A stretch of DNA of 64,000 nucleotides from the NCBI RefSeq assembly GCF_008831285.2, contig NC_045142.1, forward strand, positions 17,795,354-17,859,353, read 5' to 3'. The first letter of the stretch is position 1, and each line of letters begins with the position of its first letter. This document shows positions 1 to 64,000 of this stretch, piece after piece. A program made the position numbers and the translations under genes. The stretch comes from Nymphaea colorata (lineage: Eukaryota > Streptophyta > Magnoliopsida > Nymphaeales > Nymphaeaceae). The notes below the pieces were generated by a model. That model was not told the origin of the DNA, ran no database searches, and saw nothing but the letters and a program-made list of their open reading frames with translations.

Positions 1-2400
1 GCATAGCTGGATATAGTCTGCCATGTTCAACCAACATATCACAAGCCACTTTCCTCCTGCTACCCAAGTTTATAGATGTCATGCCAATACATAGTTATGC
101 TTCCTCTAAGTTTATTATTTTTCACACATCTAATTTGGAATGTTAAACACTCCACCCCAATATCTAACGACTCGCATGAAAATGTACATAAGCAAACAAA
201 TTCTTCCAGTGTAGAACAACAAGGTCTTCCATAAAGCTAACTTTAAATTTGGGCCTCATATCTCTCTACTTTAAAAAGAGATCTTGATTGAGTGGAAGAA
301 AATAAGTATGAACATTTAATGGGAAGTCAAAAGTGATGAGTCAGTCAAATTTGGCATGATTTATAAAATAGAAGTGTTCTAGTCTCTTGTATTTTAGTTG
401 AGGCTTGCAGAGTGAATGAAACTTAGATTTAACAATTAGATAGGCAATTTAGAAATGCAAATAGAGAAATGAATAAGGACAAGAAGATTTAGAGAGTCTT
501 GACTTACAATCAGCTTAGACCTCTCAGTGATATTCTCTATTGGAGGAGTGATAATAGTGCAGTGACAAGAAAATTTAGAGAGTAAAGGATCTTTCATGAA
601 ATGGCAAAAGAAAATCTAGCCTTCTTGCTCTCTTCTGCAAGCTTATTGGGTTTCATACGTTTACAGCTATAGTCAATTGGTGGCAAAGTCCAGACCCCAA
701 TGCTTGAGAATTATGTTGACCTCAATGTCATCTTTGTCAGGGTGTTATCAAAGATCAAAAGCATTTGTTCTTCACTTGCAAGGTAGCATATTCAGTGTGA
801 AGATTCATTATGTTTTGCTTTGCAATGGGTATATCTCTTACTAGATATTTTTGTGATGATCCTTTGAGATGGAACAAAAAGAATCTCTTTGCAAAGAGTT
901 TAGGGTGCATTTGGATGCACGCCTGAAATGGCGATCATTTTCATTCAAAATGCCATTTTATGTGTGTTTGGGTGCACTAGAAATAGTGTTTTCAAAAAAC
1001 CCTATTTTATATGGTTGAGTGAAAAAACCTAGACCCCTCCAGGTTTTTCACTCGAAAACCAGTTTTCAGGATAACCACTTTGGTTTTGTTATTTGCTTAT
1101 TATTAAGAAAATGATTTTTTTTATTTATTGACACCTTAAATTCTTGTAGCAAACATTTCTCAACTTAGTTGTCAATAAGCAAACAAGTAACTCCTAAGGC
1201 TTGACTTCTATATATTATTGCCATTAATAAAACTTGATTTTGTTATTATAGTCTGACATGCACAAATTGGGTGCTAATGGAACCCCTAAAACTTGATCTC
1301 AATGAGCTAAATTTTATCTCATGTATGGGAGAAAGAGAGAGAGATGGATTATTCTCAGGACATTTCATATTTATGAAAAATTTGGTTTTTTTGTTTAGAG
1401 ATATGTCCTGGTTCAACTTAAAGTTTTTCAAAGCACTCTAATACCCATTTTCGTTATCCAAACAAAAACCATGTTTTAGAAAGTGAAAACCTGATTTTTA
1501 TTATGTTACCCAAACACTAAAACCAGGTTTTGACAAAAACCATTTTTTCAAGGGGTTCACCAAACACTTCCTTAACTTTGCTGGAGGTCATGCTTTAACC
1601 TGGTGATATGGACATGATTCTTTAGGAACCATGCTTATCATGACTGTAGTGAATTTGTGTTGAGAACAAAGAAAAAAAGGTGTTTGGTCTGAGCGCAGGT
1701 GTGGACTTCTACAGGCACTTGCCCCTATGCACCCACAGAAATTGTCCTACTTATATATTGTTACCTCCACAAATTTTACTTATTTGTGTATGTATGCCAT
1801 TTAAATTTTAAATTTCTAAGCGGCAACACTTGTCAGTAAATAAAGTTTTTCATTATGCCTTCTTCTACTCTAACTATCAATGTATGTTTGAATTTGGTTT
1901 TTATATACCTTAAGATGATAACAAAGTAAATGCATCAAGTTTTATTTTGCTAAGTGCTTTTCGACCAGTTGTTCTTATAAGTAGCATATGAGTATAGATA
2001 CAATTTTATTGAGGTATAAAAAAGAAGTTTTAGACCTTTTGAGGAGAAACATTAAACTCTTTAAAAAAGACACATGAGGTGAATATAATTTAGATGGACC
2101 CTACTTTCATTGTACACTATAGTATTTATAAAAAATAGTGCCTTTACAATAACATGGTTTTTCAAAACAATGCAAGAGGAAGTTATCAAATATAATAAAA
2201 TTAATAATAGCTTATTATTATTCCATATCCTCTTGGAATAGAAACGTGCATTAGTTATAGATACACAATAACTTATTCCTTGATTATTTACAATTGTATA
2301 AAAGTTCGTCTTGCATATGCATATGTTCTGAATCAGTTGAGAAGCATGACAGTTAGACAGTTCAACGTCACTTTACTAGTTAATCAAAATAATTTGAGGG
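1..2400. other. Intergenic, AT-rich, no gene recognised
   Basis: No open frame here resembles a known protein. The frames of about 60 codons at 1246-1431 and 2280-2462 are AT-rich and look like chance. The stretch holds one candidate transposon remnant (901-1574, listed separately) and otherwise simple AT-rich sequence. Confidence 0.6.
901..1574. mobile_element. Candidate MITE with TTTGG-type terminal inverted repeats
   Basis: The left edge reads TAGGGTGCATTTGGATG. The right edge, read on the other strand, gives TAAGGAAGTGTTTGGTG. These are roughly inverted, as in many small plant DNA elements whose ends contain a TTTGG core. Internal arms rich in AAAACCAGGTTTT near 1040-1080 and 1440-1560 are also inverted relative to each other. 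No convincing target-site duplication was found, so the exact ends and superfamily are uncertain. Confidence 0.4.
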
Positions 2401-3835
2401 TTATAGATTTTATCAACCTAAATAAAGAGCTATTAGAAATCAGTAATGTTAATTTTGTTTAATGATTAGTATCGACTTGAAATATTGTCAACCAGTGGCT
2501 ATAGTTAAAAGAGTTAGGTCATAAGAAGCACAAGCATCAACTTCAAATCCCACTATTGGAAATAGTGAACCTTGAGACTTTCTAATGTCAAGACATCCTA
2601 TGTTATCTTGTCAATGACTATTACATTTATTTAGTTAAAGGAGATGATGAATCAATGTTTATGTTATAGATTTTGTCACCTAAATAAAGAGCAATTAGAA
2701 ACCAACAATGTTAAATTTTGTAAATGACTTATCAAATGTAATTCATGTTATGATCCACTTGAAATGATGTCAAACCCAGCAACTATAGTTAAAAGCAATT
2801 AGGTCATAAGAAGAATCAACTTCAAATCCCACTATTAAAAGCAGTGAACCTTGTGATTGTTCAATGTTAAGACATCCTATGCTATCTTGTCAATGGCTAT
2901 TACATTTGTTTACATAATAGAGATGATGAATCAATGTCTATGTTATATATTTTATCACCTAAATAAAGAGCTATTAGAATCATTAGTGTTAATTTTTTAA
3001 ATGACTGATAAAATGTAATTCATGTTCTTATCTAGTTGAAATTCTGTCAAGCACAACGGCTACAGCTAAAAGCAGTTAGGCCATATTTCAAATCCCACTA
3101 TTCAACATAGTGAACCCATGTGATGATTCAATGTTAAGACATCCCAAGTTATCTTGTCAATGACTATTTAAATTTATTTACTTAAAGAAGATGATGAATT
3201 AATGTTTATGTTATAGATTTTATCAGCTAAACAAAGAGCTATTAGAACCAGTAGTGTTAAATTTTTTAATAACTTACCAAATGTAATTCATGCTATGATC
3301 CACTTGAAATATTGTCAAGCACAATTAGGGCTGGGCATCGGGCCGGGTTCCCGACAGGTACGCGGTACCTCGCTGGATTGGGCCTGGGTTTGGACCCAAA
3401 AAATCTGGCTCGGGCCAGTTTGGGATGGCCCGATATCTTTTTAATATTATTTTTATTTGAATAATAATAATAATATATTATTAAAATATATTTTATATTA
3501 AACTTTTTATTATATAGTAAAAAAATATTTGGTTATTTAACAGCCCAGGCTTGGGTTTCAGGTTATCGAGCTGGCGCCAGGCTCGGGTTTCAAGCTGCGG
3601 GCTGGCCCGAACCCGACTCTCATCGGGCCGTGCCAATGCCCAAGCTTAAGCACAATGGCTACAGTTAAAAGCAGTTAGGCCATAAGAAGCATCAACTTCA
3701 AATCCCACTATTGAAAGTAGTGAACCTTGTGATGATGGTTCAGTATTAAGACATCCTATGATATCTTGTCAACAACGACTGTTACATTTATTTACTTGAA
3801 AAGGAGACGATGAATCAATGTTTATGTGGAAATAA
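2401..3835. repeat. Tandem array of about 270-bp units
   Basis: A unit with anchors TTATAGATTTTATCA, AATAAAGAGCTATTAGAA, TTGAAATATTGTCAA, CTTCAAATCCCACTATT and AGACATCCTATGTTATCTTG recurs in order. Starts of the TTATAGATTTT anchor lie near 2401, 2664, 2943 and 3211, so the period is about 263-280 bp. The last unit is interrupted by a 323-bp element at 3325-3647 and the array fades near 3835. Copies differ by scattered substitutions and small indels, so it is not a recent expansion. No coding frame runs through the units. Confidence 0.8.
3325..3647. mobile_element. Small hAT-like MITE with perfect 8-bp target duplication
   Basis: The element begins TTAGGGCTGGGCATCGGGCC. On the opposite strand its other end begins AAGCTTGGGCATTGGCAC followed by GGCCCGATG, an imperfect inverted repeat. 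It is flanked by the 8-bp direct repeat AAGCACAA at 3317-3324 and 3648-3655. The neighbouring unoccupied tandem unit reads CAAGCACAACGGCTAC, which confirms the insertion point. GC-rich arms surround an AT-rich core at 3430-3540. An 8-bp duplication fits the hAT superfamily. It encodes nothing. Confidence 0.8.
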
Positions 3836-4850
3836 TTGGATGATGCACTAAATTATTTGAATGTAATGAGCTCTCGAAAACCGATGGAGTGACATTAACA
3901 TCTAAGAATTGATAGATTTATCTAAAAGATACATAAACAGGACAATTGAATGATATAACAATGGTTAAGTGCATTTTGAAATGAAAAGACACAAGCGACG
4001 TATCTTATGATTTGTCAAAATTTAGATCATAAGAGAAGAATTAGCCTAAAGATAATATTTGAACCCTAAAAAATGTACCTTGGCTTAATTCTCAAAAAGT
4101 ATGAAATGGAAATTACACAACATGAGTTAACTCTGTTGTCATGTAGTTTACTAAAGGCTGTTTTGCAACCTTTTCACTCTTGGGATCTTAGAGTTCCTCT
4201 ATGCCTTCTAACCCTTAAGCATGTTTCCTTTCCAAATCTTTTTATTATTGGCCCATTAAACACATTTCAAGGCAATTTTAAATGGGGACATTGGCAAGCC
4301 TTAAAAGGAATTTTAAGGGTGTTTGATTGCCTTGACTTTGATCGAAGATCTTTAGGATTTGATATCCATGGATATAGAAATAGATACTCCTTTATATAAG
4401 CTACCTTCTTGATGCAAGAACTTAAAAGGATTTCAAATGTGGATCTTATTAGTGTTTGTTAGTTTCATATCTCAAATCGAAAACTGCATTAAAAGGTGTA
4501 TATTGTAAAGTCCGCAGTTTAAACAATAGAGGATCTTAAAATCTACAGTACTTGTAAAAAATCATGGATTTAAGGTCAGATGAGCAGATCTAACCTCAAA
4601 TTGCCAGTTCGAGATTATTATCGATTTTCGATCCGCGATTAAACAAGCACACCTTTCTGTTTGATAAAAAAAATGGATCGATGGAGCCTTTTCTACGTTT
4701 GTCACATTAGACCCATGGGTCTAAAATCAAATTAAGAGAACAAATAATAGTATTATTAAACAAATAAACTAAAAATTATAAGCTCTTTTTGAAGCTAACT
4801 TTGCTGATAACAATCTGTTTTTGGTGACATTTATTTTTTGAGGTGCCGTC
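3836..4850. other. Intergenic region upstream of UTP14
   Basis: No gene recognised. The 108-codon frame at 4073-4399 has no recognisable motif and is probably chance. A perfect 18-bp palindrome, TTAGACCCATGGGTCTAA, lies at 4707-4724, about 400 bp before the UTP14 start codon. Confidence 0.5.
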
Positions 4851-4851
4851 T

Positions 4852-5105
4852 TATAAATGAGCAAGAAAGAAGGATCGGAAGAGAAGACGATGCCGGGCCA
4901 TAACGATCGGGTCGGGTTACGTACCCGGACCACTAACAGCCCTACCATTAACAGGACTCTCTTCCGCTGTTCCTTCCTTCCCTTCCTCTTCCTCTTGTGA
5001 CGTTGAAATCTTCCGGGAAGAGAAACCTCGCGCCAGTCGCGGAGCCGTCGCCGGACGTGGGCAGTCGTGCCTTTCGGAATCTCAGGCAAAGAAGGGAAAG
5101 GAAAG
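4852..5105 (+). promoter_or_regulatory. Likely core promoter and 5' leader of UTP14
   Basis: A TATA-like TATAAATG lies at 4852-4859, about 250 bp before the first ATG of the UTP14 frame at 5106. Transcription would start near 4880, giving a leader of roughly 220 nt. The leader is GC-richer than the flanks. No experimental support can be read from the sequence. Confidence 0.4.
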
Positions 5106-8100
5106 ATGAAGATGAAGAAAACGAGGGTGAAGACTGGGAAGAGGAAGTTCGGAGAGAGTGAATCGGACCCCCGACATGCGGCGGCACAGTTGAAAGGGAG
5201 GAAGAAACAAAGGGGCAGCGGAAAGGGACGGCAAAGCGGGCGCGGTGCCGGCACTGGACCTCGGCTCCCTCTGGGAATCAAGAGAGAGCTCGCCAGCCTC
5301 GCTCGAGACAGTGGGGGCGATGCTTCGGACTCGGGAAACGAGTCGACGGACAATCCGCACCCGGGAGACTCTGTCTATGAGTATGACGAGCCGTTGCCGC
5401 AGGAAGAGACGAAGAAGAACCGGAGATTTGATCCTGTGGAAAATTTCGAGTTCGAGCTGCCGGAAGATTTTCAGGTAAGTTAGGTATCTGTTATATACTA
5501 AGGTCAGGCTGTCTGTTACATGGGTAGCTCTAGGGTTATAAGCTTCTCTCGATTATTTTTTGCTATGTCGATGTCTATATTGGGTGCCGAAGCTAGTGGA
5601 GCTGTGGACTTGATTTACTTTCAGAGCTATATGTTGATTTTGAGCATGTACTTGCCTTTTTATCCTGTTTTAAGAATTGTTCGTGGTTTCAAGTTCTTCT
5701 TTCTGATTTTTCCTATTGGAATTGGTGATTCTTGCCGTTTGCTCCGAAATTATTCAGACTATTTTTCTGATGGGAGGAAATATTTCACCTGGTGATACAT
5801 AGGACGAAGAAATTGACGAGGAACTGGCTTCTGTTGGTGGTTCCGGTGAAGATGATGATGGTGATTTTGGTTTTTTTGGTGAAGATCTGAGGCGTTCTTC
5901 TACATTTGGAAAGAGGCGTTCAGAGGAAAATGACGATGTGCGTGGTGAGGATGAATGTGAATATGATGGAGAAGATGAGGAGCAAGCAGGTGAAGCAGAA
6001 GAAGCAAATTATGACGACGGCGATCATGATCCAGAAAGACATTCGAGGCTGCTCCAAGAGATTACAGGGTTGCCAAGGGATGCCTTTGAGCGTAATGACT
6101 GACTCTTTGATGCCTTTTTTTTCTTTTACAAATGTAAAAAATCTATTGTTTTCCGTTTACATCTCTCTTGGTTTTTACGATAGAAATAAATCAATAATTG
6201 TAGTTTCTACTAGAGTAAAGAGTGAGACCCAACTAATCGTTCTGAACTATTTTGCAGGGAATTTAGAGAAGGCCTTATCTTCAAAGATAAATCTAGAGCC
6301 GGAGGAACCTTCGGGTCTTAATGAGGCAAAAAGTGGTGGCACCATTAGCGTTCAAGACCTCTTGGACCCTCTTTACGGAAAACCTGGATATAGTAGTCTC
6401 AGAAAGAGAATGCATCACTTAGAACGAAAATCAGAGCCTGTGCGAGCCCCACTTCCGAAGGTGATCCAGGAAAGATTGGATAGGACATCGGCATACAAGC
6501 TGTCTAAAGATGACATTACCAAGTGGGAGCCATTGGTTAAGAAAAATAGGGAAGCACCTACTATATACTTTGGTGAAGAAGTTCAAGCTCGAATTCCTAC
6601 TGTAGGAGAAATTGCTTCTGAGTTCAAGCCAAGAACAAGTTTGGAGCAAAAGATTTCCTCCATACTGGGTAATGCCAAGGTTGTTGAAGCTCATATGAAA
6701 GACGGTGCGGCACTTCTTGAGCTTAACAAGGTACTTTTATCTCGATAGTGCCTAAAGTCCCCATCTTATTGTCTCTCCTTTCAGAAGTCTTGAATACGCT
6801 TCTCACTGCCTTCTGTGACACACAAAAATTATCTCTAAGTAAATAGTTTCTCATTTTAAGTATGGACTTTGTGTGGTATATCCCACTTTACCTATTGGAC
6901 AATGTTCTCAAACTATTGTTGTCAATTTGAGGAGGTATATACTTAATGAAAGCTGCCTATAGTGAGATACTTGGCTAGTTGGCTTCCCTAACACAGTTGC
7001 CACTTGCCACCATCTTTTGATGTTCAGTTTGTACTGTAGCTTGCTCCTACTAATCCTTATAATTTTTTCTGTGTCTTGGGAGAAACAGAAGAAAAATGTA
7101 AGGAGAGAAGATTAGAAGTATTTATCAATTGGTGTAATGTCTGCTAAGTTAGGTTTAGAAATAGTCAAATAAGAAGGATGCTTTGCAACCAGGGTTTCAG
7201 AACCACAATACAGAACCATTGATATTTTGGGTTCTCTTTTTAATTTGGTTCAGAAATACCACTAACATAAAATTATTTTTTTCACATTGTATATATATAT
7301 ATATATATAGTTTGTAGAATCTAACCTGAAGAAGCTAGAATAATTTTGGTTCTGACATCTAAAGCTGATGTTTTTGTTTTGTCAATTCTTTGACAGGGAA
7401 CTTCTTTCAAATTTTGAAATGTGGTAGCTTGGTAGTTTGTAGAATCTAACCTGAACAAGCTAGAATAATTTTGGTTCTGACATCTAAAGCTGATGTTTTT
7501 GTTTTGTCAATTCTTTGACAGGGAACTTCTTTCAAATTTTGAAATGTTGTAGCTTGGTATGCTATCATTTTAGCTGATAATCACTCTATGCAGGAACCCT
7601 ATCATGGCTTGTCTAAATCCATGATTATGTGCTCTCTTTTCTTCTGGGTCGTCGGAGTAAAAAACTTTTATGTTTCTAATGGATGTTGTTTATTTTCGTG
7701 TCTGAGCTGTTGATTTTGCAGATTTCTGTTGAAAGTGTAAGAGAGCGTCAGGGTCGTCTTGCAAAGATGCGGAGCCTCCTTTTTCGACATGAAATGAAAG
7801 CAAAACACATAAAAAAGATCAAATCTAAAACATATCATCGTATCCTTAAAAAGAATAAGTTGAAGTCTAAATCCGTTGATGTTGAAGCAGATCCTGAAGC
7901 TGCTAAAGAACATGCTATGAAGCAGGAATTTAAGCGTGCCGAGGTGATTGGATTTATGCTGCTTCCTATAAATGTTTATTTGATGCTGGGAGACCGCTGT
8001 TGGCCTTTTCCTGAACCGTCGACTTGCTTTGAACTTTTTAATGTAGGAAAGGATGACACTAAAACATAAAAACAGTTCTAAATGGGCAAGACGCATCCTA

Positions 8101-11100
8101 AAGCGTGGATTGAATGCTCAAGATGAAGGAACTCGAACTGCCATTTCTGAACAACTTAATCAACATGCCCTTCTAACAAGAAAGATGAATTCTATGAAGG
8201 ACAACAGTAGTAGTGATAGCAGTACCGATGAGGAAGATGAGGAAGAAGCATCTGCCTCGGATGACGAGCAGGCATCCAAGTTGCTGAAAAATGCGAAAGA
8301 TAAAACCATTAAGATAATTGAAGAAGAACAGGAGATTCCCAAGTCAGGATTGCTTTCCCTGCCATTTATGGTAATTTTTCTTTGCTTTAATTGCATTCTT
8401 CTCTCCTCTAAGATGGATTGTCCTGTTTATTCTATCCCAGCATGTTCTCACATTACTTTTTACATAAGTATTCCTCATTGTTTACTTCAGAGTGATGTTC
8501 TTCCATATGTTCCTGATGTGTTCATCACTTCATTGTATTGCACCATCCAAATGTGTGCTAAATCCTTGGGCTTGGAGTGTAAGGAAAATTGTTTTGGCAC
8601 CGTATTTTTTTTTTTTTAAGTTTCCTTTCTTTTTCTTCAAGCTGAATTTGGAATTTATTTATCTTATTGGCAGCTAAGTTGTCAAAACGGGAAGTAGGAT
8701 AGAGGTTAGTCGAGACCCTAAAGACACTAGTTGGGACTAGTCAGTCCTTGTATACACCAACACCAACATGCATCCACGTATGCACCAAAGAATTAATGTA
8801 CATATATATCTATAGGTTAGGGGTTAGTCAGCTGACCAGCGACTAACAACTAAGCTGACTAGTCTAGTCTGGTTTTTCACTAGAAAGGTAGGGAGATATT
8901 CAGATGACAGGGGATGGATTTATGTTAGGTGAAGAGGGGTGCTGGTTGTTCATCTTATCTCATTTTTCCCTTCTTTGTTTGATTTTAGATTATAAAACTT
9001 ATTTTTATTTTTATTTTTCCAAATGCTAACCAGTTTCCTTGAAGCAAAATTATAAAGTTTCCATTCAAGCCTTTTTTTGTTAATTAGTTGCTTTATTGGT
9101 GAATGTATTACTTGAATTGTTTTGGTTAGTTCAATATTTTCCCCCTATTAAATGTCTCTTTTGATGGACTGACAGATGCTTACATCCATTCTAAGTGTCC
9201 TTACACACCATTATTTCTGTGTTGAGACCTTTATCCTTCAAAATTTTGATGTTTGTAATGCAACTTATGTTGTCCTTATGTAATTAAAACCACTTTTTTC
9301 TGTTTGGCCACAAATGCGAGTCTCATATGTTGTGTTTTAGAAGTTAGAACATGGGTAAACCTTGCTATTGCCAGTCATTGGTTCAATTCTTCCTGAGAGT
9401 GTTAATCCCTATGCAATCCGATGCAGCCCTAAAGCCTGGGGCAAGGGGAAGAAGCCTTGGCTTCTCATTTCCTATTGGAAACTTGTTATAATTGTTCCTT
9501 GTGTTTAAAAGTTGCATAAAAACACAATGACCAGGTCCGTGGAATGGAGAAGAAAAAAGAAGCTGCTTATGAAGAGGCTCGCTCTGCTCTTGATGAGTAT
9601 GACTCATCTTTGAACCCTACGAATGGTTCAAATGGTACTAACCCTAAGAAAAAAGGTGCCTCAAGTGGTAGAATGGTCTTCGGTGACACAAAAAAGCAAT
9701 CATCGACATCCATGTCAATGGTTAAACAGCGAGAGTTTAGTCAAGAGTTGAATAGTGAAGATGATGAAGGTAATTTTGGAAACATGGGAAATGACAATGC
9801 TTGTCCAGATAGAACTAAAGCTCCTGGGAATGTGGATGTTGATCCTACATCACTTTTGGAAGATTTGGGTATTCAGCATGATCCAGTGTTGAAGGTAGAT
9901 AATCATGCTTGCTGGTCAGCTTTTCCAGTGTTGGATCCAATCCATAATTGTTTACAACATTCCCTTTTTGTCAAAATTTATCCTACAGAGTGCTGATGAT
10001 TTGAAGAGAGGGTCAGGTCCAAGGACGACTTTTGAGGTTTCAATTTGTGCCCCAGAATCTCTGGTCCAGGTAATTTTAGTTTTGAGTGTCCTAATATTAA
10101 GCTTCTTTTTTTCTTTTTTTGTTGGGGGAATTTCTTCTTTTTTTTTTTTTTTGGGGGGGGGGGGCGGCGCTGTTGGGGTGGGGAACACTTTCAACCATAA
10201 TTTGCTGCTTAATTCTTTATTATAATATTTGAATTAAGTGCCTTTTTCTGAGGAATGATAATATGACGCAGGGATGTAAAGATGTAAACGTACCTGAGAT
10301 GGAGGATCAGAATCATCATCAAAATCGGGAGGTCTACATTTTCAGAGTTTTCAGAATTATCAACCAGATTTTATCTGTTTATTGATTTTTTTTTTTTTTT
10401 GGTCTATGTGAAGGAAGTGAAGCAACTTGCTTGCTCTGACAGTGCTGATGAGTCAGAGGAAGACAATCAATCTGTTGAATCCATGTCAGATTATGAGCTT
10501 CCATCAATGCCAGAGCTCATAAAGCGTGCTTTTGCCAGTGATGATGTGGAGGAGGAGTTTGAGAAGGAGAAACTGGAAGCTCTGAATGAGGAAGTTCCCA
10601 TGCCAGAGAAACCAATGTCTCTTCCTGGATGGGGACAGTGGACTGACGTCCAGGAGAAAAAAGGCTTGCCTTCATGGATCTTGGAAGAGCATGAAATTGC
10701 AAAGAGAAATAGGGAAAATGCACTTAAATTGCGAAAAGATGCAGAACTTAAGCATGTAATTATATCTGAGAGGACCAACAAGAAGGTGAGCTATGTTCTT
10801 CTTATTCTTCAAATGTCTAATATCATCAATTTAAAAATTTAATGCCAATTGCTTTACTTTGTTAAAAACTTTTTGATGGTGATGCACTTCCTGAATTAAT
10901 TGTTAATTATGAATTTATGTGGCTTCTTACTCTTTTGAACTTCTGAATATTATGAAGTTTGGTCGAGAACTGTCTGCTTCAGTGATGGTGCATCTTTTGC
11001 TGAATTCTTTATTTATTTTTGTTCCTCATGAGAAACACTTGTATGCATAGTCAAGTTCCATGATTGCTTTCACAGACAAGTTCTCTTATTGCTGTGGATA

Positions 11101-12937
11101 TGGTTGATGATATATTTCTACGTACTTTTTTTAGGATGAAGTGATGTATTTTTCTATTTGTTAGGAAGGAATTGTAATTTACTTGATTGTTTTGGTCTGT
11201 TAACACTGTGCAACTGGCATTGGACGAAGAAATAAGAAGAAAACTATAATACACCTGCAAGCTCCTTGTAATTATTTCAGCTTTTGTCTTTCTCTGATTG
11301 TTTAGATATTGCTGTCTCCTTGTCTCACCCTGTTAAGTATGTAGTTTGCATCTATATGTGAGTGATATATACTCTATTATGATGGTTTCTCTTGCCATTT
11401 TTTCTTTTTGGTCTCATAACATAAAATATATTTTATCGATCTTTGTTGGAACGATCTATGCTTCATGTTGTTTTCTGTCCCAGGCTTCCAGCAAAAGTAT
11501 ACTCTTGTTTGAGTGAGCTCTTTTTCTTTTCTCCTCTGCCTACTGCCTTTACTTCATCACTTTTAGTCCCTTGGCTTTTAATATGTTTAACCTGACATTA
11601 GTTTAAATGTATGTCTACTCTTGTTGAGGCCTTTACTGTCTAAGTTAGGCAAATCTTATATTGCCTTGAATTTTTACATATTTGCCACCTATATGTGTTC
11701 TATTGCTGATGGTTTTCCGTTACTCCATATCAAGGTTAAGGTTCTTTGAATTGCATTGGCTTTTGTTAGAAAGTTATCTGTGGATGCTTGTCTATACCTT
11801 GCATTTCTACTGCAGATTCTTCCTGAGAGCTTCTCTATGGCTCCCGATTAGTAAGTTTGTTGGAAATTGTGCCTGTGATTGGTTCATAATAAAGAGTGAG
11901 ATCTGTAATGGAGCATTCTATGTTGCATTTGCTTGAATGAATTTCCTTACATTCTGCTGTTTTTGTTTTGATGGAATAACTGACTTGTGTTTAAGCAGGC
12001 TGAGAAATTCTACACACCAACATTACCATTCCCACACAAATACGAGGAAGTTTTCAAACAGAGTATGAGAGTGCCTCTTGGACCTGATTTCAACCCAGCA
12101 AAGTCATTTCGAGAACTGAACCGGCCCCCGGTTAGTGAATACATTATTATGCAACTAATGGTTCTCGTACTAAAAGTTCACTTAGCAATCCATTGTGCTG
12201 GGAGTTCTGGCGGCTGTCCTAAAGATAAACTTGTCTGCTTGGAAGCTGGAGTTCCGTGTTTATTCATTGGGAAATATTCTAACTATCATTTCCTGATTTT
12301 TTTTATTTTTTTTTATTTTTATTTTTTTTTGCAAATTGCAAATCTTAGATGCTAGGCAGCAAATCCTCTTTTAGAAGAGTGCCCACCTGCATAATTTACT
12401 CTTTTGGATTTCTTCGAAGCAGCCATCTCAATAGTAGTTTGACCAAACTTCTGCACAAATCTTTGCTTCATATACATCTCCAATCTCCCAAGTTTGGACT
12501 AGAAGCTTAAATTTGGAAACATGTACCTTTGATAGCTTATGTTTAAACAAAACTTTCTTGCACGTGACATGTATAAAGTGCTTATATGGCTATTGTACGT
12601 TAGCGTTACTCTGTTTAAAACCTGGTCTCCTCTGTTTTAGAATGTATCATTTTTAGAAGGCACAGTTGTTATTCTAAAGAACTAGAAGTGATTTTTCTTC
12701 TCAAGTAGTGTTAGATATGAGTTGAAATCGCTGCTTTTAAAGTTCACTAATTTTAATCTGTGCAACTGTTGATCTTGTCAGGTAATCAAGACCCCTGGTG
12801 TTCCCATAAACCCAATCACGTTCAAAGAGGTGAACCCTCTTGATAGTAAATTAGAATCCAATACTGGTAATGAGAATCGCAAGTCATTTAAGATGAAAGG
12901 TGCCAAGAAGAAAAACAGTATGAAGAAAAGCAAGTGA
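5106..12937 (+). CDS. U3 small nucleolar RNA-associated protein 14 (UTP14 family), 11 exons
   Basis: UTP14 is a nucleolar component of the small-subunit processome, needed for U3-dependent cleavage of pre-18S rRNA. Exons read as 5106-5474, 5803-6091, 6258-6730, 7722-7943, 8047-8370, 9535-9894, 9989-10069, 10272-10331, 10414-10785, 11999-12130 and 12782-12937. All have GT-AG borders and keep frame, giving about 945 aa. The N-terminus is basic (MKMKKTRVKTGKRKF) and is followed by acidic low-complexity tracts (residues about 124-215). Family hallmarks are KWEPLVKKNREAPTIYF in exon 3, RERQGRLAKMRSLLFRHEMK in exon 4, MTLKHKNSSKWARR in exon 5, GWGQWT near residue 797 and FYTPTLPFPHKYEEVF in exon 10. 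The protein ends in a lysine-rich tail. The frame is open upstream to 5067 only through a GTG, so ATG 5106 is preferred. The weakest boundary is the exon 9 acceptor. Confidence 0.93.
7308..7557. repeat. 125-bp tandem duplication in UTP14 intron 3
   Basis: Two adjacent copies, 7308-7432 and 7433-7557, start with TAGTTTGTAGAATCTAACCT and differ at only a couple of visible positions, so the duplication is recent. Each copy contains an acceptor-like TCAATTCTTTGACAG. A short AT dinucleotide run precedes the first copy at 7290-7308. Confidence 0.9.
8690..8890. repeat. CTAGTC-rich dispersed repeat in UTP14 intron 5
   Basis: The stretch contains repeated and inverted GACTAG/CTAGTC words (GGTTAGTCGAGACC, GGGACTAGTCAGTC, GCTGACTAGTCTAGTC). 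The same style of sequence recurs at 60480-60650 and 62690-62830 inside PRL1 introns. It is probably a remnant of a small transposable element family. Ends and target duplication were not resolved. Confidence 0.45.
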
Positions 12938-13680
12938 CCAGTATAGCAGTATTATGAATGTGGATTTGGGCGGACACCGTCATTTGATCTCCAATTTGGT
13001 GGTTCCTGGTGCTTTGGTTGGTGAAGATATTCCTTGCGTTTGCCATCCACATGGAATTTATTTCGAGCATCATGGTATTGATTTTTTTTCATCTAATTTC
13101 TCAAGGTGAAAGAAATCAACAGGGAGAACTAATTATTGATCTATAGAGATTCGAGGAATCAGCCATTTTCCAACGGCAACGGGAAGTAAAAGTTAAGGAC
13201 AATATCAAAGTTTTGGACGCAAATTGTTTGAGTTATCCAGGTGGGCGTGCAAGTGCTGGTTGTATTTTAAGAATGTAGCATGAAGTGTGATGCCTGGATA
13301 ACATCGCATAGAGACGTTTACATATATATTCACGTCTTCTAACATCTGTAATGAGTTATTTTGTCATGAGGAACACTGAATATTCTTATTAGAGACACAG
13401 AAATAAGAGTTATAAGTCTCTTTGACATTGCTTATTTTTTATTTGTCTTCTGTTAACTATGGATGAACTAGAGATACATATTTGCTGTAGGGAACCAATC
13501 TGGTTGGATATGCCATTTCCTGGAAGCTTTGGTGTACACTAGTCTGCACATGATAAAATATAATAATAATCAAATCCTTGCCATTGGGTTTATTTCTTCT
13601 TTTATAGCTAGTGGATTGTTCTAGTTGGAGGTAGTGTATGCCAGCGTGTTATGAGCGTGGATGGGTAACGGGAGGACCAA
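12938..13680. other. Spacer between convergent UTP14 and KCS genes
   Basis: About 740 bp between the UTP14 stop and the KCS stop. It presumably holds both 3' untranslated regions and polyadenylation sites. No other gene is visible. Confidence 0.6.
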
Positions 13681-15051
13681 TCAATAATCAAACTTAGTTG
13701 GTATCTGTACTGGGTATCTGTGAATTTCATCAGACCATGCATTGTTTTCTTCCTTTGCGATTTCTGATATACACTTCCAGACGGCACTACTGCATTTGAA
13801 TCCACTTCCGAAAGCAATCTGCCAGATTTTGTCTCCTTTCTTCATTCTCCCCATTGCTTCAATATAAGAAAGTTCATACCAGATGGAAGATGAAGATGTA
13901 TTTCCAAACCTGTATAATGTCATCCTTGAAGGCTCTGCATGTTCATTTTCCATTCTCAAGTTCTTTACCACCGAATCAATTACAGCCCTTCCGCCTGCAT
14001 GAATACAAAAGTGCTCAAAAGCCTTCTTGAAATCAGGAACATACAGAGGATTTGGCGCCTTAACTAGTTTTTGCCTAATCATGGACAAGCCATACTGGAA
14101 TTGCTCTGAAAACGGTAAAACAAGAGGACCAACACGAGAAATGTTGGATTTTAGCGCTTCACCGGCTACATTTAGCACATCCCTTGATAGAGAAACTCCA
14201 ACGTGGCCTTCTGAGTCGGGTTTTTGGTAAACACAATTGTAGGATTTGTCTTTCCAACCGCTGTGTGTACGAACTAGGTACTGAAGATCATATTTGGCTT
14301 TCCTTTTATCGTATTCCCTGTTGCTCAGCAGTATAGCAGCAGCACCCAGTCTGAATAAGCAGTTGCTTAACAGCATGGACTTGTCTTTCCCTGGATACGC
14401 ATGTGGAGTTAATGCTTCCATGCTAACAACAAGAGCAAGAGAGTTTTTGTGGACTTTGAGTAGATCTCTTGCCAAAGCTAATGATAAAATTCCTGCACTG
14501 CAGCCCATCCCAGAAAGGTTGAAACTCATAATATCACTCTTCATACCGAACCAGTTGATGATCATGGCAGCAATCGATGGAGTAGGACTAAACAGGCTGC
14601 AGTTCGAGATGAGAATGTCAATGGACTCTGGTTTAATGCCATGCTTATCTAAGAGGTCTTTTACTATGGTGCATAAGGCAGTCTGCACTTCTTCTCTTGA
14701 ACTAGCCAGAGAGCTGTCACGGGGCCAACTGTGAACTGAACTTGGAATGCAACTCTCACTCCCAATACCAGACCGTTGGATAGTCTTCAACTGGAAAGAG
14801 ATGCTCTCTTGATCAAATTCCTTGGCACAAATTGCACATTCATGCAATGTAGAAAGTGGGGTTCTGCAGTGATCAGGGGGTCGGTAGCAAGTGAAATCTA
14901 CTAGGTAGACATGTTTCCTCTTGGTACAAAAATATATGACTGCTAGAACTATTACAGTTGCAGCGAAGTAGTGGACGTTTTGGATATCAGACTGTCTCTG
15001 TTGCCTGAGATTTGCTCCCTTGAGCAGTAGGAAACTAAATGCAATGCCCAT
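13681..15051 (-). CDS. 3-ketoacyl-CoA synthase (KCS, FAE1-type), single exon
   Basis: KCS enzymes condense malonyl-CoA with long-chain acyl-CoA at the ER, the first step of very-long-chain fatty acid elongation for waxes, cutin/suberin and sphingolipids. The 456-aa frame has one clear membrane segment (residues about 27-42), then VYLVDFTCYRPPDHC (48-62). The active-site cysteine sits in GMGCSAG (Cys184), followed by EHFCIHAGGRAVID (His347, His351) and FGNTSSSS (Asn384). These match the Cys-His-Asn condensing triad of the family. The protein is shorter than typical 490-520-aa members and lacks a full first membrane helix. The residue four before the catalytic Asn, commonly His in MTLHRFGN, is Tyr380 here. 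Shorter members such as KCS3, KCS12 and KCS19 are possible relatives, but I could not assign a subfamily. Intronless structure is common in the family. Confidence 0.93.
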   Translation of the reverse strand: MGIAFSFLLLKGANLRQQRQSDIQNVHYFAATVIVLAVIYFCTKRKHVYLVDFTCYRPPDHCRTPLSTLHECAICAKEFDQESISFQLKTIQRSGIGSESCIPSSVHSWPRDSSLASSREEVQTALCTIVKDLLDKHGIKPESIDILISNCSLFSPTPSIAAMIINWFGMKSDIMSFNLSGMGCSAGILSLALARDLLKVHKNSLALVVSMEALTPHAYPGKDKSMLLSNCLFRLGAAAILLSNREYDKRKAKYDLQYLVRTHSGWKDKSYNCVYQKPDSEGHVGVSLSRDVLNVAGEALKSNISRVGPLVLPFSEQFQYGLSMIRQKLVKAPNPLYVPDFKKAFEHFCIHAGGRAVIDSVVKNLRMENEHAEPSRMTLYRFGNTSSSSIWYELSYIEAMGRMKKGDKIWQIAFGSGFKCSSAVWKCISEIAKEENNAWSDEIHRYPVQIPTKFDY

Positions 15052-17545
15052 TTCTCACCTGCTAGGAAGGGCACCCTTTTGCTTTGAATGAGGAGGCTTT
15101 TGCTCTCCAGTTTCAAGTGGGCGCAGGCCGTTTCAATGTCTTGTTCATTGATTCTTCATACTTCTTATAAGATTGATACTGGAGGTTTTAGCGCTTTCTG
15201 CGTGACAGTTTAGCGGTTTTCGATGTCATACCGAGTGACTTCCAATTTCAGTTTCACATTACAGAAATTTCAATTGGAAGGTAAACCTCCTGACCTGAGT
15301 TTCATGCGTATAGCCTGATGTTTCTGAATTTTCTGATACAGGCAACACTTTTGCTGACATCTGCCAAACAAGTGTTCCTGAACTCTACTATGAGATAGAT
15401 TAGAATATCTACTTTCGTGAAAAAGGGTGTACTATTGATATTACATTCAATTTGACTGGTTCCGACCGTAGAAGTATTAATGGCAAGGATAACTTCCATT
15501 GGATGTTAACAAAAAAGGTGGTTTTTTTCCTAGAATTCGAGAAATCTAAGTGAACTTCAAGAATAAGGCAAAACTTTTCCCCCTTGGATGGAAACTTCTG
15601 TTAATAGTCTGCTATTGCAAGAAAGAAGATAGTTACAGCAACTAAAGAAGATAACATCAGACTATTGTCTTACGTGGCTTCTTTAGAGACAGGCTACATG
15701 AGTTCTCCAATTTTGGTTCCTTCATGCCATGAATTTCAAAATTTTGGCAAATATCTGAGGTGGAAACGTTGGACAGGCTGCAATTCCGCCTCAATTCATG
15801 GCAGCACGTTGCGAATGTATAGGTTCATGCAAACTTTGTTGCATGATAAATGATATGCTTCTCTCATCCTGGTGATAATGAGACTTAAACCAACTACTGG
15901 AGTCGAGCACCCAAGTGGGTATTGTCACATGAAAGTAGATCCAGTCGTCCGCTAAATCTATGCTAAAGGGGTCTGAGACGCCCACAATCAGTTGGTCTCA
16001 TTTAATCATCTTAATTGGTATCTGCTAAAAGTACATTGTTAATGAGCACCCAAGTGGGTATTGTGACATCTTAAATGGTTACAGTCTGTAACAGAACATG
16101 GTTGGTAGAGATTTTAGATTTCCAAGATTATATGATTAAGGCCCCAGGACGAACAGTAGGGATGCTTCCATGGTGGAAAAGGGACGGTACTCAGGGCATT
16201 CTAATGCAGCCGATAATAGAAGAGAGCACGCTGAACATGCATCCACCAAGTTGGAGTTTCTAACATGTCCAGAAAAACTCGGTGATTTGCCTCAGCAGGT
16301 GATGAAGCTAATCCAACAAAAAATTAACCTTCACCTGAACTCTGAATTCCATGGCATCAAAGTAATCAGAGAGAAATCAAATCTTGACTCCAGTCGCCGA
16401 ATAGAAGTGCATGAGAAAGTAAATGGAGTTCTTAACAGGACATTTTCTCAGGATAGCGGCAGCAAAATGGGTATCATGGGAAAACTCATTACAACTCACA
16501 TTAAGCTATCAAATACGGATCATAGGTTATGTTTTTCTTCCTCTTAAATGTCAGCACAGATTGTCATTGATAAGGAATCACGGGAACTTTACGAAATTTT
16601 CAGGAAGCATAGAGATCATAGAGCAGATAACAAGCAAGTTCGTGAATTCAAGATCTAAGCGATGAGAAGGTAGAACACAGAGTGCATCCGCTAAGTTGGG
16701 CAAGCTAAAAAATGGAAAGCATCTCGTGGCTTTTTTGATCCGAGCTGCAAGGTCGGCAATACTTTCAGTTCACTGGACCAATTAAAACACGTATTTTCTT
16801 GTCCTTTAAAGAGATTCGCAGAATCAGCTGAATCGAACTCGAATAATTTTTTAATGGGAATAGATTCAAATTACAAAGTTGTTCTGGAGTGCAACGGATA
16901 TAGATTCAGAAAATCCATTAAGAAAAATAAACGAAGATACGTTTAAAAGCTTACGAAAATTAAGTAAATAATGATTTATAATGTCCCGTTAATTGAAAAG
17001 AATAAACTGATAACTGTTAAACAGTACCAAAGGGTGATAAAGTTATAACATCCTGAATTGCAGAAATTGCTGCAGTTGTTTTTTGCCACCCACTGAGTTC
17101 TGATCAGCCCGGTTGAGATCGTTTTAACATGACTGAATCTGTCGTGTGGAACATCTAATTTTTCCCTTCCTCTTTTGGGTTTCCAATGTTTTATTAGAGG
17201 ACGCCCTCTTTCGCTTCATTTGATATTTACCTTGTTCGTGAGAATAATGCATCCTTACCTGTTACACTTGAGATAAAACAAGTTTGTTGATTAAGAAGGC
17301 TGGCCAAAACCATAAAGATCCTATAGTGGGTAGTACTTAATTCCCCTTCTTTACCTACAAATCATTCTGCACAATACACTAAGCAAAAGATTTACTTTGG
17401 AATGGGAATAAATTGCATTTCAAAGTTGAAACCTTCTAGATAGTACATGAACCAATGTTGATCCTTACTCTCCAGAAAGTTTATTTCATCATCTAAGCTC
17501 CACTGGCACTGGACCAATCACCAGCAGCAGATGGTGGTGAGTTTG
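15052..17545. other. Intergenic, no confident gene
   Basis: The stretch between KCS and the remorin gene holds no recognised gene. An unassigned 125-codon frame at 16170-16547 (+) is polar and charged; it matches no family I know and may be a chance frame or an old gene remnant. A short phrase, GAGCACCCAAGTGGGTATTG, occurs twice, near 15904 and 16043, marking a small direct repeat. Confidence 0.5.
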
Positions 17546-19587
17546 TCAACAGAAGCAAGCAGGGAGATGAAAGCTGGAGTCATCTGTTGCCTTCATCCTT
17601 TCTGCTTTATGAGAAACCAGCGAGATGTGGTGAGAGTGATTTGCGTTTGCTGCTGCTCTCCACTTCTCTGCTCGCTTCTCAACCGCTGCCATCCTCTTCA
17701 TTAACCTATCTTCCATATTTGACCTCATTTTCTCTATTTTCAGCTGCAAGAAGAAGCATCGTATCTTTCAAGAACACGGATCAGTGTAAGGCAAGTTCCA
17801 TCTTCACAATCAGTTTGTAAAAGATTGATTTCTATCTTTTTCAAAGGAAAAATGTCTAGATCTTTTAGCTAGTACAAAAGCAACATGTAGCACTGCATTT
17901 TCTTTTAGGTTCACTGAACATTGACAACTGTGTCAAGTACTTACCTCCATCTTCTTCAGCTCAGCCTCTGCCTTTGCATCCTGCAGGTTTATCCAGGCTT
18001 GTATCTTTGCCTCCTCTCTTCTGCACCTGAAATTCAAACACCCCGACAAATGCCCTTCAAATTGAAATCACCTCTCAGCTACAAGCAATATACAACTAAT
18101 GGTCTTGAAGTAATCAATTCCTGATATTCAAAAATCACCTTGCAAAAGCAAAGAAGATCTTCTGCAATTCTTTTATATCGCCTAATAAACAGCAAAAAAT
18201 ATTTTATCATAACTGCTTCCAATTCTTACTCCGATGCACGATCCACACTGATGAATTCTTGAAAAATCATTAATAAAAAATAAAAATAATTCAAGCAGAG
18301 GGCTTGGTCTGCAAGCCACAATCAGGAAACCAACCAGAGACACTATATCCACATATATGTATGGATATGTATAATGGTTCCTGTTCTTTTTCAAGGGAGA
18401 GCTGCCTCTCTTTCGAGGCAGTGAAGTGTGTTCCTTTGGTTGTTCGTTGCGTTACTCTTGAAGAGCACATTCCTCTGTTTACTATAGTAGATTCCTTCGC
18501 TTCTCCTTCACTTGTGGCTCTAAACAAATGAATGAACCACATAAATCCAGTGTTTCCTTATTCTTTCTCTCTCCTCCTCTTCTTACGATTCTTGTGTTTT
18601 ACTTATTTCAATTGGCATGCAGCAGCATGTCCTTCCATATAGAATTCTTTGGACGCCAGATCAGATACTCCCGGAGTATAGACACGGCAGAGTTTCTGCT
18701 GGATATGAACAAAATATGACTTTAACCAAGCAAACGTGGCGAGTTTGGGACAAATTTTATGGATTTTCTGCCTGCATGATCCACTTTCGAAGCACCGTAA
18801 TTGAAGATCATAGTAACGTAGAGGTAAAGAAACAGAGAAGAGAAAGGGAGGCTACAATTTTTGTACCTGATGCAGCATTGCCTACTCTCCTTCTCATCCT
18901 GCACATGCTTCCTTGCTCTAGCAAAACCATTCTCCAAACCACTCCACACTACTTCTTCCTTTTCGTTTCCCGAATTCCAGTTATTCAGCGAGCTCCCTTC
19001 AAAGAGTCCAATACTGCTCATCACAGTAGAAGTTGTCGCTTGAGTATTAAGTACAGAAGAGGCAGATAGTTTCCTGCTTTTCAGACTGCATCCATCTGCA
19101 TTATTTCCCACTCGGCCGGCTTCTGCATATTCCAGACCGTTGTAGACGCCTTTACCAATGTCCATAAACCTGTCTGAAGAACAGAACATAGTTGTGAATC
19201 AGAATGCCGTGCTCTGGAGAATATGGCGAAACTACCAAAGACAAAAAGGGAAACAGAGGAATCAGAAAGTTAAGGTTAGAAACGAGAACCTTTGAGAAAA
19301 TTTCTTGGTGGGTTGTCATCCAGAGGAGCTTCAAAGGAACGGTTAGCGAGAGGAACCATGGTGGCCGACGATTGGAACTGCTTGTCAATTCTCTTGTTTC
19401 CTTTGGTGCTCTTCACTGAGCGTGGGGACTGAAGGGGGTGCAAAGGGCTGGTCTTGACCCACTTCTCTGCTTCGTCCCATTTTGAAGGAAGATGCTTCCT
19501 TAGTTGAATTGTTGAGGATGGGTGCTTCTTGGTGTGGGTGATAGAAGCATCTGTGGTTCCTGAAATTGGGTTGTCATACAAAGGCAT
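17546..19587 (-). CDS. Remorin family protein (C-terminal remorin domain), about 6 exons
   Basis: Remorins are plant-specific plasma-membrane nanodomain proteins with a C-terminal coiled coil. Exons in transcript order are 19290-19587, 18867-19173, about 18335-18519, 18139-18181, 17945-18026 and 17546-17743. The N-terminal exon carries LPSKWDEAEKWV, seen in the long remorins of this type. Exon 2 begins DRFMDIGKGVYNG. The C-terminal domain reads CRREEAKIQAWINLQDAKAE, then AELKKMELKIEKMRSNMEDR and LMKRMAAVEKRAEKWRAAA, a clear remorin coiled coil. Phases agree at every junction given. The donor of exon 3 is ambiguous (three possible in-phase GT sites between 18335 and 18353). The segment just before CRREE lacks the usual WxxAEKAK stretch, so a small exon may be missed. 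The start is the first Met of the open exon. Confidence 0.85.
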
Positions 19588-19618
19588 TCTGGATGACTCT
19601 CTGGTTCAGATTGGGTTC

Positions 19619-19661
<43 letters not shown>

Positions 19662-19894
19662 CTCTCTATGTGTTCCTGCTTATACAAGAGAGAGGGATGT
19701 GGTTGGCGAATCTCTCTCCATCACCTTCTCTACGTATGCAACAAGCCTCTCTCTGGATCCCACTCTCTTCAGAGGGAACAAGCCTCCTTTTGTCTCCCTC
19801 TCCAAAGCGGAGTGACTGAGCCAATATTCCACTCTGTCTCCCTCTCTTCTGTGGGAACGAGCGGTGGCAGTGTGCTGCTCTAGAAGAAGGGAGA

Positions 19895-19954
<60 letters not shown>

Positions 19955-19960
19955 CCGTGC
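19588..19960 (-). promoter_or_regulatory. 5' leader/promoter region of the remorin gene with CT/GA microsatellites
   Basis: On the transcript strand this region holds two pyrimidine-purine runs: (GA)n on the plus strand at 19622-19659 and (CT)n at 19899-19951. Such dinucleotide runs are common in plant 5' leaders and proximal promoters, and those close to start codons often lie in the transcript. A role in regulation is inference from position only. Confidence 0.45.
19899..19951. repeat. (CT)n microsatellite
   Basis: An uninterrupted run of about 26 CT dinucleotides. With the opposite-phase GA run at 19622-19659 it could form an imperfect inverted pair, since GA and CT are complementary. Confidence 0.95.
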
Positions 19961-22039
19961 AGAAATTCAGTAACTACGAGTACCCACTTGCAGTGGGCTG
20001 TCAACCATGGACTGCTTTTTATCTGTCGATGGAACGCACATCCATGTGAGAATGTATTTTATCTGAGAAACAAAAATTTACCAAAGTTTTATTAATTGTG
20101 TTTAAGAAACGTACGATTGTTTTAATAGGGGTAGCATGGTTCATAATTGGTCGGACTCTTAAGTTAGTAAGGTCTTGATCATCAATTTGATGTTTGAGGT
20201 ACAAATGAAGAAAGAAATGGTGTCAACCTCTCGTTCAATCACCAAGTAACCCATGATTGGGAAGGGTCCTGTTTGTCTCATCCCTCTTGTTGCAGCATGT
20301 TGGTCAATATTAGTTTGCTTCAATTTTTAGACTTTAGTTTATCTGTAATATGATAGCTCCTTCAATAACGTGGAACCATATACAGGGACATTCAATCAGG
20401 TAAAATCAATTCTCAAACTAATTGCCATTTAATCTACACGCGTGTTTTATATCTCATAAATGAAAAAAAAGAAACTAATGATTATTAATTTTTTAAGATT
20501 TATCAAGTATTATTTGAAGTAAACGTACAATTTGTAAATTATTTTTTGACCCATTAAAAACGTTTCGATCACTAGAAGTGGAAAGCATGAGGTTTGAAAA
20601 GGGTGCAAAGTTGCCAACATGATACTAATGAAGATAAGAAAAAATTGAAGGTTGTGCAAGATATTTGAAGCGATGTTATTTATGTGAGTGTCTATGTGCT
20701 CGTTTCCATTTTAGCGGAAGGCCCCCCTTTCCTATTCCCCTCATCCCTCAGCTTTTAAGGCTGTTTTATGGTGCCTAGAAGCAGGCCTCTTGGCCGCTTA
20801 CCAGCCCCTGCCCCGACCCATTGCACCAACCTCTTTGGTACTTATTGCCGACATGACATCATATGGGAGCGATGATATATGTTTAGGGATGTTAATGGAT
20901 GAGATTGGAATCAGATCTATTTCTTTAGTAGATTCCGATTTACCGGATGTTTACCCATTCAAATTTGAAATTTAGATTAAGAAAATTCCATACCACAGTC
21001 GAATCTGATTGTTAAATTCATAATCTGGATCTTATCTACACCCAACTTTTAATTTCACATCTAAACCGGCCTTTAAATACCTAACCAAATTTAAACCACC
21101 TTGTGATATGTTAAGAACCTTGTATTAAATATAGGATATTTATTTGAACCAGAAGGCAAATCTTAATCCAAATCTGATCATATAGTTATTTAAAACCAAA
21201 TCTGAATAATGAATCCAATTGAACGTCATTTCTTAAATCCAAACCCAATCTGATTTCTTAATCTGACGTTACTTATTAAATTGAAATCAAGGACTTCCTA
21301 AGAGACAAGAACTACAATTTACACCATTGATATGAACAATGACTATCAATTAAATCTCAATCTTATTTGCTTTACACTCGTAAACAGTAGTAGTCTTAAA
21401 TTCATCCTAATTTTATTTTTATCCAATCTCACTTTTTAATTATCTTTAAACTAGGAGCCCATTAAATCCCTGGTAGTTGGAAGATACCATTGACATTAAA
21501 AGAGAAAAGAAGAAGAAGAAAGAGATGAAAAAAGAAGAGAGAGAGAGTAACAAATGGATGGAAGGAGAAGGCGTATAAATTTTTTCATGTGGCCGTCAAT
21601 TATTGGGGGGGGCGGATGGCACCGAAATCGACCCTTTTCTACGGTTTCTCCTTTGTCTTTAATGCCATATTTAATGGGAGTAAAGATATGAGGAAAGGGT
21701 GTAGGGCCAAGATATCAAGGATTCTGTAGGTTCTGTCCGGACTGTGATCTCTTGTTTTTTACGTGCTTTAATGTCCGTTCTGTTTTAGGAGTGACTGAAT
21801 AGTGACTCTCTCACCTCACTCGTGAGAGAGCCGTCGTTCGATTCATATTCATCGTGATGAACAAAAACATAAAAGAAGAATGTATTTTGACCTAACATTA
21901 ATATATTATATAGTCCTCATGAGTAATATATTATATAGTCCTCATGAGTAAGTTGGATGAAACTTGATAGCTAGTCACCATTCAATTTTCTTCGACATGT
22001 CCTTCTATCCTATTTCTATCACTCTTTATGTACACAAAG

Positions 22040-22120
<81 letters not shown>

Positions 22121-22757
22121 TGTATGTATGTATCGTTTGAAAACATGTTAATCTCCATTAATATGTTGTTGAAGTCGAAAACCAGCTAAAGCAAAACTTT
22201 ACTTAAAATTATGCTAAAATTATAGCTTGAGGTTGTGTATGTGTATGAGCGTATTAACTTGGAGGCAGTGTTTGGTAACAATGGATTTAAGATCCGATGT
22301 ATATGCACTTCGAGAGCAATTATTTAAGCAAATATGTGGATTTCAAATTTACCACTTTTAGATTTATTTTATGGTTTGATAGAGATTGAATACTAAGATG
22401 GAATGGAAGTGGGTCCAACCTTAAATCGATAGATATGATATCAATCACCCGGGATTTGATCTTTTACTGCACCCTTAATTAAAAAACCACAGATTTTGAC
22501 ACCGGAGAGAAAAGAGATTGGACGAGAGTCTAGTGGATTTCATTTACGGTCTAAGGCAATCACGAGTTGCGGTTTGAATCATTGGTTTTTCTTTTGAATT
22601 TGTATTGAATTTGTATTGAAAAATTGTGAAATTAATATTTTCATGAATTTCCTAAAATTTGTAAGCTTTTCCTTAGTTGTTTCAGCGCGTGTTTGGTGCT
22701 GGGACAAATCAATCAGGGTGAGTGTCGCGGGTTTTAGTTTGAGGGAAAGCCTACCAA
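19961..22757. other. Intergenic with microsatellites and repeat remnants
   Basis: No gene recognised. A dispersed repeat rich in ATGTTAATGGATGAGATT and GATTTGGAT-like words spans about 20883-21260. A 25-bp unit beginning AATATATTATATAGTCC is duplicated at about 21899-21950. A compound TA and ATGT microsatellite lies at 22040-22133. Confidence 0.6.
22040..22133. repeat. Compound (TA)n / (ATGT)n microsatellite
   Basis: TA dinucleotides, broken once by GTA, run into about ten ATGT tetranucleotides. Likely highly variable between individuals. Confidence 0.95.
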
Positions 22758-23210
22758 AGGGCTGCACAACGAGCCGAGCCAATTCGGGCTTGACGAACTC
22801 ACTTGAAAAAACTCATCTTCTAGTTGAGTTCAAGCTTACAAAAATACTCAAAATGATAAACAAGTCGACCGATACTCTATATAATATTGTCAAAACCATG
22901 TCACCAGTTTTAACTTTTATGACAAAACAAATTTTCATAAATTACAATTATAGGAGTTAAGTGCTTACACGAGTTACATGGATTAATTGATTACACGAGT
23001 TAATGTCAAAAGAGTTAACCCCTAAAGAGCTAAACAGGTTAATCAAGTCGAGTTCGAGCTAAATGAGTTAATGCAGAAACGAGTTGACACCTAAACGAGC
23101 TAAATGAGTTAAACAAGTCGAGTTCGAGCTCGATTTTGTGTAATCAAGTCGAGTTTGACTTGCGTGTTTTTTTTTAGCCGAGTCGAGGGCCAAGAACATG
23201 TGCAGCCCTA
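22758..23210. mobile_element. Small hAT-like MITE rich in GAGTTCGAGCT motifs
   Basis: The left end reads AGGGCTGCACAACGAGCCG. The right end on the opposite strand reads TAGGGCTGCACATG. The flanks are CCTACCAA (22750-22757) and CCTACAGC (23211-23218), an 8-bp duplication matching at the first five positions and apparently decayed. Subterminal arms are full of AGTCGAGTTCGAGCT words. These resemble the arms of the 3.8-kb element at 27473-31250, suggesting a related family. No coding capacity. Confidence 0.65.
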
Positions 23211-26197
23211 CCTACAGCTACGATAGAAAGGGGAAGAAAAGGCGAAACCTTTTGTTTGTTTCTTAAATTATTTTTCTGCCCGTGTTTGGAAACAGGATTC
23301 GGCTGTGTGGTACGATTTTCTCTCCCTCTCTTTTGTGGAAGCGGACAACTGCCATTTTACCTCATGATCTTTAATTAGTGGAAAGTTATTAATAAAAGGC
23401 TGCGCGTATTCTATTGGGAAATGAAAGAGAATAATAATATGATTTTTTGTTGAATTTTTAGGGACATGTTTATGTCTCATGAATAGTAGTTTTCTATTAC
23501 GTAATTTTCCTTACCATTCATTAGAAGAAGATAAATTGCATACAACAAAAAATGGGAATGTAGTACCATACTTTCAATTCCAGATAATTCTACCAAAGTT
23601 GTAAAGACTTGGTGTGAAAGGTTTTTATTTTCATGGCCATTACTTTTCGAATGTATGATACACGATACTCTAATTAACAGGTATATCATTTCTCACTCTA
23701 GATCTCGAAACAATCTCGAAGCAATCTTAAACTCTAAGGCCAGAAGGTAGTTTTTCCACCAATAACAAAAAAAAAAATTTTGCCTGATGAGAAGTCGAAC
23801 ATATACATGCATGTTGCGAGCAAATTAAGCAAAAAGACATTAATTTAATTGCATTATTATACATGCAAAGGAGGGACAAAGATTCATAGGACAAATTTGT
23901 TGCTATTTGGTGCTGCCAACTGCATGCAACTTGTTTGGAAACATGACAAATGATACAACGGGTCGAAGTCCTGTCGGTATCGAACTTGGTGCCGTCAAAA
24001 GTGACAAAACAATCATGTTAGATCTCACCCATTTGCACCCTTAAAAATACATTTTCAAACGATGGCAAGTAAGGTAAGGCCCGCTTGAGCCCTCTCCCCA
24101 CTCCAATTTTTTTTTTTATTTACATGCAAGTTTTAAGAAATCTCACTTATTATATATATAAATTTTGAAAAATGATATTTCTGCTCTAATCAAAATTTAG
24201 AAACTTTAATCCTGCCTCCATCATGAAAAAATTTTGGCTCTGCTCTTGATGCCAAGATTTCCCAAACAAACGTTTAACATTATGTACAACAATGTGAATG
24301 AAGTAGTAAGTTTGAGCCACATGGGCACCCGCACTCTTTGTATGTAACAATGCCCATGAGGACAAGGACCTTAGGAGGTTTAGGGTCGATCTTATTCTGA
24401 GGATGAAGAATTGGTAACTTTTTTTTTTTGAATTTCAAAAACCCGTAGAAATAATTGGTTTTGGGTTGGGGGGGTGGTAAGTTACGATACAAGGCTGATT
24501 CGGGATTTAAGTGGGGAATGAGACATCCATTAACAAAGTGTCATACATCTATCTTTTGCGGTTCATAGGAGTAGTACTTATGAAAATGGAACAAGCGACC
24601 AGTCGTTTACTGCTCTATCAACTTGACCACCTACACTATGCTCCCATCGGCATAGAAATAATTGGTGAGAAGTACACATCTAATTTGTGGATGTTGGTTA
24701 AAAGTGCAAAGTTTTGTGCTATTAATTAAAAAAATGACATTTTTGTAAGTGAACTCAAGGTTATTATAAGTTAAACAAGAGTCATATGATAAAAAGAATA
24801 AAATGACCTCAATAAGAATAAATTCAGGTTCATTAGTTTGTGGCATAACTGCGTTCAAGAATATTAATACATTATTAACTATATCCAAATTAGTTAATTT
24901 CTTTATTGATATATCAATTAATTATGTGAATGTTTTTTCTTTCCTTTATTAATCTTAGGATGGTATTCAAGGGGAACCCTAATTATATTTTTTAAAAAAA
25001 TTGGTATATATTCATGCTATTTTTATGAACTAAAACATCATTTTCCTGGTTTATTTTTCATCGATTAAACAATATGATTTTCGGCCTATTTGAGTGCTAC
25101 GTAAATTTGATTTCATCCAACTTTTCGTCGATCCTGGCCCATTATCATGTCAAATATCTGCAAATTAGGCTGCAAAATGAGCTTCGTGAACAAATAGGCC
25201 TTATTCGAGCTTCAATGCTAAAGAATGAAAAACAAGTTCACATATTATACAAATCAAAACACAATATAAAGACGAGCAGAGATATTCCCTCATCTTTTCA
25301 AGGTTTTTTTTTTTTTTTTTTGAACAAAAGTTTCAAACGTAATATGTCAGAAATATGGAAACTATGTATAATATATACATGTCCCTAGTAAGCATATAGA
25401 ACATATACGTGTTAAATATGATGCATGTCAAGAAACTTGTTGTGGCTCTAGGATGTAGTTGCGATTAGTAAGGTATAGATGTGAACATATTAGCTTTAGC
25501 TATAACCAAATTTGATCATATGGATTGGGGACTCAAAGTTGGATGTGGACATGAATATACTGATATTTTAAATTCAATTAATAAATAGTTTCAGATTTGA
25601 ATTAGATAATGAATATACATAAGTAGGACCACACATATTTTTAAATGTAAGAAATTAATTATTACCTAGCTGTGTTCTTCATGTCTAAACCTCAGTCAAT
25701 TAAATATATAACATTAAATTAGGTAAAATAAAAAAATGAAAGGTGTTCCTTCTCTTAGGTATACCAAACTTGAGAATCATTTAAGCCATTGATTCTCACA
25801 GGAGATCATATAAAGAAGATTAAGCTTCAAATATAAAAAACAAGTTGTTTTTCAAGATTCTGAAATACCATTCAAACAAAACAATGACTTTTGTGTGTGT
25901 TTGTTTTACCGCGGCCACAGATCTATGGATTTAAGGTCACACCTCCCTCCCCCACCCCACCGCCCAACCAAAACACACACACACACACAAATCCGACCTT
26001 AACTCCACAGTTTATTACATGCAAGTTAGATTACTTAGATCCTTGTGATTTTTTCTTCTATCTTCCTTTGAAGGTGATATCAGACTTTTGAAAAATAGTA
26101 TAGCTTTTATATTTGAAGTTTAATCTCGATTGTCAGATAATTCATTGTTACCATTAATCCAAATGATTCTCATTAAAACATGCTATATGAGAATCGA

Positions 26198-26241
<44 letters not shown>

Positions 26242-26471
26242 TAAAGCCACGACAAACTGTCTCTGCACCATAAACAAGAGCTAATATCAATTTAGTGACG
26301 GTTTTTCAACGATAAATTTTTAAATATTGACCACCTGATACATGGCAACGTTGAAATCTCCTATACATACATAAATATGCATGTGTGCACGCACACTCAC
26401 ACCAAACAGCTTTAACAACGATTTTTAACATATTTTACTCTCCTTCTCTCCCTCTCTCTCTCTCTCTCTCT

Positions 26472-26537
<66 letters not shown>

Positions 26538-27472
26538 CATTGTGTCAGATAGTTATTGTATGTGTAATTAAAATTTAAAAAAATTGTCACTAAAAAATTA
26601 TAAATTGTGCCAAAGCTATCGTAAATTGTCGTCACATTATAAACTTGAGGTAAAGCGGCTGTTTTTTAGGGATAAATTTTTTTATTTTTAACCATTCAGT
26701 AATATCAAGAAGCACACAACATCTCTCTTTCTTTCTTTATATATATATATAGATATATATATATATCCTAACTGCCCCTTATAATGGAGAACTTAAACGA
26801 CAAAGGCCCACCAACATGCCTTACGAGGAAACCCACTGTAGATTGCATTATTTATAATTGTATGACCTAACGGCACCAGGCTTATTGATTTCTCTTTTGT
26901 TCATTTTTAAGATTTAAAAACTTTCGAGATTGGACTTAAGAAATTGTGATAATAAGAAAATACAACTGACCTTTTTATACCGTTACGCTTTAAGGCTTTT
27001 TTATGGAAAAAAGATTCATAAAATTAATTTTTGAAGGCTGTGGAAAGAACGATAAATTAATTTCTATTTTGTCTTTTAAAAAATAACATGAAAAACATGC
27101 CTAACTTTATTAGTACAATTACGTTTTCTTTGAGGAACTTCCTGAAGTTAACTAAAAAATATCACAAAATATTTTTAGTTATTAATAACAAACTTATTTA
27201 GATATAATAACACAAAGTAAGGAACTTGTTATTTCCTTTTATTACAGATATGTTGGTTCTTTTATTATATTAAGTCGATCTTAATTTGGTAATAACCTAG
27301 CGGTACTCAGAAAATGCGGGTTTTATATTAATGATGAAAAAGGAAACCACATTTTTCTACATTTCAAACAAGAAATTGTTCGAAATTGATTTCTGTTGAA
27401 TCCATCATGTAGATCATTTTTATACACTTTCATGGTGTACGCTCTGTGTGCGGAGCCTGGAAGGCTCGCAGG
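23211..27472. other. Intergenic, AT-rich, no gene recognised
   Basis: Open frames here are short and without motifs. The stretch contains microsatellites (TA runs at about 26202-26231 and 26475-26534, CT run at about 26444-26473). A repeat remnant with GGATTGGGG- and GATTTGAATTAGATAATG-like words lies at about 25470-25640, related in style to 20883-21260. Nothing else was identified. Confidence 0.6.
26444..26534. repeat. (CT)n followed by (TA)n microsatellite
   Basis: A CT-rich run of about 30 bp is followed by about 30 TA dinucleotides. A second TA run lies upstream near 26202-26231. Similar phrases around the runs (TAAATTTTT after GATAA; GTCACTAAAA) suggest an underlying decayed element. 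Confidence 0.9.
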
Positions 27473-30400
27473 AAGGGGTGAACACGAGCTAAGTCTAGCA
27501 CGAGTTCAGTCAACTCGAACTCTGCTCGACTAAATAAGACCTTGAGCTCGACTCAGCTCGAGCTTGAAAATAGCTCGACTATACTGGCTCAAACTCGACT
27601 TGGTAGTCAGTTGTCGAGCTCAAGCTCGACTCGATTAAGCTCGATAAACTCGTTTACAATCATCCATACTTGCTGCGCTCGAGCTCAATTAAGGCTCGAT
27701 TGACTAGTTACCAAGGAACACAAAAAGAAAACAACTTAGTGCAATAGAAACAAGATTTTGCACAGTTAGCCTTATGGACTTAATAATGAATTTAGCACCA
27801 GGAGAACTTAACCATTCTCAATCACATGCATGACAATTCACATTCCAGCCTCCCAACACGTAATATTATGATTTTGCACATGACAATTCACATTCCAGCC
27901 TCCCAACAGGTAGCAGCAGTATAAATTATAAGAGGCCACATAAATAAAGCATTTAATCAACATACTATAGAAAATGTGTGTCCCAAAGGCATGGTAAAAT
28001 GTAGGTCCTAATACATCATGTTGCCTTAACTGTCAGAAGTTTATTCCTTAACTGGAGGATGTCTATAAGTGATAAGACTAACATCCTAACAAGTACGAGT
28101 CTTCATGTTGCATTGCATATGATTTCTCTACATTCTGTTGGTTGTGCATTTCATCAGGGGACCATGAGTCCGTGCGGGTGTTATGCACCAACTCTATGGG
28201 GCATATCTGCTTTAAAAATATTTCGTCATCTTCAAACTACAATTCAACAATGAAAATTGATAAACAAACAAGAAATGTCAACAAAGTAAAATGAAAATCA
28301 CAAGCATTTCCTCCTGTTCTGCCTCTCCATAAATAATGTTATGTTAGAATACTCGTTTTTATCATTTCACATCTAAATTTTCTGGTTAAAATTATCAGTA
28401 GATGTTAGAATCAACATTTATTACCATGGACAAGGTGCAGCAGCCTCAATACAAGTACCTGTAACTGTAAGAAGATATTCCTGTTACCATGGACAAGAAA
28501 CAATTGATGAAACTTACAGTGCTGTCAACATATGACTTTGGTTATGTAGTTCCATCAAATTCATTCTAAATGAATGGGACTTGTTCATAATTAGCTTGTT
28601 CAGAAGTATGTAAAAATATGTGAACAAATGTTTTGAGAACCCTCTCTCTTCTCAAGGAACCAAAACTTGAAAATAAATCATCCCTTCCTCTAACCACAGT
28701 ATCAGCAAGCTCCTGAATAACATAAAAAAAAGGCTGTCACATTATTGTCAAATTTAAAAAATTACTTTTTAAGTGCACAATGGTCATAAACACTGACAAT
28801 AATGAAAAAAAAAAACACCAATAAGCAAAAGATACAACAAGAACATTTCTTAAGAGTTGAAGGAAAGTTAAGAAACTTTATCACTAACTCAAATTCACAT
28901 ACTCACTTCATATAGAAGCTCTTCACACAATCATGAGTCATGAACATTGGATATCGAAGCTGAAAACTGCAAGAGGCAACAGAAACAAAGACTAGAACCA
29001 CATTAGATCAAGAAAAAGAAGAAAACAAAAAAACGAGAAAAAACAAGCATTACCAAGAGGAAACTTAATCATTCTAATGATACATATTCACTTGATTCAT
29101 CCTCAACCTGAAAGAAATACATATAGTCAATTAACAAATGATTCACAAAATATTTAATGAATACAATTTCTTCAAAACATACTTTTATTAACACTTCATG
29201 CATTGGATCACCATCATTCTTTACCCAATTACCCAATCATTTGAGCTTTGTCTCGAATCACATACTTGCTTGCCCCTATCAATGATATTTCTTTCTAAAT
29301 TTGTCGTTCTTCAAACTAGTAATTTTTTCTCCTGCTCAAACTATTATCCTATTTGAACATGAAATTTGACAAAAACATATTACAATCTAAGAGAATATGA
29401 AATAAAAAGCAGTAGTTCTCATTATTAAATATAAAAAACACTAATCCCAACTGGAAAAACAGCATTTAGACAATACAGAATTTGGAATAAAAAAAAGAAC
29501 TATATGAGCATACTACTAATTGAGAATATCATTTTATAACAATAGATTAAAAATGGAAAGAAAAAAAAAAAAGGTTATCCGTTCTTGCTGGAGCCTGATA
29601 TAATAACCCCTATCAGCTGTCAAGATATTTCAAGCCATCTTCATTGTAACATACATATGACAATACAAGCAAAAAAGCAAGCAGTAACAGATCCTATGCA
29701 AAAAGTAGTTCCAATCACATACAAATCCACATTCATATAGGCTTACACAAACAAAAGACATCCTTATACAGAATACCAAAAAAAACTACTTCATCATTGG
29801 GATAAATATCATAAAATGCAATGGAACTCAACACAACCATGAGAACAATGATTAATCTGCCGAAATAACACCACCTAGACCAAAACCCCATATTTTTTAG
29901 TTAATAATAAATGAATCAAGTTAGTGAGTGAAGGAAACAAGAAGCATACAAAACAGCTTTCACTAAAGTTTCTCGGTCTACCAATAATTCAGTATCGTCA
30001 ATCCCATTAAGGCATGACTTAGGTTTCATATATACATGTAAAGTATCATCTCACAAGATTACCAAGTGAAAACATGGCTCTATCAAGTGTATAACAAAAC
30101 AAGATGACATGGAGGAGACAAATTAACTTTTAGAACTGCTTTTCAGGGAACCAAATCGTTGCAAATTGGAAACCACCATCCTACCAATAAGCTGGAAAAA
30201 ACACTACAGCTGTCATGGTGAATTTAACACGCAATCACTTACCGAATACAAGTAATCGACAGCCCTCTCAGGATTATTATAAGCAGCTCGTAAAGCACGC
30301 ACAACCGTTTTTGTACTGTTCTTAGGGCCAAATATGAGGCCAATGAAGTTACCAAGTGGATAAGCTTTCAGCTGCACACACACAAAAACTAGTAATAAGT

Positions 30401-31250
30401 TAAAAAGGTAAGTCAAATATTGTAGTTGGTTTCTCTGAGCTATTTCCTCAAACACTTTTTCTTCTATGCAAGTGTTCATAGTGGGCACAATCAGCTAGAA
30501 ATTTTCTACAAAAGAATTTTTGTCGAACACTTTTCTATGCAAGAATACGCATTTTTCTTCAATAATAGAGAAAGTCCGAAGCAAAAAGAGTTATCTGTTG
30601 CAAGAGCTATTTCGGTCCCTCCATGCGTCCTCATTCCAATAAACCAAAAGTCCCAACACTCAACAACTTAAAGGCTTAAACCATGGAACAAGGAAAATGA
30701 CCAACATTGGCATGGACAGGAACCTTGGGCTGAAAGTTGAAGGGAGAAGGGCAAGGCTGAGATGGAGAGCACACGCAGGAGCGGAGAGCACAGGAGAGCA
30801 CAGGCAGGAACCTTGGGCTGAAAGTGGAGCAGCCGGCTGACCTTGAAGGCGGAAGGCTGAAGTGGCCCGCGGACGAATAAAGGTTAGGCTATTAGGGTTG
30901 CAAACTTGCAATGGAGGAACAAGTTTCAGTCACAGACGGAGAAGAGAAGGAGAAGTCGGAGTTGGAGAGAGGGAGAACAAAAATGGAAACCAAAAACTTA
31001 AAAATTAAAACTGAAAAATAGTTTCCCGCATGAGACTGAATCGGTTTTTTTAAAACCGGTATTTTAATACATTCTAGCCGAGTCGAGCTTTAACGAGGTC
31101 ACTTGAGTGAACTCGAACTCCAACTCCACTTGATTAGTTGAACGAGTCGACTCGTGAACTCGACCTTGACTCGTTTAACTAATGATGCAGCTCGAACTCG
31201 CTTACGAGTCGAGCTTAAATGAGTTGAGCTCGACTCGTCGTTTACTCCTA
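27473..31250. mobile_element. Non-autonomous hAT-type transposon, 3.8 kb, carrying a RAD23 gene fragment
   Basis: The element is flanked by a perfect 8-bp direct repeat, CTCGCAGG, at 27465-27472 and 31251-31258, diagnostic of hAT-type insertion. The left end reads AAGGGGTGAACACGAGC. The right end, on the opposite strand, reads TAGGAGTAAACGACGAG, an imperfect terminal inverted repeat. About 200 bp at each end is packed with CTCGAGCTCGACTCG-type words in opposing orientation (27480-27720 and 31075-31245), typical subterminal arms. No transposase frame was found, so it is probably moved by enzymes encoded elsewhere. Inside lie a RAD23 UBA exon (30243-30371, -), a direct repeat of about 30 bp near 27828 and 27875, and a duplicated phrase AGGAACCTTGGGCTGAAAGT near 30719 and 30806. 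The undamaged target duplication argues for a fairly recent insertion. Confidence 0.8.
30243..30371 (-). pseudogene. Captured RAD23 exon fragment (UBA domain)
   Basis: RAD23 proteins shuttle ubiquitinated substrates to the proteasome through an N-terminal UBL and two UBA domains. On the minus strand a 129-nt exon-like segment encodes RALRAAYNNPERAVDYLY, the signature end of RAD23 UBA1. It keeps a pyrimidine-rich acceptor before it (TTTGTGTGTGTGCAG) and a GTAAGT donor directly after the codon for Ser, so genomic rather than cDNA sequence was captured. The residues before it (LKAYPLGNFIGLIFGPKNST) do not match the usual GGGTWDR-type start of UBA1, so the 5' half is replaced or diverged. No UBL, second UBA or other RAD23 exon was found nearby. 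It lies wholly inside the hAT-type element. Confidence 0.75.
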
Positions 31251-32489
31251 CTCGCAGGGCCTTGACACCACCACCGACACTCCCCCTTGTCTCTCATGAA
31301 AATTTTCTGACTCCGTCTCTATCTATACATACACAGCCTTATTGATTTTACATGTAGATGTAATTTTTTGGGAGAGTTTCTGTAACTTTATTAATCAAAG
31401 AATAAAATTATGTCTAACAGTTATTGATTTCACATTAGCAAGTTTATTTCTAGAAGTTCAAATGAGTATATCCATATCTCATGATGCCCTAATATAGTCA
31501 ACAAAGATTTTGAGTACCTTATAGGTCTCATATTTTGAGGTTATTGCTAGAATTTCCTCTCGCCAATTGAGTATGTGCATATTTAGTCGTGCCAAAAAAG
31601 ATTTTGAGTTGGTGATGTTCCGTCAGGATATGGATGTCGGTAAAAAAAATCTGATTTACATTCAATATTTGATGGAACACACTTCCAGAAAAACGGTATC
31701 TGATTAAAAAATCAAAACAGATTTGGATTTAAGAAATGATATATGGTTCGATTTCGGATTCAGATTTAAATAAATATCATATCCGATTCAGGTTTGGATT
31801 AGATTTAGATATCTTATATCCAATGTTCTTACAATTTGAAAGTTGTATCTTGACCTATGGTAATACAGTTTTGATTTGGATATGAACTTAAAAACCAGAC
31901 TTAAATTGTGATTATATAAAAGTTGAACTAATATGGCCACGTCTTACATGTTCAGAATTTTTAGGTTGCTTAATACCTGGAATTATTATAATAGTTTCAT
32001 GACTAAGTTTTAAATAGAACTTGTTCGATCTTTTTATATGCTTGAGTCTCCTATTTTTTCTGTCAGAGATTCTAACTCCTTTGGTTTGGACTTCTCAAAT
32101 GGAGCGGATGGATCCATTTTAAGTTCAATGTTACCATCGCTGTTACAATGGTTTACAAATTTATTTAGGCAACCGAAAATTCCATTAAAACCAGGTCTAA
32201 GATGAAACTCACTTGGGCTTGATCCATTTGCACTGTTTTATCCGGTAGGTTAGCGAACCAGGTTCTATATCAAGCACCAAAGGAAGAAGAAGATCGAAAA
32301 GAGAAAGAGAGTGGCTGCAGAGTATCTTCTGATCCAACAGTTCTTCCTCTTTGTGTGGTTCATATAAACCCCTCTACTCTGCTCTTCCCACCTCCCCATT
32401 AAACCTCTCTGAATCTCTCTTTCTCACCCTCCTCTCTCAACCCCTCCAAGGAGAGAGAAGACAGTTGCAGACACCTCTCTTTCTCTCTC
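31251..32489. other. Spacer upstream of PHR2, with repeat remnant and leader
   Basis: A decayed repeat with GGATATGGATGTCGG, GATTTGGATT and ATATCCGATTCAGG words spans about 31610-31900 and resembles 20883-21260 and 42740-43200. The last 150 bp before the PHR2 ATG are CT-rich (CTCTCTTTCTC), as expected for a plant 5' leader. No other gene was seen. Confidence 0.55.
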
Positions 32490-35400
32490 ATGGAGAACCA
32501 CCAAGTCACCCTCTCTCCCGAGAAACAGCAGCAGCAGCAGCAAGATGTGGACCAACAGATGCAGCAACAGGAACAAGAGCACCACCCTGATGCCACTGCG
32601 CTTCTTCCATTTGGGTCACTCTCCCTTTCCCTGTACTCCGCCATCTCCCTCCCCAAAACCACCATTGCCACCCTCTCGTCGGCAACCGCTTCCTTCAAAC
32701 CTGCCTTCGTTTCCGCCACTCCCAACCTCACTATCAAATCCTCCCTTTCGTCCTCCCTCTTAAACCCTGCCCTTCCCCCATCCGCCGCAATTCCGCACTC
32801 AAATCCGCCTTCTCGTCGGCGATCATTGCCACTCCTCTCCGTCACCGCCCCGACAATGCCGACAGCTCGCCTGGCGGAGTCTGCGGCCGGAGAACCACCA
32901 TTGTTTGGTTCAGGAACGACCTTCGCGTCCACGACAACGAGGCACTGAGCTCCGCGGATTCGGAGTCGCTGTCGCTCCTACCGGTCTATGTGTTCGATCC
33001 CCGGGACTATGGGAAGTCGCCCTCCGGCTTCGACCGCACCGGCCCCTACAGGGCGACGTTTGTCCTCCAGGCCGTGGCCGACCTGCGCCAGAGCCTTAAG
33101 AAGCGGGGTTCTGATCTTGTGGTCAGGATTGGGAGGCCGGAGAAGGTGCTGGTGGAGCTGGCGAGGAACGTCGGCGCCGAGGCGGTGTTCGCCCATCGGG
33201 AGGTGGCGCACGAGGAAGTGAAGGCGGAGGCTGCCGTTGAGGCGGCGCTGGCGGAGGAAGGGGTGGAGACCAAGTGGTTCTGGGGTAGTACATTGTTCCA
33301 TCTGGATGACCTCCCCTTCAAGTTGGAGGAGATGCCGGCGAATTACGGTGGGTTCAGAGATAAGGTGAAGAGTGTGAAGGTGAGAAGGACAATTGAAGCA
33401 TCCGATAGATTGAAGGGACTCCCTGTTTCAAACGAGGACATCGAACCCGGCCGGATTCCGACGCTCACCGATTTGGGGCTCAACCCAATCTCCGCCCAGG
33501 TAATCCCTTCAAGATTGGATCAATTTCGGTGCTTCTCCTATGCGTTCAATTCCTCCAATATTTACGTTACTTCGTAGTTTTTTGATACATTAAGGTTGAA
33601 CTTGGATTGCAGATTTGCACTTCGACTCAAACTTTTAGGTTCAGACTTGTGCATCATTTGCTACTAATCTGTTGAATTTTTATTCCTTACGTTACATTTT
33701 TAAAGGAAAACTCACCTCCACCAAGAACAAGAAGAGAAGACAATGTAGGTTGGCAAAGATTAAAGTGTTCTCATGTTGTTTGATTTAGCTTTCCAATTAC
33801 GAGTTCGGAAAAGGAGATTTTGGTTGGTTCGGTGCTGCTTGTCAATATTTTTGGTGCCTCTAGCATACGCTAGTGATACTTCAATCTCAACAATGATCCT
33901 CTGTATAGTGTTTATAAGGACAAGAAAACCATAATTATTGAACCTGATATACTCGCAGTATTTGAAATTCTGATGTACTTGGATACTTGAGGAGTTATCT
34001 GGTTGTTGTTCTTATTTATTGAACAGTCTTGAATCACGACTTTCACAGATATAAAAATCGTTTATAAACATCAAAGTTTCTTGGAAAATCTCTTTTCTGG
34101 TAATACAGCCTTATGTTATACGTTCTTCTATAATGTGTCAGTTCATGCATCATCATCTTGAGTGCAGGAGTTTAATTTATACATGGGTGTAAGGTCTTTT
34201 TCACTTTCATTAGGTCCATTTGTAAGTTTGATAATGCTCATATAACCAGAGGTTGTGAGATGTTGATATGTGTAGTATTCTATGTTTAATAAGTGATCGT
34301 TTTGCCATTCATTTTGGTGGTGACCCTTGAATTGAACTTTGATTAGACCTGTCGGAAGTGTATTGCATCTTTTGGGGTTTCTTTTGTGGGGCTTTTCCTC
34401 TTCACTTTACCTAATAACTCCATCTGGAAGTTGGTTCTGGCTTTCTTGAAGAAAATCTGGGGGACAAGAAACAATTTTTGTGGCTAGCTGCCATTGGGTC
34501 ATACTACTGCAGGCTGATTCCAGGCTCTTTTGTTGGATCAAGTCGCTACCCTGCCTCTCTTCTGATGGTGTTGTCCTCGTAAGTTCTTGTGTTGTGTTAC
34601 CTAGGGTTGACCTCTGATAAACCAGGCGCATTAAGAGTTGCAGGGTTCCTCATCATATCTGGTGAAATAATTATCTCAAGGTTCACTACTTCATGCTTTA
34701 ATAAATCGGCTGATTTGTCTTCTTTACTACCATTTGAATCTTTGATATCGGAATTTTGGTTGGTTATGAAAGTTACGTTACATTTTTCTTTGCCTACAAC
34801 ATTGGTAATGGAACGATGAATCGGATGATCATGAGCTCTTGTCATAAGAGAGAAGAAAATGGAACCATTTAGCAGGCTCATCAACGAGTGACCATTTAGA
34901 CCTGAAGGATTATTATGTGCTAGCAGCTCTACCATGCATCTTGTCATTTTACTTCAGTTCACACTAATCTAACCTGGAGTTTAGTCACACTAATCTAACC
35001 TGGTGTTTATGTCATGGAGAACGTATACATGGATAATGGACCCTGTGAAGCAATTTTTTCATGGCAACTTTTATTTTATCCAGGGTGGGAAGCCTGCAGC
35101 CAATGCATCTCTTGTTGGAGGTGAAACTGAGGCATTGAAAAAGCTGAAGAACTTTGCTGCAGAATGCCAGGCAAAGCCTGCCAACAAAGATGGGAAGAAA
35201 GAGAATATCTATGGTGCTAATTTCTCTTGCAAGATCTCTCCATGGCTAGCTGTGGGTTGTCTCTCTCCACGCTACATATTTGACGAAGTAAAGAAGACAG
35301 TGAGGTACACTTTCCTCCTTTCTTTTTCCTCTCTTCAGCATTTCTGCTTCAACTTGCCAAAACGTCTGCAATTCCTGAAATTGGTCTTTTGTACTGGACT

Positions 35401-35714
35401 ATTTTGATTTTGATAAATGTTCTTGTCTTCAACAGTGCGGTCAGTGCCTCATTGAAAAATGGTGCTAGTTCAGCTGACACCGGAACAAACTGGCTTATGT
35501 TTGAGTTGTTATGGAGGGATTTCTTCAGGTGCATTTGAAATTACATATGTTACTTTTTGTTTGTTCTGTTAATTATTTAAACATCCCAGTGTTGGGCACC
35601 CTGTTAACTTTGTTCTATTTGGCTGTTTATTTTAGGTTCGTCACAAGGAAATACAGTTCAGCAAAGAGTCTCTCTTCTACTCCTGCTACGGCTTGCGCCG
35701 GTGCTCATGCATAA
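32490..35714 (+). CDS. Blue-light photoreceptor PHR2 (photolyase/cryptochrome-related), 4 exons
   Basis: PHR2 is a plant photolyase-like protein of poorly defined function, shorter than true photolyases. Exons read as 32490-33499, 35084-35304, 35436-35528 and 35636-35714. Exon 1 opens with a glutamine-rich N-terminus (EKQQQQQQ), then FGSLSLSLYSAISLP, and later VWFRNDLRVHDNEALSS and PVYVFDPRDYGKSPSGFD of the N-terminal alpha/beta domain. Later exons give VGGETEALKKLKNFAAECQA, NFSCKISPWLAVGCLSPRYI and NWLMFELLWRDFFRFV of the FAD-domain start, ending PATACAGAHA. The N-terminal frame and the conserved frame of exon 1 differ by one base. The change falls near 32760-32790, where a CCCCC run lies at 32774-32778. 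It could be a real lesion, an assembly or sequencing slip, or a tiny unrecognised intron. Expected length is about 467 aa, close to the family. Splice phases agree at all three introns. Confidence 0.9.
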
Positions 35715-38298
35715 AAACTACCGGATGATCATCAGATAATCTTCAAAGAAGGGTTTGTGCGCAGTCTTTGAATTCATTCTACAAGGAGCAGATCGGCAGA
35801 AAAAGGCGCAACGAGACTGTCTATATTTAGGAGCGGTTGTTCGTTTAGTCTGGAGCATTTTGTTGTTTGTTATTATGCTCTTTGTTTCTTCGGAAATAGT
35901 ATCTGCGAGAACTCGTTCCGAAATAAAAAAGTATTACTCCTCCTCCTTTTTGTCATTTCGCAGCCAGAACGAGGTACAAGAAATGCAATCTCAGTTGCTA
36001 TGATCATATCCCACTGTACTCATGTAGTTTTTCTCCAGATTGGTCTTCAAATTATAAGCAGAACAGAGCAATAACTCAAACAATTACTCAAATTGGTGTA
36101 GATGGTGAAATATATCAAGGTGAGCTAATCTTCTTCAATTTCAACTGAGGGGGAATGCCTATCCTAAAATTATAAAGTGCCTTTTGACAATGGAGACCAA
36201 GTAACCAAGTGGAGCCAACTTTTATTCTAAAGTGTTCTAGCGACTTCCTCAAATTAAAAGCACTCTTAAGAGAGCGTCCCTCAAAGGAAATCAAATGAAT
36301 AACCCATCCCTGAATCTCCTTGAGAAAAACTAGTAAGTCTCCTTGAATGTTCCCCTACTGCCTCTTCTCATACATGTACCTTTGTTTTACACGAAACAGG
36401 ATTGTATCTCTCTTTGAGAAGTACCAATTTTCATTCAAGAATTCTGATGTACGCCCTTACCATTTTCGTTAAGTGTCATAAAACATGGCCTGAATTGGCA
36501 GATTTGAAGGTTGTGTCATGTTACTACTCTTTACTTTTAAAACATTTTAAAAATGTTTTTAAACTTGTTTTTGTATATTTTCTCATTTTGTTTAAAATTT
36601 GCACACGAGAATATTGTTTACCAGTTCTTTACTGATCCAAACTGATTTTTCACAATACCGATTTTTTAGACTTGGAAAGGCAAACAAATTCCTTTTACTA
36701 GAAATACACATAACGATTCATCACGTCATGCATACACTTTGAGTCTAGAAAGTTAGAAAAGTAATGCATTCTTATCATAGACCAGGGTCCTTTTGGTTTG
36801 TCCTTAATGGAAAGTGAGAAGAATGTGGATCAACAGTGCAGAAAGGATTTACATTCCCTTTGTTCGCCATGTGATGAGGAAAGTTTTGAATTGTATTTGA
36901 AATCGGTCAAGCTTTATTCAATTGTTTACATGAAAAGCCTTCTATGTTCTTCCAGGGAATGCGATTCTCAAAACCATGTGATTTTCCATTCTTATATTGG
37001 ACAAAGTAAGCATATCTTTTCAACTGCCATGATCATATTTTATGGCAATCGTGGCAACATCCTTTTCACCTTTCCTTTTTAAATTTCTAATGGTTATACT
37101 TTTCAAGAATCAAAGCCACTCGATGGGCTGTCTAAGGCATGCTTTGATTTTGAATTGCTCTTGTTAAAGAACATAAAAAATAATCGTCTTCTTTATAATA
37201 ATAATAATTACCACTTACAAGACTCTAATAGCAAATATTTTTCTTAAAAACCAACTTTTGAGTCCACTATGTCATGCCCTTTTTAAGGGCTGTTTAATTT
37301 TCTCGTCAGGAGGACGAAAATATATCTTGTTCTTACCATCCAAAAAATAAGATGCAACTGATTCCATATGAAACACATGACGTAGGAAGCATTTGGTAAT
37401 TGCAGAACCAGGTAGTATTGCAGGAATTTATGTCAAAACTTATCGCAAAAATTGTGGAAGATTCACTTAGAGGTAACTTGATTGCTGTCCATTGAAACAA
37501 TACAGACAGAACGTCTTGTTCATTACACTGTTGTCTTGTCCTCATAGACAATGATGTTCCTTGTTCACCGTTTGATGATTTTAGGAACAGAACACTACGT
37601 TCTTCTTGTCTGGCGTTTGTTTCGTGTGTGTCTGTTCTGTCTATTCTGACGTTTGTTTTTGTCTTGTTCGATCTATCTGTTCTGTCTTGTCCAATGTTTG
37701 TGTCTTACATGGTTAGTTATGTCTAGTGTTTGTTTATATTTGTTCTTCTTTAATCAGTTTTGGCTATTATATTTATTATGTCCATGAAACAAAAACAACT
37801 ATGACAATTCGCTAGATAACTAGTCTTCTGTCATGCACACTATTCTTCTCATCAAAACCATATGATATTTTAGAAGATGCATCACCGTCTGGTTTCTGCA
37901 TTTCAGAAAAATAAAAGACAAACAAATAATTAGATCAATAAAGAACAAACTTAAGTGATGAACAAATAACAAAGAGGAAAAGGCAAAGGGGATCCATGGT
38001 AGTTCTATTCATTTTATAAACAAACTTAAGTGATGATAATGAAAATTTTCAAAGGAACAATGTCTTAGCTCAATAAAGTACTATCCAATTAAAAAAAATG
38101 TGAATCATTTTTAAATATACTTGGAACAAGATGAACAGAAGACAGCTAGGACAAAAACAAAGTTCACACAGAAATCAAAGTTCACACAGTGAAAGCTTTT
38201 TATATTTCAAGATGACACTTTGCTGCGAGTTTAACAATGATAGCTGGGAATGCCAGACAGGATTCTTCAACATAGTCCAACATAGTATGAACAAGACC

Positions 38299-38388
38299 AA
38301 GGATAGATAGGACAATACAAAAGTTCACAAGGATAGATAGGACAATACAAAAGTTCACAAGGATAGATAGGACAATACAAAAGTTCAC
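38299..38388. repeat. 30-bp minisatellite, three identical copies
   Basis: The unit starts AAGGATAGATAGGACAATAC and ends AAAAGTTCAC. It occurs three times back to back with no differences. Related single phrases occur just upstream (38145-38180). Confidence 0.95.
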
Positions 38389-41335
38389 ACAGTGACCAGG
38401 TTCTTCCACATAAACCAAGTCTATTCAGACCTCGACATTGGTCATGGTCATGATAGACGATTAACCAATATCACAAGCCATGAAATCGATAACTAAGAAT
38501 CATTATTAACATTGTCAACAGCAAAATGGTTGGCCACAGGGAAAAAGCACAGCCAACAGAATTTTCATGGAATTTTGTTATTGTACAACGACCAAGATCT
38601 AGCTTAGTTTTTTTGTCAGCTTCAATAAAGTGATTATAATTTTAAAAACCATCTAAGGGCCGTAATAGGATGATCATTTCAGCAAAATATCCATTGATTA
38701 ATAACGTTTTTCCTTGTATGATTGCATTTTTGGAAGTTTATGAAGCTAGAAATATAAGAATCTGGAAGGCGCAAGGATAATGGCGATCGTGAAGAGAGCA
38801 TACTGACCAACAAAGTCTGCAGTTTTAAGATCTCCTGTTCTTGGACCAGCAGATCTAGAAAGTAGGAAGGGGACGGACCAAGCTAGTTCCCTGCTGCAAC
38901 CCATGTGCCCCATAAATATGTTTTTCCAAAACCTAGTGACATTATGATATTATTGATAATTAATAATATTATTGCAGTCGCCTGAGTGATGTTACTGTTG
39001 GCTCCCCATTATTGCTAGTTTACAATATTAAAAATTGTGTACATGAAATGCCAACAAATGTGCACATCGGGCGTTCAACTCTCTAACTTAGTTTCTTCAA
39101 CTTGAAGATCAAAGATCCAATCCCCTAGCTAGATGGTTGACAATCTTTTATTCCAATCATTCTTCAATTTTGTTATTTAATGAGAGGACATATTCCCCTT
39201 CCCTATAGAAAATTGTAAGTTCTGCTTCTACTGTTTTTTTTTCCCTGTTGAATATAATACGTTGGAATATGCATTATACAGGACTGCATTTGCTCATGAT
39301 TCTATATCATCCAGACCATCACGGTTCCTTTGAAGCCAGATCTCATTGTGAGAAGCTGGTTTGACCAAATCTGGCCAATATTTAAATGAGTGTAACATGG
39401 TTGGATTGATAGAAGGTTCTTCTTTCACAGGGAAAAAATAAATCAAGTATAAAGTTTTACTGGAGTTCTCTTCTGGAGCACTAGAAAAAGGCGCATCACT
39501 TATCTTTGGATTTCCACCAATCTGATATTTAACTTCCTAACAGCACTCGGAGTCATAATTTGTGCACTTCTACAAATTTAACATAATCAGCTCCGCTTGC
39601 AGTCTCACACACAATGTTTTTCAGTCAATTTCCTTAAAACAATAACAATCATGATTATGTACTGCAGTCTCATTCATGACCCATCATCTGCTTCCTAACT
39701 GATTTCTGCTTTAGCTTTTTAATTGAGTCGATGCTCCCCAAAGATCTATCTGCCAGAGACACAAAGCCAAAACAGATAGAGGTGGAAGTTACATGTATTT
39801 TGGCAAGTTAAGTACTCAAATTAATGATATGGTACCAAATTTCAGCTTCAATCCTATTCTGGTCCTGACTATACAAAGCACAGGAAACAATTTAGACACA
39901 TAAAACAAAGGTTTCTAAAATAGTAAATTATGAGAACAGACTTCCCTAGAGCGTCCTATTGCTAGAAACTGCCAATTTAGATTGCCATTACTTGTACATC
40001 TTATGGTTGGTGAAATTTTTGTCAAATATTTGGGGAATTTAACTGTTCCCATCGTTCTATAGGGCTCAACTAAGCCCCTCTCCATTTACTGTTAAAATGG
40101 AGAAACTGCATGCATTCCTTTATACTCCACTTACCGTGCGTGGAATTGAAACTCATGCTGTACCTTTTGGCTTGACATGTAAGTACCTGGAGGTGACTTT
40201 TACTAGCCACGAGTTGGGGAGAAGCAGTGTTCAACAGGTACCTATACCTCTGCTTCTCAACAGTGTAATAGAAAGAGAGCAATCTAGGATGATCGGGGGC
40301 ACTGTAGATTGCTTCTATCTGATTCATGAACCACTTCCTTCAACCATCATTTGTTTTTCTAATGGTTCAAATCTTTATAGCAGCTGCTCTTGCAGGTGGG
40401 CGAGAGAACAATGGTGTCGTTTCCAGGTGCCAAAGCAATAGAAAAGCAAATTAGCAATGGTACTAAAAATTATTTGTGTGATGAAATCCCAAGATATTTG
40501 ATAACAACAGGAGTTGATTAATGCAGAAACAACATCATTCAAGTGAAGAAGTGTTGAGCATTTCATTGTCTCTTTTCATCAGATAGAGAAGTCATGCATT
40601 GGACTACTTGGCCCCTCGCTCGAGCATCAAGGAAATGCCCAACAGAAATTTTTGAAGGCAAGGTTCTAGGCACTTAAGAGGGCGTTTGGTAGCAGAAAAG
40701 AACGCAGTGTTTCATGCATGGGTTTCCCCTCACCAAACACCCTCGATAAGATGAACCATTATCAGTATGAGCATTTTAATGAACTAAACGAGTAGAATCG
40801 TTTATCCAATTATAGCCATAAAATCGAATTAAATCACAAGAAGAAAACAATGGAGAAATGTTGCCTTGGCAGTAAAGCTAACCAGAGAGAGAGAGAGAAA
40901 GAAAGAAAAAGAGAAGACGATAAACGGCGATTGGGAAAAGGGCGAAAAAGATGACGCCCTTACCTCGACGAGAAGCTGCTGCTGGGCTGCAATGGAAGCT
41001 ACGGTTGGTCTGCTGGTGGCCTGCAAATGATAAACGGAAATGGGAAAAGGGCAAGAAAAATGAGTAGGGCTGCGGTCAGGGAAAAGGAAAACAACAGAGA
41101 GAGAGAAAGAGAGAAGCAGCTTGCGCCTAACCTCGAGCGGAAGAGTCGCTGCTGCGGAGAGCTGTCGTTCCTGCTAAGAAGGGGAGAAGAGGAAGCTGAG
41201 GAGCTGATGGTGAAGCGTCGGCCGTTTCAATCCTCAAGAGAAAACCCTAGTAGAAGGGTTTCGAAGGAGGAGAGAGAGTGCTAAACGCAGCAATTACGAA
41301 CGGCCTCAAGCGCTGCTGCGGCGGTCGCCCTCCAA

Positions 41336-41470
41336 GGGAGACAGAGGAGAAGGAGTGAAGACGGGGGCGGAGAAGGAAGTGCTCGGGGTGACCTCCAGCG
41401 GAGACAGAGGAGAAGGAGTGAAGACGGGGGCAGAGACGGAGATGGAGGAGAAGGAAGTGCTCGGGGGATG
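41336..41470. repeat. GC-rich imperfect tandem duplication
   Basis: The phrase GGAGACAGAGGAGAAGGAGT with the following GAAGACGGGGGC occurs at about 41336 and again at about 41399. GAAGGAAGTGCTCGGGG occurs near 41369 and 41450. The region is open on several frames because of its purine/pyrimidine bias; the resulting proline/serine-rich frames look like composition artefacts. Confidence 0.8.
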
Positions 41471-42739
41471 GAGACGGAGGAGGAGGAGAGGAAGAGATAG
41501 GTCGAGGGCAAGGAGAGCTCGGGGTCGCGGGAGGCTGTTCTGTGCTGTTCCGTGGTAAACCTCGGAACACATCCGAACCTCCTGTTCCTCGTCCGGCATG
41601 TCCTAACCGTTTTTTGTCCGGCGTTTGTGTCGATTTTACCAAAACAGAACGTGTCTGTTCTGTTTCCAATGCAATCAAACGGCCTCGTAACGCAAGTACA
41701 TTATTGTATAAAGTTTCTCTAGTCGTTGAGAGAAATTCACGAAACACTTACATTATGATACACTTACATTATGATCGTATTGCGGAACTCTCTTGTAAGG
41801 TTCGTTCTATGTCCAGTGTTTGCATCGTCTAGCTGCTAGCAAACACCCAATCAAACATCTTTCTAAAAGTATTTTGTGGTGAGTTTCATGAGATTCATCC
41901 ATGAAGGAGCTGAAGCAACAATTGGATGGAGAGCTGATAGGGCCAGGTCAACTTTGTGTGCTACACAAAGAAAAACCAATATAAAAGTTAGAACATAATG
42001 GAAGTCTCAGTCTAAAACATCTCAGATTTGGATCTGAACTCGAATAACTGGACCCGGTAGGTCCTCTTGTTGACATCGCCGATCTATCAGACCAAATAAT
42101 TGACCGGATAAACTTTAGGAGCAAATAAATAAACAATTTAAAACTGTGGGCCGGGTCAACCTTATTATGATCCGCCCCGGATTCAACGGAAGGCGGTCTT
42201 GGCGAGAGGCGCGGCGGCGCCCGCACCTGGTTTTGCAAAGATTACAGTTGTCCCCTTCGCATTTGAAATATTGACCATGAAACTCCTTTGTTGATCTCAA
42301 CCACACGGTTTCTCCCAGCCTCTCCGATCACCGTCCATTTGTTCGATTATAAATAATTAATAAACCCTCGTGTTGTTACTCGTTGCATTTTCTGATTACG
42401 TTCTATTCAAATCCGGGTTGTTATTCACTCGGTCTATTTTGGGTCCGAACTCTGTTCGACGGTAGCGAGCCTGAAACGAAAAGAGTTCGATCCAGAATCG
42501 GGCTTTTTTATGGATCTAAACAGATCTATAATTCAACCTGAAGTAAATCTGGTCCATTTGCGTCGATATTAACCTCGTTGCCTAAATGGATTTTCTTAAA
42601 GGATTCAAGATCCGACCCATTTGCTTTTGGGCTTATGGAAAGTTGGATTAAAATAGCATGCGGCATAACCAAATATAACATCTTGTAATATATGTTCGAG
42701 ATAAGCACAAACTCCTTCTTCACTGTTTGATTGTTAGAT

Positions 42740-43206
42740 TTTGGACAACGTCTACCTTTACATCATGTTTCGATTTTCAATGAATCAGATTTCGAGTCTG
42801 ATATATTCCCAACTGTATCCATTTCCATTTTATCGGATGTTCATATATTTAGGTTCTAATTTGGATTGGAAAATGGATGAAGAAAAGTTCATTCCATATT
42901 CAAATCTGAATCTGAAGTTTAAGTTCACAACCGAATCCTAACTCAACTTTTAAATTGAACCTGAAGCGTTTCATAATCGATGATGGATCTTAGATCTTTG
43001 AATAATAATTTAAAACTGAATTCGAATTAGAATCTGATTGCATATTTATTTAAATCTGATTCTGAAGCCCACCATATATAATTTCCTAATTCCAAAATTG
43101 AGTTTATTTTTTGTTGAATGTTAATTTGTTTTCCGTATCTGATTTTTCTCAAATAATTTGTTCTGATATCATATTCAAATTGGATTCATTAGCATTCCTA
43201 CTACAC
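42740..43206. repeat. Dispersed repeat remnant, TAGGAATGCTAATG-type end
   Basis: Read on the minus strand, the stretch begins GTAGGAATGCTAATGAATCC and continues with repeated ATCCGA/TTCGGATTTGGA-style words. The same opening (TAGGGATGTTAATGGATGAG) starts the repeat at 20883 on the plus strand, so these are copies of one family in opposite orientation. Other relatives lie at about 25470-25640 and 31610-31900. Probably a decayed non-autonomous DNA element. Confidence 0.45.
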
Positions 43207-43316
43207 AAAAAAATAATGCTCTAAATTTATTATTTGAATTTAAAAAAAAAAAAAACTTAGTTTCACTAAGCCCAAATTGAAGATCTAATTTGTGTTGCGG
43301 TCAGGCTAATAATGAA

Positions 43317-43470
43317 CACGTGTCGACACCCCAATTCCACGATGTAGGGCCAACACGCAAATTATGTCCGGAGTGACGTCATCCGCTTATAAGAAGGTCT
43401 TGTTGGCGTACGTGATTACGTAAAAAACGGTCAACTTGGCCGACATGTTCACTGGACTCTCGCCAACAAG
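43317..43470 (+). promoter_or_regulatory. Orphan promoter-like cluster (G-box, CRE, TATA) with 10-bp inverted repeat
   Basis: CACGTGTC lies at 43317-43324, the perfect bZIP site TGACGTCA at 43374-43381 and TATAAG at 43388-43393, tightly spaced. A 10-bp inverted pair, CTTGTTGGCG (43399-43408) and CGCCAACAAG (43461-43470), follows. No recognisable gene starts downstream before 44761. It may be a remnant regulatory region of a mobile or virus-derived element, or chance. Confidence 0.3.
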
Positions 43471-44637
43471 AAGATTATAAAGTTACCAACGAAAATATCT
43501 TCGCTTATGCAAATATCTTTATCTACTTACTCGCTTTATTAAATAATGGTAAAAGAATACGGGATGGAATCGATGAAGAGTTTTCTTTTACTTCATCGAT
43601 GAAATTGAATATCTCATTCAATTTTCTTTTTCAGATCTAACATGTAGAAATCAGTCGAAAATGCCAATTCCTGATGATTTGTAGATAGAAATAGGCTTAC
43701 TCATAGATCTACCATGTTTTGAAATTTATGTCATGATCCAAAATGGTGGTGCTAAATGTATCTCCCTTTCAGTAGTCTTGATCAAATAAATCACCTAATA
43801 AAATGTGTTATAAAATGATATTTTTTGGGGTTGTTTCGTAATGGTAAGACATGGTTATTGTTCCTAAATATGTCTTAAAAGACAAATTCATGAAGCACTT
43901 ATACAATTGTTTTATCCTATATTTTTTAGAGCAAATTCATGAAAAAGTAACAATAAATTACTGTTGGCAAACAAATCATACTAGAACTATCAATATCCAA
44001 TTCATCTATCTAATACATCTCAAATCCAATATGATGAAAAAAAATTAATTGAGTCATACAATTCTTTCTTGGACTTAGAAGGTTGGCAAAATTTTAAAAG
44101 TCAAAAGGGCAGAGTCCCTCCATGCTTGCTCAAGTCATAGCTTTAGAATTTTGAAGATTTTTTATTCTAGAGCTGTTTGACAACCATAGCAGATTGTTAG
44201 TATCAAGTAATTCTGCTTTAAAATTCAAAGGCAGATTCATGAGACATTATGTTACAAGATTCTATAAGTTTGGCCTTTTTTTTGTGCAGTTTCACTAGAC
44301 AATAACAAATTTGTTAAAATGACCACTTACAGTCTAATTTTACATATAACAAATTAAACTAGCACAACAAAATTCCACTAATTAAACATAGTTTGCTTTC
44401 ACTTTTTTTTTTCACATTTATATAAATATTTAAATGAACGTTCTTTGTTCTTCAAGGGTGCCATGCATAAACTTTTTAACTGTTTGCAAAAAACCATCTT
44501 CTTAATATTATATAATCAGCGAATTTGCCGATTGGTGAATCCTTATCCTCCCGCCAAATATAGATGGACAAAAGTGAAGGGGCACATTGGTCATTTGGAT
44601 GAGTTCAAGTGCAACACCAACTTCTCCCTTCTCCCCT

Positions 44638-44760
44638 TATAAAAGGGAAAGGCGCCGTTCGATTTTACCAAACCGCGGTCTATTGAAGAAAGGAAACCCC
44701 TCTGTCCTCCTGTCTGGTTTTCTCTGTCTTCCTCTTTGTGCGGTAGGTGGTAAGGCGGCA
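44638..44760 (+). promoter_or_regulatory. Likely TATA box and 5' leader of the HIG1-domain gene
   Basis: TATAAAAG lies at 44638-44645, about 115 bp before the ATG at 44761. Transcription would start near 44670, giving a leader of about 90 nt. The spacing suits a plant core promoter. Confidence 0.5.
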
Positions 44761-46933
44761 ATGGCGTCCGAAGGAAGGACCACTATGGAGTCTGTGAGGA
44801 AATGGGTCGTCGAGAACAAGCTCAGAACCGTTGGTATGCTTTCCTTTTTCATTTCCCTTGGTTTCTATCTCGGTTTTTTCTTGTCGTTTTTTTCTCCTTG
44901 TTTGGTTGGAGATATTCTCACCCAAATCGCTACGTCTTTCTTTACCAGGAACTCTTTGGTTGAGCGGATTGGCGGGGTCGATCGCGTACAATTGGTCTCG
45001 GCCTAACATGAAGCCCAGCGTGAAGATCATCCATGCCAGGCAGAGTTTCTTCCCTTTCTATTTTCCCTTATCTTCCTTGCGTTTGTGGCGCTACTTTTTT
45101 TTTTTTTTTTAAATTTGTTTGTATTGGATTAGTTACTTCGGATGGGGAATTACCTTTCTTTGCTATCATGCAAGTGTTTGGTTGGGATGAAAGCAAGATA
45201 AGATATCTTTACGGGGTTTTTCTATGTAGATTTTCATATTTGATTGTCTGGTCTTTAATTGTGGAGGCAGAAAAGCAGGGGCTGTTAATGGTTCTATTTG
45301 GGTATTCGTTGTTTCTCGATAATGTTCTGTTTTGCTCTGTTTTTTTTCATATTGGACCACTCCGTTCTTTTGATTTGGTTAACGGTTTACATGATGCCGC
45401 TGATCATTGGATATTTCTTGGGGATGGTGTGGAATTTGGTTTAACCTGTTTCTGCTGTAAATAATCAAAATGAGGTGATCAATGGAACTGTTTGAATGGA
45501 TTGAAGAAAAATCAGTACAAGAAAGAGAGAAGGAGAAAGAGAGAGAGAGATGGTGGTTCCTTGACAAGAATTTGGTGTCAGGAGGAGTTGGTGATGGGCT
45601 CGCTTTCCATCGATATTTGTCAACGTTTAATGATCTTGACTGGTTTAACCGTTCGTGCTTTATGTACCAAATGCTCGGCGACAATGCATCATTGGCCGTA
45701 GATGACCCCTTTTTCTATCATGTTCGGCTGGAATTTTGTTGTTTCCTGTCGTTACTTTTCAATTTGGATCACAATCTGTTTGATACAATTGAAGAGTAAA
45801 TCTGGTTAAGGGGGTTTGGATGATGATGAAACAAGAAGATTTTAGGAGTTTTGGACTTCATAGTTCATCTACTGTTGGAGAAAACATTCGTTTCGAACAT
45901 CAGGTTCTTAAAGGTGATGGCATGATGTTAGAAAACTTTCGCAGTAAATGGGGTTGTGGTGAAAAGCTTGTTTCTTTGGTCGGAACTTGGTTCAAATGTT
46001 TATTTTTGTAGGTCTGAGAATATGAAGTTGACCCCAATAAGAATTGTTTCAAGTACCTGGAATTGAAACTTGTTACTTCTGAAGACAATTTGATTAATTG
46101 CTTTTGATAGAGAAGTTTTGCACTTGATGGGACCTTTTTTATTAATAAAGGAGCTAGTTTGATTGGTAGTTCTAGTTCGATTATGTATATGCATAAGTGA
46201 AAGGTTTTCTTATGTTGTGGTGGGCCGTCATTCTTAGCTACAGATTAAGATAGAATAACGGCGAATGTTACTGGTGCTGATTAGAATTTAACAATTTTAT
46301 GCGTCAGTGTCACCGGTTCAGAGCGCAAAATTTATCATCTTTGACAATAGAAATCCGGGCGTCCAGTTTGATTCATAAGTTTGCCTGCCTTGTGAAGCAT
46401 AAACAGGCATTTTCGGAAGCTGATCTTTTTTATAGATAAGTGATGCATCTTGACTGTGGGGTCTTCGTACATAATAAGTCTAGTCTGCCATCTGATAAAA
46501 GACATTTAGATGGAATTGAATAAACATGTGGGTGTTTGACGATCCGGAGGTTCAATGGTTGATCTCTCTTTTTATGATGGAAAAATCATAAAGTCACGGG
46601 CTGGGGAGGTTATCATTGCTCGTGGAACCTATGCTCTTCTAAAGGCCGACTTTGCTGGCATTGACAATATATCTCATCTCTTTTATCTTTCATGTTTTTT
46701 CTTTCTTCATTTTCTATTTTTCCTTTTTTTTATGTCGACAATGCTGGTTGCAGTGAGTGAGCAGAATTTTTTAGTAATTTTCTCTTGGTTTGTTACACAG
46801 GCTTCACGCCCAAGCTTTGACGCTTGCAGCGTTGGCAGGAGCTGCGGTGGTTGAGTACTATGACCATAAGACAGGTGCCAAGACAGACAGATACGCGGAG
46901 CAGTTCATCCCATTGGAGTCGCACAAAGAATGA
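44761..46933 (+). CDS. HIG1-domain (hypoxia-responsive) mitochondrial protein, 3 exons
   Basis: HIG1/RCF1-type proteins sit in the inner mitochondrial membrane and associate with respiratory complexes; the plant members are annotated as hypoxia-responsive family proteins. Exons are 44761-44833, 44949-45039 and 46801-46933, giving 98 aa. The protein reads ESVRKWVVENKLRTVG, then a hydrophobic helix TLWLSGLAGSIAYNW, a basic loop MKPSVKIIHAR, and a second helix HAQALTLAALAGAAVVEYY. Two helices joined by a short loop is the HIG1 pattern. Intron 1 is GT-AG. Intron 2 (45040-46800) must start at GC rather than GT (CATGCCAG then GCAGAG) to keep HARLHAQ in frame. A TATA box lies about 115 bp upstream of the ATG. 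The assignment is strong; tissue or stress control cannot be read here. Confidence 0.92.
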
Positions 46934-49288
46934 ATGATCAGATAGATGGTTTAAATTGCTTTGCGATTGTTCATAAAGAACCTGTCGTCGCAGATGCATG
47001 CCAATTTCCGTTGGCAGCGTCAATATTGTGTAAAACATTTTATCTCATAAGTTTTATCAATTCTTTTGTGTGTTTATTCTTCTCTGTGTCATGAATCTGC
47101 GTAGTCTCATTTTAGAGGCCATGAATCCTCGATTATGGGGAGATGTCTCGAAAAGGCCGAAACCTTTTCTTCTTTTCTCGGATTCAAAACCGTTTCAGAA
47201 CTACCCCACCCAGTCTTTGGTGGGGAGTAGGACACCAGTCCAAAGGGGTAGTGGTGTGAGGTGTGAGTATATATGAGAATCGACGACCAAATTTTCACCA
47301 TCCCTTCCGTCCGAGCATCTATGTTATGTATTTCTTTCTACTTGTAATTTTTTTATTTAATCTTTATTTTTATGTTGAGAGAGAATCGATCTTCCTCTAC
47401 TTGTAATTTTTTTATTTAATCTTTGTTTTTATGTTGATAGAGAATCGATCACCGTGAAGCTTGAGTGGGGAATATTACTACGAGCAGCATCTAGTGTTGT
47501 TCTAAGTTTCTAACTAAGATTCCAAGTTCCTAATTATACTGAACGTCCTCTTAGTACTTTTGAGAAAAAGATAAAAATTGTTGATCTCCACAACCATTTG
47601 TCGTTGTTTTCACATGCAAAGCAAAAGCTCTAACAATTATATAGTTTTTCTGCGACAATTTACATTCTAAAGAATAAAATTTTCATTAAGACAACCTCCG
47701 TAGCTATTTGTCATTGTTTTCACGACAATACTTGTCACAAAATGTTTTATGCAACAATTTTCATCATAAAGAATGAAATTTTATAGAAGCACAAGACTTG
47801 GCGGTAATATAAGCCCACTCTATGTCGATGAAGTTTTGCTCCGACTAAAATAACATTTTGTCGTTAAAGGGTGGGTTGTTACTAAGTTAAGTGGAGTTGA
47901 GGGGGTAAAATGATTAAAAGGAACATGTTTTTTGTTTAAGTGGCTCGGAATTTAGCTAACAACTAGCACGAGTTAAGCTTTAGTTGCTTAATGTTTTTTT
48001 TTTCATTTTCATAGGCTTCCATGAGTCAAAGATATTTGATAGAAATATTGTGTTTTTTGACATATATTCACAAAATACATATTATAGAACACCATATTTT
48101 TATTTTAGAAAACGTTGTATGGTTATAGTTGTTTAAAACTAATAATCAAACACTAGACAGTCACGCATGTCACCAAAACAAGGTGTTCTTGCAACATGCC
48201 TTAACACGTGTACATGATGTTCCTTTTATGAAATTCCCCCTTTAGAAATGCTTGAGTAAAGTTTTGAGATGTTTTAATGATGTTTTCTTTTGCATTCTTT
48301 TTGGTGAACATGAACTTAATAACCCACCACCTGGTCGAAAAGTGGTCCAATTACTTCGCCACTGCCTTTTTTTTCTTTTGGGGTGGATGGGTTGCATCAG
48401 ATGTTGGTTTGAGTACAATACACCCATCAACTAAAGTGTCGTGATTAATATATTTATAGTCAATGAAAGTAGCACCCACAAAAATCAAACCATCAACAAA
48501 CACATATTTTATGTGATTCAACTATACTACACTCCTTTGGGCGACTTTCTTTGGCATTTTCAAGCGTGTCTAAAATGAAAGAAAGATTGATTGCAACATG
48601 ACTAACTATCAGCCAATGGACGGAATGTTACAAGTAAATACTCCAAAAACAATGGGAAAAGTATATATTAAGGTCCATAACAAGAGACCATGTGTTATAT
48701 GCTCACACTATGCAACCTCCAACTTTAGAGGCAAGGAGGAACTTTCATTGGAGGCATTCGATAGCATAAATTATTGCAAAGCGACTCTTTTCTTGGTGCA
48801 TGGGGATGGAAGATTCACAAAAAAAAGTGTTGAGCCTTTCGGTTTTTTCATTTTTGGAAAATTTGTGTTCTTTAAACTTTTTTTTTTTTTTTTTGTTTAA
48901 ATTGCAGTCCTACGGTAGACCCGACGCTCTTTGAACTAACTGCTTGAATGAAAAGTGCTTATTTGGATCACAGAAAATGAAACCTGATTTGAAGGGAGCC
49001 AAATTTTACACAAAAAATCATGTTTTGGCAAATCCGGTAGCCAAAAACTTGTGTTTAACTTCACATTACATTCTGATTCGTGTCCAAATAAACAAAGTCG
49101 AGTCCCAATTAGAATCTCAACCCGATGATTTCATGTCTGATTACGTCGGTTTGGGATTTAGACCGGACGCGGGTCCGATCTAGTTGCAGAGTCGATGTTG
49201 AGAGAGACCCAACGTGCGTCCCGCCTCGCCGCTTTGTAGAGGGCAGGAGGGAAGAGGAGCTTTGAAGAAGAAGAGGAGGGAGAGGGAT
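46934..49288. other. Spacer between HIG1-domain gene and PRL1
   Basis: No gene recognised. A unit of about 60 bp beginning CTACTTGTAATTTTTTTATT is tandemly duplicated at about 47338-47455. Words such as TTTGTCGTTGTTTTCA and GCGACAATTT recur at 47590-47880, suggesting a decayed small element. The 100-codon frame at 48598-48900 has no recognisable motif. Confidence 0.55.
47338..47455. repeat. About 60-bp tandem duplication
   Basis: Two adjacent copies of a unit containing CTACTTGTAATTTTTTTATT and GAGAATCGATC differ by a few substitutions. Located about 400 bp after the HIG1-domain gene stop. Confidence 0.85.
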
Positions 49289-52200
49289 ATGCCAGGGCCG
49301 GCAACGATGGCAGCGACGTCGTCATCGACGGCTGTGGTGGAGCCCGTGGAGCCACAGTCGCTGAAGAAGCTGAGCCTCAAGTCACTGAAGAGGGCGCTCG
49401 ACGTCTTCGCCTCCACCCATTCTCAGCCTGTCCCCCCTGACCCCAGGAGGTACCATCCATCAGTTTCACCTCTCTTTCTTTCTCTTAAACCTTGTTTTCT
49501 TTTGCTCATCGGCGGCTTGGTCGCGGTGGAATGGTTGAAGATCACCCGTTGCGTTTCTGTCGGTGTTAAACCCGTTTCTGTCGGGGACGAGGTCCAGAAA
49601 CCTGATTCGGCCTTTTTGGTGGAGTTGCAGAAGCAATCTCTGTCATGCTGAAGAGTTCGCCAGCTACTGGCTGAAGTAGGGTTTTCCCATAGATGGGTTC
49701 CCTCTTAATCCACGCTGAACATGAAGATTTTTTGTTCATCTGTTTCTATTTTCTCTTTGTCAGATGCTGTCTCCCCATTTGGTTAATGGAATTGAGAGTT
49801 CGATTCTACTGAATCGCATACATTTTTCTTGAATTAATGGCTGTGTGTATGAATTTCTTCCTTTTCTCTAACCACTGTGTGCGCATTTTGGCGATATTGC
49901 AGCAAGCAGATTCGGATTAACTACAAGGTACTTTCTTCATTCTCTACCTTCGTTTATTTCCCCTTGGCGTGTCTGGAAATGTACCTTAGCTGCTAAAATG
50001 AGCGGTTGGTGACAATTTAGTTTGGGCTTGGATTTACTTCTCTTCCTTCCTAACCCCGTAGAAGGCATGAGGTGTTCGATTATGATTACGTCAGATATAG
50101 TACCTTATTAGGTGAAGGTTTTTCTTTCTGATTGGAAATTTTCCTCATTCATTAGCATTTCGTGAGCACATAGATATTGCTGTCTCGTGTCTTGCTTTTG
50201 TATACCTTTGTGATCCTATTTGTATGTGTGTATCCGACGTAGGTTTGTCCCTTCTCTAGAACAATTAATTAAATTCTGAAGATTTTGGTTGGCTAATACA
50301 TTTGACATGGAATCTTGTTCTGGGGCGTCATGTTATCTTGTACATGATGAATAGCTTATCTTGCTTTGGACCTGTATTCCTGACATTGGTGACTACGGTA
50401 TCCTACTGTGCTCAATCTAAAGGTAGATGCTCTGTATGGAGCTGTAAAGAACTTGCCAACTAAGCCAACCGAAGAGCAAGGCAACACGACCCTGCAAGAT
50501 CAAGGGGCTCCTTCTTCCAACTCAATTGCAGTTCCAGGTACTATGTTAATTTTAATAGCCAATTCATCCTTTTGGTTGCTCTTAAAAGTTCAGAATCTTC
50601 AGATGCCTCTCTCTTCCTCTCCCTCTCTCTCTCTGTCTTGTCACTATTGTTTATAAATTTATATTTTTTTATCTGTTGTTATTTTTGACTGGGTTAACAG
50701 CATCAAGGTTTACCTCCAAACAATCGTTTATCTCTAAGTTTTGGTTTGTTTTCCCAATTAAAAAAAATGCATGTTTGTTTTTTTCCTTTTCTGTCAGAAT
50801 TACTCTCATTATGAAAAATAGGTCAATGAAAATGTGGGTCCTTACTCCTTCTGTGAGAATTTTGTGAGCAATGTGGGTTTTCTGATTTTCTCTTGATCAG
50901 TATTTTAATTGGGAGAGGTAAAAATTGGTACATGCAGCTCTAAAGGATGGTGGTGACTCACAAAAAGGACAAACTGCTATAGTTGTTGCTCCCCAACAAC
51001 AAAAAGGACCGTATGTACTAGACTATTTTTTCCTTTTTTATTCATTTTGTATTCTGTTGTGGTATTTTTAATCATTTTACTCAAATTACATTATTGTATA
51101 ATTTTCTTATGGTTTTCTTGTCTCCCAGAAACGATGCTGGGTTATCCGTCAAGGGTGCTGGTGGAAATTTGGTTCCCATGTCTGGATCAACTGACAGGTG
51201 CTTATTTTTTGTTTCTTTTGTTTCATACATGAAAGTCATAAATAAATAACAGGAACCTCTTTTCTTGGATTACTCATGGATGTTATGTACTCTTTCCAAG
51301 GTTGGAGACATCCTTAATCAGTGATTAAGAAACATATCAAGAGAATAAATTGGTGATTTACGATATTTCTGTTTCGCTGGACCTTGATGATTTCCTTTTG
51401 CACTGTAAAGTTGGCTTTGGCTTTAGGTCATCTCCCCTATCCTTTTTCTATCTTTGTTCTGTCGTTCTCATGGAGCCACTCCATAGTGGCAAAAAACACT
51501 AAAAGTGTGGACTTTATTTATTCTTACGAGATGATTATTTTCTTGTTTCTTCATTCCTTTTGCGTCATGAATTTGGGGGGATATTTTCCTTTGGAAATTT
51601 ATGCCTGTTATGTACATTCTGGCAGGTTTATATGAAGCATGTGTGAGCATATTGATGTTTGTTCACTTTATATGGTCATACGACAGATACCTTTTACTGT
51701 TATTCTGTCTAATTGATGTGATGATCCCTTTCCTAATTTTGGTGTATTTTAAAATGTCATCAGATTGAAAATATTCTGCAAAAAATGGTGTCCTGGCCAA
51801 TTATGATTCTGAGTGAAAAGATTGCCCATAAACATACAATATCACAATGAGCTGAAGTGTGCTTATTTGTATAACTGAATGTCTTTCAGGTGTTTCCCAA
51901 GTTCATAGAGGTTTGCTTATAGTATCTCCTCTCCTTTTTAGGTATCAGACAAGTGCAGCTATTATTGAAAGACTTCCAAGCAAATGGCCTCGTCCTGTAT
52001 GGCATGCTCCATGGAAAAACTACCGGGTATGTTCTGTTTGATACTCCCATCGTCAAAATATCATATTCTGCACCTATTTACATTTTTATTATGTTAGTTG
52101 ATGTTGTTTATTAGTTGCCTACTTCTTTGGATCATTCCTTGCTGTTGTGGGTTCTCTACTGCTTCAAAGCAGTAGGGCTAGAACCTGTGTGTGTGTTGCC

Positions 52201-55200
52201 TGTATGCAGATGTATATGTAGCATATCCGATGTGTATATGGGTGCACATACATGCATGTCTTTTGATCTGAGTAAGTATACCACAAATGTTGGTCAAAGA
52301 AGGATTTCTGTTTGGGTGTTTAGGTTTCACTGTTTCAGCTAGTAGCAAAGAGACATTTTATTTTCTGCCGGAATTCATTAAGAATTTGAGGATCTTGTCC
52401 ATAAAGAAAAACTAGGGCAAAGTATTGTTACAAATGTTTCTTATGTTTATACTGGTATCTTGTCCATAATAAAGGACAACTAAGGGTGGTTCACTTGAGC
52501 TGCTGGCATTAGCGAGACAAATATTTGCTTCTTGAGGAGCTAAGTTGTTCATCTCATTGATGTGATTCAGTTTTTTTTAATGTTTTGTTGCAAAGTTTTC
52601 ACAAGATTAACATAATGATCTGGATAATGATAACAAAGCAACTGGTTATATTTCAAAATGATTGCTTATACAATTTGGTGATTCACTAGTTGGAGATGAC
52701 AACTAACTACAGTTTAAAAGGTAGGTACTGGTGATAAGGCACATAAAAAACCATTGCTTTGTCCATTGGCCTGTCACTTTAATAATTCCAGTGACTCTAT
52801 GGTTTCTTCTCTTGATTGGTTTCTTGAAAACATGCATCAGGCTCAGTAGCTTCTGTAAGAGTAAGAAGTTATATGGGCAGTTTAAGTGACAACGACTGGG
52901 ATCTCAAGGATAGAGTTTCATTAGCAAGGATGTCTCTTTTGATAAACCAATATTTTTTTTCTTTGGTTCTCATGAAAATATGGGAAATCTGTTGGCTGAA
53001 TTAAGTCCACAAATGGGAATATCTAAAACAGAATATCTGCAATAAATAAATTAAGTACTATATTATTGTGTGTAGAAACAGTAAAAGCGAGTATAACAGA
53101 GAACGAACACGGATGTAACGTGGAAAACCCCTCAACTAGAGGGAAAAAACCACGGGTGAGGAGAACTGGTGCCCACTAGCAACCAGACACTCTCTCTCTT
53201 AGATTTTCATTCGCACACCGAAATTAGGGTTTACAATGATATAACTTATAAGTAGTGCCATAACAAGAGGACACTAGACCGGGTCCAGACCCAGACCCGA
53301 ACATTAAAACACTTCAACATTGTGTTAGAAACTTAGAATCATATCTAATAGAAATTGAATGATATTTTTAACTTTTATAGTTTTTGAAGGTATCAGTTAC
53401 AATCACTCTTGTTGTAATTGTCAGAGTGAGTAGTAGGAACCAATGGAAGTGGTAGGGCATAAGCATTGAAGTGAGGAAATGAGATTGGGTGGGGCCAGAT
53501 TTTCTATGGTATAGTCGATAGAGACAGAAAGACCAGAGCGCTATGGAATTGAACTTGAAAGTATGCTTTGTGGCAGTTGATTGCTTATTCTTCTGTACTT
53601 CATTTTGCACTCATGTTAAGCAATCGGCATTGTTCTTATAAGCACATTCTGTTATTGTAAATAAAGGTCTTCCAGCACTAGCTGACAAGTTTTGCTGTTA
53701 CCATTAAATGTAAATGCATGCTGACCTCTTCGGTGTTGGTTATTGTATTCTTAAATAGTGTTCTTGGCCAGTATTCCAGCATTATGAGTTATGACAGTGG
53801 CTCCATTTAGAAATTGCTTCAGTTTTCTGATTCTAGAAAATTTTGGGAGTTCTTATGTCTTTCTGTTTTCTCAATTATTCTTGAACAAGGAGTGACAAAA
53901 TTTGTTTTCCGTTATCAATCTGCAGGTTATCAGTGGTCATTTGGGATGGGTAAGGTCTATTGCATTTGACCCCAGCAATGAGTGGTTCTGTACAGGATCT
54001 GCAGATCGCACAATAAAGGTGATTTTCCCCTTAAACTTTTAGCATTTCCTTTTGTATTCATAATGTATGTTGTTTGGTGGATAGAGCATATCATCATCCA
54101 TTCAGTGATGGCTTTTACTCCTAATGTACATAGCTTGCATCTTGCTGATTTTGCAATTCTTTTATTTTGCATGCCACATACCAAAAGCTGGTGCTTATGT
54201 TAAAATTAGTTCACCCGCTGGTGAAATCGTGACGCGGCTGGGTCACAGTTTGACCTGCTTGTCTTAGATGAGTCACACAATTGCTCTTACTTGACTTATC
54301 TGGTCCTACTGGTTTGAGAGTTAATTTATTGGACTGTCCAAGCGAACCACTGAAGGGATTGGCTCTCCAAGTCCCAACATCGTCACTAGGTGGAAGAGAA
54401 GGATGGAATGATCAGTGGATGGAAATTATGTCCTAAGCCAATGAAGGGACATGCAGTAAGGGAGCTTCAAGCCTAGCAAATAGAAACATAGATAAAGATA
54501 GAAATCACTTTTGGAGTCTTGGGTTTGTAAAAATGCACTACTCCTGAAAGGAGTGTTGAAGCTCAATGAACGTTAATGGCAGACAGATCAAGCACGCCAT
54601 TCAGTAGTCATGTCTGGTTCCCTATACATGCCATGCTTTTCTACCATATTGACTGCTATATTCATGATGCATCATGTTATCATGCATTTGGTGAGCTCTA
54701 AGAACATTCTAGTGGCAGAGACAGGTTCCCAGAATGTAGTATGAGTGCCTTGTAATCAGCTGATACCATTCTCGGTGGACTGAAGCAATGTCTATGTTAG
54801 ACCCGAACATCTGATTCAGGTCAGTAGGTTGGGATAATAATTAACCCACCCTGTTACTATTCCACTATAATGTATTGAGGGCATTGGCCCTAAACAGAAT
54901 TAATACACTTACTTGGTCTTACCACAGAGGCTGGCTCCTGAGTTTGGGAGTGCGTGAATATCCTATTAGTTGGGAGCGAACAAGGTATCAGAGCTTTAAT
55001 GATGGCAGAAGTCACAGCTAAAGAAGCCATGGCACCTGTGAACGCTCAGCGTGAGGGAAATGACGAGGCTTTGGACAACTTTGGTAGTCGAGTACAGGGC
55101 TTTGATCGCTGGTTGGACGGACTAGAGAGGAGACTCAATGCCTTCCTCATTGAGCAGCGTCCCATGAATGCCATGCTGAGGGAATTGCTGCAGTATGGGA

Positions 55201-58200
55201 GCTGCACCCCTATTCCAACCGTGCAGAGACGAACAACAGCGGAGGAAGGGGTCCTGGTGGCCAGATGCAGGGCTCAGGAGCTGCTGTCTGGAAACCAGTG
55301 AAGATGGAGTTTCGTTGTGAACAATACTTTAATTGTCAAGCAATCACCGACGATCGAAGGGTCAATCACACGGCTGTGGTCTTCGAAGGTCCAGCTATCC
55401 GCTGGTACTGCTGGCTTGTAGCACTTCGTGAGCTTCATCGAATCATCAGTGGGTCCTGCCACAGGCAACCTTGGCCTAGAGTAAACCTGTCCAAACAAAC
55501 GGTCATGTCCCTCCTTATCCACAGTTGAACATCCATCATCCTTATTGTGCTCTAGAGGGTTAGTAACCTGAATCTCTTCCTTCTTGTATTCTAAAAAATC
55601 TGTAAACTGAATCTCTTAATTGGGAGAATACTCTCTGACTGTAGACCTCTCCCCCTGAAGAGAATTCTCACCAAAATAGGAAGCGTGTTCCAGGAAGGTG
55701 ACATATTTGGTAACATAGGCACGACCAGTGGAAGGGTCACGACACTTATATCCTTTTTGAGTGGGGGAATAGCCTAGAAAAACTCCCTTAATCGACCTTG
55801 GATCAAGTTTTTTAATATTAGGACTGTGATTGTGAATGAAACAAACTCAGCCAAAAACTCTAGGTGGAAGAGAGAAAGGTTCACGACTTCCCGGTAATAT
55901 AGAATGAAGCGTCTGCCCATTCAACACACGACTAGGCATACAATTAATTAGATACGCACTGGTCAATACAACATCCCTCCAATACCTTTTTGGAACATGA
56001 CGTTGAAAAAGAAGAGCTCGAGTCATATTCAATAACTGACGATTCTTCTGTTCAGCAACTCCATTTTGAGGAGGAGTATAGCTATAGGAAGTCTTATGAA
56101 CAATTCCCTTTTTTCGAAAGAGGCTATCAACAGACTAGCACATATATTCACGAGCATTGTCAGACCGAAAGGTTTTAACAGAGGTTCCAAATTGACTTTC
56201 CACGTAAGCAATGAAAGTCTCTATGACATTAGGTACTTCACTATGGTCTTTCAGCAAGTAAACAAAGGTGTTACGAGAACAATAATCTATAAAGGTGATA
56301 AAATATTGAAAACCATGACAAGAAGGAATTCCCGAAGGCCCCCACACATCAGAATGAATCAAGGCAAACACCTCATTAGAACGATGGATAGAAATAGGGT
56401 ATGATGCCCTAACATGTTTAGCCAGGTGACAGACATCACAATACACCATATATCTAACCTGGAACATAAATCAGGAAACAACTGTCTAAGAATTCCAAAA
56501 GGAAGGTGTCCAAGGCGCTCATGCCAACGCATAATCAACTAAATGGAGTCCTTTGTACTTTTCTTTGTTTTGTTGGCTGCCGTCATGAGAGCTGTAGCGG
56601 CATGCATAAGTAGACGATATAGCCCCTCATAAACCAAACCAATCTCAATCCTCTTCCCTGTCACCAAGTCCTGCAGAACACACCGATCAGCAGAAAAGAT
56701 AAGTTCGCAATTCAACTCTTTCGTAATCTTGCTAACCGACAAGAGGTTTAAGGGAAGATGAAGAACATGAGGAGCATTGTGAATTAAGAACTTGTTCAAA
56801 AGTGGGGGACTCCTTTTTCCAGCTACAGAGATAGAGGAACCATCGGCAAGGGACACACATTCCTTTCCTGACACAAGCTTATACCCATGAAAGACCTTAG
56901 GATCACCAGTCATGTGGTGGGTAGCACCACTGTCAATAATCCACTATCGCATATAAGAACATTACAGAGGTTCATTGAAGTAGCAATAAAAGCAGCAGAT
57001 AGGCGCAATAATAACGAAAGATGAAAGATCCTCCAGAAAGAGGTCAAACAAGGCACCAAGGCAGAAAACCAAGGAAACAGACACTAAGGCCTGAGAAGAG
57101 GCAGCGACAGCACTGTGCAAAGAAGCAAACGCCTTCCTCACTGCAGCAGCACGGCGATGCAACAGACTGGCATAGGTGAAGCAGCTCCTGCGACAACAAC
57201 AGCCAAAAAACAGATAACAGTCCAGGCGATGGCAACCCTGGCAGAGGGCGGCGACCAACTGACGCCGTGAGACCAAGTCACCTTCTGGACGAAGGGCGCT
57301 AGAAGCGAGCAACGCTGGGTGGAGCAGACGTTGAGGGGATGGCGGCAACTAGCCAACGACAGAGCTGGAGTCGAGAACAGTGCCAGGCGATGCAGACGAG
57401 AGCAGCTGGCAGGGGCCACCAACGAGAGCAGTGGGCAGTGGGTAATGCTAGGACAAGACGGGAGGTAACGAAAGAGAGATACAAAGCAGGCGGCAACACC
57501 GGAGCAGCAGTAGAGGAGCGGTGGGAGCAGGACGACGACCAGCGGCTGAACGATGGGCCAGAGAGGGAGCTCGTCGGCAACAGGGAGCAAAGACGTGGGA
57601 CGAGGATGCAATGGTCAGAGCACAACTCGACAGTAGGAGATTCCATCACGATGGCAAGGAGCAACTGCAGAGGTTCAACCGGAACTTCATGGGCTGGACG
57701 ATGACGACAGGGCAAGGTCTGGCGTCGGGTGACACTGGTGAGCAGGAGGTAATATGAGTCGTTCGTCGCTGGGGCTGGGCAATGCTGAGGGCGACGTAGG
57801 ATCTTCCCCCTAAACGGTGACAAGGGATCCTCCGTCCAATTTGAACAATGACAAAGCAATCCTCCCTGAACCTAGCTTTGATACCATGTAGAAACAGTAA
57901 AAGCGAGGGAACGAGAAACGAACACGGATGTAACGTAAAAAACCCCTCAACAAGAGGGAAAAAACCACGGGTAAGGAGGACTGTTGCCCCCTAGCCACCA
58001 GACACTCTCTCTCTTAGAATATTATTCACACACTGAAATTAGGGTTTACACAGGTTAAGTAGGGTCATAACCGCACACTCAGATCCAGACCCATATAAGA
58101 GACCCAAACACCACATATGTCAACAGGCTTTACTTACTAAGTGTAATCATTCAATTAGAACTTTACTTACTATGTGTAATCATTCAATTAGAATTTAGAA

Positions 58201-61200
58201 CATTACAGAATAGTTTACATTACAGAATAGTTTTTCATGTTGTACATTTTTGTACTACACGTCTGTGTTAGTGGTGATAGACTACAATGTGCTGAGTATG
58301 TCAATCTTGTTCCTTGGTGGCTAATTCATTTGATCTCAAATGCACCAAAAAAGTCCAGGAGAGAAGCTATGAGGTTAGAGTCCTCAGACCAATCTATTTG
58401 GATGTTTAGGACAACTTGGTCCTATATTGTTACAAGTGAAAAAAACCTGATATAGAGTTCTAGAGTTTAGTTTCTTCCTCTATGTCTCTCTCTCTCTTAT
58501 GGTTTCAGATGTTGTGTATTACTTCATGTTCCATATAGATCAACATTTAAAATATTTGAGTTGCATCCAACCCAAGAATACCTTCTGTCCTTTCATGTAG
58601 AGTCTGTATCTTTGTTAGGAGTGACCTGGATTTTGAGGACTGATTTGTAGGTCATAAATTTTTATAGTGTTCTGTTACTGCAAAATGGTGAAAAAGTTGA
58701 ACATACCTATGAAATAGCAAGTATCAAATAGATACAAACAAATTACTATAGTTAATGAATGCAACTACAAAATAATCATAACTAATAAACAACATGCGTT
58801 AGATTGATTTATTTCTAATAAACAGCTGTAGCTTATTTCTTATTGAACACTTGGTAATAGTTTGAATTGTTCTTCTGAATGAAACAATCCATAATCTTTG
58901 TGAGCCGATTTAGCTGATCCAGAACTGAATTCTCTTAGATTCAGTTGCACTGTCACTAGTTGACTCATGACCAGTCCCTTGGCTGGGTTTGCCAACTATG
59001 TATTTGTCTCATGCTGTTGTCCGCTTCAGTGGTGGTATTCTATGTGTAATTTTACATGGGAAAGCTCAAGGTTCTGATTGTTTCTATTAGGGAATGGCTG
59101 TTTTTTGTGGATCGCTGTTCTCATAATCACCACCAGCATACCCTTGTCACAGGCTGAGAATGTTATGCTATGAAAGTAACATAGTGAATTAAAAATTTGG
59201 GGACGTAATATGTATCATTCATTAGCACTTTTTTGGTTTCTTCTTCTGTCTTTTCGTTTTTGAACCTCTTGCTGAGATTGGTGCTTCCCCTTTTATTTTG
59301 CAATCGATCAGATATGGTCTGTTGCTACTGGAAAGCTTAAGCTGACCTTAACAGGACACATTGAGCAGATACGTGGTAAGCTCTTATAATTACTGCTTAT
59401 ATTTTTTACTGGCATGTGGATGCATTTGATAATTAGCTTATTTAATGGACAATTAGATTTATTTGGAATGATCTGATAACCAATTTTCACCACAGGTCTT
59501 GCTGTAAGTGTTCGACATCCTTACATGTTCTCTGCTGGTGATGATAAGCAGGTTAAGTGTTGGGACCTTGAACAAAACAAGGTATGGAATGTGGCAACTT
59601 CTAATTCTAAATTTACAAAATTTTCAGTTGCTTGTCAATGTCCCTGTCACACAAACCATTTTTTTTTTTTTTCATCTGGTCGAGTGGAATGTTAAAAATA
59701 AGATTGCCATTCATGCAACAGGTTATCCGATCATACCATGGTCATTTAAGTGGTGTGTACTGCCTAGCTCTTCATCCTACTCTTGACATTTTGCTTACGG
59801 GTGGGCGAGATTCTGTTTGTCGGGTATGGGCTATTCTTTTTTGATGGCTGTAACTTTTTGTGGAACAGTTCTTTTCCCACTCCTTGTTCATGTCATCTCT
59901 TGGAATCTGAGGTACCTTTTTTTTTTCCAGGTTTGGGACGTACGAACCAAAGCACAAATTTTTGCTCTATCAGGACATGAAAACACAGTTTGCTCTGTTT
60001 TCACACAAGCTGTGGTATGGTCCTTCCCACAAAAGCATCTACTTGTTACGATTGGTAGGGCTTACCTTGTGAAATGTGAACTGTAGAATGTTTGCCAGCT
60101 CATGGCATGAGCTAAACTTAGACTCCTGCTTTTCTGCAGACAGTGCTGTCTTTTCATCAGCTTGAAACAGAAAGTCTTGAGGCTGCTTTATCTTTTGAAC
60201 TGAATTTATGTCTATATTCAGTGTTGTTCTCCATTTTTTGCTCCTTGGTTGCTCAAATCTGGTAACTTGGTGTGCATATCCTCCAGACTGTGATTACTTA
60301 CACCGTCACCTATTTTTGAAAGATCATGATCCTTAATATTTTGTTCCACACACACCCACCATGTTTAGTGACATTATTTTTGGTTTTACCTTACTTCCCT
60401 AGATAGGTGCTTGTTCATCACCTTCCTCTTGACTCTTGAGAGCTTGCTTTTCTCATTTTAAATGAAATAGAGATATGATGGTTAGGAGATAGGTGGTGTC
60501 ATCAAGCCAGTGATTAGTTGGCGTTACTAGTCTACCTGGTTATTGGTTAGTGGACTAGTACGCGGCCTTAAAGTTGTCAGTTCTTAGTTTGGTGGCTAGT
60601 TTGCTGACTGGGGCAACTAGTCATTGGCTAGTTGTTTACCTACTAGTCTATAGGAGGGTTAACTATCAAAACACATTTGACTTTGGAGATCATATTAGGT
60701 GTAGTTCGAGTTGGTAACTCGGTATTATTGATCAAACATTACTATGTCAGGCAGTTGAGCTATTTTGATGTTACAGCCGTAGTGATCTGTCTACCTGTGC
60801 CATTATGCATTTGTTCCTTAATTATTAACCTCTTCTTGTCTTTCCTTTCAAGTTTATGAGTTTCAAATCTTTTTTATGCTGGCTGTTATGCATATGTAGG
60901 TGATTCTATTGTTTATTCTTGTTCATGTTCAGTTATTCTCTCTTGTTTTAATCTTGTGTCAGGATCCACAAGTTGTCACTGGCTCTCATGACACAACTGT
61001 CAAGTTTTGGGATCTTGCTGCAGGCAATTCTCATTCTGTTACCCTTTGTCTTGTAGTTGATTCTTTTCTTTCCCCAATTCTGACCACATTATCCTTGCAG
61101 GAGGAAAGACAATGTTGACTCTGACTCATCATAAAAAATCTGTTCGGGCAATTGTGAAGAATCCATCCGAGTAGGTGTTGAAAGCTGGCTGAAATTTCTC

Positions 61201-61448
61201 CTTGAACTGTCATGCATGTCTTCTTTCTTGACAGTGTAGTTTGTCCTGTTCGCTTAGTTTTTTCTTCTTTTTTTTTCCCTCAAATGTCTGTTGCCTGTTG
61301 AATTGGCTGTCAGGCCTAAGCCACTTCCTTTTTAAACCGAGTTCCTTTTTTCTTCTCAATTTCATTTCAGCAATACTTTTGCATCTGCATCAGCAGACAA
61401 CATAAAGAAGTTTATGCTACCAAGAGGAGAATTTTTGCACAATATGCT
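49289..61448 (+). CDS. PRL1 (pleiotropic regulatory locus 1), WD40 protein; 5' 14 exons, C-terminus outside the window
   Basis: PRL1 is a nuclear WD40 subunit of the Prp19-type MOS4-associated complex, acting in splicing, immunity and sugar/hormone responses. Exons: 49289-49449, 49903-49927, 50423-50537, 50938-51010, 51129-51197, 51942-52026, 53926-54018, 59312-59375, 59496-59581, 59722-59823, 59931-60014, 60963-61023, 61101-61170, 61371-61448, about 388 codons of an expected 480-490. The N-terminus has [20 protein letters not shown]; exon 6 has [16 protein letters not shown] repeats include [33 protein letters not shown] with [29 protein letters not shown] with [20 protein letters not shown], and a fifth ending [17 protein letters not shown]. 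Exon 14 ends mid-codon at a GT donor, and the next exon is not seen before 64000. Intron 12 (61024-61100) uses a GC donor. Introns 6, 7 and 14 hold retroelement pieces. Confidence 0.94.
53071..53319 (-). mobile_element. Solo LTR of a Copia-type element (PRL1 intron 6)
   Basis: A 249-bp sequence beginning TGTAGAAACAGTAAAAGCG and ending CTTCAACA (TG...CA ends) is flanked by the 5-bp direct repeat TTGTG at 53066-53070 and 53320-53324. It is clearly related to the LTR at 57887-58125 but diverged from it. A lone LTR with its own target duplication is what remains after recombination between the two LTRs of a full element. Strand is given by analogy with the related copy. It is an old fossil that lies entirely in an intron. 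Confidence 0.8.
54198..55430 (+). mobile_element. Fossil LTR retroelement piece, probably Gypsy-type: LTR, primer site, gag start
   Basis: A sequence beginning TGTTAAAATTAG and ending GAGCGAACA (54198-54982) looks like an LTR of about 785 bp. It is followed by AGGTATCAGAGC (54983-54994), a primer-binding site complementary to initiator methionine tRNA. A gag-like region beginning [12 protein letters not shown] follows at about 55002, with a coiled-coil [19 protein letters not shown]. The element is broken: the rest of gag, pol and the second LTR are absent where it meets the Copia piece near 55430. Gypsy assignment rests on the gag style only. Age cannot be estimated without an LTR pair. Confidence 0.65.
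55431..58125 (-). mobile_element. Fossil Copia-type retroelement piece (PRL1 intron 7)
   Basis: In minus orientation it starts with an LTR at 57887-58125 (239 bp, TG...CA). The primer site TGGTATCAAAGC follows at 57875-57886, then a gag region (about 57000-57860). Next come a gag-pre-integrase domain (about 56560-56940; [20 protein letters not shown]) and an integrase core (about 55850-56470; [17 protein letters not shown] and FRSDNAREY). The element is broken in several places, and its reverse transcriptase, RNase H and second LTR are not present. It abuts the Gypsy-like piece on the left. Its LTR belongs to the same family as the solo LTR at 53071-53319, so the family has entered this gene at least twice. 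Confidence 0.8.
58126..59311. other. Remainder of PRL1 intron 7
   Basis: No gene. Just right of the Copia LTR, CTTTACTTACTA/TGTGTAATCATTCAATTAGAA-like phrases and TTACAGAATAGTTT are each repeated in tandem (58130-58235). The rest is AT-rich intron leading to the exon 8 acceptor. Confidence 0.6.
60480..60650. repeat. CTAGTC-rich dispersed repeat in PRL1 intron 11
   Basis: Dense TAGTCTACCTGG, GGACTAGTAC, GGCAACTAGTCATTGGCTAG words, like those at 8690-8890 and 62690-62830. Probably copies of one small element family; the ends are unresolved. Confidence 0.4.
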
Positions 61449-63613
61449 GTAAGTACTTCATGACTGGATTAACTGTTTGCATTTAACTGAAATAACTCCA
61501 TTGCATTCTGCTTCGTGAAACAGCAATAAATAGGTATATGAAAGAATGAAATACTGTATAGCTTCTCAATAAAATATGAAAAATAAGAAAAATGTTCCTT
61601 TTCTGGTTCATTGGGTGATTTGTTTTTTTCATAGTGGCCACAGGTAGTTATAGTTGGAAAAAGAAGTTAAACCATGTGTTTTTGCAGCTGACATTTCTTA
61701 TCACAAACGTGTAGTAGTATTTTGCAAGAATCAAATAGCTTTCGTTTGTAACTTTGTGCTCATTTAACCACTGCTCTTTCAGTTGTGCTTGTTCTGCTTT
61801 TGCAGCCATTGAAGTCTATTTGTCTCTCAATTTGGATTGCTTCCTTTCTGGAAAATTTCTAGTGAACCCAAACTGATGGGCATCTTTCTTGTTTACATGC
61901 ACAAGTTGGACATGCAAAAAGAAACTAAATAAACTTCATATGTTATTAATATACGTGACTGCAAACGAGAAATCTTGGTGTGATCATATCTTAGAAAAGT
62001 AGAACAACAGCAGAAGATAATGTAAATAGAAAACTATTAGATGAAATCATTAAACACGTTTAAATTGACTTTGTACTGTTATCCTTGGTAACCATGTCCA
62101 CTTTAGAAGAACCGTAGAAGTTCTTCAATCAAGCAAATAAAGATGCTTGATTTGTCAAATGCCTTAAGGCTTTCAAGAGTCACATGGTAGCCACTGTTCA
62201 TATTCTTTATAACCAAACAATCCTTACACAAAAAGGATAAATACAACATTATATAACATACAAGAGTTAAAAAGTATGAACGGTAATGCATATATGCACA
62301 TATATTAACAATGATCTAAAAATATTTATTTAAGTGTATGTAAGTATGATGTATATACATATTGTGGATAGAATATTACACAAAATATCATGCGGAGGAT
62401 TTCTGCGAGTGGCTCATGACAGTTGCTGTGAATAAAAATTATTTGTTCTCATTCAATGAGCACTTAATTTCAATGCTTTTGGAACAATGATAGCTTTCGT
62501 GTTTTTGGTTGTGCCTTGCAGGAACAATTGAAATGTTCCATAAGCCATTTTCATGTTTTTGCCATACTCCTCCAAGAATCAAGAGTCTTTTTCTGTTTTG
62601 GGAGATCATGAGCAATCCATCTCTTTAACAAGAACACTTTTCTTATAGAGTTAAAAGATGTCTTCCATCCTATGTTGTTGAGGCATTGCCTAGGCAATGC
62701 TTAGTCGCTACTCTACCTGCATCGTTTTAGTCCAAGCATTTGGGTGATGCAGTTGATATTGCATTTAGGCACATGCCTAGTATGGACTAGGCACGACTAG
62801 TCCAGCCTGCGCCTAGTCCATAGAAGTCCAAGAGTTTTTCAATGAGCTCTTAAAGACTATTTAATAAAGACTTTATTGGTACTGGAAACTGTTGTGGTGC
62901 ATGTTTTCCATATCAGGATTGGATCGTGTCCTTCTTTGACTAATTGTTGTGTTCTGATCTGTGCCTCTCTGCCTTGTTTCTGGTTAGTATATTCTGTTCC
63001 AGTCGACCTTCATAAATGATAAACCTCAACTTTCAGTTCTCTCTTTATATTTTTATTCAATGCAACAGTTTACAGTTTACTGATATTTTGTTTTTCACTC
63101 TATATTCTGTTTCAACTTTCAACCATAGTTACAAATAACGTTTCGGTGTTTTAAACGGAAGGTTTTTCTCGGGTGTAATACAACGAACTTAAAAAAACAA
63201 GAAAAATAAGGTAAACTTTTAAAAAATTTAAAAATCCTAAGAATTAGGAAAAAATAAAAGAAATGAGAAACTAATAATATGACGTTAAAAAAAAAGTATA
63301 TATTGTGACATCATAAATCTCATTTCATCTTAAAAAACAAAATCATAACAATAAAACAAAGACAACTGAAAGTAAGGCCTTGTCTGAATAGCTATGCACA
63401 ACATCATAATATTTATTCACCAAACATTGAATCACACGCCTATAAAGTATGAAATATTAACTATTATTAAGTTATAGTGTTATACCATATTAACCCCTTC
63501 TATAGATTAGAAACATTAAACTAAAAAATCAGTCTTCAGCAGAAGAGCTATGCACAAAATATGGATTCCACAAAAATAAAAAAAATCAGAATACACATAA
63601 TGCATTAACTTTT
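61449..63613. other. PRL1 intron 14 (incomplete), no exon found
   Basis: After the exon 14 donor no sequence matching the remaining PRL1 C-terminus (family words such as GSLWFWDWKSG or TCEADKTIKMWKED) was found. A GCCTAG/CTAGTC-rich repeat lies at about 62690-62830. The rest is AT-rich. Confidence 0.55.
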
Positions 63614-64000
63614 TGTTACGATCCGTAGAGGGATCGTGTGGGGGGTCCAGTTCGGACCCGTAATTACTTGTACTTAAGCTGGGATTTGCCCTAATTAAGC
63701 ATGCTTTTGGATTGCATTTCTCTCTCTTTCGTTTTCTCATCTCCACTTCTCGCTTTGCACACCCTTGTTAGCCGACGGCTAACAAATGGTATCAGAGCCA
63801 GGTATGGCCGCGCGTGCTGCCATCGACGTCCGACGATCAAGACGCACCTTCTTTCAACGCCGCCGCCTTGGCCGCAGTAGAAGCGCATCGCGCCTGGACG
63901 GAAGAAACGATCATCGAAGTGAACCGGCGGCTGCTGACCATGGAACATGCACAAGCCGAGGCTGAGGCTTGTCTTCACACCGCCATAGCAGCAGGTTTTT
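63614..64000 (+). mobile_element. Start of an LTR retroelement running off the window
   Basis: A short LTR candidate (63614-63784, about 171 bp) begins TGTTACGATCCG and ends GCTAACA. TGGTATCAGAGCC, a classic initiator-methionine-tRNA primer site, follows at 63787-63799. After it comes a GC-rich gag-like region with alanine/glutamate-rich content (VEAHRAWTEETIIEVNRRLL). Only the 5' end is in view, so family and whether it is whole cannot be judged. It lies in the last visible intron of PRL1, same strand as the gene. Confidence 0.65.

Follow-up and report, generated by a model that had tools for sequence, protein, structure and literature searches.

The locus between two copies of the 8-mer CTCGCAGG raises the question of whether it is a transposon that has taken up host gene DNA, and whether the short exon-like segment inside it came from one gene or from two. 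We addressed this in a 64-kb window (the whole stretch of DNA that was analyzed), which appears from its neighboring genes to be plant nuclear DNA and has the following features outside the locus:

5891-6748, plus strand: Utp14
13681-15054, minus strand: FAE1/KCS-type ketoacyl-CoA synthase
about 17582-17746, minus strand: remorin C-terminal region
32591-33577, plus strand: DNA photolyase/cryptochrome-family gene
56539-56943, minus strand: Copia-type Pol fragment

Rfam gave no match at gathering score, and no tRNA was found in a scan that used the bacterial code; a Pfam match to FAINT (0.036) was taken as chance. The locus itself is best explained, with a probability that we put at about 0.75, as a hAT-like DNA transposon that is decayed and non-autonomous and carries gene fragments in the manner of Pack-TYPE elements. 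Its outline and internal repeats are as follows:

27465..27472, unstranded: target-site duplication, left copy, CTCGCAGG (the window has one other)
31251..31258, unstranded: target-site duplication, right copy, CTCGCAGG
27473..27483, plus strand: left terminal repeat, AAGGGGTGAAC (8/11 bases match the right end)
31240..31250, minus strand: right terminal repeat, reading inward as TAGGAGTAAAC
27514..27699, unstranded: left CTCGA-rich subterminal arm (from word count, inverted pairs and folding)
31083..31233, unstranded: right CTCGA-rich subterminal arm (from word count and inverted pairs)
27829..27912, unstranded: filler-like direct duplication of 34 nt (97%), copies at 27829-27862 and 27879-27912
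30700..30999, minus strand: G+C-rich block (0.527); a 24-nt repeat lies inside it at 30717-30740 and 30805-30828 (96%)

The insert spans 27473-31250 (3,778 bp) and is flanked by the two CTCGCAGG copies, which, at 27465 and 31251, are the only 2 on the window's plus strand; the reverse complement of CTCGCAGG is absent throughout the 64 kb. Because the bases immediately outside and inside differ between the two copies, the duplication is exactly 8 bp long. The 8-bp target-site duplication of the hAT superfamily is thus present with 8/8 bases identical, a match that is at chance level when taken alone. The 12-bp ends of the insert agree at 8/12 bases. The AAGGGGTG/TAGGAGTA ends are close to what we take to be the hAT end type, but the left end has A at position 1, in place of the C/T with which hAT ends start. 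Plant hAT elements prefer the target nTnnnnAn, to which CTCGCAGG conforms at position 2 and not at position 7. Comparison of all six frames of the element with Pfam at E up to 10, in which the HMMER filters drop weak matches, revealed no transposase domain, and in this respect the element resembles Pack-TYPE elements, which are without transposase coding sequence.

Both ends carry subterminal repeats, as is characteristic of hAT elements, with 14 CTCGA/TCGAG words in 27514-27695 (left arm) and 6 in 31083-31229 (right arm). The left arm begins within about 45 bp, and the right arm stops within about 20 bp, of the duplicated 8-mers. Only one further cluster of at least 6 such words is present in the window (23048-23183, 7 words), and a decayed stretch at 23092-23158 is related to the left arm (75% over 69 nt, E 0.001). 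The best inverted pairs between the two arms extend over 25 nt at 84% and over 17 nt at 88%, and the region 27473-27720, taken as single-stranded DNA, folds on itself better than 200/200 shuffles (z -5.15). The duplicated stretches of 34 nt (97%) and 24 nt (96%) inside the insert look like filler, and the G+C-rich block is possibly the leader of a minus-strand transcript. The initial annotation had described a hAT-type element with a perfect 8-bp duplication, inverted, motif-rich arms and no transposase, and the analysis above supports a hAT-like element with these features.

The host DNA that we recognized inside the element lies on the minus strand:

30243..30371, minus strand: open exon-like segment of 43 codons, probably chimeric, with a CAG acceptor at 30374-30372 and a GTAAGT donor at 30242-30237
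30243..30311, minus strand: KTVVRALRAAYNNPERAVDYLYS, C-terminal half of RAD23 UBA1 (Pfam, PDB, simulation)
30312..30368, minus strand: KAYPLGNFIGLIFGPKNST, like the beginning of STAR/SF1-type KH domains (PDB, window and simulation scores; no match in Pfam)

The stop-free translation of the segment is LKAYPLGNFIGLIFGPKNSTKTVVRALRAAYNNPERAVDYLYS. Its residues 22-41 align with positions 18-37 of the 37 positions in the Pfam UBA profile (E 7.5e-07, 29.3 bits, cut-off 22.4). In the PDB, the segment matches RAD23A at the top (0.00013), and the best eight matches are all RAD23A/B (E 0.00013 to 0.0048), followed by USP5 (0.24) and USP13 (0.3). The ungapped score against RAD23A UBA1 is 75, and the maximum in 12,321 simulated windows was 49. 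Host coding DNA in the form of half of the RAD23 UBA1 domain is thus present between the ends, as in Pack-TYPE elements. Because positions 18-37 of the UBA profile alone are present, a folded UBA domain is unlikely to be made from the segment, and the new ubiquitin-binding peptide proposed in the initial annotation is accordingly improbable; the small RNAs against RAD23 that it also raised would be hypothetical. The other RAD23 domains (ubiquitin, XPC-binding and second UBA) were found neither in the element by the six-frame Pfam scan nor by Pfam on the minus strand of the flanks (31259-41200 and 17500-27464, about 10 kb on each side), and thus, to the extent that Pfam shows, the segment does not belong to a RAD23 gene close by. 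A RAD23 gene or pseudogene with the set UBL, UBA1, XPC-binding and UBA2 was rejected on the same grounds, as half of UBA1 is all that was seen. It had been pointed out that RAD23 exons continuing outside the element would speak against capture, and the Pfam comparison of the minus strand of the flanks revealed none.

The remainder of the segment appears to have a different source. The sequence of its non-RAD23 first half, LKAYPLGNFIGLIFGPKNST, is similar to that with which STAR/SF1-type KH domains begin. A 23-residue query from this half matched 11 different sequences in the PDB (E threshold 10, best E 0.14), namely KHDRBS1/KHDR1 (6), SF1 (1), branchpoint-bridging protein (2), quaking (1) and 2bl5 (MGC83862), these being mutual relatives and not independent hits. 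The last of them, which we take to be a quaking protein, was also matched by the KH query in a separate search. The KH-like piece scores 56 against the STAR peptide KQYPKFNFVGKILGPQGNT, a query picked after the PDB matches were known, and the next-best score in the window is 27 ungapped, or 33 gapped among 2,087 open segments. The highest simulated score against the same peptide was 35 in 30 windows and 53 in 12,321 (fitted p 2e-5 per window). No KH family in Pfam matched the 20- or 30-residue pieces, short pieces being poorly suited to the filters, and the GxxG loop of KH domains reads GPKN here vs GPQG/GPRG in the PDB relatives, with the second glycine missing. The KH-like and UBA-like stretches join at about 30306-30314 with the frame kept. 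These comparisons suggest that the first half (about 60 nt, 30312-30371) is probably of KH origin and comes from a second donor gene, and that the segment is probably a chimeric exon of two donor genes. By its codon usage the segment cannot be told apart from noncoding DNA, and no minus-strand exon gains support: in a scoring trained on 749 codons, the score per codon is 0.045 for the segment, 0.157 for the KH part and -0.044 for the UBA part, and the 99th percentile of the noncoding flank is 0.22. For the 93-aa open frame in which the exon lies, pattern matches in viral contigs (5) and genome contigs (99), both from collections without plant genomes, yielded no confirmed relative. The initial annotation had taken the 129 nt for a captured RAD23 exon. 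The UBA1 piece and its splice-site-like borders stand, but RAD23 accounts for part of the 129 nt and not for an entire exon, about 60 nt being KH-like. Its suggestion that the non-RAD23 stretch LKAYPLGNFIGLI could make a chimeric exon was the better part of that reading, and it gains from the KH-like PDB matches and scores.

How far the outline of the element could arise by chance was assessed by counting exact 8-mer pairs 300-6000 bp apart with at least 8/12 matching end bases, low-complexity words excluded. There are 24 such pairs in the window, and the mean in 40 simulated windows is 24.0, so the duplication and the 12-bp ends alone prove nothing. This count, together with the imperfect ends, would suit a locus that is not a transposon at all, that is, a decayed chimeric pseudogene in repeat-rich intergenic DNA with a chance pair of 8-mers. 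We nevertheless consider such a pseudogene quite improbable, as two of the only three CTCGA-rich clusters in the window lie close to the duplicated 8-mers (within about 45 bp and about 20 bp), and a pair with hAT-like ends on both sides appeared in 0/40 simulated windows, the end pattern having been written post hoc, after the element was seen. Among the 15,222 exact 8-mer pairs in the window, 11 hold at least 5 CTCGA/TCGAG words in both 200-bp ends; nine of these are the arm motif itself, one covers just the left arm and the remaining one is CTCGCAGG. The case for a transposon rests on the combined evidence of the duplication, the arms on both sides and the hAT-like ends.

If the locus is a hAT-like carrier, it could still hold RAD23 DNA only, with the 60 nt ahead of the UBA piece being intron or filler that is open and KH-like by chance. 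The modest PDB E of the KH piece (0.14), the lack of a KH match in Pfam, the undistinctive codon usage and the selection of the KH query after the fact are all compatible with this. It is unlikely, however, given that 11/11 PDB matches share a single KH type, that the score of 56, with 33 the next best among 2,087 open segments, was reached in 0/12,321 simulated windows, and that the KH-like piece exactly fills the space from the acceptor-like CAG to the UBA piece, which is in frame. At the other extreme, the open frame, the strong-looking splice sites and the leader-like G+C-rich block upstream would fit an expressed chimeric gene, in which the element drives a minus-strand transcript and the KH-UBA exon is translated and functional. 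With both the KH and the UBA pieces partial, the minus strand showing no further coding domain and a codon usage that is undistinctive, we regard this as extremely improbable. It is also improbable that further genes were captured, namely a LUC7-like piece at 28081-28236 and an RPB2-like piece at 28569-28736, both on the minus strand. Each appeared as a weak Pfam lead under its cut-off (LUC7, E 0.0022; RNA_pol_Rpb2_4, E 0.11), and neither was upheld in the whole-frame, PDB and ranking checks: the E of the LUC7-like piece drops to 0.22 with the whole frame, its PDB matches include no LUC7, and its segment ranks 10/2,087 against yeast LUC7 and 2/2,087 against a human piece, and the PDB matches of the RPB2-like segment include no polymerase.

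Under the preferred reading of a hAT-like carrier with pieces of two genes, the first half of the segment is strongly suggested to come from a gene with a STAR/SF1-type KH domain; that gene would have supplied the acceptor and RAD23 the donor splice site. The captured pieces would have been copied as genomic DNA and not from mRNA, because the splice-site-like borders are kept. Capture may have occurred while an internal break was being repaired, or through template switching. For animal Pack-TIRs, the model argued is that a break within the element is followed by gap filling with template switching (PMC8277862), and an alternative model in PMC8903248 has two neighboring insertions mobilized jointly with the intervening DNA. 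Template switching would fit better here than joint mobilization, because two donors are joined inside one segment. A transposase made elsewhere would then have acted in trans on the element ends, and the element would have inserted about 1.1 kb upstream of the photolyase/cryptochrome-family gene. As it stands, the element is most likely a plain carrier of captured fragments without protein function.

Several known systems are comparable. According to PMC8903248, Pack-hAT elements are known in maize and rice, hAT capture is widespread among Pack-TYPE elements, and sequential capture from two genes is demonstrated for a Pack-PIF family, with similar acquisition stated for hAT. The element is like the Pack-hAT elements described there in being non-autonomous and bounded by putative TIRs, with an 8-nt duplication and host coding DNA inside; it differs in being a single locus and in having two pieces apparently fused in one exon-like segment. 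In maize, gene fragments were reported in 2 Ds2 and 9 Ds-l4 elements, at a time (2011) when hAT capture was called rare (PMC3260210). Those elements, which have hAT ends where ours are hAT-like, share with ours the 8-bp duplication and filler DNA with exons and introns, whereas CTCGA-rich ends and arms mark the present element. The Hatvine-6 family of hAT elements in grapevine has a variable inner region that matches host introns and exons (PMC2528002), but its members are described as having a transposase coding sequence in common, of which none was detected here. Among the animal Pack-TIRs of PMC8277862, 208/370 are hAT and chimeric transcripts are reported; unlike our element, they are animal and have known donors. 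Non-exhaustive literature searches returned no title about transposons for the end sequences as text, and no title on such a case for RAD23, transposon, captured and UBA domain in combination.

Gene capture by hAT elements has thus already been described in grapevine, maize and animals, and the element looks like a further example and not a new system. What is new here is the KH resemblance of the first half of the segment, and the likely two-donor exon is a modest extra. It is a highly speculative idea that the element carries a ready-made KH-UBA exon, made of half-exons with their own splice sites, which travels as a cassette and could be spliced into genes beside newly inserted copies, or else be transcribed from the element, yielding an RNA-binding or ubiquitin-linked peptide or small RNAs against both donors. 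At present, the element illustrates a known process. The meeting of two donors in one in-frame, splice-ready segment would, if true, be a clear small case of exon making by a hAT element.

Apart from the two arms of the non-autonomous hAT-like element (27473-31250), the following features concern us here:

3318-3325 and 3649-3656: exact 8-bp duplication AGCACAAT of a MITE candidate
23048-23183: third CTCGA/TCGAG cluster in the window, 7 words
28081-28236, minus: open segment that follows a TTGTAG and matches LUC7 weakly
56135-56943, minus: fragments of Copia-type retrotransposon DNA
56135-56470, minus: integrase-like open frame of these, judged by eye
56539-56943, minus: Pol_BBD domain of these

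A LUC7 fragment inside the element is not upheld; the match (E 0.0022 for the segment alone) weakens to E 0.22 within the whole frame. At the element's reconstructed empty site (27451-27472 joined to 31259-31275, GAAGG-CTCGCAGG-GCCTTG), a short imperfect palindrome surrounds the duplicated 8 bp and may be due to chance.

The stretch at 3318-3656 has GGGCC-rich arms, an A+T-rich middle and ends (TAGGGCTGGGCA / TAAGCTTGGGCA) agreeing at 9/12 positions; it is likely a small hAT-type MITE. By count alone, an 8-mer pair with matching ends is not rare in the window. No convincing 8-bp duplication was found for the third CTCGA/TCGAG cluster. Within it, 23092-23158 shows 75% identity over 69 nt with the element's left arm (E 0.001) and is probably a degraded relative of that arm.
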